Origin: Physcomitrium patens
Taxonomy: Eukaryota; Streptophyta; Bryopsida; Funariales; Funariaceae
Direction: 5' to 3'
DNA: 64,000 nucleotides
Assembly (NCBI RefSeq): GCF_000002425.4
Contig: NC_037269.1
Coordinates: 6,582,172-6,646,171, forward strand
Position 1 is the first letter of the stretch. Every line of letters begins with the position of its first letter. Both the position numbers and the translations under genes were made by a program. Of this stretch, positions 1 through 64,000 are shown piece after piece. Below the pieces are notes generated by a model. It was not told the origin of the DNA. It saw only the letters and a list, made by a program, of their open reading frames with translations, and did no database searches.

Positions 1-2946
1 ATAGGAGGAAGTGGCACTTGTTCTTCTTATTGGTATGCTCGTTATCTTATATGGTTCAAGAAGAGACATGTGAAATACAAGATGGATCTTTATTGACTTC
101 GGTAGGTGTAATCGATACGCAACTGGATTGATTTGTGCACAAATAGGAAAAGGTCCAAGCGTACAATAGTCCAATTTGTCACAAGGACAAGTAGTCTTGA
201 TATTGCGGCATAATAGCCATATCTTATCATCCACGTTGAATTGTGGTTGTTACTTTCGATAAGCATTTGCGTTGGTCTTTTGTCATTCTTGAGCTTTCTT
301 TAATTGTACCTTCATTATTGAATGAAGCTCTGACAAATGATTTGCCAAATCTTCTGCCACCAAATTTTCAACTTTTGAAAAGTCAAAAGTATCAAGTCGT
401 GGATGATAACGATAATTGGCAAAGAAAGGTGTTTGTTGCATTGAATAATGCACCGTATTATTATAAGCAAATTCTGCCAATAGTAAGAAAGTTGTCTAAT
501 CATCTTGTTTGTAATTAATGATACACCTTAAGTATTGCTCCAAGACTTGGTTTACGCGCTGCATTTGTCCATCAGTTTGAGGATGAAAGGTCAAAGATAG
601 CTTTATGTCTACCTTTAGAATTTTGAAAAGGCTTCTCCAAAATCTTGATACAAATTGAATCCTCCTATCCGAAATAATATCCTTGGATAGTCCATGATAT
701 CAAAAGATATTATCAAGGAAAAGCTTAGCCATTTCTTCACCTGTGATAGATATTGTACATGGTACACAATGTGCCATCTTGGTAAAACGATCTACTATCA
801 CGAATATAGAATCATACGAACCTGAGATCGGAAGATCTATGATAAAATCCATAGAAACGGAAGACCATGCTTGTTTTGGAATTGGTAACGATTGAAGAAG
901 TCCATAAGGTTAATGGCAAGGAGTTTTGGATCTTGAACAAATATCACATGATTGAACAAAGTCTTTGACTGTCTTCCATGTTTGAGGCCACCAAAAATCT
1001 CTCGATATTAGCTCCAAAGTCTTATTGTATCCAAAATGTCCGGCTGCTAGAAAGTCATGACGAGCTTGAAGTACACATAATCGTGCTTCACCTTCTAGAA
1101 TGTATAATCGTCCCTCGAAATAGAGTAGGTTGTTCTTGAACTCAAACTTGGAAGTATCATGAGACTTGGAAGAAGCATTCTTGATATCATGAACAAGAAG
1201 ATCAGAGGACATACTTGATTGAATTTGCTTGACAAAAGTTGAATCAGCAGTCAATATTGATTTCATTGCTCGAAGGTGAAAATATTTTGGTTTCAAGAGA
1301 ATTGTTCTTTGTTGATCAAAAGATGCATCCTCTTCTTTTGGTACAAGATAAGAACATCTAGAAAGGACGTCCGACAAACCTTGTTGTGTTCCGGATCGAT
1401 AAGTGATCTTGAAATCAAATCTTGATAAAGACATGCTCCAACGAGCTTGGCGACGATTCAAAATACGTGCCAACATGAAATACTCAAGATTCTTATGATT
1501 TGTATACACGGTGACTGGACTTGAGGCGCCTTCTAGATAATGATACCATTCTTGAAATGAATCCACGATTGCAAGGAGCTCTTTGTCGTGGATTTCATAA
1601 TTAATCTCGGCTGCTGAAAATTTTTTGGAATGAAAAGCTATTGGATGGAGTTTGTCATCTACTCCTATTTGTGATAATACTGCCCTCAAGGCAAAGTCTG
1701 ATGCATCTGTTTCCATGAAAAATACCTTGGAGAAGTCAACACGATATAAGATCAATGCAAAAGTAAACTCTTTCTTTAAAGCATCAAAAGTTGCTTCAGC
1801 TTCTTTATTCCACTCGAGTTTATCTTTACAAGTCAAACGTGTAAGTGGGGCTGCAACTTGAGAAAAATTCTTGATGAAAATCCGGTAGTAATTGGCAAAG
1901 CCCAAGAAGCATTACACATCTCTTACTGTTCTTGGAATCTTCCAATCTATGATAGTTTGGACCTTCTTCGGATCCATCATTAGCCCTTCATTAGAAATCA
2001 TGTACCCTAGGAAGTCAACTTGAGTAGTGTGGAATACACACTTTTCTAACTTGGCATATAACCCTACATCTCTAAGTTTTTGTAATACTTAACGAATATG
2101 AACTTCATGCTCTTTTGTATTCTTGGAGTAGATTAGAATGTCGTCCAAATAACATACGACAAAATCATTAAGAAACTCACGAAAGACATCATTCATTAGA
2201 TGTTGGAAAGCAACTGGTGCATTCGTGAGTCCAGAAGGCATGACATTATATTCGAAATGCCCATACCTGGTTCAAAATGTAGTTTTCCATTCATCACCTT
2301 CTTTAATGCGTACCAGATTATATGCTCCTCATAGATCTATTTTTGTATAGATCTTTGCTTGATTTAGTTGATCAAGAAGTCCTGAAGTCAAAGGCAGAGG
2401 ATGCCTATTCTTGATAGTGATCTTATTGAGTCCTCAATAGTCCACATACATCCGCAGAGATTCGTCTTTTTTCTTTACAAACAAGATAGGAGCCCTGGTT
2501 GGAGATTTAGAATGGCATATGAAGTTTTTAACCAAATTTTCATAAATGTACTCCTTGAGTGCAGCCAACTCGTTTTGTCATAGGCTGTAGATTGGTCCAA
2601 ATGGTGGTTGAGCTCCTTCTTAAAGATCAATAGAACAATCATAAGGACGATGCTCTAGAAGGATATCTGCATTCTTCTTTTCAAAAACGTCTTAGAAATC
2701 TTGATACTGGCTAGGAATACTACTTGACATTTTTCTACCATCAAAAATTTGCATGGCATATATAGCAAAAGATGACCCTTCTTTTGCGGCATGCATGAAA
2801 GCTCTCGCACCTATTAGTAAGGGTTTGGATGTACCAGACTTATGTATTTCCACTTGACTAGTGGGATTTTGGATTAAACTACTACAAAGTTAAGATTATG
2901 AGAAATTCAATCTATTTGAGGGTTATATTTTTTAACCACAATAATC
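1..2946 (-). pseudogene. G3-L: decayed chromovirus pol (RT, RNase H, integrase, start of chromodomain)
   Basis: Reverse-strand Ty3/gypsy pol, cut by the window start inside the region before the chromodomain. Reading 2946 to 1, the RT keeps the YLDD active site near 2150. The stretch 1905-910 is one 331-codon open frame: RT connection, RNase H with ETDASD, the TNHKN motif (the usual D is N), and an integrase zinc region of the HFGYNKT and CDICSRSK type. The integrase core below 910 is broken by stops. A family-typical pol would be continuous with the protease. This copy matches 23909-26835 almost perfectly, but differs clearly (low 90s percent by eye) from the plus-strand copy at 50000-54200. 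It is dead as a gene. Family assignment is secure. Confidence 0.9.
13..2939 (-). repeat. Direct repeat of G3-family pol, copy 1
   Basis: Matches 23909-26835 in the same orientation at a fixed offset of 23896 bp, at about 99.7 percent identity by eye count. Beyond 2939 this copy continues into G3 protease and gag, while the other copy changes to hydrolase sequence. Confidence 0.9.
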
Positions 2947-3387
2947 CTAAAATAACACGATTGAACGAGGTCTTATTACATTAAATATTACTATGCTATT
3001 ATCATCTTTAATTTCTACATCTAAAGGAATAGTCTTATGGATAACATCTCCAGAAGACAACAAACAATCATCTATGACTTCTACATGTATAGGTTTAGTT
3101 TTCTTGATCAAAGGTATTTCTAATTTTTTGACAAAATCTTTGTCTATAAAACAGGTTGAGGCTCCTGTATCTAATAATGCAAAGACTTTGTGATTTTTAG
3201 GACCTAAAGATACATCTATTGTAAAACAAGGTGAGGGATCTAAGGAAAGAATAGGACCTTTAGTAGGTGTTGTGCATGATTCCAGCCACACGATCCCTAT
3301 TGTAGTTTGAGAAACTCGTTTTCCAACACATTGTCTTCCTTGGCAATCATGCTCCTCATTTTGTGATTGCGTTGCTTCTTTGGACAA
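2947..3387 (-). pseudogene. G3-L: retroviral-type aspartic protease region of pol
   Basis: An open frame of 146 codons carries the aspartic protease motif LLDTGAS followed by CFIDKDF, then a conserved block with EVIDDCLLSSGDV. In intact relatives it sits at the start of pol, directly after the gag stop. The first residues read through the gag-pol junction (TTIGIVWLES), so they belong to the pol frame, one base back from gag. The catalytic D-T-G is intact here, but the RT downstream is broken. The plus-strand equivalent is 49560-49904. Confidence 0.85.
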
Positions 3388-4345
3388 TGTTGAGCAGTGT
3401 GCTTAGCTTCTCTACAATATAAGCATAAATCCTCTAGCCGACGATGAGTCTTTTTTTACTCTGTGAGGGGTTTAAAACGTACCATATCAATTTGCATTGG
3501 TTCCGGCCTTGATGAATAAGTTTCAGAAAACTTGGGCATTGTTGTTATTACTTGACTTGTTCCTCTCCAACCGAGTCTTTGTTCTTGATGCCTTCAAATA
3601 ATCGATTGTCGCATGCAATGGCTTGAGCAATAAATTATTCCAAAGAATCTACTTTTGGCATTGTTAATAACAAATCTTTAACATTATTCTTCAACCCATA
3701 TCAAAATTGATTAATAAAGGCTTTGTCATTCCAGTCCACGTCACAAGCAAGGTTTTGGAATTCAGCAGCATATATGGTAGCTGACCGCGATCCTTGTTGT
3801 AAAGATAAAAGCTTGGTCTCTACTATTCTTTTTCGATCACTTTCTCCGAATGTGGTTGTAAACACTTCAAGGAATGAATTTAAATCATAAAAGAGTCGCA
3901 AATCCTTTTCCATCAAAGGTGCAAACCAAGAGAGAGCACTTTTAGATAGGAGTGCGCCTATGAATCCAACTTGAGTAAATCCATCAAGGTATTGAAAGGG
4001 ATGCAACCTTAGATAGAGCTTGACTTGTTGCAGAAATCCTCAAAATTTTGATCTTGTTCTATCAAACTTCTCGGGCATACTAATCCTTATCCCCATCATA
4101 CTTATAGAAGCAAAACCTCTTGGATTTGGTTGTGAAATTGATCTATTTGCTTCCTTCAACTGCACAACTTCTTGACGTAGATTCTGAACTTCTTCCATAT
4201 GCGTAGGGATAGTACTTCCATGATTTACATTAGAAATACATGAGATTTCTACTCTTAGAGTGTTGACAAGCTCGTGAAGATCTGCAATAGTTGCAAATCT
4301 ATTCTCACTTCCACTCAGAGTAGCATCCATAATCTTTCCCTCCAT
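3388..4345 (-). pseudogene. G3-L: gag remnant
   Basis: The ATG is at 4345, just inside the 5' end of the internal region. The N-terminal part holds a short coiled-coil-like stretch (EVQNLRQEVVQLKEAN), then the retrotransposon gag core: EKFDRTRSKF, a stop, LSWFAPLMEK, and SATIYAAEFQNLACDVDWND. Near the end, at the CCHC knuckle, the first cysteine pair is degraded and only the AKHTAQHCPKK part is readable. Several in-frame stops separate the blocks. The copy at 48506-49555 (+) has the same layout with different stops. Confidence 0.85.
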
Positions 4346-4568
4346 AAACAACTCAAATAAATTCAAAACGTTAAATTAGAGGAGGGAAATCTACAACCTC
4401 TAATATTAAATGAAAATTTCCACAAAGAGGGGTAATCCACTCTCTTTAAGGAAACAATCAGTATTAGAAAACAAGATCGTTTGTTTAAAAGTGGGTAGTC
4501 CACAACCTTCAAAATACAACAATAAAAGTAGAGTAATCTACAAAACAAAACAGAAACAGTAAGTTAGC

Positions 4569-4579
4569 ACTCTTGTCAA
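4569..4579 (-). promoter_or_regulatory. G3-L candidate self-priming primer-binding site
   Basis: On the minus strand this reads TTGACAAGAGT, starting 2 nt after the LTR end at 4582. It is the exact reverse complement of ACTCTTGTCAA inside the same LTR (4748-4758), which lies just downstream of the LTR TATA box. The arrangement recurs in G1, G3, G4 and G5. The role in priming is inferred. Confidence 0.6.
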
Positions 4580-4581
4580 AC

Positions 4582-4895
4582 TGTCAAGGATATGAATCTC
4601 GAAGAAAGAAAATCTTCAATACACTCTTGTGTCACTCGAAAAGACTAAGAAATCACTCAAGGATGATATTATATTAAACTGGAATGGCTATTGCGAAAGA
4701 CAAGAACACTAGAAAGTCTTGAAACAAGACTAAGGATTAGAAAGGCATTGACAAGAGTGAAGAAGGCTTCACTCTTGCCTCCATATATACTATCTAACTA
4801 AAGGCTACGTGGCGATGTCCTATAGGACCTCTAATATCTGTTGACTTTGTGAACCACATGTCTTAGCTTGCAAGGCAAGTTATCTATAGGTCCGC
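4582..4895 (-). repeat. G3-L: 3' part of the 5' LTR
   Basis: This 314-bp piece matches the last 314 bp of the G3 LTR at 47948-48261 and the end of the intact LTR at 54853-55402. It contains the TATA box, the 11-nt complementary motif (4748-4758) and the TGACA terminus. Its upstream part is missing because LTR X (4896-6574) lies there, exactly as in the right-hand G3 copy. The X insertion is therefore shared by both copies. Confidence 0.85.
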
Positions 4896-6574
4896 TGTCG
4901 TATTATGTGAAGTCTTGCTTGAGAATGCACTAGGCACCTTGCTGTAGAAGGTAAAGGAGAATTTACAAGAACAAGTCCTAACAATCTTAATAAAATTATA
5001 TTTATATTGAATTCAAAACTTAATAATATAATTAAATATTCATCAAGTCCAAATAAATTCAAAAGAAATTGTAAGAAAAATACAAAGAATCTTAAGTAAA
5101 TTCTAATTGAATCATAATAAAATCTTAATCAAATCTTACTCAAATCTTAGTCAAACCCTAAATAAACCCTAGTCAAACTTAATCAACCTTGGTCGAATCT
5201 TGGTCAAATCTTAGTCAAACCTTGGTCAAACCTTAATAAAATCCTAGTCAAACCCTAGTCAAATCTTAGTCAAACCTAGTCAATCTAGGTCAAATCTTGG
5301 TCAAACCCTAATCAAACCCTAATCAAACCCTAAATCCTAAATCTTAATCAAACCCTAATCAAATCTTAAATCTCAAATCCCCAAACCTTAATCCTAGACC
5401 AAATCCTAGAATAAATCCTAAATCCTAATCCTAAACTAAATCCTAAACCCTAATCCTAAGCCAAACCCTAAACCCTAATCCGAATCCTAATCAAATCCTA
5501 ACCAAATCCAAAACCAAATCCTATCCAAATCTTAATAAAATCTTAATCACAGATTTGAAAATTCAATAATTAATGATTGAACCATTGATCATAAATCAAA
5601 ATTTTCACACTTCTTGGAAATTAAGTTAGTAACAAGCACACAAAATTTGAAGGCAATCGCACTTACCAATTAGAAGATAACCTCAAAATTCTGCTCGGAT
5701 GTCGGCCGGCCTCCTTCTCCAATCTGGTTACCAAACTTCCAACATTGTTATCACTCCCTTTCACCATTCAATTTCTTCCAAATTTTACTAGCTTATACGA
5801 AATCATGTCTTCTACTCATAAAAATAAAAATCTCTAAAATCTAATTAGCAGATTGCTAGATATCTAAGAAACCCTAACTGGTCCTCAAACTCTACTTTCT
5901 GAGACCTAGACCCACTTAAACCTCAATAACCCAAAATCCAATCCTTCGATTAAGCTCAAACTCACAGCATATGTTGACCACATATACACCCACAAACCCT
6001 CAAATTTTCACTTGTAGATCCATTGTCAAACGTACGAAAGTCTCCAAAAGGTATCTCCCATTTTATTTTACAAATCCAGAGTCATCCCAAACAAGCCCTA
6101 ACTTTGCAAAGCCTTTGCAAAGTCAATACAAATCCAAATCACTCAAAACCAACGCCTATAGAAACCTTCACAAGTCTATTCCCTAATCCAACTCTTTGAT
6201 CTGCCAAAGAACTCCGAAGTCGTCATCGGAACTCGGTTTTGCGCCTCGGGGTCTGATTTCGACCCAGATTGATAACCGGTCCCTTTTGGATATCAATTTT
6301 TACTCTTTTGAGTTAATTTTTGCTAAAACCAATTCCCAAATCCCTCCAATACATGCCTATATCTTTTATTTTTCTAATATACCTTATTTTGCCTTATTTA
6401 TGACTCTATAAAGTAAATAGAAGTCACCTTTTTAAAAAGGTAGCATTACTATTTAAAGTTTTATTACCTTCCTATCTTTTATCCATATTTTTCTACTTTA
6501 TCTTTTAACTTGGCTTCTCTATAATAAAATCCATATTATCATTTTTCACTACATAGACGTGTTATAACACGACA
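4896..6574 (-). mobile_element. LTR of retroelement X (left copy, 1679 bp)
   Basis: On the minus strand this starts TGTCGTGTTATAACACG and ends CATAATACGACA, so it has the TG...CA termini of an LTR. A second copy lies at 46259-47947 (+) and interrupts the same position of a G3 LTR. Immediately upstream on the minus strand is a purine run (AGGGGGTGGA, about 6575-6585), as expected for the polypurine tract before a 3' LTR. The short frames inside look accidental. A DNA transposon with short inverted ends is a less likely alternative, because the polypurine tract fits an LTR. Confidence 0.65.
5095..5560 (-). repeat. Degenerate telomere-like repeat tract inside LTR X
   Basis: About 465 bp of loosely periodic units on the theme AAACCCTAATC / AAATCTTAGTC, in which the plant telomere unit CCCTAAA appears repeatedly in degraded form. 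The same tract occurs in the other X copy (about 47280-47760) on the opposite strand. It is part of the element and not a chromosome end, because it has LTR sequence on both sides. Confidence 0.7.
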
Positions 6575-6840
6575 TCCACCCCCTGTGAACCTGTGCATCC
6601 TCCGGTATGTGCCAAATAATTCAACTTTGTACGTTCCATATTATATTTCCAATGTCTTCACGTAGTTCTTCTTTGTCTTTATTTTTGCTATCAAAATCAT
6701 CTCTTTGTCTTGAAAGATTTATATTGTCTATAAGATCTTTTGTATTCATTCTTATTTGCCTTCATTTATATATCTTCACTCGCTTTTCCGCAATTGGCAT
6801 TTTTATCCTTGTCCCATCTCCCCTTTGAAATAAATAAGTC
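6575..6840 (-). mobile_element. Retroelement X: polypurine tract and 3' internal scrap
   Basis: The purine-rich tract abuts the 5' end of LTR X on the minus strand. Upstream is a small open frame (6749-6621, 42 codons, lysine- and aspartate-rich, ending shortly before the tract). It could be the tail of a polyprotein. No domain is recognisable, and where X sequence ends is uncertain. Confidence 0.35.
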
Positions 6841-7260
6841 ACATTATCATGAACAATTTCTACTACATATGATCCAAAACATTGTTTTTTTAATCTAACA
6901 TTATGCCAAAAGTATATTGAAAATCATGTCAAAAAAACATATAAAACATTATGACAAATTATATGTTGAAGGTTATGCACGAATATATGTCACAAAGTAT
7001 GTTAAAAAAATGTCAAAAACAATGTAGGAGAGTATGTTGAAAACCACATCAAACACTATGTGGAAAGCTGTGTTGAACATTGTGCCATAAACAATGACAT
7101 CTTATAGACATTTAGTACAACATGATTTAAGACGGTTTTTGACACTTTTTTCAATATTCAAATGTCAAAAAATGCAAATATTTATCATCATTTTACAACG
7201 TTTCGGTGTCGTAAACTGTGTCAAAAAGGACCCCACTTTTTAGTAATGACACAAGTCCTC
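6841..7260. repeat. AT-rich region of short degenerate repeats, possible CACTA-type subterminal region
   Basis: There is no gene here. The stretch is full of short repeated words such as ATGTCAAA, ATGTTGAA and TGTGTCAAA, and ends near 7245 with a run reading ATTACTAAAAAGTGGGG on the minus strand. That combination resembles the subterminal repeats and inner terminal repeat of plant CACTA (En/Spm) elements, but the CACTA tip and a partner end were not found. Low confidence. Confidence 0.25.
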
Positions 7261-7342
7261 TCGGATTCCTCCGCGCACTCACTGAGCTAAGGTTTGCTTT
7301 GCTTTATAGGTTGCAAATTCACAATCTCTTGACAGGAAGCTC

Positions 7343-9985
7343 TCAATAATCAAGGAAAATAACCTTCTCTACAATGCTCCTATTAAACAGTGAGAATGCC
7401 TGCAAGCATCAATCAGCAAAATATTTTAGACGTATGTTCTATTTGTAACAGATCAATCACTCAAGCACATAACCAACATCAGGCACTGCAGAGACATGAT
7501 AAAGCACCAGGATTACTGATATGAACTAAAAACTATATAGCAAATAGTGTTCTAAGCTTAAAACCACACGAGGTAGCATAGGATTTATGAGTCATCTTAT
7601 ACTATCAGAAATGAAAATTGAAAATGCACCTGTTTGTCACTGACTCCAATACTATTGAGATCTTGTAACTGCAACATGACAACAATGCAGTAGATTAGGT
7701 GAAGATAGCAAAACAGGTTCATGCAAAATTCAAATGGCGATCCTAAGCGAGTGTAACACATACTTGAAAATCAGAGAATGGCTTTCTGACATGATTAATA
7801 ATGGAACACTTTTTGTGTGGATTTTGCTTTTGGGTTTGATTGAGTAGTAAAGGTCACGCATAGGAGAGACTGTGAAGAAATAAACATACCTTTTTAAATG
7901 GTTCCTCACAGTTTTGTCGCAACTCTAGTATCTCTGCTGCTCGTTTAGGTCCAATTCCCTATAAATTCAAACAGTGGTGTAGTCAGTCTTAAACATGTAG
8001 TTGAGCTAATATGATCTAGATGTATAGGTGTCATACTTGGCAGAAGGGAGAGAATCATTTATCCCATGAGACCAAAAAAGGCTTACCTTGAGTTGCAGGA
8101 GCTCCTCCCTGAACATACACAATACAAGAAGTTTAGCATGTAAATAAACGGAATGAGAAAAATTTGAAAAACTTTAGTTAATTAAAAATCCTCATCTGAA
8201 AGCTACAGTTAATGAACATGAACATGCTCCAAAATTCAACAAAACACTAACCTGGTTGCTGTATTGATCACGGCAAGGGACTGCTTCACAAGCGTCATCT
8301 GTTAACATCAAAGCATTAGCATATGTCAAAAAACACATTTCTAGTTTTCTCCACAATAAGGGAATTTATTCGAAGACACAATATCACATTGACTATATTA
8401 CTCAGCTAGGTTCAGAATTTGATACATCAGAATTTGAGGATCTCTTGTAGATGAAGGTCCAACAATAGAGACATAATAGAGTTAAATGTGGAATATAATG
8501 GACAGGATATGATTCAGAACTTAACCTGTAAATCAGGATCCTTGCGCTGAAATTGCAGAAAGGGTGATAATGATCCAGAAGTAGGCAAGGCAGCAAGAGA
8601 AGGGCTTACACCAGGAGTCTGAGCAAATGATCCTTCATAAGATAAGGTGCCTTCACGCCCAGGGGTACTGCAGGTCCCCGAGTTTTCAAATTCCAAAACC
8701 ATCATGGATACGTTACTGGGCTTGGAAGGTGAAAATACTTGGGCTGAGATGGGTGAGAGGGCCCACATATTTTTCTCCAGGGATTCCAACCTTTCACTTA
8801 TTGTGGGAGGCTCTTCTTCGTATATGGGATTGTCATATTGGATATTGGGTGACAGAAAGACGCTCTCTTCTGAGAGACGAATAGACCCTGTTGAAAAGAG
8901 ACCCATAAGCCACCATGATCGTACAATAACCTGTTGTAAGAGGTTCAATTCAGGAAATACCAGGTAGCCAGACATACCGGAGCATGGAACATTCTTTTCC
9001 TCATAGGTGCTCATACCACTGTCCTCTAAGATATCCATGGAGTTCCTTCACTTGAAATCTAGTGCTTTCTTCAACTGGTCATTAGTCTTCTGGCTAATCC
9101 TTGAGACCTGTTAAATTGAAGGGCAGACTTGGTGACACCTCGGACTGGGCGCTAAAGATAATGAAACATGGACGTATCTATTCAGATATTTGATAATAAA
9201 GAAGAAAATATGTGAAAAATGAGTCCAAAATCTGGTTGAAAGGAAGGTGGTGGCTTACATCCGTGTGAAAAACATTTTATCCAGCTTTCTCAGAAAATCT
9301 GCATAGCAAAGGAATAAGGAAAGAAAAGCAATGATTAAAATCGATTTTTTTTATTATTACACCTTCGTAAAGCTTAATGCAATTGGAATTCAGAGCTATA
9401 GGAGCATTAAGCAAGTACATTAAATAACATGCAATTTCTTCCATGCGAGGGCTCTCAAATGTGATTCAGTGATTAAGAATCTCAACTGGATCTAGGCACT
9501 GGTGTAAGGAATGTCCAATCAGACTTTACAGACTTTGTGGAGGGAGAGAATGGGCACAATCGAACATATGCGGGGCCCTTAGGCCGCATAAGGCTACGGG
9601 GAGGAAGTATTTTCGAGGGTGATTTAAGCTCTGATTCTTGCAATTGCCGCATCTTGTGTTCCAGCTTGACCTCTCCTACCTCAGCGTTATAACCATCATG
9701 TCGCAGGGCATGACTTTGAATCTGTCCAGACCAAGATTTGTTCACAAAATTTGTTTAACCTGAAACGACATCACAGGATGTGCAGGTATTGCATCCTGAA
9801 AACGTCAAACCTGCATTTTTCATTTCGGTTCACGTTAATGAACTAGCTTACCTTTGAGTCACACTCTCTGTCAAGCCTCGGTGAGTCATACTCGGAAACA
9901 CAGTTGCCATCCTGGATTGTCCACGAGGACATGAAGCTCATCTTTACTGCAGATCTGCGAGTTCTTAGTAAATTTTCTTTTGATG
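7343..9985 (-). pseudogene. C-terminal exons of a kinesin-10 (Kid/KIF22-like) gene, truncated
   Basis: Nine exons can be modelled with GT-AG introns in compatible phase: 9985-9852, 9721-9530, 9107-8978, 8887-8526, 8298-8252, 8108-8087, 7958-7890, 7668-7630 and 7399-7343 (stop). The C-terminus reads LVKQSLAVINTATREELLQL, then GIGPKRAAEILELR and LQDLNSIGVSDKQ. This is the helix-hairpin-helix DNA-binding region of the Kid/KIN10 kinesins, which in the known family moves chromosomes along spindle microtubules. The motor domain is absent, since homology to gypsy G2 begins at 10608. Exon 9107-8978 has an in-frame TGA (9048-9050) while all later phases are kept, so a single nonsense change is likely. 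It could instead be a mis-modelled exon. The 3' end is my reading of the last acceptor. Confidence 0.65.
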
Positions 9986-10607
9986 CTAGAAAACAAAATA
10001 GCAGGGGATGACAGTCGATGAAAGCGTCGAGAATGAATCAAAAGCCTCGTAGAGCTAACGAAGCATTCAATTAACATTAGGTTATAGTACAGTTTAGCTC
10101 TACACGGTAGCAGAAATACAGAAACAGATGTTTAGGTGCACACGATTCACGAATCCAAAAAAAACTGCAAATCCGAATAGCATTCTACTTAAAATCATGC
10201 AGAGTATTATTTAAAGAAAAGCATGTCAGCAACACGCATGATGCAACAAGGGAAAACAACCTATGCGTGGAAGAGAGCTGTCATCTGAGCAATCAAGAAC
10301 AAGAAAACAGCTCGCAAAATCTTGTACAACTAACTGCAATTCACAAAAATCATCAACTAAATCACGATTTCTCAAGACGAACCCCAACGCAATGGAAAAG
10401 CGTTTCAACGATGAAGAGAAATGAGCGAGAAAACAAAGAAGAGAAACCAGCGAGAAAACAAAGCCATCACTGTTCCTAAAACCAATGTTATCTACAAACA
10501 GTCACGAATCTATGAGTTGCAAGAGCAATCAAGTCTACGTCCATCTCAAGTGAAGACTGTATCCTGACATGGTAAAGCTATTGAAATTTACAAGCATGGG
10601 TCTATTA
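9986..10607. other. No gene recognised
   Basis: This is low-copy sequence between the first recognisable kinesin exon and the breakpoint with G2. Short frames on both strands show no domain. It may be intron or 5' sequence of the kinesin fragment. It is not found in the inverted copy at 26837-41716. Confidence 0.5.
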
Positions 10608-11687
10608 TAAAACAAAGAGAGGGTTCTGAAGAGAGGATAGGACCTTCATTAGGAATTGTATAAGGTTCCAACTGCATGGTCCCTATTGTAGCTGGACGAA
10701 TCCGTTTCCCGACACGTTGTCTTTTTTGACCGTCGTACCCCTCATTTTATAGTTGCGTCGTTTCTTTGGACAATGTTGAGCAGTGTGCTTAGGTTCTCCG
10801 CAATATAAACATAATCCTTCTTGACGACGACGAATCTTTTCTTGCTCAGTTAGGGATTTAAAACGTACCGCGTCAATTTGCATGTCATCTACTTCCGAAT
10901 GTACGTTTGGCAAAGATGTTGATGTTGCTATTGAGTAATAACGTTGAGGTTCCCGTGAATGATTCTCGGATCGACATTCAAAAAGTCGATTATCACATTT
11001 TACCACAAAATCGATTGCTTGACTCAAAGTTTGAGGATCAGGTAAGTTGAGCATCAATTTCTTTACTTCGTATTGCAATCCATAAAGAAATTGACTGATG
11101 AGTGCAGCATCATCCTACTTGATGTGAATTGCAAGTTGTCAAAATTGTGAAGCATACACTGTTACTGAACGATTTCCTTGTCGCAAAATTCGGATCATAT
11201 TTGTTGCAACACGAGTTGCATCGTATTCACCATACATAGATCAAAACTCCGCCAAAAAAGCTTTCAAATTGTCCAATATTGGATTTCGTTGTTCAAGAAA
11301 AGATGAAAACCACGATAATGTAGAACCAGAAAGTAGAGTGCCAATAAACTTGACTTGTGATCCTGGAGTTGGATAGCTTTACGGTTGAAGTTCAATTGCC
11401 AATTGTACTTGATTGATGAATCCTTGAAACTTTGATCTTGTACCATCAAATTTCTCTTGTAAGGCAATTCTTGGTTCTCTAGTGGTTACAGGATATTGTA
11501 CAATTGGAGAAGGAACGAGATTTGTTGCAGATGTTGAAGCAGCTCCGATCATCTCTATATCCCCACTTTCTGCTATTCTTGTTCTTTCCTGTGTTGGTGA
11601 ATTGAGTTGATGCATCGCAAGCATTAACTCCCTCATTTGCTCTTACATTTGTGCCATTGCACTCTTCATTTCAAGAAGCTCTGCCAT
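10608..11687 (-). pseudogene. G2': gag of an inverted, truncated G2 copy
   Basis: The ATG is at 11687 and sequence continues to 10608, where homology stops abruptly after the first bases of pol (...GTTTTATAATAGAC). It mirrors 40637-41716. Blocks in order: MAELLEMKSAMAQM with a TAA stop, EKFDGTRSKFQGF, a degraded core, YEVKKLMLNLPDPQTLSQAI, and the CCHC knuckle CLYCGEPKHTAQHC. The early stop (CAA to TAA) is shared with the right-hand copy. It therefore predates the duplication. Confidence 0.85.
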
Positions 11688-11898
11688 AATGACACTAAGA
11701 AGAAAAATTTGTTTGATACTGCTCAAGACAAAAGAAAAGAAAGACTTGATAACAGAGAAGATACTAAGAACAATATCAGTTTAGAAGTCGGTAATCCGCA
11801 AACTTCTAATACACTTATGTCTTGTCAAGAGAAAGGGGTAATCCACTCTTACTCAAGAAAAACAAAGCTCTGATATTGTAAATGTACTCTTGTTAATC

Positions 11899-12459
11899 TG
11901 TCAAGGACAAGAACTCGATGAAAAAATAATCCAAACAAGTGAGCCTTCACTCAAAGAAAGGTAACAAAATATAAATAAATAAGTATATATATTGAAAGAG
12001 AGAAACTAGAATGGCTATAGCCAAAAGACAAGAAAACTAGAGACCCTTGAAACTAGACTAGAAGCAAGAAAGGAGTTGATAAGAGTGAAGAAGCCTTCAC
12101 TCTTGTCTCTATATATACTATCTAACTAGGGGCTACGTGGCGACGTTCTATAGGACCTCCAATATGTGTTGACTTTGTAGGACACATGCTTTGACTTACA
12201 AGGCAAGTTTTTCTATGTGCGAGCCACATAGTTAGCTTGATCTTTAAGCTAACAATATATGTGGCACATGGCCAACTTGTTGACGACGTTTCTAATCCAA
12301 AAAGTCAATTAAAGACACCTATGAAGTCAAAGCAGCATCTAAAAAGCTTCTAAGAAGCTTGCATATTAAATACTATAGAATTAACTTACTTTTATTTAGT
12401 TTTACTTACTTCTACCTATCTATATGTAATTGTTAGCTTACATGATTATGGCCGTGACA
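11899..12459 (-). repeat. G2': 5' LTR
   Basis: This 561-bp LTR is the mirror of 39865-40425, with termini TGTCACGG and CTTGACA. A TATA box lies near 12115. It is inserted in the same place of a G3 LTR as in the right arm. The 11 nt starting 2 nt after its end (TTAACAAGAGT on the minus strand) have one mismatch to the complement of this LTR's own motif and match the motif of the G2 3' LTR at 46035 exactly. Confidence 0.85.
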
Positions 12460-12658
12460 CTAAGACATGTGACACGTGGCTAACTTATTGACCAAGTTTC
12501 TAACCTAAAAGTCAACAATAAACTCGTGTTAAGTCAAAAACATGTCAATGAAGTTTCTAGAAAGCTTCTCTAGAAGATATTATGAAACTAACCTACTTTT
12601 ACCTACTTCTACTTACTTATATAAGTAATTATTGAAGTAAAGATGTGTGTCTGTGACA
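12460..12658 (-). repeat. 5' part of the G3 LTR in the left arm
   Basis: The mirror of 39666-39864. It begins TGTCACAGACACACATC on the minus strand directly after the copia-A gag bases CTTGC, the same target as in the right arm. The rest of G3 is not next to it here, because the arm runs into G2' and then breaks. Confidence 0.8.
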
Positions 12659-13077
12659 GCAAGTTGATTTGTAAATGCCTTCACCTTGTTGATGTGTGCT
12701 ATGAGGTCTTCACCTTCTTCCATCTTGCAAGTGAAGAACTTCCTCCTTATGTAGATGATATTGGATAAGTTCTTGCTCTCATAAATGTTGCAAAGAGTCT
12801 TCCATACTTCCGCTAGTCTTTTGCAAGAGATAATGTGGGAGAAGTTGGCTTCATCCATATTGGTTGCAATCAATCCAAAAGCCTTCTTTTCACATCGTGT
12901 GTACTCTTTCTTCTCCTTCATATCAGCACCCATGCTTGGAGGCTCTTCACTTTCATCTACAATATCCCAAAGATCCAAAGAAGCCAACAAAAGCTCTATT
13001 TTGACCTTCCAATGGTAGAAATTTTTACCTCTGAATTTTTCAATTGCTCTCTAACCTTCTTCCTCACTTGAAGCCAT
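12659..13077 (-). pseudogene. Copia-A': gag N-terminal half (left arm)
   Basis: The ATG is at 13077. The frame reads MASSEEEG, a stop, then the copia gag (UBN2/Retrotran_gag type) with KFRGKNFYHW, SLDLWDIVDESEE, FSHIISCKRLAEVWKTLCNIYESKNL and INKVKAFTNQLA. It is cut by the G3 LTR. The continuation of this gag in the right arm begins at 55403. The same early stop is found at 39247-39273. Confidence 0.85.
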
Positions 13078-13526
13078 TTCTAAGGAAGAGATGTATCAAA
13101 AAATATTAAAAAAAAGAGTCCTAATGCTCTCAAAATCAGGAAGAAGATGTTGCTGCCTTAGAATCCTAGAATCCCTCTTTATGATCAAACTAGTGTTTTT
13201 ACTCACAAAACACTCTCAACTTAGCTTCTAAGACTTTTCATAAGTCTTATGACCTTTCTAATCATCTCAGATCTGGTTTGCCACTCTCACATCACTCTAA
13301 TGCTCATAAATTTCCTCTATACACTATAAGAGGCCTTTTAAGCACTTTAAGACTCTTTTAGGATTTGAAACTACAAAGTAGGTTCACCAAAGATCTAATT
13401 CAGTAAGAAAACACAATACTAGCGTTGTATGACCTTACTTTGATGTGAAAACATATACCATCACCAAAAATGCACTTATCCAAAAGTTGGAGCAAAACCA
13501 GATCTAGATCTAGATCTGAATCTGAA

Positions 13527-13919
13527 TGTTAGGTTCTTCTAAACCCTAACATCAGTAACAACAACTTGATCTACTCCACAAATCAACAAAGACTTTAAAC
13601 AACTTCAAAACACTCAAGCAAATGTGAGTGGGTCCATAACCTATTGAAGAAAAGAAGCTTAGAAACTACAAACACATAGCATTAGCAAGGTTTGCTTACA
13701 AATATAAGTGTGGAGTAAGATGACTCTTACTTCCAACACTCTTTACTTATAGGTGGATCGTTCATCTAATATAGATGAAATTCATTTACATCCAACTAAA
13801 CCCTAGCCACCACCATGGTAACTTCTTTTTACCGCTTTGTTGCCTATTCACTATTAGCAACTTACTATGATTAATCTTTAGCTACTAGTAACTAAGCAAG
13901 GGCTTGCTGATCTTTAACA
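13527..13919 (-). repeat. Copia-A': 5' LTR, with the empty G1 target site
   Basis: On the minus strand this starts TGTTAAAGATCAG and ends near CCTAACA (3' limit approximate). It is the intact counterpart of the right-arm LTR split by G1. The G1 target ATAGG is present once here (13640-13644, CCTAT on the plus strand). Confidence 0.75.
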
Positions 13920-14256
13920 ATAGAAGTTAGACATGTGGCGCACATCTAAGCAACTTGCTCTACAAATTAGACATGTGTCTTACAAGTTGAACGCGTATTG
14001 GAGGTCCAATAGCATATCGCCACATAGCTCTTAATTAGATAATATATATAAAGGCAAGAGTGAAGCCCTCTTTACTCTTGTCAACTCTTTTCTTGTTTCC
14101 AGTCTAGTTTCAAGAGTCTTCATGTTTTCTAGTCTTTGGCAATAGCCATTCCAATTTTTTTTAATATATATACTTGTTTATTTATGTTTTGTTACCTTTC
14201 TTTGAGAGAAGGGTCACTTGTTTGAATTACTTTTCATTGAGTTCTTGTCCTTGATA
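13920..14256 (+). repeat. G6: truncated gypsy LTR (left arm)
   Basis: The 3' part of an LTR of the G1/G2/G3 group. It contains the pre-TATA CGCCACATAG word, a TATA box, the hairpin region with ACTCTTGTCAAC, and the terminal GTTCTTGTCCTTGA. Its 5' part is replaced by the copia-A' LTR, so copia-A appears to have inserted into it. The mirror copy is 31730-32066. Confidence 0.75.
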
Positions 14257-15154
14257 AATAGCATCATAAGTGTAAAATGAATACTTATAAGATGTCATAT
14301 GCTTAGAACACCCTGAATCCACAATCCATCTTGACATGGCAGCTATAGAGGTCCCATTTGTTGTCGTGAATGCATAATCTTGTCCTCCAAACTCATCTTG
14401 AATACTATTTACATTCTACTTCTCCATCTTTTTGCCTTTGTAGTAATTTCGAGCAAAATGGCCTACTTTGCTACAAATAAAGCAAGATTTGACATTACCT
14501 TGTTGATTTAAATAGTTGCTTTTGCCTTGACCTAAGTAGAGTGCTGAATCTTCACTTTGGGGCTCATTTTTTTTTCTTCTTGGTTACTTCATGGATAAGT
14601 CTTATTGTCACATAGTCCATTGTAAGTTCTTTTAGCTTAATGGACTTCAATACCACAATAAGGTAGTTGTAGGAATTGGGAAGGCTCATCAGTAAGGTCA
14701 TGACAATATCACTTTCTTCTAAAGACTTGTCAATAATTGCTAGTTAGTTTGCAAGAGCCTTTACCTTATTGACATGAACCATGAGGTCTTTACCTTCTTT
14801 CGTCTTGTAAGTGAAGAACTTCATCCTTGTATAGATGATATTGGATAAGCTCTTGCTCTTATAGATGTTACAAAGAGTCTTCCATGCTTCCTCTAGTCCT
14901 TTGCAAGAGATAATGTGGGAGAAGTTGGCTTCATCCACATTGGTTGCAATCAATCTAAAAGCCTTCTTTTTACAATGTATGAACTCCTTCTCTTTTATAT
15001 CAGCATCTATGCATGGAGTCTCTTCACTTTCATCTACAATATCCCAAAGATCCAAAGACGACAATAAAAGCTCCATTTTGACCTTCCAATAGTAGAAATT
15101 CTCACCTCTGAACTTCTCAATTACTTTCAATCATTCACCGTCACTTAAAGCCAT
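14257..15154 (-). pseudogene. Copia-B': gag to protease start (left arm)
   Basis: The ATG is at 15154, with a stop after eight codons, then an open gag core 15130-14744 (KFRGENFYYWKVKMELLLSS, IISCKGLEEAWKTLCNIY), a knuckle of C-x2-C-x4-H type and the start of the protease with RWIVDSRCSKHMT. It is cut at 14257 by the G6 LTR. The mirror is 30832-31729. Confidence 0.8.
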
Positions 15155-15606
15155 GTCTAAGGGAGAGATGTTCTAAAAAGGATTGAAAGAAGAAGTCCTA
15201 ATGCTCTCAAAATCAACAAGGAAGTATTGCTGCCTTAGAATCTCAAAATCCCTCTTTGTGAACAAATTTGTGTTCTTCTTCTAAAAAACACTCTCAAACT
15301 CACTTCTAAGACTTTTTACAAGTCTAATGACATATCTAAATGTCTAAAATTAGATTTTCCACTCAAATATCACTCTAATGCTTACAAAATACTTTTATGC
15401 ACAATAAGAGGCGTTTTAAGCACATTCAACATCTATAAGACATGAAACTACAAAGTTAGACCACCAAAGATCTATTTCAACAAGAAAACATAATGCAAGT
15501 ATTGTATAACTTTGCTTTAAGGTGAAAAACCAAATACCAACACCAAAAATGCTCTCAATCATAAATAAGCATAAATCAAGACCTCAACCTAGATCTGAGT
15601 CTGAAA

Positions 15607-16059
15607 GTTAGGTACTTCTAAATCCTAACATCAGCAACAACAAATTGATCTACTCTACATATCAACAACCATTTCAAAGAACTTCAAAACACTCAAGCAA
15701 ATGTGAGTGAGTCCATAACCTATTGAAGAAAAGAAGTCTAAAAGCTACAAACACTTAGCATCGACAAGGTTTGTACACAAAGAGAAGTGTGGAATAAGAT
15801 AACTCTTATTTCCAACACCCTTTACTTATAAGTGGTGGTTGTTAACCAATGAAGCAACTTCCATCCTTTTGATATTACATCCATATCTTACTTCATTCCA
15901 CTCAACTTTAGATTCTTCTTTACTTAGCTGCCACCTACAAACCCTAGTCCCTACTATAATAACTTCTTTTATCTCTTTGCTACATTTTGACTATTAGCGA
16001 CATACTATGCTTAATCTCAATGTGGTGGTAACTAAGCAAGAACATGTTGATCTTCAACA
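15607..16059 (-). repeat. Copia-B': 5' LTR (left arm)
   Basis: On the minus strand this starts TGTTGAAGATCAACATG. It is similar in plan to the copia-A LTR but clearly diverged. Its 3' limit, near ACCTAACT, is inferred from the copia-A LTR end. The mirror is 29927-30379. Confidence 0.65.
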
Positions 16060-16647
16060 AAAACTTTCTACATTATGCTTTAGATATTATATTGCAATCC
16101 CCATGCAAAAATGAGTTAAGACACATATAAGTATGAAATGGGGGTTTGTTATTTTGATTTTGCATATTTGTGAACAAGATTGTGGGGGACACATGCTGTA
16201 TCATCGACCTCAACCTCCTGTCCCTTGAGGAATCCAGGGTCAGGAGAGATGGGTCGATGATATTCGTTGAAAGTAACCGTGACCCCACAGACTCAACGAG
16301 ACGGAGAAAACAACGAGACGGAGAAAACAACGAGACGGAGAAAAATAGAAAATGTCAGCCCTCGGTCTTCACGTCCAGCCATCTATCTCCCAGTTTGCAC
16401 CCAACTGACGGCCTCACAAAAAGCCTTTGGTCGCACTGGTGTTGGAATCGAGTCATTGATCGTCTTTCCGGTCGGCTTGAAAGCTAATCCCTGTGATTGC
16501 TAGTGGATCCGAGAGTTTTGCTGAGCGATTCCTAAGTGGGCTGCGATGTTGCTAGCTATTGTACATAGAGAGTAGATTTAACTTAATTAATTTATTTTTG
16601 TTTGGTATACGAGGTTTTGCTTTTTGTAAGGTCTTGTTTAGAATGAG
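16060..16647. other. Intergenic host sequence with a 17-bp minisatellite
   Basis: This lies between the copia-B LTR and the hydrolase start codon and probably holds the promoter and 5' UTR. At 16296-16346 there are three near-perfect copies of a 17-bp unit ACGAGACGGAGAAAACA. The inverted copy has two, which explains the 17-bp offset between the arms. Nothing else is recognised. Confidence 0.6.
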
Positions 16648-19410
16648 ATGAGGAATGGTAGAGGGAAGTGTGCGAGTAGGGAGCAGAGTGCGCGTTCGTC
16701 GCGGCCGCCAAGGCTTCGGTCCATGAGGCGCGAGAAACTCGTGCAGGCGTCCACAAGTTCAGTTGGGTTGAAGCCAAGTTCTAGCAAGGAGAAGGCCATC
16801 GAGTTCGACCCTGCCACTCTGGTGCCTGTGATTGGCAAGGTTCGTTTCCGTCTCACACTGTTGCACTCTTCTAGCCCACAATTAGTTGGCTTGGCTCGCT
16901 TGGAATGATTTATCCTAGTAACATTAGTTTCTTGACCTCGCTTTTACAGAAAGACCCTACTCAAGTTGCGAAATTCAACGATGATGGCGACAACCGGATC
17001 GATACAAACATTACCTTTGATGTGGACAATGCTGCGAACGAGTCGGGAAAGGGGCTCCAAGACGACGAGATCCAAAGACGTGATATGAAGGTCGCAGATA
17101 CGTTTCTTCTCGAGGACAGGAGCATACCTGTTAACAATCGAACAGCTGATCCGGGACAAATTCCCGTCATTCCGGGTAAAACTGAGGACGATGCATATGG
17201 TGGTGTTTTGCTTGCTGAATTGTTTATTTTGTGACTTTTAAAATAGGATTAAATTGCATTGAATCACGCACATGTCCTTGCGGTATGATCTTGGTGCGTT
17301 GGATCTTGTATTATGATATCGATTATTTCCCATGTGTGTGTATTCCTGTTGAAAATGTATCAGTTTCGAGATTTCTTCTGATTTAGCATCTTTGACGCGG
17401 GTTGTTTAGAATTGGCCGTTTCAGCTCCAGTTTGATGCGGTGATTACACATCAACTGATTACGCATTCTCTGGATATAGGTTTTTCAGTGGAAACCGCAC
17501 TGGAGAGGTCGGCGAGTCTCACGGATAGCGAGAATCAGGGTTCTTTGACAGCGCCGCTAGCCACCAGTGAGACCGAGGGAGCGACATCCCACAATTCCAG
17601 AACCTCGGCTGACACGACGGCTTCTCCTCGGGTATGATACAGGCCTAAAAGCAAGTGTTGGTTTCTAGCTGTGGCATGTCTCACGTTCTCTTGCTTCTCG
17701 AAGAAAAAGAAAGCAAGAGGAGTGACTTTCAAGAGAGATGTGTGAGTGGAGAGATATATGCGAGGGTTATACTAAGATTCATAGTAGTAGAAAGAATAAA
17801 CTTCTCTGTAGGAGCAAAGTTACCTGGTAATAGAGCAACATGGTCAAGATGCACTAGGCTAACTTCTCTTGGATATCTTCTTCTCCGAGAACACTCCAAC
17901 TTGCTTCACTGAATCAACAAGTTGGTTGTTTGATAGGATTATCAACCGTGGAAGGTGTGGTTTTCCAACTGCACAGGAGCACCCGGCGAAGAGGTTTTGG
18001 ACGTTGTCTTCTTTCATGGCCTCCAAATTGGTCATGGAAGGAACGCGCGAGAAAAAAACATGGACTAATTCTGATGGAGCACTCTGGCCGAAGGATTGGC
18101 TACCACGTTTGCTTGAAGGAATTCTCAACGGGAGAAAGCTGCGAGTGGTGGGCATTGCATACAACGCACAAGCAAGTTCGTGGCGAACTGGTGATTATGG
18201 TGTGAGAGCCGATGGACATAAAGCTATTGCTCATGATTTGTTCCAGATTCTGGTCGTGTCTGAAAGGTAAGTATATTATTATTTTTGTCTAGCGGTGAAT
18301 GTAGACCGTTACAGTAGTCTTTGGCTAGTTAGCTTATATGATTTGTTTTGCTGGGAACAACGATGATTAGAAATTACGTGTAGGTGAAGGTCCAGACTTC
18401 ACATTCATCCTTACCAGGGTTGTTGATGGTGCCGTCTTGTTTAATTTTGTGCAGGTGTTCCTTGGGAAGAAATCCATTTGTATTAGTCAGCCATTCTTAT
18501 GGTGGTATTGTCATAAAGAGCTTGGTGGCCTATTGCAATGACGTTTCCAATTTACCACATGTGAGAGAAGTGGGTTATCTCAAAATTGCAGCAATCGACG
18601 CCGCAGCTAAGTTTATGGAAGAGCTCCAGGCGTGTGTGTTCTATGGTGTGCCACATAGAGGATCAATTTTTGCCACAATCGCCAGTTGCTTTTTCATGTG
18701 CATGGGAAGGACTGTTTCCATTGACCTGAGGCCTGGCAGTCGGGAAATCTTGCAATTGAATATGGAGTATGAATTGGCTATTCGCAAGCGACATGTGATA
18801 CAATACGCATTTATTGAAACCATTCCGGTGGTAAGTCGAGGGTCTACTTTTCTCTCGGTCTAATAGCTGGATATGTCCATCTCAACTTTCATGTCCGATT
18901 CATAGCCCTGTTCTAGGTTTCGAGAAGCCTTCTTCAACGTATGATTAATTCACTAATAGGTCAAACTCTTTCCAACACTGAAAAGAACTTATAATATGAT
19001 CTTGTAGTACTTCACACGTACAAATTTATACATCTGCATTTCAATATTCCGATAACCTATGGAACATCAAGCATAAGATCTGTGTTTTGTACTTCAAATA
19101 GGATTTAGTTAGCATGGTAAAAGTTTTGAGTGTCTCATCTGTGGAATGTAGACTGACCAAATATGCTGTGCAGGTATGGAACTGCATGGTGGTAGATTCT
19201 TCCTCTGCACGAGGGTTCCTTGATGATTTTGAATGTGTGACTCTACCGGGCACCAGTCACAAGACTGTGTGCAAGCCTAGGACAATTCAGTCTGTAGGGA
19301 TTGTAAAGTTTGTAGAGTTGATCGAGAAAGTTGCTACAGTCCTGGATAGTGCACCATTAGTGGTGCCTATCCCTACGAATGAAAATGCGTATTCAGGTAC
19401 TGCCAACTAG
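16648..19410 (+). CDS. SERAC1-like alpha/beta hydrolase (lipase-type), six-exon model
   Basis: Exons modelled by eye: 16648-16839, 16950-17199, 17480-17631, 17890-18266, 18455-18830 and 19174-19410, about 527 codons, all introns GT-AG and in phase. The N-terminal ~200 residues are low-complexity. The hydrolase part shows WPKDWLP, the nucleophile elbow VSHSYGGIV, YGVPHRGS, and a last exon with GTSHKTVCKP. The histidine there fits the catalytic position of the family (SERAC1 relatives act on phospholipids or similar esters; the substrate is unknown). The expected oxyanion-loop block VVFFHGLQ is encoded near 18000-18030, but in another frame, and an A7 run follows at 18052-18058. The gene may thus carry a frameshift, or the exon model is wrong there. 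The 3' part of the second exon is duplicated downstream. Confidence 0.7.
17072..17430 (+). repeat. Partial tandem duplication, first copy
   Basis: About 360 bp covering the 3' half of hydrolase exon 2 and the start of the next intron, repeated at 19719-20077 with an offset of 2647 bp and only a few changes. Confidence 0.9.
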
Positions 19411-19718
19411 CGTCACATGCTTGACAAGGCTGGCTCATGCTATGTGTTGGACGATATATCTTCAAGAACTCTAGTCGTAGGGGAGGGAGGTGTTTATTAT
19501 GAATTTGTAGTAATAAGTGCAACTAGAGGGAGTCACACAACCCTCGAAACTTCACAATTACATCCTCAAGAGAGTTTAGGATTCTCATTGCTCAGCTCCA
19601 TTTGATTTTCTGCTTTTCACATGTTGCAGTAACAGGAACTTATTCTGCTTGGTTTTGTGTTTGAAATAGGCTACTTTATTCACGGAGGTAGTGCGGCCCA
19701 AAACTGCAATGAAGAGAC
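19411..19718 (+). other. 3' region of the hydrolase gene
   Basis: No separate gene. This is probably the 3' UTR and downstream sequence. A candidate splice acceptor (TTTGAAATAG, near 19670) precedes the duplicated exon piece, so alternative 3' exons are possible, but nothing proves it. Confidence 0.4.
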
Positions 19719-20077
19719 CCAAGGACGTGATATGAAGGTCGCAGATACGTTTCTTCTCGAGGACAGGAGCATACCTGTTAACAATCGAACAGCTGATCCG
19801 GGACAAATTCCCGTCATTCCGGGTAAAACTGAGGACGATGCATATGGTGGTGTTTTTCTTGCTGAATTGTTTATTTTGTGACTTTTAAAATAGGATTAAA
19901 TTGCATTGAATCACGCACATGTCCTTGCGGTATGATCTTGGTGCGTTGGATCTTGTATTATGATATCGATTATTTCCCATGTGTATGTATTCCTGTTGAA
20001 AATGTATCTGTTTCGAGATTTCTTCTGATTTAGCATCTTTGACGCGGGTTGTTTAGAATTGGCCGTTCAAGCTCCAG
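19719..20077 (+). repeat. Partial tandem duplication, second copy (exon 2 remnant)
   Basis: Repeats 17072-17430. The reading frame of exon 2 (DMKVADTFLLEDRSIPVNNR and onward) stays open through 19881, but it lacks the first half of the exon and a start. It is most likely an inert fragment. Confidence 0.8.
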
Positions 20078-20198
20078 CTTTCCTGTAGCATTTGTTGAAT
20101 GTTGTGGGTGAAATACTTCAATGCTTTTGTTTCTTCATCGGATTTTTGTGCTCATGCATGCTGATTGGTTTGGCGTACAGCTCATGTGACCAATATGA

Positions 20199-20507
20199 TC
20201 AGGGATAAGGCCCCCTGCCCCCACGCATAAGTGTGCGGCGGCGCAGTTCGGGTCCACGTTATACGTGGGGAACTTGGCGCGGAGTGTTGGCAAAGCGGAC
20301 CTTGCCAAGGTTTGCCAAGGTTTGCATGTTGACGACGTGAAGAGAGTGAAGGTGATTTATGACCAGCAGAGCCGGAAGAGCCGAGGGTTTGCGTTCGTGA
20401 CGATGGCCACCAACGACGACGCGCACGCTTTGATCAGTGCATTGGACGGCTTTGATATGAGAGGGAGGGCCTTGAAGGTGAACTTCGCGCACAGCCCAAG
20501 TGGTTGA
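20199..20507 (+). pseudogene. RRM-domain fragment, chloroplast ribonucleoprotein type
   Basis: The open frame runs from 20199 to the TGA at 20505-20507. It holds one RNA recognition motif: RNP2 is LYVGNLA (from 20259) and RNP1 is SRGFAFVTM, followed by ALDGFDMRGRALKVNFA. This resembles the second RRM of plant chloroplast ribonucleoproteins, which bind and stabilise organelle RNAs. A transit peptide, a first RRM and a start codon were not found upstream. A possible acceptor, GATCAG, lies just before 20203. It is either a last exon whose upstream exons are gone or a retained fragment. Confidence 0.6.
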
Positions 20508-20888
20508 TGCCGCGGTTTAAAAGGCGAGAGGGGTGAGAGGGGGGGCAGGGGGGTTCTTTATTATTACTAGGTGGGAGCCCAAAACTGAGTTGATAATGTG
20601 GAGGTCAAACAATGTTGAAATCTATGAATGCATGACGTATTCGTTTCTGCAGTGATTGTGTGTTTTCTCTTGTTCATTTTGCAATAGTTTTTTCTTTTGT
20701 TGATATATAACAATACGTCTTTAAGTAGCATGTACTAGTAGTTTGTTGTAATTGAGTAAGTTATGCTATAGCTTCTTTAGTTAAAATTCTGCCGATGGAG
20801 TTATTGATGGTTGGATCAGCTCTGGTGAAATTTAGGGTTTTAATGAAGTTGAAGAATGACTGTCTTATGTTATTGAATGGGTGATATT
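20508..20888. other. No gene recognised
   Basis: A G-rich stretch follows the RRM stop, then AT-rich sequence that could be the RRM gene's 3' UTR. It ends where the G4 pol fragment begins. Confidence 0.5.
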
Positions 20889-21695
20889 TTAGATGAACGG
20901 TAGTGGCTGCGCTTCTGGCTCTTGCATTTGCATAAAATTCTTGGCTAGATTCTCATCGATGTACTTCCGCAATTCTGCCAACTTCGTCTGCGATAGGTTG
21001 TATATTGGACCAAAAGGTGGTTGCGCTCCTTCTTCCAAGTCTATGGTGCAATCATATGGTCGATGTTTCGGTAGTATATAGGCGTTCTTCTTTTGAAACA
21101 CGTCTTCGAAATCTCTATATTGCTCTGGTATATTCGATGTTGAGATATTCTCGCCGCTAGTTGGAGCTGCATAAATGACAAATGGTACGCCTTCTTTGGA
21201 CGATCTTAGGAACGCTCTCGCTCCAATAAACATGGATTTCTTCATGTAGGTTCTACCAACAAGTTTATTATTATTTTTTTCAGGAAATGTTATCCTTCGT
21301 AGCCTCCAATCAATCGACGGATTATGATCTTCTAACCAAGAAAGACCAAGGATAACAGGGCTTGATGGGGTTCTAATAATATTAAAAATAACGTGACTAC
21401 TATGGTCCTTAAACACCACTTCTATAGGTTCTGATTCGTAGGTAACGTTGCCTAATAATAAGGGTCGTCCATCTATCACCTCTACGTGAACAGGTTTGGA
21501 CTTCTGTACTAAACGAATCTTGTGGCGTTTAGCAAACTCTTCATCTAAAAAACAAGTAGATGCCCCCAAATCCAATAAAGCTAAAGTTTTTTGTTTTTGA
21601 GGGCCTAAAAACAAAGGAATTATAAAACAACGGGCAGGTTGGACAGAGAAGGAGGAACCTGATTGTTGTCGTGATATTAGATTGTCCAGTCGCAC
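20889..21695 (-). pseudogene. G4: protease and start of RT, truncated
   Basis: An open frame of 268 codons. The protease motif reads LLDLGASTCFLDEEF, so the usual D-S/T-G is D-L-G and the enzyme is probably inactive. Downstream are VIDGRPLLLGNV, LGLSWLEDHNPSIDW and the RT lead-in (YILPKHRPYDCTIDL, PPFGPIYNLSQTKLAELRKY). Homology to other gypsy pols ends after NLAKNF near 20930. The rest of the element is missing. Confidence 0.85.
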
Positions 21696-21700
21696 GGTTC

Positions 21701-22701
21701 CTACTGTGGCTGGGCGTCGTCGTTTTCTGAAATCATCGCACTTCTAGTCTTGACAGGGTACCAATTTTGCTTCTTTGGACAATTTCTAACCTTGTGACCT
21801 TCTTCTCCACAGTACAAACATAACCTTTCTTCCATACGCCGTTTCTTCTCTGTTGGAGTAAGAGATCGGACACGCGCCGTGTCGATTTGCATGTTTGTTG
21901 CCTCCGAATGTGAGTTTAAGCTATTTGCAACATAGTCACGTCATAACGAGTCATTTGGTGTCTTGGACGTTGGTCTTGGCGACGCTGGAATAGGCGGTTG
22001 TCACACTTTATAGCTTCGCTAATAGCTTCGTTGAGCATTTGAGGATCAGGAAGAGATAACAGCAAGTCCTTCACATCATCCTTCAAGCCCCAATAAAACT
22101 GACTCATCAACGCATCTTCACCCCAATTAATGTCACTTGCCAATTGTCTGAAATTCGAGGCATAGACTGATGCAGAGCGTGTTCCTTGTCGTAGCAATCG
22201 AATCTTTGTTGTAGCCCATCGAACTTTATCATGCTCGCCAAATGCTTCTGCAAACGCCTCCAAGAACGTTTCAAAGTTGCTCAGGATTGGCGATCGCTTC
22301 TCGAACAAGGGAGTAAACCAAGACAGAGCTTGTGCTGTAAGTAAGGTTCCAACAAGCCCAACACGCGCTTCCTCTGTCGGATAACGTTCGGGCTGTAAAA
22401 TTGTTATCAACCTGATTTGGTTGACAAAACCTCGAAACTTGGAACGAGTTCCATCAAACTTATCCGGAAGACTAACTCGAGGCTCCTTTCGTTGTAGGAC
22501 TACTCGATCTTGTTGAACTGAAGGTAGAACTGCTTCTTCTGGCGCAGAAGTTTGAGGCTGATATGCTTTAGATGGCGCTATCCCAGATGCTCCATTGTTA
22601 TGGAGTCCTACCATGACTCCTTCGATCTCTGTTGTCCTATGTGACAAAGAGGCAAGAGCATTTATGATGGCGTCTAGTTTGGATTCCAAACTTTCAGCCA
22701 T
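21701..22701 (-). pseudogene. G4: gag with CCHC zinc knuckle
   Basis: The ATG is at 22701. The frame is open to 21916 (261 codons): coiled N-terminus, EPRVSLPDKFDGTRSKFRGF, LSWFTPLFEKR, and SASVYASNFRQLASDINWGE. After a stop and short gap, the frame 21892-21701 carries CLYCGEEGHKVRNC, a perfect C-x2-C-x4-H-x4-C knuckle. Gag forms the particle that packages element RNA. It is the least damaged gag outside G1. Its sequence is well diverged from G1, G2, G3 and G5, so G4 is a separate family. Confidence 0.85.
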
Positions 22702-22991
22702 ATTAACGTCTTAACCTTCGGCTAACCTTCAGAAAGAAGAAAAAAGAGTTTTGACAAGAGGACAATATTGGTTCAGAGGAGAGTACTCCGCAACCTCTAA
22801 AACGCCTTAAGACTCCAAGATGAGGGGTAATCCACTCTCTCCAAGAAGAATAAGGCTCCAATATTGAGAAAGAAGAGATATCAATTTAGAGGAGGGTAAT
22901 CCGCAACCTCTAAAGCACTAGCACACCTTCAAGAAGAGGGGTAATCCACTCTCTAGCAAGAAGGAACTAGCTCTGATACCAATGAAAATGC

Positions 22992-23002
22992 AGTCTCGAC
23001 AA
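22992..23002 (-). promoter_or_regulatory. G4 candidate self-priming primer-binding site
   Basis: On the minus strand this reads TTGTCGAGACT and starts 2 nt after the LTR end. It is the exact complement of AGTCTCGACAA within the LTR (23122-23132), 32 nt from the start of the TATA box. The bases differ from those in G1/G3/G5 but the pairing is kept. Confidence 0.65.
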
Positions 23003-23004
23003 AC

Positions 23005-23440
23005 TGTCACGGATACAAAATACAGACAAGAAAACTAGACAAGAAGTTCAAAAAGAACTGGATTAATCAGATGAGTACAAGAACAACACCAGAAAGAAGA
23101 GCTAGAACTCTAAGAGATGTGTTGTCGAGACTGAAGAACCCTTCAGCCTCGACTCTTATATATACTAATGAATAGGAAGCTTCTCGAGCTACTTCCGCTA
23201 ACTAGGACGCTTCTCCAACAACTTCTACTAATTAGGAAACTTCTCGAGCAACTTTCTAGAATCTATCAAAATATTCTAGAACCTTCTAAGAATATTCTAG
23301 AACCTTCTAAGAGAATCTTTAGGGAATATTCTAAGAATCTTCTAGAACCTTCTAAAAGAATCTTTAGAGAATCTTTAGAGAATATTCTAGAAGAATATTC
23401 GAAGAATCTTCCAATGTATGTCCATGACATAAGGTCGTGA
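23005..23440 (-). repeat. G4: 5' LTR with TATA box and heat-shock-element-like array
   Basis: The 3' end (TGACA at 23005) is clear. The 5' end is placed at TGTCACGACC near 23440 by analogy, since only one LTR is present. The TATA box is 23157-23164. Upstream of it (23274-23352) are three perfect TTCTAGAACCTTC words of the heat-shock-element form TTCnnGAAnnTTC, and a further AGAA/TTC-rich block to 23411. A stem (23124-23136 with 23141-23153, one G-T pair) lies just downstream of the TATA box. Confidence 0.75.
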
Positions 23441-23607
23441 TACCAAATGCGTTGTATCTCGCCATCTATTCGAGGAAGAACATGTCATTCTTGAGGGTCT
23501 TCATCTCAATTGCTTCGTCTTGAAGGTTGTGACAATCACAATGTCTCATCCGACAAGTCACCAAATGATGGCTCTTGAGTTGAATCTACTGGTTGTTGAT
23601 TCTCCAT
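23441..23607 (-). pseudogene. G3-C: start of ORF3, cut by the G4 junction
   Basis: The ATG is at 23607 and starts MENQQPVDSTQEPSF, matching the ORF3 at 54398. Several in-frame TGA codons follow (three CGA-to-TGA type changes are also in the 54398 copy). It ends at the junction with the G4 LTR, where the word TCACGACCTT is shared by both sequences. Confidence 0.8.
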
Positions 23608-23779
23608 CTTCTTAGCGCCAAAAATACGAAAAGGAAACAAATAGGGAGTGAAAGTAGAATGTTATCTTGCCTCAATTTTGTTTCTTTTATAGTTAAAATC
23701 TTCAGCTTAGTTTTGATGGATGTCGTCAATAAAAAGCTTCCACCTTCTTTGCTGTATTGGCAAGATTCTTTGCTAGCTT

Positions 23780-26700
23780 TCATGTGCGTTCATTAATATC
23801 GTATCCTCGCCAATGAACAAGATATTCCAACCTATTACGGCGCCGCCTTAAATCTAAGACTTCTTCTACCTCAAATTCTTCATTATTGTCCACTTTTATC
23901 TTTGGAAGTGGCACTTGTCTTCTTATTGGTATGCTCGTTATCTTATATGGTTCAAGAAGAGACATGTGAAATACAAGATGGATCTTTATTGACTTCGGTA
24001 GGTGTAATCGATACGCAACTGGATTGATTTGTGCACAAATAGGAAAAGGTCCAAGCGTACAATAGTCCAATTTGTCACAAGGACAAGTAGTCTTGATATT
24101 GCGGCATAATAGCCATATCTTATCATCCACGTTGAATTGTGGTTGTTACTTTCGATAAGCATTTGCGTTGGTCTTTTGTCATTCTTGAGCTTTCTTTAAT
24201 TGTACCTTCATTATTGAATGAAGCTCTGACAAATGATTTGCCAAATCTTCTGCCACCAAATTTTCAACTTTTGAAAAGTCAAAAGTATCAAGTCGTGGAT
24301 GATAACGATAATTGGCAAAGAAAGGTGTTTGTTGCATTGAATAATGCACCGTATTATTATAAGCAAATTCTGCCAATAGTAAGAAAGTTGTCTAATCATC
24401 TTGTTTGTAATTAATGATACACCTTAAGTATTGCTCCAAGACTTGGTTTACGCGCTGCATTTGTCCATCAGTTTGAGGATGAAAGGTCAAAGATAGCTTT
24501 ATGTCTACCTTTAGAATTTTGAAAAGGCTTCTCCAAAATCTTGATACAAATTGAATCCTCCTATCCGAAATAATATCCTTGGATAGTCCATGATATCAAA
24601 AGATATTATCAAGGAAAAGCTTAGCCATTTCTTCACCTGTGATAGATATTGTACATGGTACACAATGTGCCATCTTGGTAAAACGATCTACTATCACGAA
24701 TATAGAATCATACGAACCTGAGATCGGAAGATCTATGATAAAATCCATAGAAACGGAAGACCATGCTTGTTTTGGAATTGGTAACGATTGAAGAAGTCCA
24801 TAAGGTTAATGGCAAGGAGTTTTGGATCTTGAACAAATATCACATGATTGAACAAAGTCTTTGACTGTCTTCCATGTTTGAGGCCACCAAAAATCTCTCG
24901 ATATTAGCTCCAAAGTCTTATTGTATCCAAAATGTCCGGCTGCTAGAAAGTCATGACGAGCTTGAAGTACACATAATCGTGCTTCACCTTCTAGAATGTA
25001 TAATCGTCCCTCGAAATAGAGTAGGTTGTTCTTGAACTCAAACTTGGAAGTATCATGAGACTTGGAAGAAGCATTCTTGATATCATGAACAAGAAGATCA
25101 GAGGACATACTTGATTGAATTTGCTTGACAAAAGTTGAATCAGCAGTCAATATTGATTTCATTGCTCGAAGGTGAAAATATTTTGGTTTCAAGAGAATTG
25201 TTCTTTGTTGATCAAAAGATGCATCTTCTTCTTTTGGTGCAAGATAAGAACATCTAGAAAGGACGTCCGACAAACCTTGTTGTGTTCCGGATCGATAAGT
25301 GATCTTGAAATCAAATCTTGATAAAGACATGCTCCAACGAGCTTGGCGACGATTCAAAATACGTGCCAACATGAAATACTCAAGATTCTTATGATTTGTA
25401 TACACGGTGACTGGACTTGAGGTGCCTTCTAGATAATGATACCATTCTTGAAATGAATCCACGATTGCAAGGAGCTCTTTGTCGTGGATTTCATAATTAA
25501 TCTCGGCTGCTGAAAATTTTCTGGAATGAAAAGCTATTGGATGGAGTTTGTCATCTACTCCTATTTGTGATAATACTGCCCTCAAGGCAAAGTCTGATGC
25601 ATCTGTTTCCATGAAAAATACCTTGGAGAAGTCAACATGATATAAGATCAATGCAAAAGTAAACTCTTTCTTTAAAGCATCAAAAGTTGCTTCAGCTTCT
25701 TTATTCCACTCGAGTTTATCTTTACAAGTCAAACGTGTAAGTGGGGCTGCAACTTGAGAAAAATTCTTGATGAAAATCCGGTAGTAATTGGCAAAGCCCA
25801 AGAAGCATTACACATCTCTTACTGTTCTTGGAATCTTCCAATCTATGATAGTTTGGACCTTCTTCGGATCCATCATTAGCCCTTCATTAGAAATCATGTA
25901 CCCTAGGAAGTCAACTTGAGTAGTGTGGAATACACACTTTTCTAACTTGGCATATAACCCTACATCTCTAAGTTTTTGTAATACTTAACGAATATGAACT
26001 TCATGCTCTTTTGTATTCTTGGAGTAGATTAGAATGTCGTCCAAATAACATACGACAAAATCATTAAGAAACTCACGAAAGACATCATTCATTAGATGTT
26101 GGAAAGCAACTGGTGCATTCGTGAGTCCAGAAGGCATGACATTATATTCGAAATGCCCATACCTGGTTCAAAATGTAGTTTTCCATTCATCACCTTCTTT
26201 AATGCGTACCAGATTATATGCTCCTCGTAGATCTATTTTTGTATAGATCTTTGCTTGATTTAGTTGATCAAGAAGTCCTGAAGTCAAAGGCAGAGGATGC
26301 CTATTCTTGATAGTGATCTTATTGAGTCCTCAATAGTCCACATACATCCGCAGAGATTCGTCTTTTTTCTTTACAAACAAGATAGGAGCCCTGGTTGGAG
26401 ATTTAGAATGGCATATGAAGTTTTTAACCAAATTTTCATAAATGTACTCCTTGAGTGCAGCCAACTCGTTTTGTCATAGGCTGTAGATTGGTCCAAATGG
26501 TGGTTGAGCTCCTTCTTAAAGATCAATAGAACAATCATAAGGACGATGCTCTAGAAGGATATCTGCATTCTTCTTTTCAAAAACGTCTTAGAAATCTTGA
26601 TACTGGCTAGGAATACTACTTGACATTTTTCTACCATCAAAAATTTGCATGGCATATATAGCAAAAGATGACCCTTCTTTTGCGGCATGCATGAAAGCTC

Positions 26701-26836
26701 TCGCACCTATTAGTAAGGGTTTGGATGTACCAGACTTATGTATTTCCACTTGACTAGTGGGATTTTGGATTAAACTACTAGAAAAGTTAAGATTATGAGA
26801 AATTCAATCTATTTGAGGGTTATATTTTTCAACCAC
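23780..26836 (-). pseudogene. G3-C: pol fragment (RT to chromodomain)
   Basis: Its sequence is nearly the same as 1-2939 at a constant offset of 23896 (about eight differences by eye). It extends further at the 3' end, where 24130-23780 carries the end of the integrase domain and the chromodomain (EEVLDLRRRRNRLEYLVHWRGYDINER). The frame 25801-24806 covers RNase H and the integrase zinc region. The RT part is broken by stops. At 26836 it joins the truncated hydrolase copy directly. Confidence 0.88.
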
Positions 26837-29355
26837 AAATATTTGGTCAGTCTACATTCCACAGATGAGACACTCAAAACTTTTACCATGCTAACTAAAT
26901 CCTATTTGAAGTACAAAACACAGATCTTATGCTTGATGTTCCATAGGTTATCGGAATATTGAAATGCAGATGTATAAATTTGTACGTGTGAAGTACTACA
27001 AGATCATATTATAAGTTCTTTTCAGTGTTGGAAAGAGTTTGACCTATTAGTGAATTAATCATACGTTGAAGAAGGCTTCTCGAAACCTAGAACAGGGCTA
27101 TGAATCGGACATGAAAGTTGAGATGGACATATCCAGCTATTAGACCGAGAGAAAAGTAGACCCTCGACTTACCACCGGAATGGTTTCAATAAATGCGTAT
27201 TGTATCACATGTCGCTTGCGAATAGCCAATTCACACTCCATATTCAATTGCAAGATTTCCCGACTGCCAGGCCTCAGGTCAATGGAAACAGTCCTTCCCA
27301 TGCACATGAAAAAGCAACTGGCGATTGTGGCAAAAATTGATCCTCTATGTGGCACACCATAGAACACACACGCCTGGAGCTCTTCCATAAACTTAGCTGC
27401 GGCGTCGATTGCTGCAATTTTGAGATAACCCACTTCTCTCACATGTGGTAAATTGGAAACGTCATTGCAATAGGCCACCAAGCTCTTTATGACAATACCA
27501 CCATAAGAATGGCTGACTAATACAAATGGATTTCTTCCCAAGGAACACCTGCACAAAATTAAACAAGACGGCACCATCAACAACCCTGGTAAGGATGAAT
27601 GTGAAGTCTGGACCTTCACCTACACGTAATTTCTAATCATCGTTGTTCCCAGCAAAACAAATCATATAAGCTAACTAGCCAAAGACTACTGTAACGGTCT
27701 ACATTCACCGCTAGACAAAAATAATAATATACTTACCTTTCAGACACGACCAGAATCTGGAACAAATCATGAGCAATAGCTTTATGTCCATCGGCTCTCA
27801 CACCATAATCACCAGTTCGCCACGAACTTGCTTGTGCGTTGTATGCAATGCCCACCACTCGCAGCTTTCTCCCGTTGAGAATTCCTTCAAGCAAACGTGG
27901 TAGCCAATCCTTCGGCCAGAGTGCTCCATCAGAATTAGTCCATGTTTTTTTCTCGCGCGTTCCTTCCATGACCAATTTGGAGGCCATGAAAGAAGACAAC
28001 GTCCAAAACCTCTTCGCCGGGTGCTCCTGTGCAGTTGGAAAACCACACCTTCCACGGTTGATAATCCTATCAAACAACCAACTTGTTGATTCAGTGAAGC
28101 AAGTTGGAGTGTTCTCGGAGAAGAAGATATCCAAGAGAAGTTAGCCTAGTGCATCTTGACCATGTTGCTCTATTACCAGGTAACTTTGCTCCTACAGAGA
28201 AGTTTATTCTTTCTACTACTATGAATCTTAGTATAACCCTCGCATATATCTCTCCACTCACACATCTCTCTTGAAAGTCACTCCTCTTGCTTTCTTTTTC
28301 TTCGAGAAGCAAGAGAACGTGAGACATGCCACAGCTAGAAACCAACACTTGCTTTTAGGCCTGTATCATACCCGAGGAGAAGCCGTCGTGTCAGCCGAGG
28401 TTCTGGAATTGTGGGATGTCGCTCCCTCGGTCTCACTGGTGGCTAGCGGCGCTGTCAAAGAACCCTGATTCTCGCTATCCGTGAGACTCGCCGACCTCTC
28501 CAGTGCGGTTTCCACTGAAAAACCTATATCCAGAGAATGCGTAATCAGTTGATGTGTAATCACCGCATCAAACTGGAGCTGAAACGGCCAATTCTAAACA
28601 ACCCGCGTCAAAGATGCTAAATCAGAAGAAATCTCGAAACTGATACATTTTCAACAGGAATACACACACATGGGAAATAATCGATATCATAATACAAGAT
28701 CCAACGCACCAAGATCATACCGCAAGGACATGTGCGTGATTCAATGCAATTTAATCCTATTTTAAAAGTCACAAAATAAACAATTCAGCAAGCAAAACAC
28801 CACCATATGCATCGTCCTCAGTTTTACCCGGAATGACGGGAATTTGTCCCGGATCAGCTGTTCGATTGTTAACAGGTATGCTCCTGTCCTCGAGAAGAAA
28901 CGTATCTGCGACCTTCATATCACGTCTTTGGATCTCGTCGTCTTGGAGCCCCTTTCCCGACTCGTTCGCAGCATTGTCCACATCAAAGGTAATGTTTGTA
29001 TCGATCCGGTTGTCGCCATCATCGTTGAATTTCGCAACTTGAGTAGGGTCTTTCTGTAAAAGCGAGGTCAAGAAACTAATGTTACTAGGATAAATCATTC
29101 CAAGCGAGCCAAGCCAACTAATTGTGGGCTAGAAGAGTGCAACAGTGTGAGACGGAAACGAACCTTGCCAATCACAGGCACCAGAGTGGCAGGGTCGAAC
29201 TCGATGGCCTTCTCCTTGCTAGAACTTGGCTTCAACCCAACTGAACTTGTGGACGCCTGCACGAGTTTCTCGCGCCTCATGGACCGAAGCCTTGGCGGCC
29301 GCGACGAACGCGCACTCTGCTCCCTACTCGCACACTTCCCTCTACCATTCCTCAT
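26837..29355 (-). pseudogene. Truncated second copy of the SERAC1-like hydrolase
   Basis: The inverted copy of 16648-19163. Exons 1-5 are present (29355-29164, 29053-28804, 28523-28372, 28113-27737, 27548-27173), including the serine elbow SHSYGG. The copy stops at 26837 in the last intron, so exon 6 with the catalytic-type histidine and the stop codon is missing. Only one substitution was noticed in the exons (a Tyr-to-Cys change, MEYELA to MECELA). It cannot make the full enzyme unless spliced to something else. Confidence 0.8.
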
Positions 29356-29926
29356 CTCATTCTAAACAAGACCTTACAAAAAGCAAAACCTCGTATACCA
29401 AACAAAAATAAATTAATTAAGTTAAATCTACTCTCTATGTACAATAGCTAGCAACATCGCAGCCCACTTAGGAATCGCTCAGCAAAACTCTCGGATCCAC
29501 TAGCAATCACAGGGATTAGCTTTCAAGCCGACCGGAAAGACGATCAATGACTCGATTCCAACACCAGTGCGACCAAAGGCTTTTTGTGAGGCCGTCAGTT
29601 GGGTGCAAACTGGGAGATAGATGGCTGGACGTGAAGACCGAGGGCTGACATTTTCTATTTTTCTCCGTCTCGTTGTTTTCTCCGTCTCGTTGAGTCTGTG
29701 GGGTCACGGTTACTTTCAACGAATATCATCGACCCATCTCTCCTGACCCTGGATTCCTCAAGGGACAGGAGGTTGAGGTCGATGATACAGCATGTGTCCC
29801 CCACAATCTTGTTCACAAATATGCAAAATCAAAATAACAAACCCCCATTTCATACTTATATGTGTCTTAACTCATTTTTGCATGGGGATTGCAATATAAT
29901 ATCTAAAGCATAATGTAGAAAGTTTT
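29356..29926. other. Mirror of the hydrolase upstream region
   Basis: No gene. This is the inverted copy of 16060-16647, with two instead of three units of the 17-bp minisatellite near 29660-29695. Confidence 0.6.
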
Positions 29927-30379
29927 TGTTGAAGATCAACATGTTCTTGCTTAGTTACCACCACATTGAGATTAAGCATAGTATGTCGCTAATAGTCAAA
30001 ATGTAGCAAAGAGATAAAAGAAGTTATTATAGTAGGGACTAGGGTTTGTAGGTGGCAGCTAAGTAAAGAAGAATCTAAAGTTGAGTGGAATGAAGTAAGA
30101 TATGGATGTAATATCAAAAGGATGGAAGTTGCTTCATTGGTTAACAACCACCACTTATAAGTAAAGGGTGTTGGAAATAAGAGTTATCTTATTCCACACT
30201 TCTCTTTGTGTACAAACCTTGTCGATGCTAAGTGTTTGTAGCTTTTAGACTTCTTTTCTTCAATAGGTTATGGACTCACTCACATTTGCTTGAGTGTTTT
30301 GAAGTTCTTTGAAATGGTTGTTGATATGTAGAGTAGATCAATTTGTTGTTGCTGATGTTAGGATTTAGAAGTACCTAAC
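29927..30379 (+). repeat. Copia-B: 5' LTR
   Basis: Starts TGTTGAAGATCAACATG. The end near ACCTAACT is inferred. It is followed by about 450 bp of leader without a clear tRNA primer site, then the gag. Confidence 0.65.
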
Positions 30380-30831
30380 TTTCAGACTCAGATCTAGGTT
30401 GAGGTCTTGATTTATGCTTATTTATGATTGAGAGCATTTTTGGTGTTGGTATTTGGTTTTTCACCTTAAAGCAAAGTTATACAATACTTGCATTATGTTT
30501 TCTTGTTGAAATAGATCTTTGGTGGTCTAACTTTGTAGTTTCATGTCTTATAGATGTTGAATGTGCTTAAAACGCCTCTTATTGTGCATAAAAGTATTTT
30601 GTAAGCATTAGAGTGATATTTGAGTGGAAAATCTAATTTTAGACATTTAGATATGTCATTAGACTTGTAAAAAGTCTTAGAAGTGAGTTTGAGAGTGTTT
30701 TTTAGAAGAAGAACACAAATTTGTTCACAAAGAGGGATTTTGAGATTCTAAGGCAGCAATACTTCCTTGTTGATTTTGAGAGCATTAGGACTTCTTCTTT
30801 CAATCCTTTTTAGAACATCTCTCCCTTAGAC

Positions 30832-31729
30832 ATGGCTTTAAGTGACGGTGAATGATTGAAAGTAATTGAGAAGTTCAGAGGTGAGAATTTCTACTATTGG
30901 AAGGTCAAAATGGAGCTTTTATTGTCGTCTTTGGATCTTTGGGATATTGTAGATGAAAGTGAAGAGACTCCATGCATAGATGCTGATATAAAAGAGAAGG
31001 AGTTCATACATTGTAAAAAGAAGGCTTTTAGATTGATTGCAACCAATGTGGATGAAGCCAACTTCTCCCACATTATCTCTTGCAAAGGACTAGAGGAAGC
31101 ATGGAAGACTCTTTGTAACATCTATAAGAGCAAGAGCTTATCCAATATCATCTATACAAGGATGAAGTTCTTCACTTACAAGACGAAAGAAGGTAAAGAC
31201 CTCATGGTTCATGTCAATAAGGTAAAGGCTCTTGCAAACTAACTAGCAATTATTGACAAGTCTTTAGAAGAAAGTGATATTATCATGACCTTACTGATGA
31301 GCCTTCCCAATTCCTACAACTACCTTATTGTGGTATTGAAGTCCATTAAGCTAAAAGAACTTACAATGGACTATGTGACAATAAGACTTATCCATGAAGT
31401 AACCAAGAAGAAAAAAAAATGAGCCCCAAAGTGAAGATTCAGCACTCTACTTAGGTCAAGGCAAAAGCAACTATTTAAATCAACAAGGTAATGTCAAATC
31501 TTGCTTTATTTGTAGCAAAGTAGGCCATTTTGCTCGAAATTACTACAAAGGCAAAAAGATGGAGAAGTAGAATGCAAATAGTATTCAAGATGAGTTTGGA
31601 GGACAAGATTATGCATTCACGACAACAAATGGGACCTCTATAGCTGCCATGTCAAGATGGATTGTGGATTCAAGGTGTTCTAAGCATATGACATCTTATA
31701 AGTATTCATTTCACACTTATGATGCTATT
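30832..31729 (+). pseudogene. Copia-B: gag to start of protease
   Basis: ATG 30832 with a TGA at codon 9. The core 30856-31242 is open (128 codons, UBN2/Retrotran_gag type) and continues after a stop as IDKSLEESDIIMTLLMSLP, then a knuckle CFICSKVGHFARNY with tyrosine in place of the last cysteine, then the protease motif region WIVDSRCSKHM. The element is cut at 31729 by the G6 LTR. The rest must lie outside the window or is lost. Confidence 0.82.
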
Positions 31730-32066
31730 TATCAAGGACAAGAACTCAATGAAAAGTAATTCAAACAAGTGACCCTTCTCTCAAAGAAAGGTAACAAAAC
31801 ATAAATAAACAAGTATATATATTAAAAAAAATTGGAATGGCTATTGCCAAAGACTAGAAAACATGAAGACTCTTGAAACTAGACTGGAAACAAGAAAAGA
31901 GTTGACAAGAGTAAAGAGGGCTTCACTCTTGCCTTTATATATATTATCTAATTAAGAGCTATGTGGCGATATGCTATTGGACCTCCAATACGCGTTCAAC
32001 TTGTAGGACACATGTCTAATTTGTAGAGCAAGTTGCTTAGATGTGCGCCACATGTCTAACCTCTAT
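31730..32066 (-). repeat. G6: truncated gypsy LTR (right arm)
   Basis: The mirror of 13920-14256. It lies inside copia-B and is itself interrupted by copia-A, whose LTR begins at 32067. Its 5' part is expected beyond the window, after the copia-A 3' LTR. Confidence 0.75.
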
Positions 32067-32346
32067 TGTTAAAGATCAGCAAGCCCTTGCTTAGTTACTA
32101 ATAGCTAAAGATTAATCATAGTAAGTTGCTAATAGTGAATAGGCAACAAAGCGGTAAAAAGAAGTTACCATGGTGGTGGCTAGGGTTTAGTTGGATGTAA
32201 ATGAATTTCATCTATATTAGATGAACGATCCACCTATAAGTAAAGAGTGTTGGAAGTAAGAGTCATCTTACTCCACACTTATATTTGTAAGCAAACCTTG
32301 CTGATGCTATGTAATTGTAGTTTCTAAGCTTCTTTTCTTCAATAGG
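32067..32346 (+). repeat. Copia-A: 5' LTR, first part (interrupted by G1)
   Basis: Starts TGTTAAAGATCAGCAAG, matching the 3' LTR start at 63743. It ends in the G1 target ATAGG (32342-32346) and resumes at 38680. Confidence 0.8.
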
Positions 32347-32644
32347 TGTCACGGACATACATATAATTACCTATATGAATAGATAAAAGTATGTAAAAGT
32401 AGGTTAATTATGTAATATCTTCTAGAGAAGCTTCTTAGAAGCTTCATAGACGCTGCTTTGACTTTATAGGAGTCTATAGTTGACTTTTAGGTTAGAAACT
32501 TGGTCAACAAGTTAGCCATGTGCCATGCATGTTGGAAGCTTAAAGAACAAGCTAACTACGTGGTCCATCCATAGAAAACTTGCCTTGCAAGCAAAGGCAT
32601 GTGGCCTAGAAAGTCAACATATATTGGAGGTCTTATAGAACATC

Positions 32645-32676
32645 GCCACGTGGCTTCTAGTTAGATAGTATATATA
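32645..32676 (+). promoter_or_regulatory. G1 LTR promoter: G-box and TATA box
   Basis: GCCACGTGGC is a palindromic CACGTG core, the binding site of plant bZIP and bHLH factors. TATATATA follows 14 nt later. G2 and G5 have CACGTAG or CACATAG at the G-box position, so the palindrome is specific to G1 among these copies. Confidence 0.6.
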
Positions 32677-32699
32677 GAGGCAAGAGTGAAGCCCTCTTC

Positions 32700-32710
32700 A
32701 CTCTTGTCAA
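32700..32710 (+). promoter_or_regulatory. G1 R-region motif complementary to the primer site
   Basis: ACTCTTGTCAA starts 31 nt after the first base of the TATA box, where transcripts are expected to begin. It is the exact complement of TTGACAAGAGT at 32879-32889. The 3' LTR has it at 38503-38513. Confidence 0.6.
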
Positions 32711-32878
32711 CTCCTTTCTTGCTTCTAGTCTAGTTTCAAGGGTCTCTAGTTTTCTTGTATTTTGGCAATAGCCATTCCAGTTTCTTTCTTAATATACATA
32801 TTTCTATTTTGTCCTATTTCTTTTTGAGAAAAGTCTCACTTACTCTTTAGCTTTCATCGAGTTCTTGTCACTGACAGA

Positions 32879-32889
32879 TTGACAAGAGT
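32879..32889 (+). promoter_or_regulatory. G1 candidate self-priming primer-binding site
   Basis: TTGACAAGAGT, 2 nt after the LTR end at 32876. It pairs over 11 nt with 32700-32710, like the Tf1 primer arrangement. A degraded initiator-tRNA-like word (ATATCAGAGCT) lies further on at 32899-32909, too far from the LTR for the element ends observed. Confidence 0.6.
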
Positions 32890-33089
32890 CCACTTACAAT
32901 ATCAGAGCTTTGTCTTTTCTTGATTAAGAGTGGATTATCCTTTTTTTCTTGATAAAACATAAGCACATTAGAAGTTGCGGATTACCCTCTTTTAAACTGA
33001 TATTGTTCTTAGTATTTTCTTTGTTATCAATTCCTCTCTTCTATTTGTTTTGAGCGTTATTAGACATCTTCTCTTTTCTAAGTGCTACT

Positions 33090-34130
33090 ATGGCAGAGCT
33101 TGTTGAAATGAAGAGTGCAATGGCACAGATGCAAGAACAATTGAGGGAGTTAATGCTTGCGATGCATCAACTCAATTTACCACCACAAGGAGCAACAAGA
33201 ATGGTAGGAAGTGAAGATATAGAGATGATTGGGGCTGCTTCAACATCTACACCAAACCATGTCCCATCTCCCAGAATGGAACACCCTTCGAGTGTTAGAG
33301 AACCGAGAGTTGCCTTGCCCGAGAAGTTTGATGGTACCAGATCCAAGTTTCGAGGATTCATCAATCAGGTCCAACTAGTGATTGAACTTCAATCCCAGAG
33401 CTATCCAACTCCAGGGTCACAAGTAAGATTCATTGGTACACTTTTTTCAGGTTCAGCATTGTCATGGTTTTCATCTTTTCTTGAACGACGAGATCCAATA
33501 TTGGATAATCTGGAGGCTTTTTTGGCGGAGTTTCGATCCATGTTTGGAGAACATGATGCAATTCGTGTTGCAACCAACAAGATCCGTATTTTGCGACAAG
33601 GCAATCGATCAGTAACATTATATGCTTCGCAATTTCGACAACTTGCAACTGATATCAAGTGGGATGATGCCGCACTTGTGAGTCAATTTCTCTACGGATT
33701 ACAATATGAGGTAAAGAAATTGATGCTCAATTTACCTGATCCTCAAACATTGAGTCAAGCAATTGACTTTGCTGTGAAGTGCGACAATCGACTTTTTGAA
33801 TTTCGATCCGAGAGTCGCACAAGTGGGCCTCAACGTTACTACAATTCAATGGCAACACCGACGTCTCCTCAACACATACCTTCAGAAGTAGAGGATATGC
33901 AAATTGATGCGGTACGTTTCAAACCTCTTACTGAGCAAGAAAAGTCTCGTCGTCGACAAGAAGGATTGTGCTTATATTGTGGAGAACCTAAGCACACTGC
34001 TCAACATTGTCCAAAGAAGCGACGTAACTACAAAATGAGGAGTACGGCTGTCAAAGAAGACAGTATGTCGAAAACGAGTACGTCCAGCTACAATAGGGAC
34101 CGTGCGGCTGGAATCTTGTACAACTTCTAA
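33090..34130 (+). CDS. G1: gag, 346 residues
   Basis: The ATG at 33090 starts MAELVEMKSAMAQMQEQLRE, a short coiled coil. Next come the gag core (LPEKFDGTRSKFRGFINQVQ, LSWFSSFLERRDP, TLYASQFRQLATDIKWDD, LSQAIDFAVKCDNRLFE) and a CCHC knuckle CLYCGEPKHTAQHC near residues 300-313. It is the structural protein of the element's particle. In G2, G3 and G5 gag ends in LQ-stop and pol follows one base back. In G1 a one-base deletion near 34065 shifts the last codons, so gag runs on to 34130 and overlaps the start of the pol frame at 34102. Otherwise it is intact. Confidence 0.92.
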   Translation: MAELVEMKSAMAQMQEQLRELMLAMHQLNLPPQGATRMVGSEDIEMIGAASTSTPNHVPSPRMEHPSSVREPRVALPEKFDGTRSKFRGFINQVQLVIELQSQSYPTPGSQVRFIGTLFSGSALSWFSSFLERRDPILDNLEAFLAEFRSMFGEHDAIRVATNKIRILRQGNRSVTLYASQFRQLATDIKWDDAALVSQFLYGLQYEVKKLMLNLPDPQTLSQAIDFAVKCDNRLFEFRSESRTSGPQRYYNSMATPTSPQHIPSEVEDMQIDAVRFKPLTEQEKSRRRQEGLCLYCGEPKHTAQHCPKKRRNYKMRSTAVKEDSMSKTSTSSYNRDRAAGILYNF

Positions 34131-37100
34131 TAAAGGTCCTATCCTCTCCTCAGAACCATCTCCTTGTTTTATAATAGATGTGCGTTTAGGACCTAATAAT
34201 TACAAAGCCTCTGCCTTGGTAGATTCAGGAGCCTCATCTTGTTTTTTAGATGAAGAATTTGCTAGATGTCATAGAATATCATTAATACAAAAAACTAAAC
34301 CTGTACACGTAGAAGTCATAGATGGTCGTCCGTTGTCTTCTGGAGATGTAACTCACGAAACACTTCCTGTAGATGTAGTAATAAATGGTCATAGTAGTTG
34401 CGTAATTTTTAATATAATTAGATCTCCCTCTAATCCAGTAATTTTAGGCTTATCATGGTTAGAAAAGTATAATCCTCGAATAGATTGGATTTCTCGTAAA
34501 CTTGATTTTCCTCAGAGCATTAGTAACAGTTCTATTAACCAAGTAAAAAACCATGACTCTAGTATAGTAAAACTCGCACCTATAGGTGCAAAAGCATTTA
34601 TACACGCAGCAAAAGAAGGATCAACTTTTGCTATTTATACTGCACCTATTTCTGAAAGCGTAAAGACTTCAAGTGGCATTCCAAGTCAATATCAGGATTA
34701 TCAAGACGTTTTTGAGAAAAAGAATGCAGATATTCTTCCTGAGCATCGTCCATACGATTGTTCAATCGATCTCAAGGAAGGAACTCAGCCACCATTTGGA
34801 CCAATTTACAGTTTATCGCAAGATGAGTTGGCTGAACTCAAGACATATATTGACGAGAATTTAGCGAAGAATTTCATACGCCATTCAAAATCTCTACCAG
34901 GAGCTCCAATTTTATTCGTAAAGAAAAAAGATGGATCTTTACGAATGTGTGTTGACTATCGAGGACTCAACAAGATCACAATCAAGAACAGGTATCCATT
35001 ACCTTTGATATCAGGACTCGTTGACCAGTTAAATCAAGCTAAGATCTATACAAAAATAGATCTAAGAGGAGCATATAATCTAGTACGGATCAAAGAAGGA
35101 GATGAATGGAAGACTGCGTTTCGAACCAGGTACGGGCATTTTGAATATAATGTCATGCCTTTTGGACTCACGAATGCACCAGCTGCTTTTCAACATCTCA
35201 TGAATGATGTATTTCGTGAATTCTTAGACAATTTTGTCGTCTGCTACCTAGACGATATCCAGATTTATTCTAAGAATGTTGAAGAACATGAAATACATGT
35301 TCGTCAAGTATTACAAAAACTCAGAGATGCAGGATTGTACGCCAAGATGGAAAAGTGTGTATTTCACACTACTCAAGTTGACTTTTTAGGATACATCATT
35401 TCAAATGATGGTCTTATGATGGATTCTAAGAAAGTCCAAACAATCATGGATTGGAAGATTCCAAAGACTGTAAGAGATGTCCAATGTTTCTTGGCATTTG
35501 CCAATTACTATCGGATCTTCATCAAAGACTTCTCACGAGTTGCAGCTCCACTTACACGCTTGACTAGTAAAGATAAATTCCAATGGAATCAAGAAGCGGA
35601 AGCAGCATTTGAAGCCTTGAAGACATCGTTTGTCTCTGCACCAGTCTTATATCGTGTTGACTTTTCCAAGGCATTTTTTATGGAAACAGACGCATCGGAT
35701 TTTGCCTTGGGTGCAGTTTTATCACAAATGGGAACAGATGACAAACTTCATCCGATAGCTTTTCATTCAAGAAAATTCTCAGCAGCCGAGATCAATTATG
35801 AGATCCACAATAAAGAACTTCTTGCAATCGTGGATTCTTTTCAAGAATGGCGTCATTATCTAGAAGGTGCTTCTAGTCCAGTCATTGTGTATACATATCA
35901 CAAGAACCTCGAGTATTTCATGTCAGCACGCGTGTTGAATCGTCATCAAGCTCGTTGGAGTATGTCTTTGTCAAGATTCGACTTCATTATCACTTATCGG
36001 CCAGGAAAACAACAAGGTTTGTCCGATGCCCTGTCTAGACGTTCTTATTTTGCACCAAAAGAAGGAGATGCAGCTTTTGAGCAACAAAGAACGGTCCTCT
36101 TGAAACCGGAGCAATTTCATCTCCGAGCAGTGAAATCAACATTGACTGTTGATTCAACTTTTCTCAAGCAAATCCAGTCCAGTATGTCCTCAGACCCTCT
36201 TGTTCATGATATCGAGAATAATTCTTTCAAGTCTCATGATTCTTCTAAATTCGAGTTCAAGAATAATCTATTATATTTTGAAGGACGCCTATATGTTCCA
36301 GAAGGAGAAGCACGTTTATGTGTTCTTCAAGAAGATCATGATTTTCTAGCAGCAGGATACTTTAGATATAATAAGACTTTGGAACTCATATCAAGAGATT
36401 TTTGGTGGCCACAAATGTGGAAGTCAGTCAAAGACTTTGTACAATCATGTGATATTTGTTCAAGATCAAAAATTCCTCGACATCGACCTTACGGACTTCT
36501 TCAGCCATTACCTATACCAGAACAACCATGGTCTTCTGTTTCTATGGATTTCATCACAGATCTTCCAAACTCAAGATCTTATGATTCTATATTTGTGATA
36601 GTAGATCGTTTCACCAAGATGGCACATTTTATGCCATGTACAAAATCTATCACAGGTGAAGAAACAGCTAAGCTTTTCATTGATAATATCTATCGCTATC
36701 ATGGATTGCCTAAAGATATCATATTAGATAGGGAAACTCAATTTGTGTCGAGATTCTGGAGGACTCTTTTTAAGATTTTAAAAGTGGACATAAAGCTATC
36801 TTCAGCTTTCCATCCTCAAACTGATGGACAAACAGAGCGCGTAAACCAAGTCTTGGAACAGTATTTAAGGTGTACCATCAACTACCAACAAGATGATTGG
36901 ACAAACCTTCTGCCATTGGCAGAGTTTGCTTATAATAATACGGTACATTCCTCCACGCAACAAACACCTTTCTTTGTCAATTATGGCTATCATCCACGAC
37001 TTGATACTTTTGATTTTTCAAAAGTTGATAATCCTGCAGCAGAAGATATGGCAAATCGGTTGTCAGAGTTACATGCAATAATGAAGGCGCAGTTGAAGAA

Positions 37101-37590
37101 AGCTCAAGAACGACAAAAGATAAATGCAGATGTATATCGTAAAGAGCAACAACAACTCAACGTGGGTGATAAGGTATGGCTACTTCGTCGCAATATCAAG
37201 ACCACTCGACCTTGTGACAAATTGGACTATCGTAGGCTTGGCCCCTTTTCTGTTTCTGAACAGATCAACCCAGTTGCATATCGGTTACATCTATCGGAGT
37301 CAATGAAGATCCATCCTGTATTCCACGTGTCTCTTCTTGAACCATATAAGACAGTGGATATACAAGGAAGAAGACAAATGCCACCGCCTCCTATAGAAGT
37401 GGACAATAATGAAGAATTTGAGGTGGAAGAGATATTAGACTCAAGGCGGCGCCGAAATAAGCTGGAATATCTTGTTCATTAGTGCGGATATGATATTAGT
37501 GAGCGCACATGGGAGCCATCCAGGAATCTAGCAAATGCATCAGCTAAAGTTAAAGTTTTTCATGAACGACATCCATCAAAATCAAGATGA
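34102..37590 (+). pseudogene. G1: pol (protease, RT, RNase H, integrase, chromodomain), stop at 37480-37482
   Basis: The open frame is 34102-37482 (1126 codons). Counted from 34102: protease D-S-G at residues 41-43; RT with YLDD at 382-385; RNase H with D530 in ETDASD, but tyrosine 599 where relatives have the third catalytic aspartate (TDHKN); integrase zinc region with AGYFRYNKT (second histidine lost); integrase core D816, D876, E912, a D-x59-D-x35-E spacing typical of the family. The chromodomain begins FEVEEILDSRRRRNKLEYLVH and then meets TAG where relatives have tryptophan; the frame goes on to 37590. Although long, this protein probably lacks RNase H activity and a whole chromodomain, so G1 may depend on helpers. 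Confidence 0.93.
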
Positions 37591-37685
37591 AAACCTCTCT
37601 TATAAAAGAGACAAGATTGAGGCAAGATAACATTCAATTTCCTATCCTTGTTTGTAACTTCTTTGCATTTTGTGACGCTAATTAG

Positions 37686-38108
37686 ATGGAGAGCCAACAA
37701 CCAGCGGATTCAACTCAAGAACCTTCGTTTGCTGACTTACCGGATGAGACATTGCGATTGTCACAACCTTCAAGACGACGCAACCGAGATGAAGACCCTC
37801 AAGAACGACATGTTCTTCCTCGAATAGATGGTGAGATACAACGCGTTTGGTATCACGACCTTGGAAGAGATTCTCGATGTTTGGTAATATTATTGGAGAT
37901 AAGAACGACTCCTGATGGTGTTTCAAATGTATTATTTGAAGGAAGTTATGAAGGCCTCAACAGTGATCAAATAACAGGGTGGTCTTCTCGCCCTGGAATG
38001 GGACACTATCGATGGCTAAGAGGACCCATCAACTATCTTCGAAGAGAACAAAGATCAGAGTATGTAGCAAATATAATTCGCCGCATATTATATTTTCTCA
38101 ATACATAA
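37686..38108 (+). CDS. G1: ORF3, conserved extra ORF of unknown function (140 aa)
   Basis: ATG 37686 to TAA 38108, 96 nt after the pol end. It starts MESQQPADSTQEPSFADLPD, has an arginine-rich part (SQPSRRRNRDED), then a likely folded part with IWYHDLGRD-type, LFEGSYEGLNSDQ and GMGHYRWLRGPINYLRRE blocks. No domain was recognised. Copies of exactly 423 nt lie at the same place in G2 (45198), G3 (54398) and G5 (62629). It could be an accessory protein of this lineage. Confidence 0.75.
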   Translation: MESQQPADSTQEPSFADLPDETLRLSQPSRRRNRDEDPQERHVLPRIDGEIQRVWYHDLGRDSRCLVILLEIRTTPDGVSNVLFEGSYEGLNSDQITGWSSRPGMGHYRWLRGPINYLRREQRSEYVANIIRRILYFLNT

Positions 38109-38137
38109 TCACCGCTCCTCGTGGAACTCGTCCCTAG

Positions 38138-38149
38138 AAGGGGGGGTAA
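38138..38149 (+). promoter_or_regulatory. G1: polypurine tract
   Basis: AGAAGGGGGGGTAA-type purine run directly before the 3' LTR, the expected plus-strand primer. G2 has the same tract before 45662. Confidence 0.85.
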
Positions 38150-38679
38150 TGTCACGGACATACATATAATTACCTATATGAATAGATAAAAGTATGTAAA
38201 AGTAGGTTAATTGTATAATATCTTCTAGAGAAGCTTCTTAGAAGCTTCATAGACGCTGCTTTGACTTTATAGGAGTCTATAGTTGACTTTTAGGTTAGAA
38301 ACTTGGTCAACAAGTTAGCCATGTGCCACGCATGTTGGAAGTTTAAAGAACAAGCTAACTACGTGGTCCATCCATAGAAAACTTGCCTTGCAAGCAAAGG
38401 CATGTGGCCTAGAAAGTCAACATATATTGGAAGTCTTATAGAACATCGCCACGTGGCTTCTAGTTAGATAGTATATATAGAGGCAAGAGTGAAGCCCTCT
38501 TCACTCTTGTCAACTCCTTTCTTGCTTCTAGTCTAGTTTCAAGGGTCTCTAGTTTTCTTGTATTTTGGCAATAGCCATTCCAGTTTCTTTCTTAATATAC
38601 ATATTTCTATTTTGTCCTATTTCTTTTTGAGAAAAGTCTCACTTACTCTTTAGCTTTCATCGAGTTCTTGTCCCTGACA
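38150..38679 (+). repeat. G1: 3' LTR (530 bp)
   Basis: Same length as the 5' LTR with about six substitutions. Followed by the target duplication ATAGG (38680-38684). Confidence 0.93.
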
Positions 38680-38797
38680 ATAGGTTATGGACCCACTCAC
38701 ATTTGCTTGAGTGTTTTGAAGTTGTTTAAAGTCTTTGTTGATTTGTGGAGTAGATCAAGTTGTTGTTGCTGATGTTAGGGTTTAGAAGAACCTAACA
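38680..38797 (+). repeat. Copia-A: 5' LTR, second part
   Basis: Resumes after G1 and ends near CCTAACA. The exact end is inferred from the TGTT...AACA symmetry. Confidence 0.6.
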
Positions 38798-39246
38798 TTC
38801 AGATTCAGATCTAGATCTAGATCTGGTTTTGCTCCAACTTTTGGATAAGTACATTTTTGGTGATGGTATATGTTTTCACATCAAAGTAAGGTCATACAAC
38901 GCTAGTATTGTGTTTTCTTACTGAATTAGATCTTTGGTGAACCTACTTTGTAGTTTCAAATCCTAAAAGAGTCTTAAAGTGCTTAAAAGGCCTCTTATAG
39001 TGTATAGAGGAAATTTATGAGCATTAGAGTGATGTGAGAGTGGCAAACCAGATCTGAGATGATTAGAAAGGTCATAAGACTTATGAAAAGTCTTAGAAGC
39101 TAAGTTGAGAGTGTTTTGTGAGTAAAAACACTAGTTTGATCATAAAGAGGGATTCTAGGATTCTAAGGCAGCAACATCTTCTTCCTGATTTTGAGAGCAT
39201 TAGGACTCTTTTTTTTAATATTTTTTGATACATCTCTTCCTTAGAA

Positions 39247-39665
39247 ATGGCTTCAAGTGAGGAAGAAGGTTAGAGAGCAATTGAAAAATTCAGAGGTAAA
39301 AATTTCTACCATTGGAAGGTCAAAATAGAGCTTTTGTTGGCTTCTTTGGATCTTTGGAATATTGTAGATGAAAGTGAAGAGCCTCCAAGCATGGGTGCTG
39401 ATATGAAGGAGAAGAAAGAGTACACACGATGTGAAAAGAAGGCTTTTGGATTGATTGCAACCAATATGGATGAAGCCAACTTCTCCCACATTATCTCTTG
39501 CAAAAGACTAGCGGAAGTATGGAAGACTCTTTGCAACATTTATGAGAGCAAGAACTTATCCAATATCATCTACATAAAGAGGAAGTTCTTCACTTGCAAG
39601 ATGGAAGAAGGTGAAGACCTCATAGCACACATCAACAAGGTGAAGGCATTTACAAATCAACTTGC
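39247..39665 (+). pseudogene. Copia-A: gag N-terminal half
   Basis: ATG 39247; after MASSEEEG a TAG, then an open frame with KFRGKNFYHWKVKIELLLAS, FSHIISCKRLAEVWKTLC and VKAFTNQLA. It is interrupted by G3 after CTTGC (39661-39665). The same reading resumes at 55403 (LAIVDKPLKDADVVITLLMS), which proves the insertion. Confidence 0.88.
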
Positions 39666-39864
39666 TATCACAGACACACATCTTTACTTCAATAATTACT
39701 TATATAAGTAAGTAGAAGTAGGTAAAAGTAGGTTAGTTTCATAATATCTTCTAGAGAAGCTTCCTAGAAACTTCATTGACATGTTTTTGACTTAACACGA
39801 GTTTATTGTTGACTTTTAGGTTAGAAACTTGGTCAATAAGTTAGCCACGTGTCACATGTCTTAG
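39666..39864 (+). repeat. G3: 5' LTR, first part
   Basis: Matches the beginning of the LTR at 54853. G2 follows at 39865. Confidence 0.85.
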
Positions 39865-40425
39865 TGTCACGGCCATAATCATGTAAGCTAACAATTACAT
39901 ATAGATAGGTAGAAGTAAGTAAAACTAGATAAAAGTAAGTTAATTCTATAGTATTTAATATGCAAGCTTCTTAGAAGCTTTTTAGATGCTGCTTTGACTT
40001 CATAGGTGTCTTTAATTGACTTTTTGGATTAGAAACGTCGTCAACAAGTTGGCCATGTGCCATATATATTGTTAGCTTGAAGATCAAGCTAACTATGTGG
40101 CCCACACATAGAAAAACTTGCCTTGTAAGTCAAGGCATGTGTCCTACAAAGTCAACACATATTGGAGGTCCTATAGAACGTCGCCACGTAGCCCCTAGTT
40201 AGATAGTATATATAGAGACAAGAGTGAAGGCTTCTTCACTCTTATCAACTCCTTTCTTGCTTCTAGTCTAGTTTCAAGGGTCTCTAGTTTTCTTGTCTTT
40301 TGGCTATAGCCATTCTAGTTTCTCTCTTTCAATATATATACTTATTTATTTATATATTGTTACCTTTCTTTGAGTGAAGGCTCACTTGTTTGGATTGTTT
40401 TTTCATCGAATTCTTGTCCTTGACA
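39865..40425 (+). repeat. G2: 5' LTR (561 bp)
   Basis: TGTCACGG...CTTGACA, with a TATA box from 40207 and R motif ACTCTTATCAA at 40238-40248. After the LTR, 40428-40438 reads ATAACAAGAGT. It pairs with the 3' LTR motif ACTCTTGTTAA (46035-46045) except for one base, and less well with its own. Confidence 0.9.
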
Positions 40426-40636
40426 AAATAACAAGAGTACACTTACAATATCAGAGCTTTGTTTTTCTTGAGTAAGAGTGGATTACCCCTTTCTCTTGAC
40501 AAGACATAAGCGTATTAGAAGTTTGCGGATTACCCACTTTCAAACTGATATTGTTCTTAGTATCTTCTCTATTATCAAGTCTTTCTTTTCTTTTGTCTTG
40601 AGCAGTATCAAACAAATTTTTCTTCTTAGTGTCATT

Positions 40637-41641
40637 ATGGCAGAGCTTCTTGAAATGAAGAGTGCAATGGCACAAATGTAAGAGCAAATGAGGGAGTTAA
40701 TGCTTGCGATGCATCAACTCAATTCACCAACACAGGAAAGAACAAGAATAGCAGAAAGTGGAGATATAGAGAAGATCGGAGCTGCTTCAATATCTGCAAC
40801 AAATCACGTTCCTTCTCCAATTGTACAATATCCTGTAACCACTAGAGAACCAAGAATTGCCTTACAAGAGAAATTTGATGGTACAAGATCAAAGTTTCAA
40901 GGATTCATCAATCAAGTACAATTGGCAATTGAACTTCAACCGCAAAGCTATCCAACTCCAGGATCAGAAGTCAGGTTTATTGGCACTCTACTTTCTGGTT
41001 CTGCATTATCGTGGTTTTCATCTTTTTTTGAACAATGAAATCTAATATTGGACAATTTGAAAGCTTTTTTGGCGGAGTTTCGATCTATGTATGGTGAATA
41101 CGATGCAACTCGTGTTGCAACAAATATGATCCGAATTCTGCGACAAGGAAATCGTTCAGTAACAGTGTATGCTTCACAATTTCGACAACTTACAATTCAC
41201 ATCAAGTAGGATGATGCTGCACTCATAAGTCAATTTCTTTATGGATTGCAATACGAAGTAAAGAAATTGATGCTCAACTTACCTGATCCTCAAACTTTGA
41301 GTCAAGCAATCGATTTTGTGGTAAAATGTGATAATCGACTTTTCGAATGTCGATCCGAGAATCATTCACGGGAACCTCAACGTTATTACTCAATGGCAAC
41401 ATCAACATCTTTGCCAAACGTACATTCGGAAGTAGATGACATGCAAATTGACGCGGTACGTTTTAAACCCCTAACTGAGCAAGAAAAGATTCGTCGTCGT
41501 CAAGAAGGATTATGTTTATATTGCGGAGAACCTAAGCACACTGCTCAACATTGTCCAAAGAAACGACGCAACTATAAAATGAGGGGTACAACGGTCAAAG
41601 AAGACAACGTGTCCGGAAACGGATTCGTCCAGCTACAATAA
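40637..41641 (+). pseudogene. G2: gag
   Basis: MAELLEMKSAMAQM, then TAA at 40679 where relatives have CAA. Open blocks are 40688-41038 and 41246-41641, the latter with YEVKKLMLNLPDPQTLSQAI and the knuckle CLYCGEPKHTAQHC, ending LQ-stop at 41641. At least three disabling stops. Shares the first stop with the left-arm copy. Confidence 0.9.
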
Positions 41642-41646
41642 GGACC

Positions 41647-44600
41647 ATGCAGCTGGAACCTTGTACAATTCCTAATGAAGGTCCTATCCTCTCCTCAGAA
41701 CCCTCTCCTTGTTTTATAATAGACTTATATTTAGGACCTAAGAATTACAAAGCCTCTGCTTTATTAGATTGGGGAGCCTCAGCTTGTTTTTTAGATGAAC
41801 AATTTGTTAAAAGTCGTAAAAAATCTTTTCTACAGAAACCTAAACCAGTACAAGTAGAAGTCATAGATGGTCATCCCTTGTCTTCTGGAAATGTCACTCA
41901 TGAAACTCATCCTATAAAAGTAACAATAGACGGTCATGATAGCTACATAGCTTTTAATATAATTAAATCTCCATCCAATCCTGTTATTTTAGATTTATCC
42001 TCGCTAGAAAAATATAACCCTCGAATAGATTGGAATTCTTGTAAATTTGATTTTTCCAAGAGCGTTATTAATAGTTCTATCAACCAAGTAAAAAATTATA
42101 AGTCTAGTATAGTAAAACCCATACTGATAGGTGCAAAAGCATTTATACACGCAGCAAAAGAAGGATCAACTTTTGCTATTTATGTTGTACCTATTTCTTA
42201 AAACGTAAAGACTTCAAGTGGCATTCCAAGTCAATATCAGGATTATCAAGACGTTTTTGAAAAAAAGAATGCAGATATTCTTCCTGAGCATCGCCCATAT
42301 GATTGTTCAATCGACCTCAAGGAAGGAACTCAGCCACCATTTGGACCAATTTACAGTTTATCGGAAGATGAGATGGCTGAACTCAAGACATATATTGACG
42401 AAAATTCAGCGAAGAATTTCATACGCCATTCAAAATCTCAAGCAGGAGCTCCAATTCTATTCGTAAAGAAAAAAGATCTAGAACAGGTATCCAATCAAGA
42501 ACAGGTATCCATTACCTTTGATATCAGGACTCCTTGACAAGTTGAATCAAGCTAAGATCTATACAAAAATAGATCTAAGAGGAGCATATAAACTAGTACA
42601 GATCAAAGAAGGAGATGAATGGAAGACATCGTTTCGAACCAGGTATGGACATTTCGAATATAATGTCATGCCCTTTGGACTCACGAATGCACCAGCTGCT
42701 TTTCAACATCTCATGAATGATGTATTTCGTGAATTCTTAGACAATTTTGTTGTCTGCTATCTAGACGATATCCTGATCTATTCTAAGAACGTCGAAGAAC
42801 ATGAAATACATCTTCGTCAAGTATTACAAAAACTTAGAGATGCAGGATTGTACACCAAGATGGAAAAGTGTGTATTTTACACTATTCAAGTTGACTTTTT
42901 AGGATACATCATTTCAAATGATGGTCTTATGATGGATTCTAAGAAAGTCCAAACAATCATGGATTGGAAGATTCCAAGGACAGTAAGAGATGTCCAATGT
43001 TTCTTGGGATTTGCCAATTACTATCAGATCTTCATCAAAGATATTTCACGAGTTGCAACTCCACTTACACGCCTGACTAGTAAAGATAAATTCGAATGGA
43101 ATCAAAAAGCGGAAGCAGCATTTTAAGCCTTGAAGACATCGTTTGTCTCTGCACCAGTCTTATATTGTGTTGACTTTTCCAAGGCATTTTTTATGGAAAC
43201 AGATGCATCAGATTTTGCCTTGGGTGCAGTTTTATCACAAATGGGAACAGATGACAAACTTCATCCGATAGCTTTTCATTCAAGAAAATTCTCAGCAGCC
43301 GAGATCAATTATGAGATCCACAATAAAGAATTGCTTGCAATCATGGATTCCTTTCAAGAATGGCATCATTATCAAGAAGGCGCTTCTAGTCCAATCACTG
43401 TATATACAGATCACAAGAACCTCGAGTATTTCATGTCAGTATGCGTGTTGAATCATCGTCAAGCTCGTTGGAATATGTCTTTGTCAAGATTCGAGTTCAT
43501 TATCACTTATCGGCCAGGAACACAACAAGGTTTGTCCGATGCTTTCTCTAGACGTTCTTATTTTGCACCAAAAGAAGGAGATGCAGCTTTTGAGCAACAA
43601 AGAATGGTCCTCTTGAAATCTGAGCAATTTCATCTCCGAACAATGAAATCAACATTGACTGTTGATTCAACTTTTCTCAAGCAAATCCAGTCCAGTATGT
43701 CCTCAGACCCTCTTGTTCATGATATCGAGAATAATTCTTTCAAGTCTCATGATTCTTCTAAGTTCGAGTTCAAGAATAATCTATTATATTTTGAAGAACG
43801 CCTATATGTTCGAGAAGGAGAAGCACGTTTACGTATTCTTCAAGCACGTCATGACTTTCCAGTAGCAAAGCACTTTGGATATAATAAGACTTTGGAACTC
43901 ATATCAAGAGATTTTTGGTGGCCACAAATGTGGAAGTCAGTCAAAGACTTTGTACAATCATGTGATATTTGTTCAAGATCAAAAATTCCTCGTCATCGAC
44001 CTTACGGACTTCTTCAGCCATTACCTATATCAGAACAACTATGGTCTTCTGTTTCTATGGATTTCATCACAGATCTTCCAAACTCAAGATCTTATGATTC
44101 TATATTTGTGATAGTAGATCGTTTCACCAAGATGGCACACTTTGTGCCATGTACAAAATCTATCACAGGTGAAGAAACAGCTAAGCTTTTCATTGATAAT
44201 ATCTATCGCTATCATGGATTACCTAAAGATATCATATCAAATAGAGGAACTAAATTTGTGTCAAGATTTTGGAAGACCCTTTTCAAGATTTTAAAAGTGG
44301 ACATAAAAATATCTTCGGCTTTCCATCCTCAAACTGATGGACAAACAGAGCGCGTAAACCAAGTCTTAGAGCAATATTTAAGGTGTATTATCAATTACCA
44401 ACAAGATGATTGGATAACCTTTCTATCATTGGCAGAGTTTGCTTATAATAATACGGTACATTCCTCCACGCAACAAACACCTTTCTTTGTCAATTATGGC
44501 TATCATCCACGACTTGATACTTTTGATTTTTCAAAAGTTGATAATCCTACAGCAGAAGATATGGCAAATCGGTTATCAGAGTTATATGCAATAATGAAGA

Positions 44601-45103
44601 CGCAATTGAAGGAAGCTCAAGAACGACAAAAGATAAATACAGATGTATATCGTAAGGAGCAACTACAACTCAACGTGGGTGATAAAGCATGGCTACTTCA
44701 TCGCAATATCAAAACTACTCGACTTTGTGACGAGTTGGACTATCGTAGGCTTGGCCCCTTTTCTGTTTCTGAACAGATCAACCTAGTTGCATATCGGTTA
44801 CATCTACCGGAGTCAATGAAGATCCATCCTGTATTCCACGTGTCTCTTCTTGAACCATATAAGACAGTGGATATACAAGGAAGAAGACAAATGCCACCGC
44901 CTCCTATAGAAGTAGATAATAATGAAGAATTTGAGGTGGAAGAGGTATTAGACTCAAGGCGGCACCGAAATAAGCTAGAATAACTTGTTCATTGGCGCGG
45001 ATATGATATTAGTGAACGTACATGGGAGCCATCAAGGAATCTAGTAAATGCATCAGCTAAAGTCAAAGTTTTTCATCAACGACATCCATCAAAATCAAGA
45101 TGA
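41647..45103 (+). pseudogene. G2: pol
   Basis: Open blocks are 41647-42201 (protease region, LLDWGAS in place of D-S/T-G), 42518-43126 (RT with YLDDILIYS) and 43130-44983 (RNase H with ETDASD and TDHKN, integrase with AKHFGYNKT zinc region, DFITDLPNSRSYD core and DGQTERVNQ). At 42478-42520 about 48 bp of RT coding sequence is replaced by a repeated GAACAGGTATCCA word. The chromodomain ends in LE-TAA at 44981-44983, with WRGYDIS still readable after it. Confidence 0.92.
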
Positions 45104-45197
45104 AAACCTCTCTTATAAAAGAGACAAGATCGAGGCAAGATAACATTCAACTTCCTATCCTTGTTTGTAACTTCTTTGCATTTGTGACGCTAATTAG

Positions 45198-45620
45198 ATA
45201 GAGAGCCAACAACCAGCGGATTCAACTTAAGAACCTTCGTTTGTTGACTTACCGGATGAGACATTGTGATTGTCACAACCTTCAAGACGACGCAACCGAG
45301 ATGAAGACCCTCAAGAACGACATGTTCTTCCTCGAATAGATGGTAAGATACAATGCATTTGGTATCACGACCTTGGAAGAGATTCTCGATGTTTGGTGAT
45401 ATTGCTAGAGGTAGGAACAACTCTTGATGGTGTTCCAAATATTCTATTTGAAGGAAGTTACGAAGGCCTCAACAATGATCAAATAACTGGGTGGTCTTCT
45501 CGCCCTGGTATGGGACACTACCGATGGTTGAGAGGCCCTATCAATCATCTTTGAAGAGAACAGAGATCAGAGTATGTGGCGAATATAATTCGTCGCATCT
45601 TAGACCTCCTCAATATATGA
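45198..45620 (+). pseudogene. G2: ORF3 copy
   Basis: 423 nt, colinear with the intact G1 ORF3, no insertion or deletion. The start is ATA instead of ATG, and stops occur in the first third (TAA and TGA) and near TNHL-TGA. The block from SRCLVILLEVGTT to GHYRWLRGPI is well kept. Confidence 0.75.
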
Positions 45621-45661
45621 TGACCGCTCCTCGTGGAACTCGTCTCTAGAAGGGGGGGTAA

Positions 45662-46222
45662 TGTCACGGCCATGATCATGTAAGCTAACAATTACATATA
45701 GATAGGTAGAAGTAAGTAAAACTAAATAAAAGTAAGTTAATTCTATAGTATTTAATATGCAAGCTTCTTAGAAGCTTTTTAGATGCTGCTTTGATTTCAT
45801 AGGTGTCTTTAATTGACTTTTTGGATTAGAAACGTCGTCAACAAGTTGGCCATGTTCCATATATATTGTTAGCTTGAAGATCAAACTAACTATGTGGCCC
45901 ACACGTAGAAAAACTTGCCTTGTAAGTCAAGGCATGTGTCCTACAGAGTCAACACATATTGGAGGTCCTATAGAACGTCGCCACGTAGCCCCTAGTTAGA
46001 TAGTATATATAGAGACAAGAGTGAAGGCTTCTTCACTCTTGTTAACTCCTTTCTTGCTTCTAGTCTAGTTTCAAGGGTCTCTAGTTTTCTTGTCTTTTGG
46101 CTATAGCCATTCTAGTTTCTCTCTTTCAATATATATACTTATTTATTTATATATTGTTACCTTTCTTTGAGTGAAGGCTCACTTGTCTGGATTGTTTTTT
46201 CATCGAGTTCTTGTCCTTGACA
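45662..46222 (+). repeat. G2: 3' LTR (561 bp)
   Basis: Preceded by the purine tract AAGGGGGGGTAA. Carries the R motif ACTCTTGTTAA at 46035-46045. Confidence 0.9.
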
Positions 46223-46258
46223 GTTAGTAGCTTAGAAAACAAGCTAACTATGTGGTGG
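46223..46258 (+). repeat. G3: 5' LTR, middle scrap between G2 and X
   Basis: Target duplication GTTAG plus AGCTTAGAAAACAAGCTAAC and the start of the next word. It matches 55056-55090 of the G3 3' LTR and shows that G2 and X inserted about 30 bp apart. Confidence 0.8.
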
Positions 46259-47947
46259 TGTCGTGTTGTAATATGTCTATATAGTAAAAAATGATAATAT
46301 GGATTTTATTATAGAAAAGCCAAGTTATAAGATAAAGTAGAAAAATATGGATAAAAGATAGGAAGGTAATAAAACTTTAAATAGTAATGCTACCTTTTTA
46401 AAAAGGTGACTTCTATTTACTTTATAGAGTCATAAATAAGGCAAAATAAGGTATATTAGAAAAATAAAAGATATAGGCATGTGTTGGAGGGATTTGGGAG
46501 TTGGTTTTAGCAAAAATTAACTCAAAAGAACAAAAATTGATATCCAAAAGGGACCGGTTATCAATCTAGGTCGAAATCAGACCCAGAGGCACAAAACCGA
46601 GTTCCGATGACGACTTCAGAGTTCTTTGGCAGATCAAAGAACTGGGTTAGGGAATAGACTTGTGAAGGTTTCTATAGGCGTTGGTTTTGAGTGATTTAGA
46701 TTTGTATTGACTTTGCAAAGGCTTTGCAAAGTTAGGGCTTATTTGGGATGACTCTAGATTTGTAAAATAAAATGGGAGATACCTTTTGGAGACTTTCGTA
46801 CGTTTGACAATGGATCTACAAGTGAAAATTTGAGGGTTTGTGGGTGTATATGTGGTCAACATATAGTGTGAGTTTGAGCTTAATCGAAGGATTGGATTGA
46901 GGGTTATTGAGGTTTAAGTGGATCTAGTTCTCAGAAAGTAGAGTTTGAGGACCAGTTAGGGTTCCTTAGATATCTAGCAATCTGCCAATTAGATTGGAGA
47001 GATTTTTGATTTTATGAGTAGAAGACATAATTTCCTATAAGCTAGTAAATTTTGGAAGAAATTGAATGGTGAAAGAGAGTGATATCAATGTTGGAAGTTT
47101 GGCAACCAGATTGGAGAAGGAGGTCGGCCGACATCAGAGCAGAATTTTGAGGTTATCTTCTAATTGGTAAATGCGATTGCCTTCAAATTTTGTGTGCTTG
47201 TTACTAACTTAATTTTCAAGAAGTGTGAAAATTTTGAATTATGATCAATAGTTCAATCATTAATTATTGAATTTTCAAATCTGTGATTAGGATTTTGTTA
47301 AGATTTGGATAGGATTTGGTTTTGGATTTGGTTAGGATTTGATTAGGATTTGGATTAGGATTTAGGGTTTGGCTTAGAGTTAGGATTTGAGATTTGGTCT
47401 AGGATTTGGATTTAGGATTTATTCTAGGATTTGGTCTAGGATTAGGATTTGGGGTTTGAGATTTAAGGTTTAATTAGGATTTGATTAGGATTTAGGATTT
47501 AGGATTTGATTAGGGTTTGATTAGGGTTTGACCAAGGGTTAATCAAGGTTGACTAGGTTTGACTAAGATTTGACTAGGGTTTGACTAGGATTTTATTAAG
47601 GTTTGACCAAGGTTTGACTAGGGTTTGACTAAGATTTGACCAAGATTCGACCAAGATTGAGTAGATTTGACTAGGGTTTATTTAGGGTTTGACCAAGATT
47701 TGAGTAAGATTTGATTAAGATTTTATTATGATTCAATTAGAATTTACTTAAGATTCTTTGTATTTTTCTTACAATTTCTTTTGAATTTATTTGGACTTGA
47801 TGAATGTTTAATTATATTGTTAAGTTTTGAATTCAATATAAATATAATTTTATTAGGATTGTTAGGACTTGTTCTTGTAAATTCTCCTTTACCTTCTACA
47901 GCAAGGTGCCCGGTGCATTCTCAAATAAGACTTCACGTAATATGACA
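46259..47947 (+). mobile_element. Solo LTR of retroelement X (1689 bp)
   Basis: TGTCGTGTTGTAATATG...GTAATATGACA. The flanking G3 LTR sequence reads continuously when X is removed, with a probable 4-bp target duplication (GTGG before, GCAG after, GCGG in the empty site of the 3' LTR). There is no internal region, so it is a solo LTR. It carries the telomere-like tract at about 47280-47760. Confidence 0.75.
47280..47760 (+). repeat. Degenerate telomere-like repeat tract in the X solo LTR
   Basis: Irregular GATTAGGGTTTG / GACTAAGATTTG units with degraded TTTAGGG words, matching the tract at 5095-5560 on the other strand. Confidence 0.7.
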
Positions 47948-48261
47948 GCAGACCTATAGATAACTTGCCTTGCAAGCTAAGACATGTGGTTTGCAAAGTC
48001 AATATATATTAGAGGTCCTATAGGACATCGCCACGTAGCCTTTAGTTAGATAGTATATATGGAGGCAAGAGTGAAGCCTTCTTCACTCTTATCAATGCCT
48101 TTCTAGTCCTTAGTCTTGTTTCAAGACTTTTTAGTCTTCTTGTCTTTGGTAATAGCCATTCCAGTTTAATATAATATCATTCTTGAGTGATTTCTTAGTC
48201 TTTTCGAGTGACACAAGAGTGTATTGAAGATTTTCTTTCTTCGAGATTCATGTCCTTGACA
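47948..48261 (+). repeat. G3: 5' LTR, last part
   Basis: Contains the TATA box and a mutated R motif (ACTCTTATCAA), and ends TCCTTGACA. The next bases are GT and then TTGAGAAGAGT, a one-base-changed primer site. Confidence 0.85.
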
Positions 48262-48505
48262 GTTTGAGAAGAGTGCTAACTTACTGTTTCTGTCTTGTTT
48301 TAGAAGTGAGTGGATTACTCTACTTCTATTGTTGTATTTTAAAGGTTGTGGACTACCCACCTTTAAACAAACGATCTTCTTTTCTAACACTGATTGTTTC
48401 CTTAAAGAGAGTGGATTACCCTTCTTTGTGGAAATTTTCATTTGATATTAGAGGTTGTGGATTATCCTCCTCTAACTTAACTTTTTGAATTTATTTGAGT
48501 TGTCT

Positions 48506-49555
48506 ATGGAGGGAAAGTTTATGGATGCTACTCTGAGTGGAAGTGAGAATAGATTTGCAACTATTGCAGATCTTCACGAGCTTGTCAACACTCTAAGAGT
48601 AGAAATCTCACGTATTTCTAATGTAAATCATGGAAGTACTATCCCTACGCATATGGAAGAAGTTCAAAATCTACGTCAAGAAGTTGTGCAGTTGAAGGAA
48701 GCAAATAGATCAACTTCACAACCAAATCCAAGAGGTTTTGCTTCTACAAGTACGATGGGAATAAGGATTAGTATGCCCGAGAAGTTTGATAGAACAAGAT
48801 CAAAATTTCAAGGATTTCTGCAACAAGTCAAGCTCTATCTAAGATTGCATCCCTTTTAATACCTTGATGGATTTACTCAAGTTGGATTCATAGGCGCACT
48901 CCTATCTAAAAGTGCTCTCTCTTGATTTGCACCTTTGATGGAAAAGGATTTGCGACTCTTTTATGATTTAATTTCATTCCTTAAAGTGTTTACGGCCACA
49001 TTCGGAGAAAGTGATCGAGAAAGAGTAGTAGAGACCAAGCTTTTATCTTTACGACAAGGATAGCGGTCAGCCACCATATATGCTGCTGAATTCCAAAACC
49101 TTGCTTGTGACGTGGACTGGAATGACAAAGCCCTTATCAATCAATTTTGATATGGGTTGAAGAATAACGTTAAAGATTTGTTATTAACAATGCCAAAAGT
49201 AGATTCTTTGGAATAAATTATTGCTCAAGCCATTGTATGCAACAATCAATTATTTGAAGGCATCAAGAACAAAGACTTGGTTAGAGAGGAACAAGTCAAG
49301 TAATGACAACAATGTCCAATTTTTCTGAAACTTATTCATCGAGGCCGGAACCAATACAAATTGATATGGTAAGTTTTAAATCCCTCACAGAGTAAGAAAA
49401 GACTCATCGTCGGCTAGAGGATTTATGCTTATATTATAGAGAAACTAAGCACACTGCTCAACATTGTCCAAAGAAGCAACGCAATCACAAAATGAGGAGC
49501 ACGATTGCCAAGGAAGATAATGTATTGGAAAACGAGTTTCTCCAACTACAATAGG
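48506..49555 (+). pseudogene. G3: gag
   Basis: ATG 48506 (MEGKFMDATLSGSENR). The first 118 codons are open to a TAA at 48857 that is CAA in the left copy. The rest is readable only in pieces: LSKSALS, SATIYAAEFQNLACDVDWND, and a damaged knuckle with KHTAQHCPKK. Non-functional. Confidence 0.87.
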
Positions 49556-49559
49556 GACC

Positions 49560-51345
49560 GTGTGGCTGGAATCATACACAACACCTAATAAAGGTCCTAT
49601 TCTTTCCTTAAATCCCTCACCTTGTTTTACAATAGATGTATCTTTAGGTTCTAAAAATCACAAAGTCTTTGCATTATTAGATATAGGAGCCTCAGCCTAT
49701 TTTATAGACGAAGATTTTGTTAAAAAATTAGAAATACCTTTGATCAAGAAAACTAAACCTGTACATGTAGAAGTCATAGATGGTCGTTTGTTGTCTTCAG
49801 GAGATGTTACCAATGAGACTATTACTTTAGATGTAGCAATTAAAGATCATAATAGCATAGTAATATTTAATGTAATAAGACCTCCTTCAATTGTGTTATT
49901 TTAAGATTATCGTGGTTAGAAAAATATAACCCTCAAATAGATTGGATTTCTCGTAATCTTAACTTTTCTAGTAGTTTAATCCAAAATCCCACTAGTCAAG
50001 TAGAAATACATAAGTCTAGTACATCCAAACCCTTACTAATAGGTGCGAGAGCTTTCATGCATGCCGCAAAAGAAGGGTCATCTTTTGCTATATATGCCAT
50101 GCCAATTTTTGATGGTGGAAAAACGTCAAGTAGTATTCCTAGCCAGTATCAAGATTTTCAAGTCGTTTTTGAAAAGAAGAATGCAGATATCCTCCCAGAG
50201 CGTCGTCCTTATGATTGTTCTATTGATCTTCAAGAAGGAGCTCAACCACCATTTGGATCAATCTACAGCCTATCACAAAATGAGTTGGCTGCACTCCAGG
50301 AGTACATTCATGAAAATTTGGCTAAAAACTTCATATGCCATTCTAAATCTCCAACCAGGGCTCCTATCTTGTTTGTAAAGAAAAAAGACGAATCTCTACG
50401 GATGTGTGTGGACTATTGAGGACTCAATAAGATCACTATCAAGAATAGGCATCCTCTGCCTTTGACTTCAAGACTTCTTGATCAACTAAATCAAGCAAAG
50501 ATCTATACAAAAATAGATCTATGAGGAACATATAATCTGGTATGCATTAAAGAAGGTGATAAATGGAAAATTGCATTTTGAACTAAGTATGGACATTTCG
50601 AATATAATGTCATGCCTTCTGGACTCACGAATGCACCAGCTGCTTTCGAACATCTAATGAATGATGTCTTTCGTGAGTTTCTTAATGATTTTGCCGTATG
50701 TTATTTGGACGACATTTTAATCTACTCCAAGAATACAGAAGAGCATAAAGTTCATGTTCATTAAGTTTTACAAAAACTTAGAGATGTAGGGTTATATGCC
50801 AAGTTAGAAAAGTGTATATTCCACACTACTCAAGTTGACTTCCTAGGGTACATCATTTTCAATGAAGGGCTAATGATGGATCCGAAGAAGGTCCAAACTA
50901 TCATAGATTGGAAGATTCCAAGAACAGTAAGAGATGTGCAATGCTTCTTGGGCTTTGTCAATTACTACTGGATTTTCATCAAGAATTTTTCTCAAGTTGC
51001 AGCTCCACTTACACGTTTGACTTGTAAAGACAAACTCGAGTGGAATAAAGAAGCTGAAGCATCTTTTGATGCTTTAAAGAAGGAGTTTACTTTTGCAGTG
51101 ATCTTATATCGTATTGACTTCTCCAAGGCATTTTTCATGGAAATAGATGCATCAGACTTTATCTTGAGGGTAGTATTATCACAAATAGGAGTAGATGACA
51201 AACTCCATCTAGTAGCTTTTCATTCTAGAAAATTTTTAGTAGCCGAGATTAATTATGAGATCCACGACAAAGAGCTCCTTGCAATCGTGGATTCATTTCA
51301 AGAATGGCATCATTATCTAGAAGGCGCCTCAAGTCTAGTCACCGT
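49560..51345 (+). pseudogene. G3: pol, protease to first half of RNase H
   Basis: Protease block 49560-49904 has LLDIGASAYFIDEDF (D-I-G in place of D-S/T-G). RT blocks follow with stops (for example at 50418, 50521 and 50578); the [11 protein letters not shown] site is present near 50700. RNase H starts in 50873-51345 with EIDASDF and NYEIHDKELLAIV, then the Y LTR breaks the gene inside the SPVTVYT-type motif. Confidence 0.88.
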
Positions 51346-52597
51346 TGTCATACTGTAATTACTTACAGTATGTAAAAATTAGTGAAAACATGTAATATAT
51401 TTATAAGTCTTAATGTGAGTTACAATAGTTAGTATGTTAATTTAAAATGAATTGAAATAAGAAAAATTATTTGAAAGGTTATTTATTTTGATTATAGTAT
51501 TTATATTATTTAGAGTTTAGATAGTTAGTATAAAGCTTAAGGGAAAGGAGGAGTTTAAAGATAAAAATATAAACTATTAGGAGGCTTATTGAGAAGGATG
51601 AAAGTAAGGCATGGTTGGATGAAGGCAAGGGGTGAAGATCTTCATCCCTATTGGTCGAATACCATGCCCAATGGATTTTGAGGAGGCTGTCCAAGGCCAT
51701 ATTAGGGATTAGGGTTCCTCTTTCGAGGCCATTCAAGCTTTTGAGGCTAGAATCAGAAGGTTTAGGGTTTTGGGTTTAATTTGGGTGAAGATTTTGTGTA
51801 ATTTCGAGTTTTTATAGAAAAGATATGAGTGTTCAAAGATAAGGTGTCAATTTCGTACCTACTGTCACTTCTTTTGGGCATCACATACGAATACGGAGAG
51901 CAACGGAAGATCGGCGACTGGATTTAGAGGGACAATGTTTTCGGCTACACATTCTACTTACTATATAGTGGATTCTAAGATTGGGTGAAGGAGTTATGAA
52001 GCGTTGAAGATAGCACTTGTAACTTGAAGGCAGTAAGTATATCGTTTTGTTGCTAGTTATGGGTGGAGCCATATCTTGAGTTTCTGAATAAATTTTTGGC
52101 TCAAACTTTCTATAAGTGTGTGTAATTGGGTAAAGAAGCTTAAGATCAAAGTTTCATAGTATTTGATTAATTTCTTTGTAAGATATGAAGGAAGTTGTAT
52201 ACGGGTGTAAAAAAGCTAGGGTTTGAAGCTATAGTTAGGGTTTTCAAGATATCACAAGATCTAAGATGAATTTACCGTTGAATTTTAATGTGGCAGTTGT
52301 TAGAGGTATATTAGTACTCCATGTGAAATTTGGAGTTGTTAAGACGGTTAAATCGTAAGTTATGAGTTTTTGAACTTCGGGAAAAATTCCTCATAAGGAT
52401 ATATAAGTTTTTTATAACACTTTATCAAGTATTTTGGTGTTCTTTGGATTTTAAGGCTTGTATATTGGTTTAATTGCCCTAAAGGAGAGGAGTATATATA
52501 TATAAACTTGTTCCCATTATATTTCAAACTTGATTGAGTATTTAGTGACAGCCAGAAGCCTAGTGCTTTCTTGAGGCAAACTCTCTCTACCCTGACA
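51346..52597 (+). mobile_element. Solo LTR 'Y' (about 1252 bp) inside G3 RNase H
   Basis: TGTCATACTG...CCCTGACA. Removing it restores the RNase H reading known from the left copies. Flanks CCGT (51342-51345) and CCAT (52598-52601) look like a 4-bp target duplication with one change. A perfect 10-bp stem with a 4-nt loop (51349-51372) lies at its 5' end. No coding capacity was recognised. It is the only copy in the window. Confidence 0.7.
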
Positions 52598-52601
52598 CCA
52601 T

Positions 52602-54300
52602 GCATACAAATCATAAGAATCTCGAGTATTTCATGTTGGCACGTGTTTTGAATCGTTGCCAAGCCCGTTGGAGCATGTCTTTATCAAGATTTGATTTCAA
52701 GATCACTTATCGACCCAAAAAACAACAAGGTTTGTCGGACGTCCTTTCTAGATGTTCTTATCTTGCACCAAAAGAAAGAGATGCATCTTTTGATCAACAA
52801 AGAACAATTTTCTTGAAACCAAAATATTTTCACCTTCGAGCAATGAAATCAACATTGACTGTTGATTCAACTTTTGTTAAGTAAATTCAATCAAGTATGT
52901 CCTCTGATCCTCTTGTTCATGATATCAAGAATGCTTCTTCCAAGTCTCATGATACTTCCAAGTTTGAGTTCAAGAACAACCTACTCTATTTCGAGGGACG
53001 ATTATACATTCCAAAAGGTGAAGCACGATTATGTGTACTTCAAGCTCGTCATGACTTTCTAGCAGTCGGACATTTTGGATACAATAAGACTTTGGAGCTA
53101 ATATCAAGAGATTTTTGGTGGCCTCAAATGTGGAAGACAGTCAAAGACTTTGTTCAATCATGTGATATTTGGTCAAGATCCAAAACTCCTTGCCATTAAC
53201 CTTATGGACTTCTTCAATCATTACCAATTCCAAAACAAGCATGGTCTTCCGTTTCTATGGATTTTATTATAGATCTTCCAATCTCAGGTTCGTATGATTC
53301 TATATTCTTGATAGTAGATCATTTTACCAAGATGGCACATTTTGTACTATGTACAATATCTATCACAGGTGAAGAAATGGCTAAGCTTTTCCTTGATAAT
53401 ATCTTTTGATATCATGGACTATCCAAGGATATTATTTCGGATAGGAGGATTCAATTTGTATCAAGATTTTGGAGAAGCCTTTTCAAAATTCTAAAGGTGG
53501 ACATAAAGCTATCTTCGACCTTTGATCCTCAAACTGATGGACAAACACAGCGCATAAACCAAGTCTTGGAGCAATACTTAAGGTGTATCATTAATTACGA
53601 ATAAGATGACTAGACAACTCTCTTGCCATTGGCAGAATTTGCTTATAATAATACGATGCATTCTTCAATGCAACAAATACCTTTCTTTGCCAATTATGGT
53701 TATCATCCATGACTTGATACTTTTGACTTTTCAAAAGTTGAAAATCTGGCGGCAGAAGATTTGGCAAATCATTTGTCAGAGCTTCATTCAGTAATGAAGG
53801 TACAATTAAAGAAAGCTCAAGAACGACAAAAGACCAATGCAAATGCTTATCGAAAGGAACAACCACAATTCAACGTGGGTGATAAGGTATGGCTATTATG
53901 TCGCAATATCAAGACTACTTGTCCTTGTGACAAATTGGACTATTGTAGGCTTGGACCTTTTTCTATTTGTGCACAAATCAACCCAGTTGCATATCGATTA
54001 CACCTACCGAAGTCAATAAAGATCCATCTTGTATTTCACATGTCTCTTCTTGAACCATATAAGATAACGAGCATACCAATAAGAAGACAAGTGCCACTTC
54101 CTCCTATAAAAGTGGACAATAATGAAGAATTTGAGGTAGAAGAAGTCTTAGATTTAAGGCGGCGCCGTAATAGGTTGGAATATCTTGTTCATTGGCGAGG
54201 ATACGATATTAATGAACGCACATGAAAGCTAGCAAAGAATCTTGCCAATACAGCAAAGAAGGTGGAAGCTTTTTATTGACGACATCCATCAAAACTAAGC
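52602..54300 (+). pseudogene. G3: pol, RNase H end, integrase and chromodomain
   Basis: Resumes with TNHKNLEYF (aspartate replaced by asparagine). The block 52897-53199 holds the integrase zinc region (VGHFGYNKT, CDIWSRSK with the last cysteine lost). Later come [20 protein letters not shown]-type replaced by DPQTDGQTQRIN (catalytic glutamate lost), and the 53761-54225 block with the integrase C-terminus and chromodomain EEVLDLRRRRNRLEYLVHW. Many stops. Confidence 0.88.
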
Positions 54301-54397
54301 TGAAGATTTTAACTATAAAAGAAACAAAATTGAGGCAAGATAACATTCTACTTTCACTCCCTGTTTATTTCCTTTTCGTATTTTTGGCGCTAAGAAG

Positions 54398-54820
54398 ATG
54401 GAGAATCAACAACCAGTAGATTCAACTCAAGAGCCATCATTTGGTGACTTGTCGGATGAGACATTGTGATTGTCACAACCTTCAAGACGAAGCAATTGAG
54501 ATGAAGACCCTCAAGAATGACATGTTCTTCCTCGAATAGATGGCGAGATACAACGCATTTGGTATCACGACCTTGGAAGAGACTCGGGATGTTTGGTAAT
54601 TTTATTAGAGGTACGAACAACTCGTGACGGTATTCCAAATGTTATATTTGAAGGAAGTTATGAAGGCCTCAACAGCAATCAAATAATAGGGTGGTCTTGC
54701 CGCCATGGTATGGGACACTATCGATGGTTGAGAGGCCCTATCAACTATCTTCGAAGAGAATAAAGATCAGAATATGTGACAAATACAATTTATCGCATCA
54801 TAGATTTCCTTAACATATGA
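54398..54820 (+). pseudogene. G3: ORF3 copy
   Basis: 423 nt with ATG at 54398 and TGA at the same final position as in G1. No indels, but stops at several former arginine or glutamine codons (CGA to TGA, CAA to TAA). The block VWYHDLGRDSG..., FEGSYEGLNSNQ and GMGHYRWLRGPINYLRRE is preserved. Confidence 0.75.
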
Positions 54821-54852
54821 TGACCGCTCCTCGTCCCTAGAAGGGGAAGTAA

Positions 54853-55402
54853 TGTCACGGACATACATCTTTACTTCAACAATTACTTATATAATTAGGT
54901 AGAAGTAAGTAGAAGTAGGTAAAAGTAGGTTAGTTTTATTATATCTTTTAGAGAAGCTTCCTAAAAACTTTATATACTTGTTTTTGACTTTACACGTATT
55001 TATTGTTGGCTTTTAGGTTAGAAACTTGGTCAACAAGTTAGCCACATGTCACATGTGTTAGTAGCTTAGAAAATAAGCTAACTATGTGGCGGACCCATAG
55101 ATAACTTGCCTTGCAAGCTAAGACATGTGGTTCACAAAGTCAACACATATTGGAGGTCCTATAGGACATTACCACATAGCTTTTAGCTAGATAGTATATA
55201 TGGAGGGAAGAGTGAAGTCTTCTCTACTCTTGTCAACGCCTTTTTAGTCCTTAGTCTTATTTCAAGACTTTCTAGTTTTCTTGTCTTTGGCAATAGCCAT
55301 TCCAGTTTAATATTATATCATCCTTGAGTGATTTCTTAGTCTTTTTGAGTAACACAAGAGTGTATTGAGGATTTTTTTTCTTCGAGATTCATGTGCTTGA
55401 CA
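54853..55402 (+). repeat. G3: 3' LTR (550 bp)
   Basis: TGTCACGGACATACATC...TGCTTGACA. It is uninterrupted and shows the unfilled target sites of G2 and X. R motif ACTCTTGTCAA at 55226-55236. Confidence 0.9.
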
Positions 55403-57276
55403 CTTGCAATTGTTGACAAACCATTAAAAGATGCTGATGTTGTGATAACTCTTCTCATGAGCTTGCCGGAATCATATAACTATCTTATTGTAGCTTTGGA
55501 GTCCATCAAATTGAAAGAACTTACAATGGACTATGTAACGGCAAGACTTATGCATGAAGTAACCAAGAGGAAAGAAAAGAAGCCTGAAAGTAAAGATTCA
55601 GTACTCTACTCAAGACAAGGCAAGGGCAACTATTCAAACCAATGAGGTAACGTCAAATCTTGCTTCATTTGTGGCAAAGTAGGCCATTTTGCTCGAAATT
55701 ATTACAAAGGCAAAAAGATAGAGAGAGAGAGAGAGAATGCAAATAGTATTCAAGATGAATTTGGAGGACAAGATTATGCATTCACGCCAACAAATGGAAC
55801 CTTTATGGCTGCCATATCAAGATGGATTGTGGATTTAGGTTGTTGTAAGTATATGACACCTTATAAGTGTTCATTCGATACTTATGAGGCTATTCCAATA
55901 TCAAATGTGATATTGACGGATAGTGATACATATGAAGCCATTGGAATTGGTTCTATTATGGTGGAAGTGGTTGTGAATGGATAAACCAATAGGATCAGAT
56001 TGAAGGACGTCCTCCATGTGCCTAAGATGAAGCAAAACCTTCTTTCGGTGAATAAACTTGTAATAGAAGGTTTTAAAGTTCAATTCGACATGAATGGATG
56101 TTTTGTGAGAACTTTGAGTGGAGACAAGATCTTCAAAGGCATTAGAGAGGGAAATTTGTTCTACTTCATTTGTAAGAAGGTGAATGGAGTGGAAATAGCC
56201 GCATTTATTGAATTTGCATCAAATCAAGATAAGTTGAACATATGGCATCGTCGCCTTGGCCATTTGAATCTGAAGAGCATGAGAGAGCTGAAGTCTATGG
56301 TAAGTGGCTTAGATCTTGGCAATACAAGCCAAAATACAAAATAACTTGCTTGTGAAGGATGCATTCTAGGCAAACAACAAAGGGCCTTATTTCCAAGTGG
56401 GGCAGCAACATGTGCTACCAAGTTGTTGGAGATTGTCCATTCTAATGTATGTGGACCTATGAAGAACACAAGTATTGGAGGATCAAGGTATTTCCTCACT
56501 TTCATTGATGATTTTTCAAGAAAGATTTGGATTTACATTCTTAAAGCCAAGAGTGAGTGCTTTTGGAGGTTTAAGGAGTTTAAAGCACTTCTTGAGAAAC
56601 AAAGTGAGTGTAAGATCAAGGTGCTGCATATGAATAATGGAGGTGAGTACATGTCTAAGAAATTTTATGTTTATTTGAAGAATGAAGGAATTGTTAGACA
56701 AACTACAACTCCATACACTCCACAACAAAATGGTGTTGTTGAAAGGACAAATCGAACCATTGTGGAGATGGCAAGGAGCATACTTCATGCTCAAAACTTT
56801 AGTTATGAGTTTTGGGTGGAAGCCATGGTAAATGCTATTTATATAAGAAATAGGTGTCCAACAAGTGCTCTTGCATCAATGACTCCACAAGAAGCTTGCA
56901 GTGGGAGAAAATCTTACATTTCACATATGAAGATCTTTGGTTGCGTTGTATATGCAAAAATACCAGATTGTATGAAGTCGAAACTTGATGCAAAAGGTAA
57001 AAAGTGTGTATTTCTTGGATATTGTAAAGGTACTAAGGCATATCGACTAATGTGCTTAGAAACCAAGAAGATCATCAAAAGTCGTAATATTGAGTTTTTC
57101 GAGCACAAAAGTGCTTCTGAGCACTCGGAAATGTGTCCAAGTGGGAGTAATGGTGTGTTTATGGACATGTCTTTGAATTCAACAAAGAAACAAGAAGATG
57201 AAGACAATGAAGATGATGAAGATGAAAAGCCTAAGAAGGTGGAAAAGATGAAGGTTCCTACAATAGTTAGGACCAG
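55403..57276 (+). pseudogene. Copia-A: gag end, protease, integrase
   Basis: Continues the gag (LAIVDKPLKDADVVITLLMS, VTARLMHEVTKRKEKK), then a knuckle CFICGKVGHFARNY (tyrosine for the last cysteine), a protease region with WIVDLGCCKYM (D-L-G), the GAG-pre-integrase region (IWHRRLGHLNLKSM, CEGCILGKQQ) and the integrase core 56423-57298. Two integrase aspartates are asparagine (HSNVCGPM, HMNNGGEY); the glutamate in VVERTNRT is kept. It ends after an acidic linker (EDEDNEDDEDEKPKK), where G5 begins. RT is absent. Confidence 0.88.
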
Positions 57277-57823
57277 TGTCACGGCCATAATCATATAAGC
57301 TAATAATTACATATAGAAATAAGTAAAAGTAAGTAAAAGTAGGTAAAAGTAAGTTAGTGCTATAAAATTTAATATAGAAGCTTCGTAGAAACTTTCTAGA
57401 TGTTGCTTTGACTTCATAAGTGTCTTTAATTGACTTTTTGGATTAGAAACGTGGTCAACAAGTTGGCCACGTGCCACACATGTTGTTAGCTTGAAGATCA
57501 AGCTAACTATGTGGCCTACACATAGAAAAACTTGCCTTGTAAGTCAAGGCATGTGTCCTATAAAGTAAACACATATTGGAGGTCTTATAGAATGTCACCA
57601 CATAGCCCCTAATTAGATAGTATATATAGAGACAAGAATGAAGGCTTCTTCACTCTTGTCAACTCCTTTCGTGCTTCTAGTCCAGGTTCAAGAGTCTCTA
57701 ATTTCTTGTCTTGTGGCAATAGCCATTCCAGTTTCCTTTTAATGTACATACTTGCTTATATTTTGACTTATTGAGAGAGACCTTTTGTGTATATTTTCCT
57801 TCATCGAATCTTTGTCCTTGACA
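57277..57823 (+). repeat. G5: 5' LTR (547 bp)
   Basis: TGTCACGG...CTTGACA, with a TATA box from 57621 and R motif ACTCTTGTCAA at 57652-57662, 31 nt from the TATA start. Confidence 0.9.
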
Positions 57824-57825
57824 GA

Positions 57826-57836
57826 TTGACAAGAGT
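57826..57836 (+). promoter_or_regulatory. G5 candidate self-priming primer-binding site
   Basis: TTGACAAGAGT, 2 nt after the LTR, the exact complement of 57652-57662. Confidence 0.6.
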
Positions 57837-58036
57837 ATACTTACAATATCAAAGCTTTGTTTTCCTTGAGTAAGAGTGGATTATCCCTTTCTCTTGACAA
57901 GACATAAGCATATTAGAAGTTTGCGGATTACCCACTTCTAAACTAATATTGTTCTTAGTATCTTCTTTTTTATCAAGTCTTTTCTTTTTCTTTTGTCTTG
58001 AGCAATATCAGATAAATTTGTCTTCTTAGTATCATT

Positions 58037-59041
58037 ATGGTAGAGCTTGTTGAAATGAAGAGTGCAATGGCACAAATGCAAGAACAATTGAGGGAGTTAA
58101 TACTTGCGATGCATCAACTCAATTCATCAACACAGGAAAGAACAAGAATAGCAAAAAGTGGAGATATAGAGATGTTCGGAGCTATTTCAACATCTGCACC
58201 AAATCACATCCCTTCTTCAATTGTACAACACCTTGTAAGCACTAAAGAACCAAAAATTGCTTTACCCGAGAAATTTGATGGTACAAGATCAAAGTTTTGA
58301 GGGTTCATCAATCAAATATAATTGTTAATTGAACTTCAACCGCAAAGGTATCCAACTCCAGGATCACAAGTTTAGTTTATTGGCACTCTACTTTCTGGTT
58401 CTGCATTATCGTGGTTTTCATCTTTTCTTGAACAACGAAATCCAATATTGGATAATTTGGAAGCTTGTTTGGCGGAATTTTGATGTATGTATGGTGAACA
58501 CGATGCAACTCATGTTGCAAGAAATAAGATCCGAATTCTCCGACAAAAAAATCGCTTAGTAACATTCTATGCTTTACAATTTCGACAACTTACAATTGAC
58601 ATCAAGTGAGATGATGCTGCACTCATCAGTCAATTTTTTTATGGATTGCAATACGAAGTAAAGAAATTGATGCTCAACTTACCTGATCCTCAAACTTTGA
58701 GTCAAGCAATCGATTTTGCGATAAAATGTGAGAATCGACTTTTTGAATTTCGATCCGAGAGTCGTATAGAGGAACCTCAATGTTATTACTCAATGGCAAC
58801 ATTAGCATCTTCGCCAAACGTACATTCAGAAGTAGAAGACATGCAAATTCACGTGGTACATTTTAAATCCCTTACTGAGCAAGAAAAGATTCGTCGTCGT
58901 CAAGAAGGATTATGTTTATATTGCGGAGAACCTAAGCACACTGCTCAACATTGTCAAAAGAAACAACGTAACTATAAAATGAGGGGTATAGCGGTCAAAG
59001 AAGACAACATGTTAGAAAACGGATTCGTCCAGCTACAATAG
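58037..59041 (+). pseudogene. G5: gag
   Basis: ATG 58037 (MVELVEMKSAMAQMQEQLRE), open to a TGA at 58298-58300 directly after EKFDGTRSKF. Later blocks are damaged to 58646-59041, which has the PDPQTLSQAIDF region and the knuckle CLYCGEPKHTAQHC, ending LQ-TAG. Confidence 0.9.
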
Positions 59042-59046
59042 GGACC

Positions 59047-62000
59047 GTGCAGCTGGAACCTTGTACAATTCCTAATGAAGGTCTTATCCTCTCCACAGAA
59101 CCCTCTTCTTGTTTTATAATAGAATTATATTTAGGACCTAAGAATTACAAAGCCTTTGCTTTATTAGTTTCGGGAGCCTCAGCATGCTTTTTAGATGAAC
59201 AATTTGTTAAAAGTCGTAAAATACCTCTTGTACAGAAACCTAAACCCGTATATGTAGAAGTCATTGATGGCCATCTTTTGTCTTCTGGAGATGTCACTCA
59301 TGAAACTCGCCCTATAAAAGTAACAATAAATGGTCATGTTAGCTACATAGCTTTTAACATCATTAAATTTCCGTCCAATTTAGTTATTTTAGGTTTATCC
59401 TGGCTAGAAAAATATAACCCTCAAATAGATTGGAATTCTCGTAAACTTGATTTTTTCTAGAGCGTCATTAGTAGTTCTACCAACCAAGTAAAAAGTTATA
59501 AGTCTAGTATAGTAAAACCCATACTTATAGGTGCAAAAGCATCTATACACGCAACAAAAGAAGGATCAACTTTTGCTATTTATGCTGCACCTATTTCTGA
59601 AAGCGTAAAGACTTCAAGTGGCATTCTAAGTCAATATCAGGATTATCAAGACGTTTTTGAAAAAAAGAATGCAGATATTCTTCCTGAGCATCGCCCATAT
59701 GATTGTTCAATCGACCTCAAGGAAGGAACTCAGCCACCATTTGGACCAATTTATAGTTTATCGCAAGATGAGTTTGCGGAATTCAAGACATATATTGACG
59801 AGAATTTAGCAAAGAATTTCATACGCCATTCAAAATCTCTAGCAGGAGCTCTAATTCTATTCGTAAAGAAAAAAGATGGATCTTTGCGAATGTGTGTTGA
59901 CTATCGAGGACTCAACAAGATCACAATCAAGAACAGGTATCCATTACTTTTGATATCAGGACTCCTTCACCAGTTGAATCAAGCTAAGATTTATACTAAA
60001 ATAGGTCTAAGAGGAACATATAATCTAGTACGAATCAAGAAAGGAGATGAATGGAAGACTGCATTTCGAACCAGGTACAGACATTTTGAATATAATGTCA
60101 TGCCTTTTGGACTCACAAATGCACCAGCTGCTTTTCAACATCTCATGAATGATGTATTTTGTGAATTCTTAGACAATTTTGTCATCTGCTACCTAGACAA
60201 TATCCTAATCTATTCTAAGAACGTCAAAGAACATGAAATACATGTTAGTCAAGTATTACAAAAACTTAGAGATGCAGGATTATACGCCAAGATCGAAAAA
60301 TGTGTATTTCACACTACTCAAGTTGACTTTTTAGGATACATCATTTCAAATGATGGTCTCATGATGGATTCTAAAAAGTTCAAATAATCATGGATTGGAA
60401 GATTCCAAGGACAGTAAGAAATGTCCAATGTTTCTTGGGATTTGTCAATTACTATCAGATCTTCATCAAAGATATTTCACGAGTTGCAGCTCCACTTACA
60501 CGCCTGACTAGTAAAGACAAATTCCAATGGAATCAAGAAGCGGAAGCAGCATTTGAAGCCTTGAATACATCGTTTGTCTCTGCACCAGTCTTATATCATG
60601 TTGACTTTTCCAAGGCATTTTTTATGGAAACAGATGCATCAGATTTTGCCTTGGGAGCAGTATTATCACAAATGGGAACAGATGACAAACTTCATCCGAT
60701 AGCTTTTCATTCAAGAAAATTTTCAGCAGCCGAGATCAATTATGAGATCCACAATAAAGAATTGCTTGCAATCATGGATTCCTTTCAAGAATGGCATCAT
60801 TATCAAGAAGGCACTTCTAATCCAGTCACTGTATATACAGATCACAAGAATCTCGAGTATTTCATGTCAGCACAAGTGTTGAATCATCGTCAAGCTCGTT
60901 GAAATATGTCTTTGTCAAGATTCGAGTTCATTATCACTTATCGGCGAAGAAAACAACAAGGTTTGTCTGATGCCCTGTCTAGACGTTCTTATTTTGCACC
61001 AAAAGAAGGAGATGCAGCTTTTGAGCAACAAAGAACGGTCCTCTTGAAACCTGAGCAATTTCATCTCCGAACAATGAAATCAACATTGACTGTTGATTCA
61101 ACTTTTCTTAAGCAAATCCAGTCCAGTATGTCCTCAGATCCTCTTGTTCATGATATCGAGAATAATTCTTCCAAGTCTCATGATTCTTCTAAGTTCGAAT
61201 TCAAGAATAATCTATCATATTTTGAACGACGCCTATATGTTCCAGAAGGAGAAGCACGTTTACGTGTTCTTCAAGAAGATCATGATTTTCTAGCAGCAGG
61301 ATACTTTAGATATAATAAGACTTTGGAACTTATATCAAGAGATTTTTGGTGGCCACAAATGTGGAAGTCAGTCAAAGACTTTGTACAATCATGTAATATT
61401 TGTTCAAGATCAAAAACTCCTTGTCATCGACCTTACGGACTTCTTCAGCCATTATCTATACCAAAACAACTATGGTCTTCTGTTTCTATGGATTTCATCA
61501 CAGATCTTCCAAGCTCAAGATCTTATGATTCTATATTTGTGATAGTAGATCGTTTCACCAAGATGGCACACTTTGTGCCATGTACAAAATCTATCACAGG
61601 TGAAGAAACAGCTAAGCTTTTCATTGATAATATCTATCGCTACCATGGATTACCTAAAGATATCATATCGGATAGGAGAACTCAATTTGTGTCGAGATTC
61701 TGGAAGACCCTTTTCAAGATTTTAAAAGTGGACATAAAAATATCTTCGGCTTTCCATCCTCAAACTGATGGACAAACAGAGCGCGTAAACCAAGTCTTCG
61801 AGCAATATTTAAGGTGTCCCATCAACTACCAACAAGATGATTGGACAACCCTTCTGCCATTGGCAGAGTTTGCTTATAATAATATGGTACATTCTTCCAC
61901 GCAACAAACACCTTTCTTTGCCAATTATGGCTATCATCTATGACTTGATGCTTTTGATTTTTCAAAAGTTGAAAATCCTAGAGCAGAAGATATGGCAAAT

Positions 62001-62534
62001 CGGTTGTTAGAGTTACATACAATAATGAAGGTGCAGTTGAAGGAAGCTCAAGAACGACAAAAGATAAATACAGATGTATATCGTAAGGAGCAACGACAAC
62101 TCAACGAGGGTGATGAGGTATGGCTACTTCGTCATAATATCAAGACCACTCGTCCTTGCGACAAGTTGGACTATCGAAGGCTGGGACCATTTTCTATTTC
62201 TGCACAGGTCAATCTAGTTGCATATCGGTTTCACCTACCGGAGTCAATGAAGATCCATCTTGTATTCCACGTGTCTCTTCTTGAACCATATAAGACAATG
62301 GATATACAAGGAAGAAGACAAATGCCACCGCCTCCTATAGAAGTGGACAATAATGAAGAATTTGAGGTACAAGAGGTATTAGACTCAAGGCGGCGCCAAA
62401 ATAAGCTGGAATATCTTGTTCATTGGCATGGATATGATATAAGTGAGCGCACATGGGAGCCATCAAGGAATCTAGCAAATGCTTGAGCTAAAGTTAAAGT
62501 TTTTCATGAACGACATCCATCAAAATCAAGATGA
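59047..62534 (+). pseudogene. G5: pol
   Basis: Protease block 59047-59460 (LLVSGAS, aspartate lost). RT 59884-60387, where the active site reads YLDN instead of YLDD, with a frameshift or stop at the end. RNase H 60390-60902 has ETDASDF and TDHKN intact. 60906-61943 covers the integrase with AGYFRYNKT, DFITDLPSSRSYD and DGQTERVNQ. 61992-62486 has the integrase C-terminus and chromodomain (LEYLVHWHGYDISERTWEP). Not functional as a whole. Confidence 0.9.
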
Positions 62535-62628
62535 AAACCTCTCTTATAAAAGAGACAAGATTGAGGCAAGATAACATTTAATTTCCTATCCTTGTTTGTA
62601 ACTTCTTTAGATTTGTGACGCTAATTAG

Positions 62629-63051
62629 ATGGAGAGCCAACAACCAGCGGATTCAACTCAAGAACCTTTGTTTGCTGACTTACTGGATGAGACATTGCGA
62701 TTGTCACAACCTTCAAGATGACGCAACCAAGATGAAGACCCTCTAGAAAGACATGTTCTTCCTCGAATAGTTGGTGAGATACAATGCGTTTGGTATCACG
62801 ACCTTAGAAAAGATTCTCGATGTTTGGTGATATTGCTAGAGGTAGGAACAACTCTTGATGGTGTTCCAAATATTCTATTTGAAGGAAGTTACGAAGGCCT
62901 CAACAATGATCAAAAAACTAGGTGGTTTTTCTGCCCTGGTATGGGACATTATCGATGGTTGAGAGGCCCTATCAATCATCTTCGAAGAGAACAGAGATTA
63001 GAGTATGTGGCAAATACAATTCGTCGCATCATAGATTTCCTCAATATATGA
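62629..63051 (+). pseudogene. G5: ORF3 copy
   Basis: 423 nt, ATG 62629 (MESQQPADSTQEPLFADLLDE), one early TGA in the arginine-rich part, then open to the TGA at 63049-63051. No indels against G1. Confidence 0.75.
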
Positions 63052-63092
63052 TGACCGGTCCTCGTAGAACTCGTCTCTAGAAAGGGAGGTAA

Positions 63093-63639
63093 TGTCACGG
63101 CCATAGTCATATAAGCTAATAATTACATATAGAAATAGGTAGAAGTAAGTAAAAGTAAGTAAAAGTAAGTTAGTTCTATAGTATTTAATATAGAAGCTTC
63201 TTAGAAACTTCCTAGATGCTGCTTTGACTTCATAAGTGTCTTTAATTGACTTTTTGGATTAGAAACGTAGTCAACAAGTTGGCCATGTGCCACACATGTT
63301 GTTAGCTTGAAGATCAAGCTAACTATGTGGCCCACACATAGAAAAACTTACCTTGTAAGTCAAGGCATGTGTCTTACAAAGTCAACACATATTGGAGGTC
63401 CTATAGAACGTCGCCACGTAGCCCCTAGTTAGATAGTATATATAGAGACAAGAGTGAAGGCTTCTTCACTCTTGTCAACTCCTTTCGTGCTTCTAGTCCA
63501 GGTTCAAGAGTCTCTAGTTTCTTGTCTTGTGGCAATAGCCAATGTAGTTTCCTTTTAATATACATACTTGCTTATATTTTGACTTATTGAGAGAGACCTT
63601 TTGTGTATATTTTTCTTTATCGAGTCTTTGTCCTTGACA
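63093..63639 (+). repeat. G5: 3' LTR (547 bp)
   Basis: Preceded by AAAGGGAGGTAA. Same length as the 5' LTR but clearly diverged from it. Confidence 0.9.
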
Positions 63640-63723
63640 CATGCTTGCTGATGTGCTTACAAAGGCATTTATAAAAGATAGGCACCATGGATTGATGAAG
63701 GCATTAGGTTTAAAAGCCTTTTA
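63640..63723 (+). pseudogene. Copia-A: C-terminal end of pol
   Basis: Reads HMLADVLTKAFIKDRHHGLM, then KALGLKAF and TAA at 63721-63723. This is the conserved end of Ty1/copia RNase H (ADxLTK motif). Everything between the integrase linker and this point is missing. Confidence 0.85.
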
Positions 63724-63742
63724 ACAATTAGTAAAGTAGAAG

Positions 63743-64000
63743 TGTCAAAGATCAGCAAGCCCTTGCTTAGTTACTAGTATCTAAAGATTAATCATAGTAA
63801 GTTGCTAATAGTGAAAAGGCAGCAAAGCAGTAAAAAGAAGTTATTATGGTGGTGGCTAGGGTTTAGTTGCGGCTAGGGTTTAGTTGGATGTAAATGAGTT
63901 ACATCTTTATTAGATGAATACTCCACCTATAAGTAAAGAGTGTTGGAAGTAAGAGTCATCTTACTCCACACTTATGATTGTGAGCAAATCTTGTTGATGC
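63743..64000 (+). repeat. Copia-A: 3' LTR, cut by the window end
   Basis: Starts TGTCAAAGATCAGCAAG after a purine-rich stretch and matches the 5' LTR (32067 on), with a short tandem duplication of TAGGGTTTAGTTG near 63855-63885. Confidence 0.82.

Follow-up and report, generated by a model that had tools for sequence, protein, structure and literature searches.

The question raised by this locus is how its retrotransposons prime reverse transcription. The window, which is the whole stretch of 64,000 nucleotides that was analysed, holds several elements in which an 11-nt word of the LTR is complementary to a site immediately beyond the LTR. An initial annotation had proposed that these elements prime themselves in the manner of Tf1. 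In the following, the LTR word is called B and the downstream site is called C.

The geometry is best defined in the element G1. Its 5' LTR (32347..32876, + strand) has TG..CA ends and shares 98.9% identity with the 3' LTR (38150-38679). The target duplication ATAGG flanks both ends of the element, and the inverted duplicate (13600-13690) retains the empty site, which is uninterrupted and has a single ATAGG. The target duplication and the empty site fix the LTR end of G1 at CA with certainty. The TATA box (TATATATA, 32669..32676, + strand) lies 31 nt upstream of the predicted RNA start. B (ACTCTTGTCAA, 32700..32710, + strand) comprises the predicted first 11 nucleotides of the RNA and is the putative self-primer. 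It is the exact reverse complement of C (TTGACAAGAGT, 32879..32889, + strand), the predicted primer-binding site (PBS), which is located 2 nt past the LTR end. The complementarity of the PBS is exact at the RNA start, which is itself a prediction.

The same arrangement is present in three further elements. B and C are exact complements in G5 (57652..57662 and 57826..57836, both + strand), in G3-L (4748..4758 and 4569..4579, both − strand) and in G4 (AGTCTCGACAA, 23122..23132, and TTGTCGAGACT, 22992..23002, both − strand). In all four elements C begins at the terminal CA plus 2 nt (4/4) and B is preceded by a C/A start dinucleotide. The distance from the start of the TATA box to B is 32 nt in G4 and 31 nt in the other three. 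The four pairs of the initial annotation are exact and correctly placed, and both the 2-nt offset from the LTR and the 31/32-nt TATA spacing that it claimed are reproduced.

Two further copies were missing from that annotation, a fifth element (G2) and a decayed copy at 48 kb. B of the G2 5' LTR (ACTCTTATCAA, 40238..40248, + strand) has decayed and no longer matches the C of the same element (ATAACAAGAGT, 40428..40438, + strand). B of the G2 3' LTR (ACTCTTGTTAA, 46035..46045, + strand) forms an exact pair with the C of the G2 duplicate at 11.9 kb.

The window itself is extensively duplicated. A large inverted duplication (10600-19164 and 26839-41724) is 98.4-99.5% identical, and only its right arm is broken by G1. 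Since the left arm retains the empty site, G1 was inserted after the duplication. The same TE-rich block holds further long duplicates, in direct (7-2941 and 23904-26838, 99.7%) and in inverted orientation (1508-6580 and 46254-51345, 94.7%). A plant-type Ty1/copia integrase fragment (56345-57298) ends at the G5 LTR; it matches named seed-plant proteins at 45-53% among the best 120 of 1560 matches.

The window elements are Ty3/gypsy chromoviruses. Pfam matches of G1 comprise Retrotrans_gag, RVT_1, RNase H, rve and SH3_Tf2-1. G5 and the element at 49-55 kb have a Chromo match, and a stop interrupts the chromodomain of G1. A protein search with the RT-RNase H region of G1 passed 7965 matches, the best 120 of which were examined. 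Among these 120, and for alignments of at least about 330 residues, the top named match is a Tremellales fungus (62%), followed by frogs and a fish (50-57%), other fungi (50-53%) and Tanacetum (47-49%); shorter frog matches, also among the best 120, reach 64% over half of the RT piece. In two RT trees, which are unrooted and hold no rows named Tcn1, Tf1 or sushi, angiosperm and alga rows form a supported group (100/99; 100/100) that excludes the window rows. The latter cluster with unnamed metagenome rows in both trees, and the Tremellales row falls in a neighbouring fungal group outside the window clade.

The chromodomain of G5 (EFEV..HWHGY) has, by eye, an aromatic cage of F, W and Y, with F instead of Y at the first cage position. 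Read against the consulted portion of PMC3350952, this is a group-I aromatic cage, and the same portion links group-I chromodomains with the Tcn1-like elements that occur in non-seed plants, fungi and animals. Because the RT lies outside the angiosperm clade and the chromodomain is of group I, the window elements are probably Tcn1-like, i.e. members of the Tf1/sushi group. On the same two grounds an assignment to the seed-plant chromovirus clade was rejected. No relatives were found in viral contigs when these were scanned with the RT piece or the protein alignment, and a plasmid search gave 3 records, none of them useful.

Tf1-type self-priming of these probably Tcn1-like elements is the best explanation of the pair, and we hold it with high confidence. 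The first transcribed base would be that of B, at a distance of 31-32 nt from the start of the TATA box. Nucleotides 1-11 of the RNA would fold onto C, 2 nt past the LTR, and the RNase H of the element's reverse transcriptase would cut after nucleotide 11. The freed 3' end would then prime minus-strand DNA, and the integrase would trim the extra 2 nt to yield the observed CA end. Integration of G1 DNA with a CA end is what is expected if minus-strand DNA begins at C and then loses 2 nt by trimming. The exact and covarying pair, its position at CA plus 2 nt and the LTR end of G1 thus support the mechanism put forward in the initial annotation.

Covariation was examined in a wider sample. Prokaryote genomes, one for each species, were scanned with a protein alignment. 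This gave 32 loci, which seem to be eukaryotic contamination of bacterial assemblies. L001, L002, L003, L004, L006, L007, L014, L026 and L032 all belong to one Trichormus MAG; such a MAG could derive from Azolla. Other MAG contigs among the 32 loci likewise appear to be eukaryotic retrotransposons inside bacterial reference assemblies. The pair with both the CA plus 2 nt position and the TATA box was found in L003, L004, L005, L006, L007, L014 and L026. L015 has an exact pair at CA plus 2 nt without a TATA box at 31 nt, and in L001 the 5' B matches C at 7/11 positions only. Altogether, four window elements and eight contigs elsewhere have an exact pair, 11 or 12 nt long, at CA plus 2 nt. Eight of the nine loci with a readable LTR end and site pair exactly, a fraction that is biased upward since several loci were recognised through the pair itself. 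In the remaining loci the LTR end is unreadable or the element is of a different kind.

The pair scan also returned matches in L009, L022 and L023, but these look like chance and were discarded; shuffled sequence produced 8 matches in 1.2 Mb. Equivocal cases are L008, with a 12-nt pair at CA plus 2 nt and no TATA box at 31 nt, and L024, with an LTR end, a 9-nt pair at CA plus 2 nt, a TATA box 44 nt away and a sequence shared with L025. Because their TATA spacing differs, L008 and L024/L025 were left out of the types described below. A distinct inverted repeat (CCCCTG..CAGGGG) was seen by eye over the TATA box of L024 (32-59).

Six different 11-mers occur among the twelve exact elements. With one representative per type, 66/66 pairs are of the Watson-Crick type and 9/11 positions are variable. 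There are 720 possible assignments of the sites to the six types, and the true one alone gives all 66 pairs; the runner-up gives 64, as high as this because two of the types are close. Covariation between families, as claimed in the initial annotation, is upheld by these numbers. Within a family the picture is different. Twenty stretches were chosen for an off-type site, and 17 of these were judged to be LTR copies (L061, L065 and L071 were excluded as non-LTR copies). Four of the 17 pair at 11/11 positions and 13 pair at 8-10 of 11 in a decay-like manner; B was here the best-matching one of the TATA-spaced candidates, a choice that favours matches. Among CpG double mutants 2 are matched and 2 mismatched, and there is one clean case (L072). 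Compensation within the family was thus rejected, as the variants of the 17 LTR copies resemble decay. The wider alignment for compensatory changes that the initial annotation had called for is positive between families and negative within the family. The mutations within the family are typical of decay and give no support, which comes from the changes between families.

Genome-wide counts cover the 470-Mb genome (101 contigs). B of type 1 was counted 10291 + 10188 times, as against 59 + 64 for its reversed control. Exact pairs of type 1 (that of G1, gap 155-185) are present at 3614 places and exact pairs of type 2 (that of G4, gap 117-147) at 1647 places, with 0 in each reversed control; every such place shows on both strands because the pair pattern is its own reverse complement. 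Additionally, a 200-kb sample was drawn from 20 contigs (C1-C20), each of which contributed 10 kb from one fixed position; the window's own contig (C17) was among them, sampled at another place. Inverted matches were counted if 11 nt were exact, 60-500 nt apart and contained at least 3 G/C, on both strands and with overlapping shifts counted separately. There are 78 such matches; 4 satisfy both the CA plus 2 nt and the TATA rules, and all 4 show the self-primer/PBS pattern. The 11-nt pairing is not due to chance. At 20 other TGACAG-N-TTG places, picked from the first 100, no 11-nt partner was found (0/20, best 6-9/11), and further primer types were rejected for these places.

Of 16 leaders, 11 have a B:C duplex of 10-11 bp in the minimum-energy fold; this fold is absent in G2, the G2 duplicate, the 48-kb copy, L001 and L015. 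A second stem directly inside the B:C duplex joins the sequence after B with the LTR end in L003, L004, L006, L007 and L014 (z = -2.8 to -5.2), with two-sided changes by eye between L003 and L006. It is weaker in L026 and absent or weak in the window elements (z +1.8 to -2.6) and in L005 (+1.5). A third Tf1-like duplex is clear in L015 only. The portion of PMC10085805 consulted describes the Tf1 'pretzel' with two extra duplexes beside the primer duplex. The second stem of the relatives resembles one of these, but unlike in Tf1/Tf2, neither the second nor the third duplex is general in the window elements and their relatives.

B has a second complementary partner, arm A, which lies between the TATA box and B and was missing from the initial annotation. 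In G1, arm A (32679..32691, + strand) is part of U3, upstream of the predicted start, and forms a 13-bp stem with a 4-nt loop with 32696..32708 (+ strand, -4 to +9 of the predicted start). The hairpin recurs in the 3' LTR of G1 (38482..38511, + strand), in the 3' LTR of G5 (63447..63476, + strand) and in G4 (23124..23153, − strand, 13-bp stem and 4-nt loop). Stems of 12-13 bp with a 4-nt loop are found in G3-L, G1, G4, L005, L003, L004, L014 and L026, and stems with one mismatch in L007 and the G5 5' LTR. Overall the hairpin is present in 10/12 exact elements, L006 and L015 being without it. Arm A pairs with -4..+9 (-3..+9 in the L003 group) and C pairs with +1..+11, so that A is not a copy of C, nor C of A. 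Four representatives, with registers taken from the folds, have 47/48 standard pairs and two-sided changes at 9/12 positions. A scan for a TATA box plus hairpin found an unbroken stem in 8/13 window LTR copies given by the motif scan. Elsewhere it found L001 (3' end), L003, L004, L005, L014 and L026 and one A/T-rich match in L009; single-base shuffles gave 1 match in 728 kb of one strand.

Self-priming poses a peculiar problem, since the RNA contains two copies of the primer sequence, one at its 5' end and one in its 3' LTR. If the RNA starts at B, arm A would be missing from the correct 5' end. Read-through RNAs and plus-strand strong-stop DNA would contain it, and it would also lie next to the 3' LTR copy. 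For the ten elements having A, predicted B:C pairing is 0.75-0.96 without A in the leader and 0.00-0.07 with A upstream and C on a 30-A linker. In the elements lacking A, the values without and with the upstream sequence are 0.99 and 0.77 (L006) and 0.00 and 0.92 (L015). The A:B hairpin, which would be stronger than the PBS pairing, may mask the 3' copy of B, so that the true 5' end alone primes and the 3' LTR is spared RNase H cutting; we give this tentative reading a little under an even chance. Possible, too, at somewhat lower odds, is a role in 3'-end formation, RNA dimerisation or first-strand transfer in place of masking, which would leave self-priming unaffected. The anatomy of the 3' LTR suggests such a role, as the hairpin sits after a TATA-like stretch and before the R that would receive strong-stop DNA. 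The letters of the hairpin vary with pairing kept, which argues only against a sequence-specific protein site and does not distinguish these roles from masking. The open-licence literature, as far as its accessible portions go, yielded no mention of an A-arm hairpin in Tf1/Tcn1-type elements, which is weak evidence of absence.

Three other explanations of the pair itself were weighed. The 11-mer of the LTR might be kept for the TATA-proximal hairpin, as a promoter or RNA structure, with C as a merely secondary copy. The presence of the hairpin with two-sided changes in 10/12 elements would suit this. However, the different ranges of B that A and C pair with, the exact B:C pairs of L006 and L015 without A, and the position of C at CA plus 2 nt in 12/12 exact elements make it highly improbable. 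Chance complementarity inherited in one family has practically no probability and is already contradicted: most window copies are indeed one close family, but six 11-mers are each paired to their own site, and 4/4 rule-fitting matches in the 200-kb sample show the self-primer/PBS pattern.

The remaining alternative is that initiator tRNA-Met primes at a word downstream of C and that the 11-nt pair has another role. The 12-mer TGGTATCAGAGC, which we take to resemble plant initiator-tRNA primer sites, is complete in G4 (22970..22981, − strand), is represented by TATCAGAGC in G1 (32900..32908, + strand) and G2 (40449-40457) and has one letter changed in G5 (TATCAAAGC). In each case it is 23 nt past the LTR. 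The full word is also borne by L022, L023 and L030, and L022 and L023 group with Tanacetum in the RT tree. These loci have it, by eye, within a few bases of the probable LTR end, and no such site lies within a few nucleotides of the LTR in G1, G2, G4 or G5. The word is missing from the stretch read in G3-L, the 48-kb copy and L005. Furthermore, the integration of G1 with a CA end and a clean 5-bp duplication fits poorly with priming at this word, and tRNA priming leaves the covarying 11-mer at CA plus 2 nt unexplained. Priming by the tRNA is thus very unlikely, and the initial annotation was right that the word, 23 nt off an end fixed at CA, does not fit the LTR ends. The word is nonetheless kept about 23 nt beyond differing LTRs, in elements that seemingly do not use it.

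Self-priming by Tf1-type folding would place the window elements beside several known systems. In the portions of PMC4600332 and PMC10085805 consulted, Tf1/Tf2, Tj1 and further fission-yeast elements likewise have an RNA 5' end complementary to a site beyond the 5' LTR and an extra duplex beside the primer duplex, which is seen here in part of the set. The window elements differ by their plant host and by the A-arm hairpin, which those portions do not mention for the yeast elements. In plants, self-priming is also predicted for TAR-lineage Ty1/copia elements (Houba, Osr-1; PMC6317226, in part); these share the priming mode and belong to a different superfamily, and TAR copia self-priming was rejected here since the window elements are Ty3/gypsy.

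The initial annotation regarded self-priming as undescribed for plant chromoviruses. This does not hold if the elements are Tcn1, because Neumann et al. 2019 predicted that most elements of the Tcn1 clade, which occurs in mosses and clubmosses, prime themselves (PMC6317226, as far as consulted). The likeness to the Tcn1 clade of that source extends to a group-I-like chromodomain, an RT outside the seed-plant clade, the lack of a tRNA site at the LTR end, a site complementary to the LTR and a moss host. In the text consulted, the prediction came without covariation tests or a U3/R hairpin. Novikova et al. 2010, in the part consulted, found that the Selaginella element SM-Tcn1 has no tRNA site and gives no evidence of self-priming (PMC2864245). 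For Physcomitrium patens, the consulted text of PMC7466625 gives RLG1 as the main gypsy family, with a chromodomain and 5092 complete copies, and reports its transcription in protonema. This copy number and the 3614 exact pairs are similar in magnitude, and the window elements may belong to RLG1. The main text of that paper, as far as seen, does not mention primer binding or self-priming.

The covariation over six primer sequences makes the database prediction for Tcn1-like elements well supported. A masking hairpin, if true, would explain how a self-primed element distinguishes its two primer copies. If the elements are RLG1, both self-priming and the hairpin would be open to testing with moss RNA.
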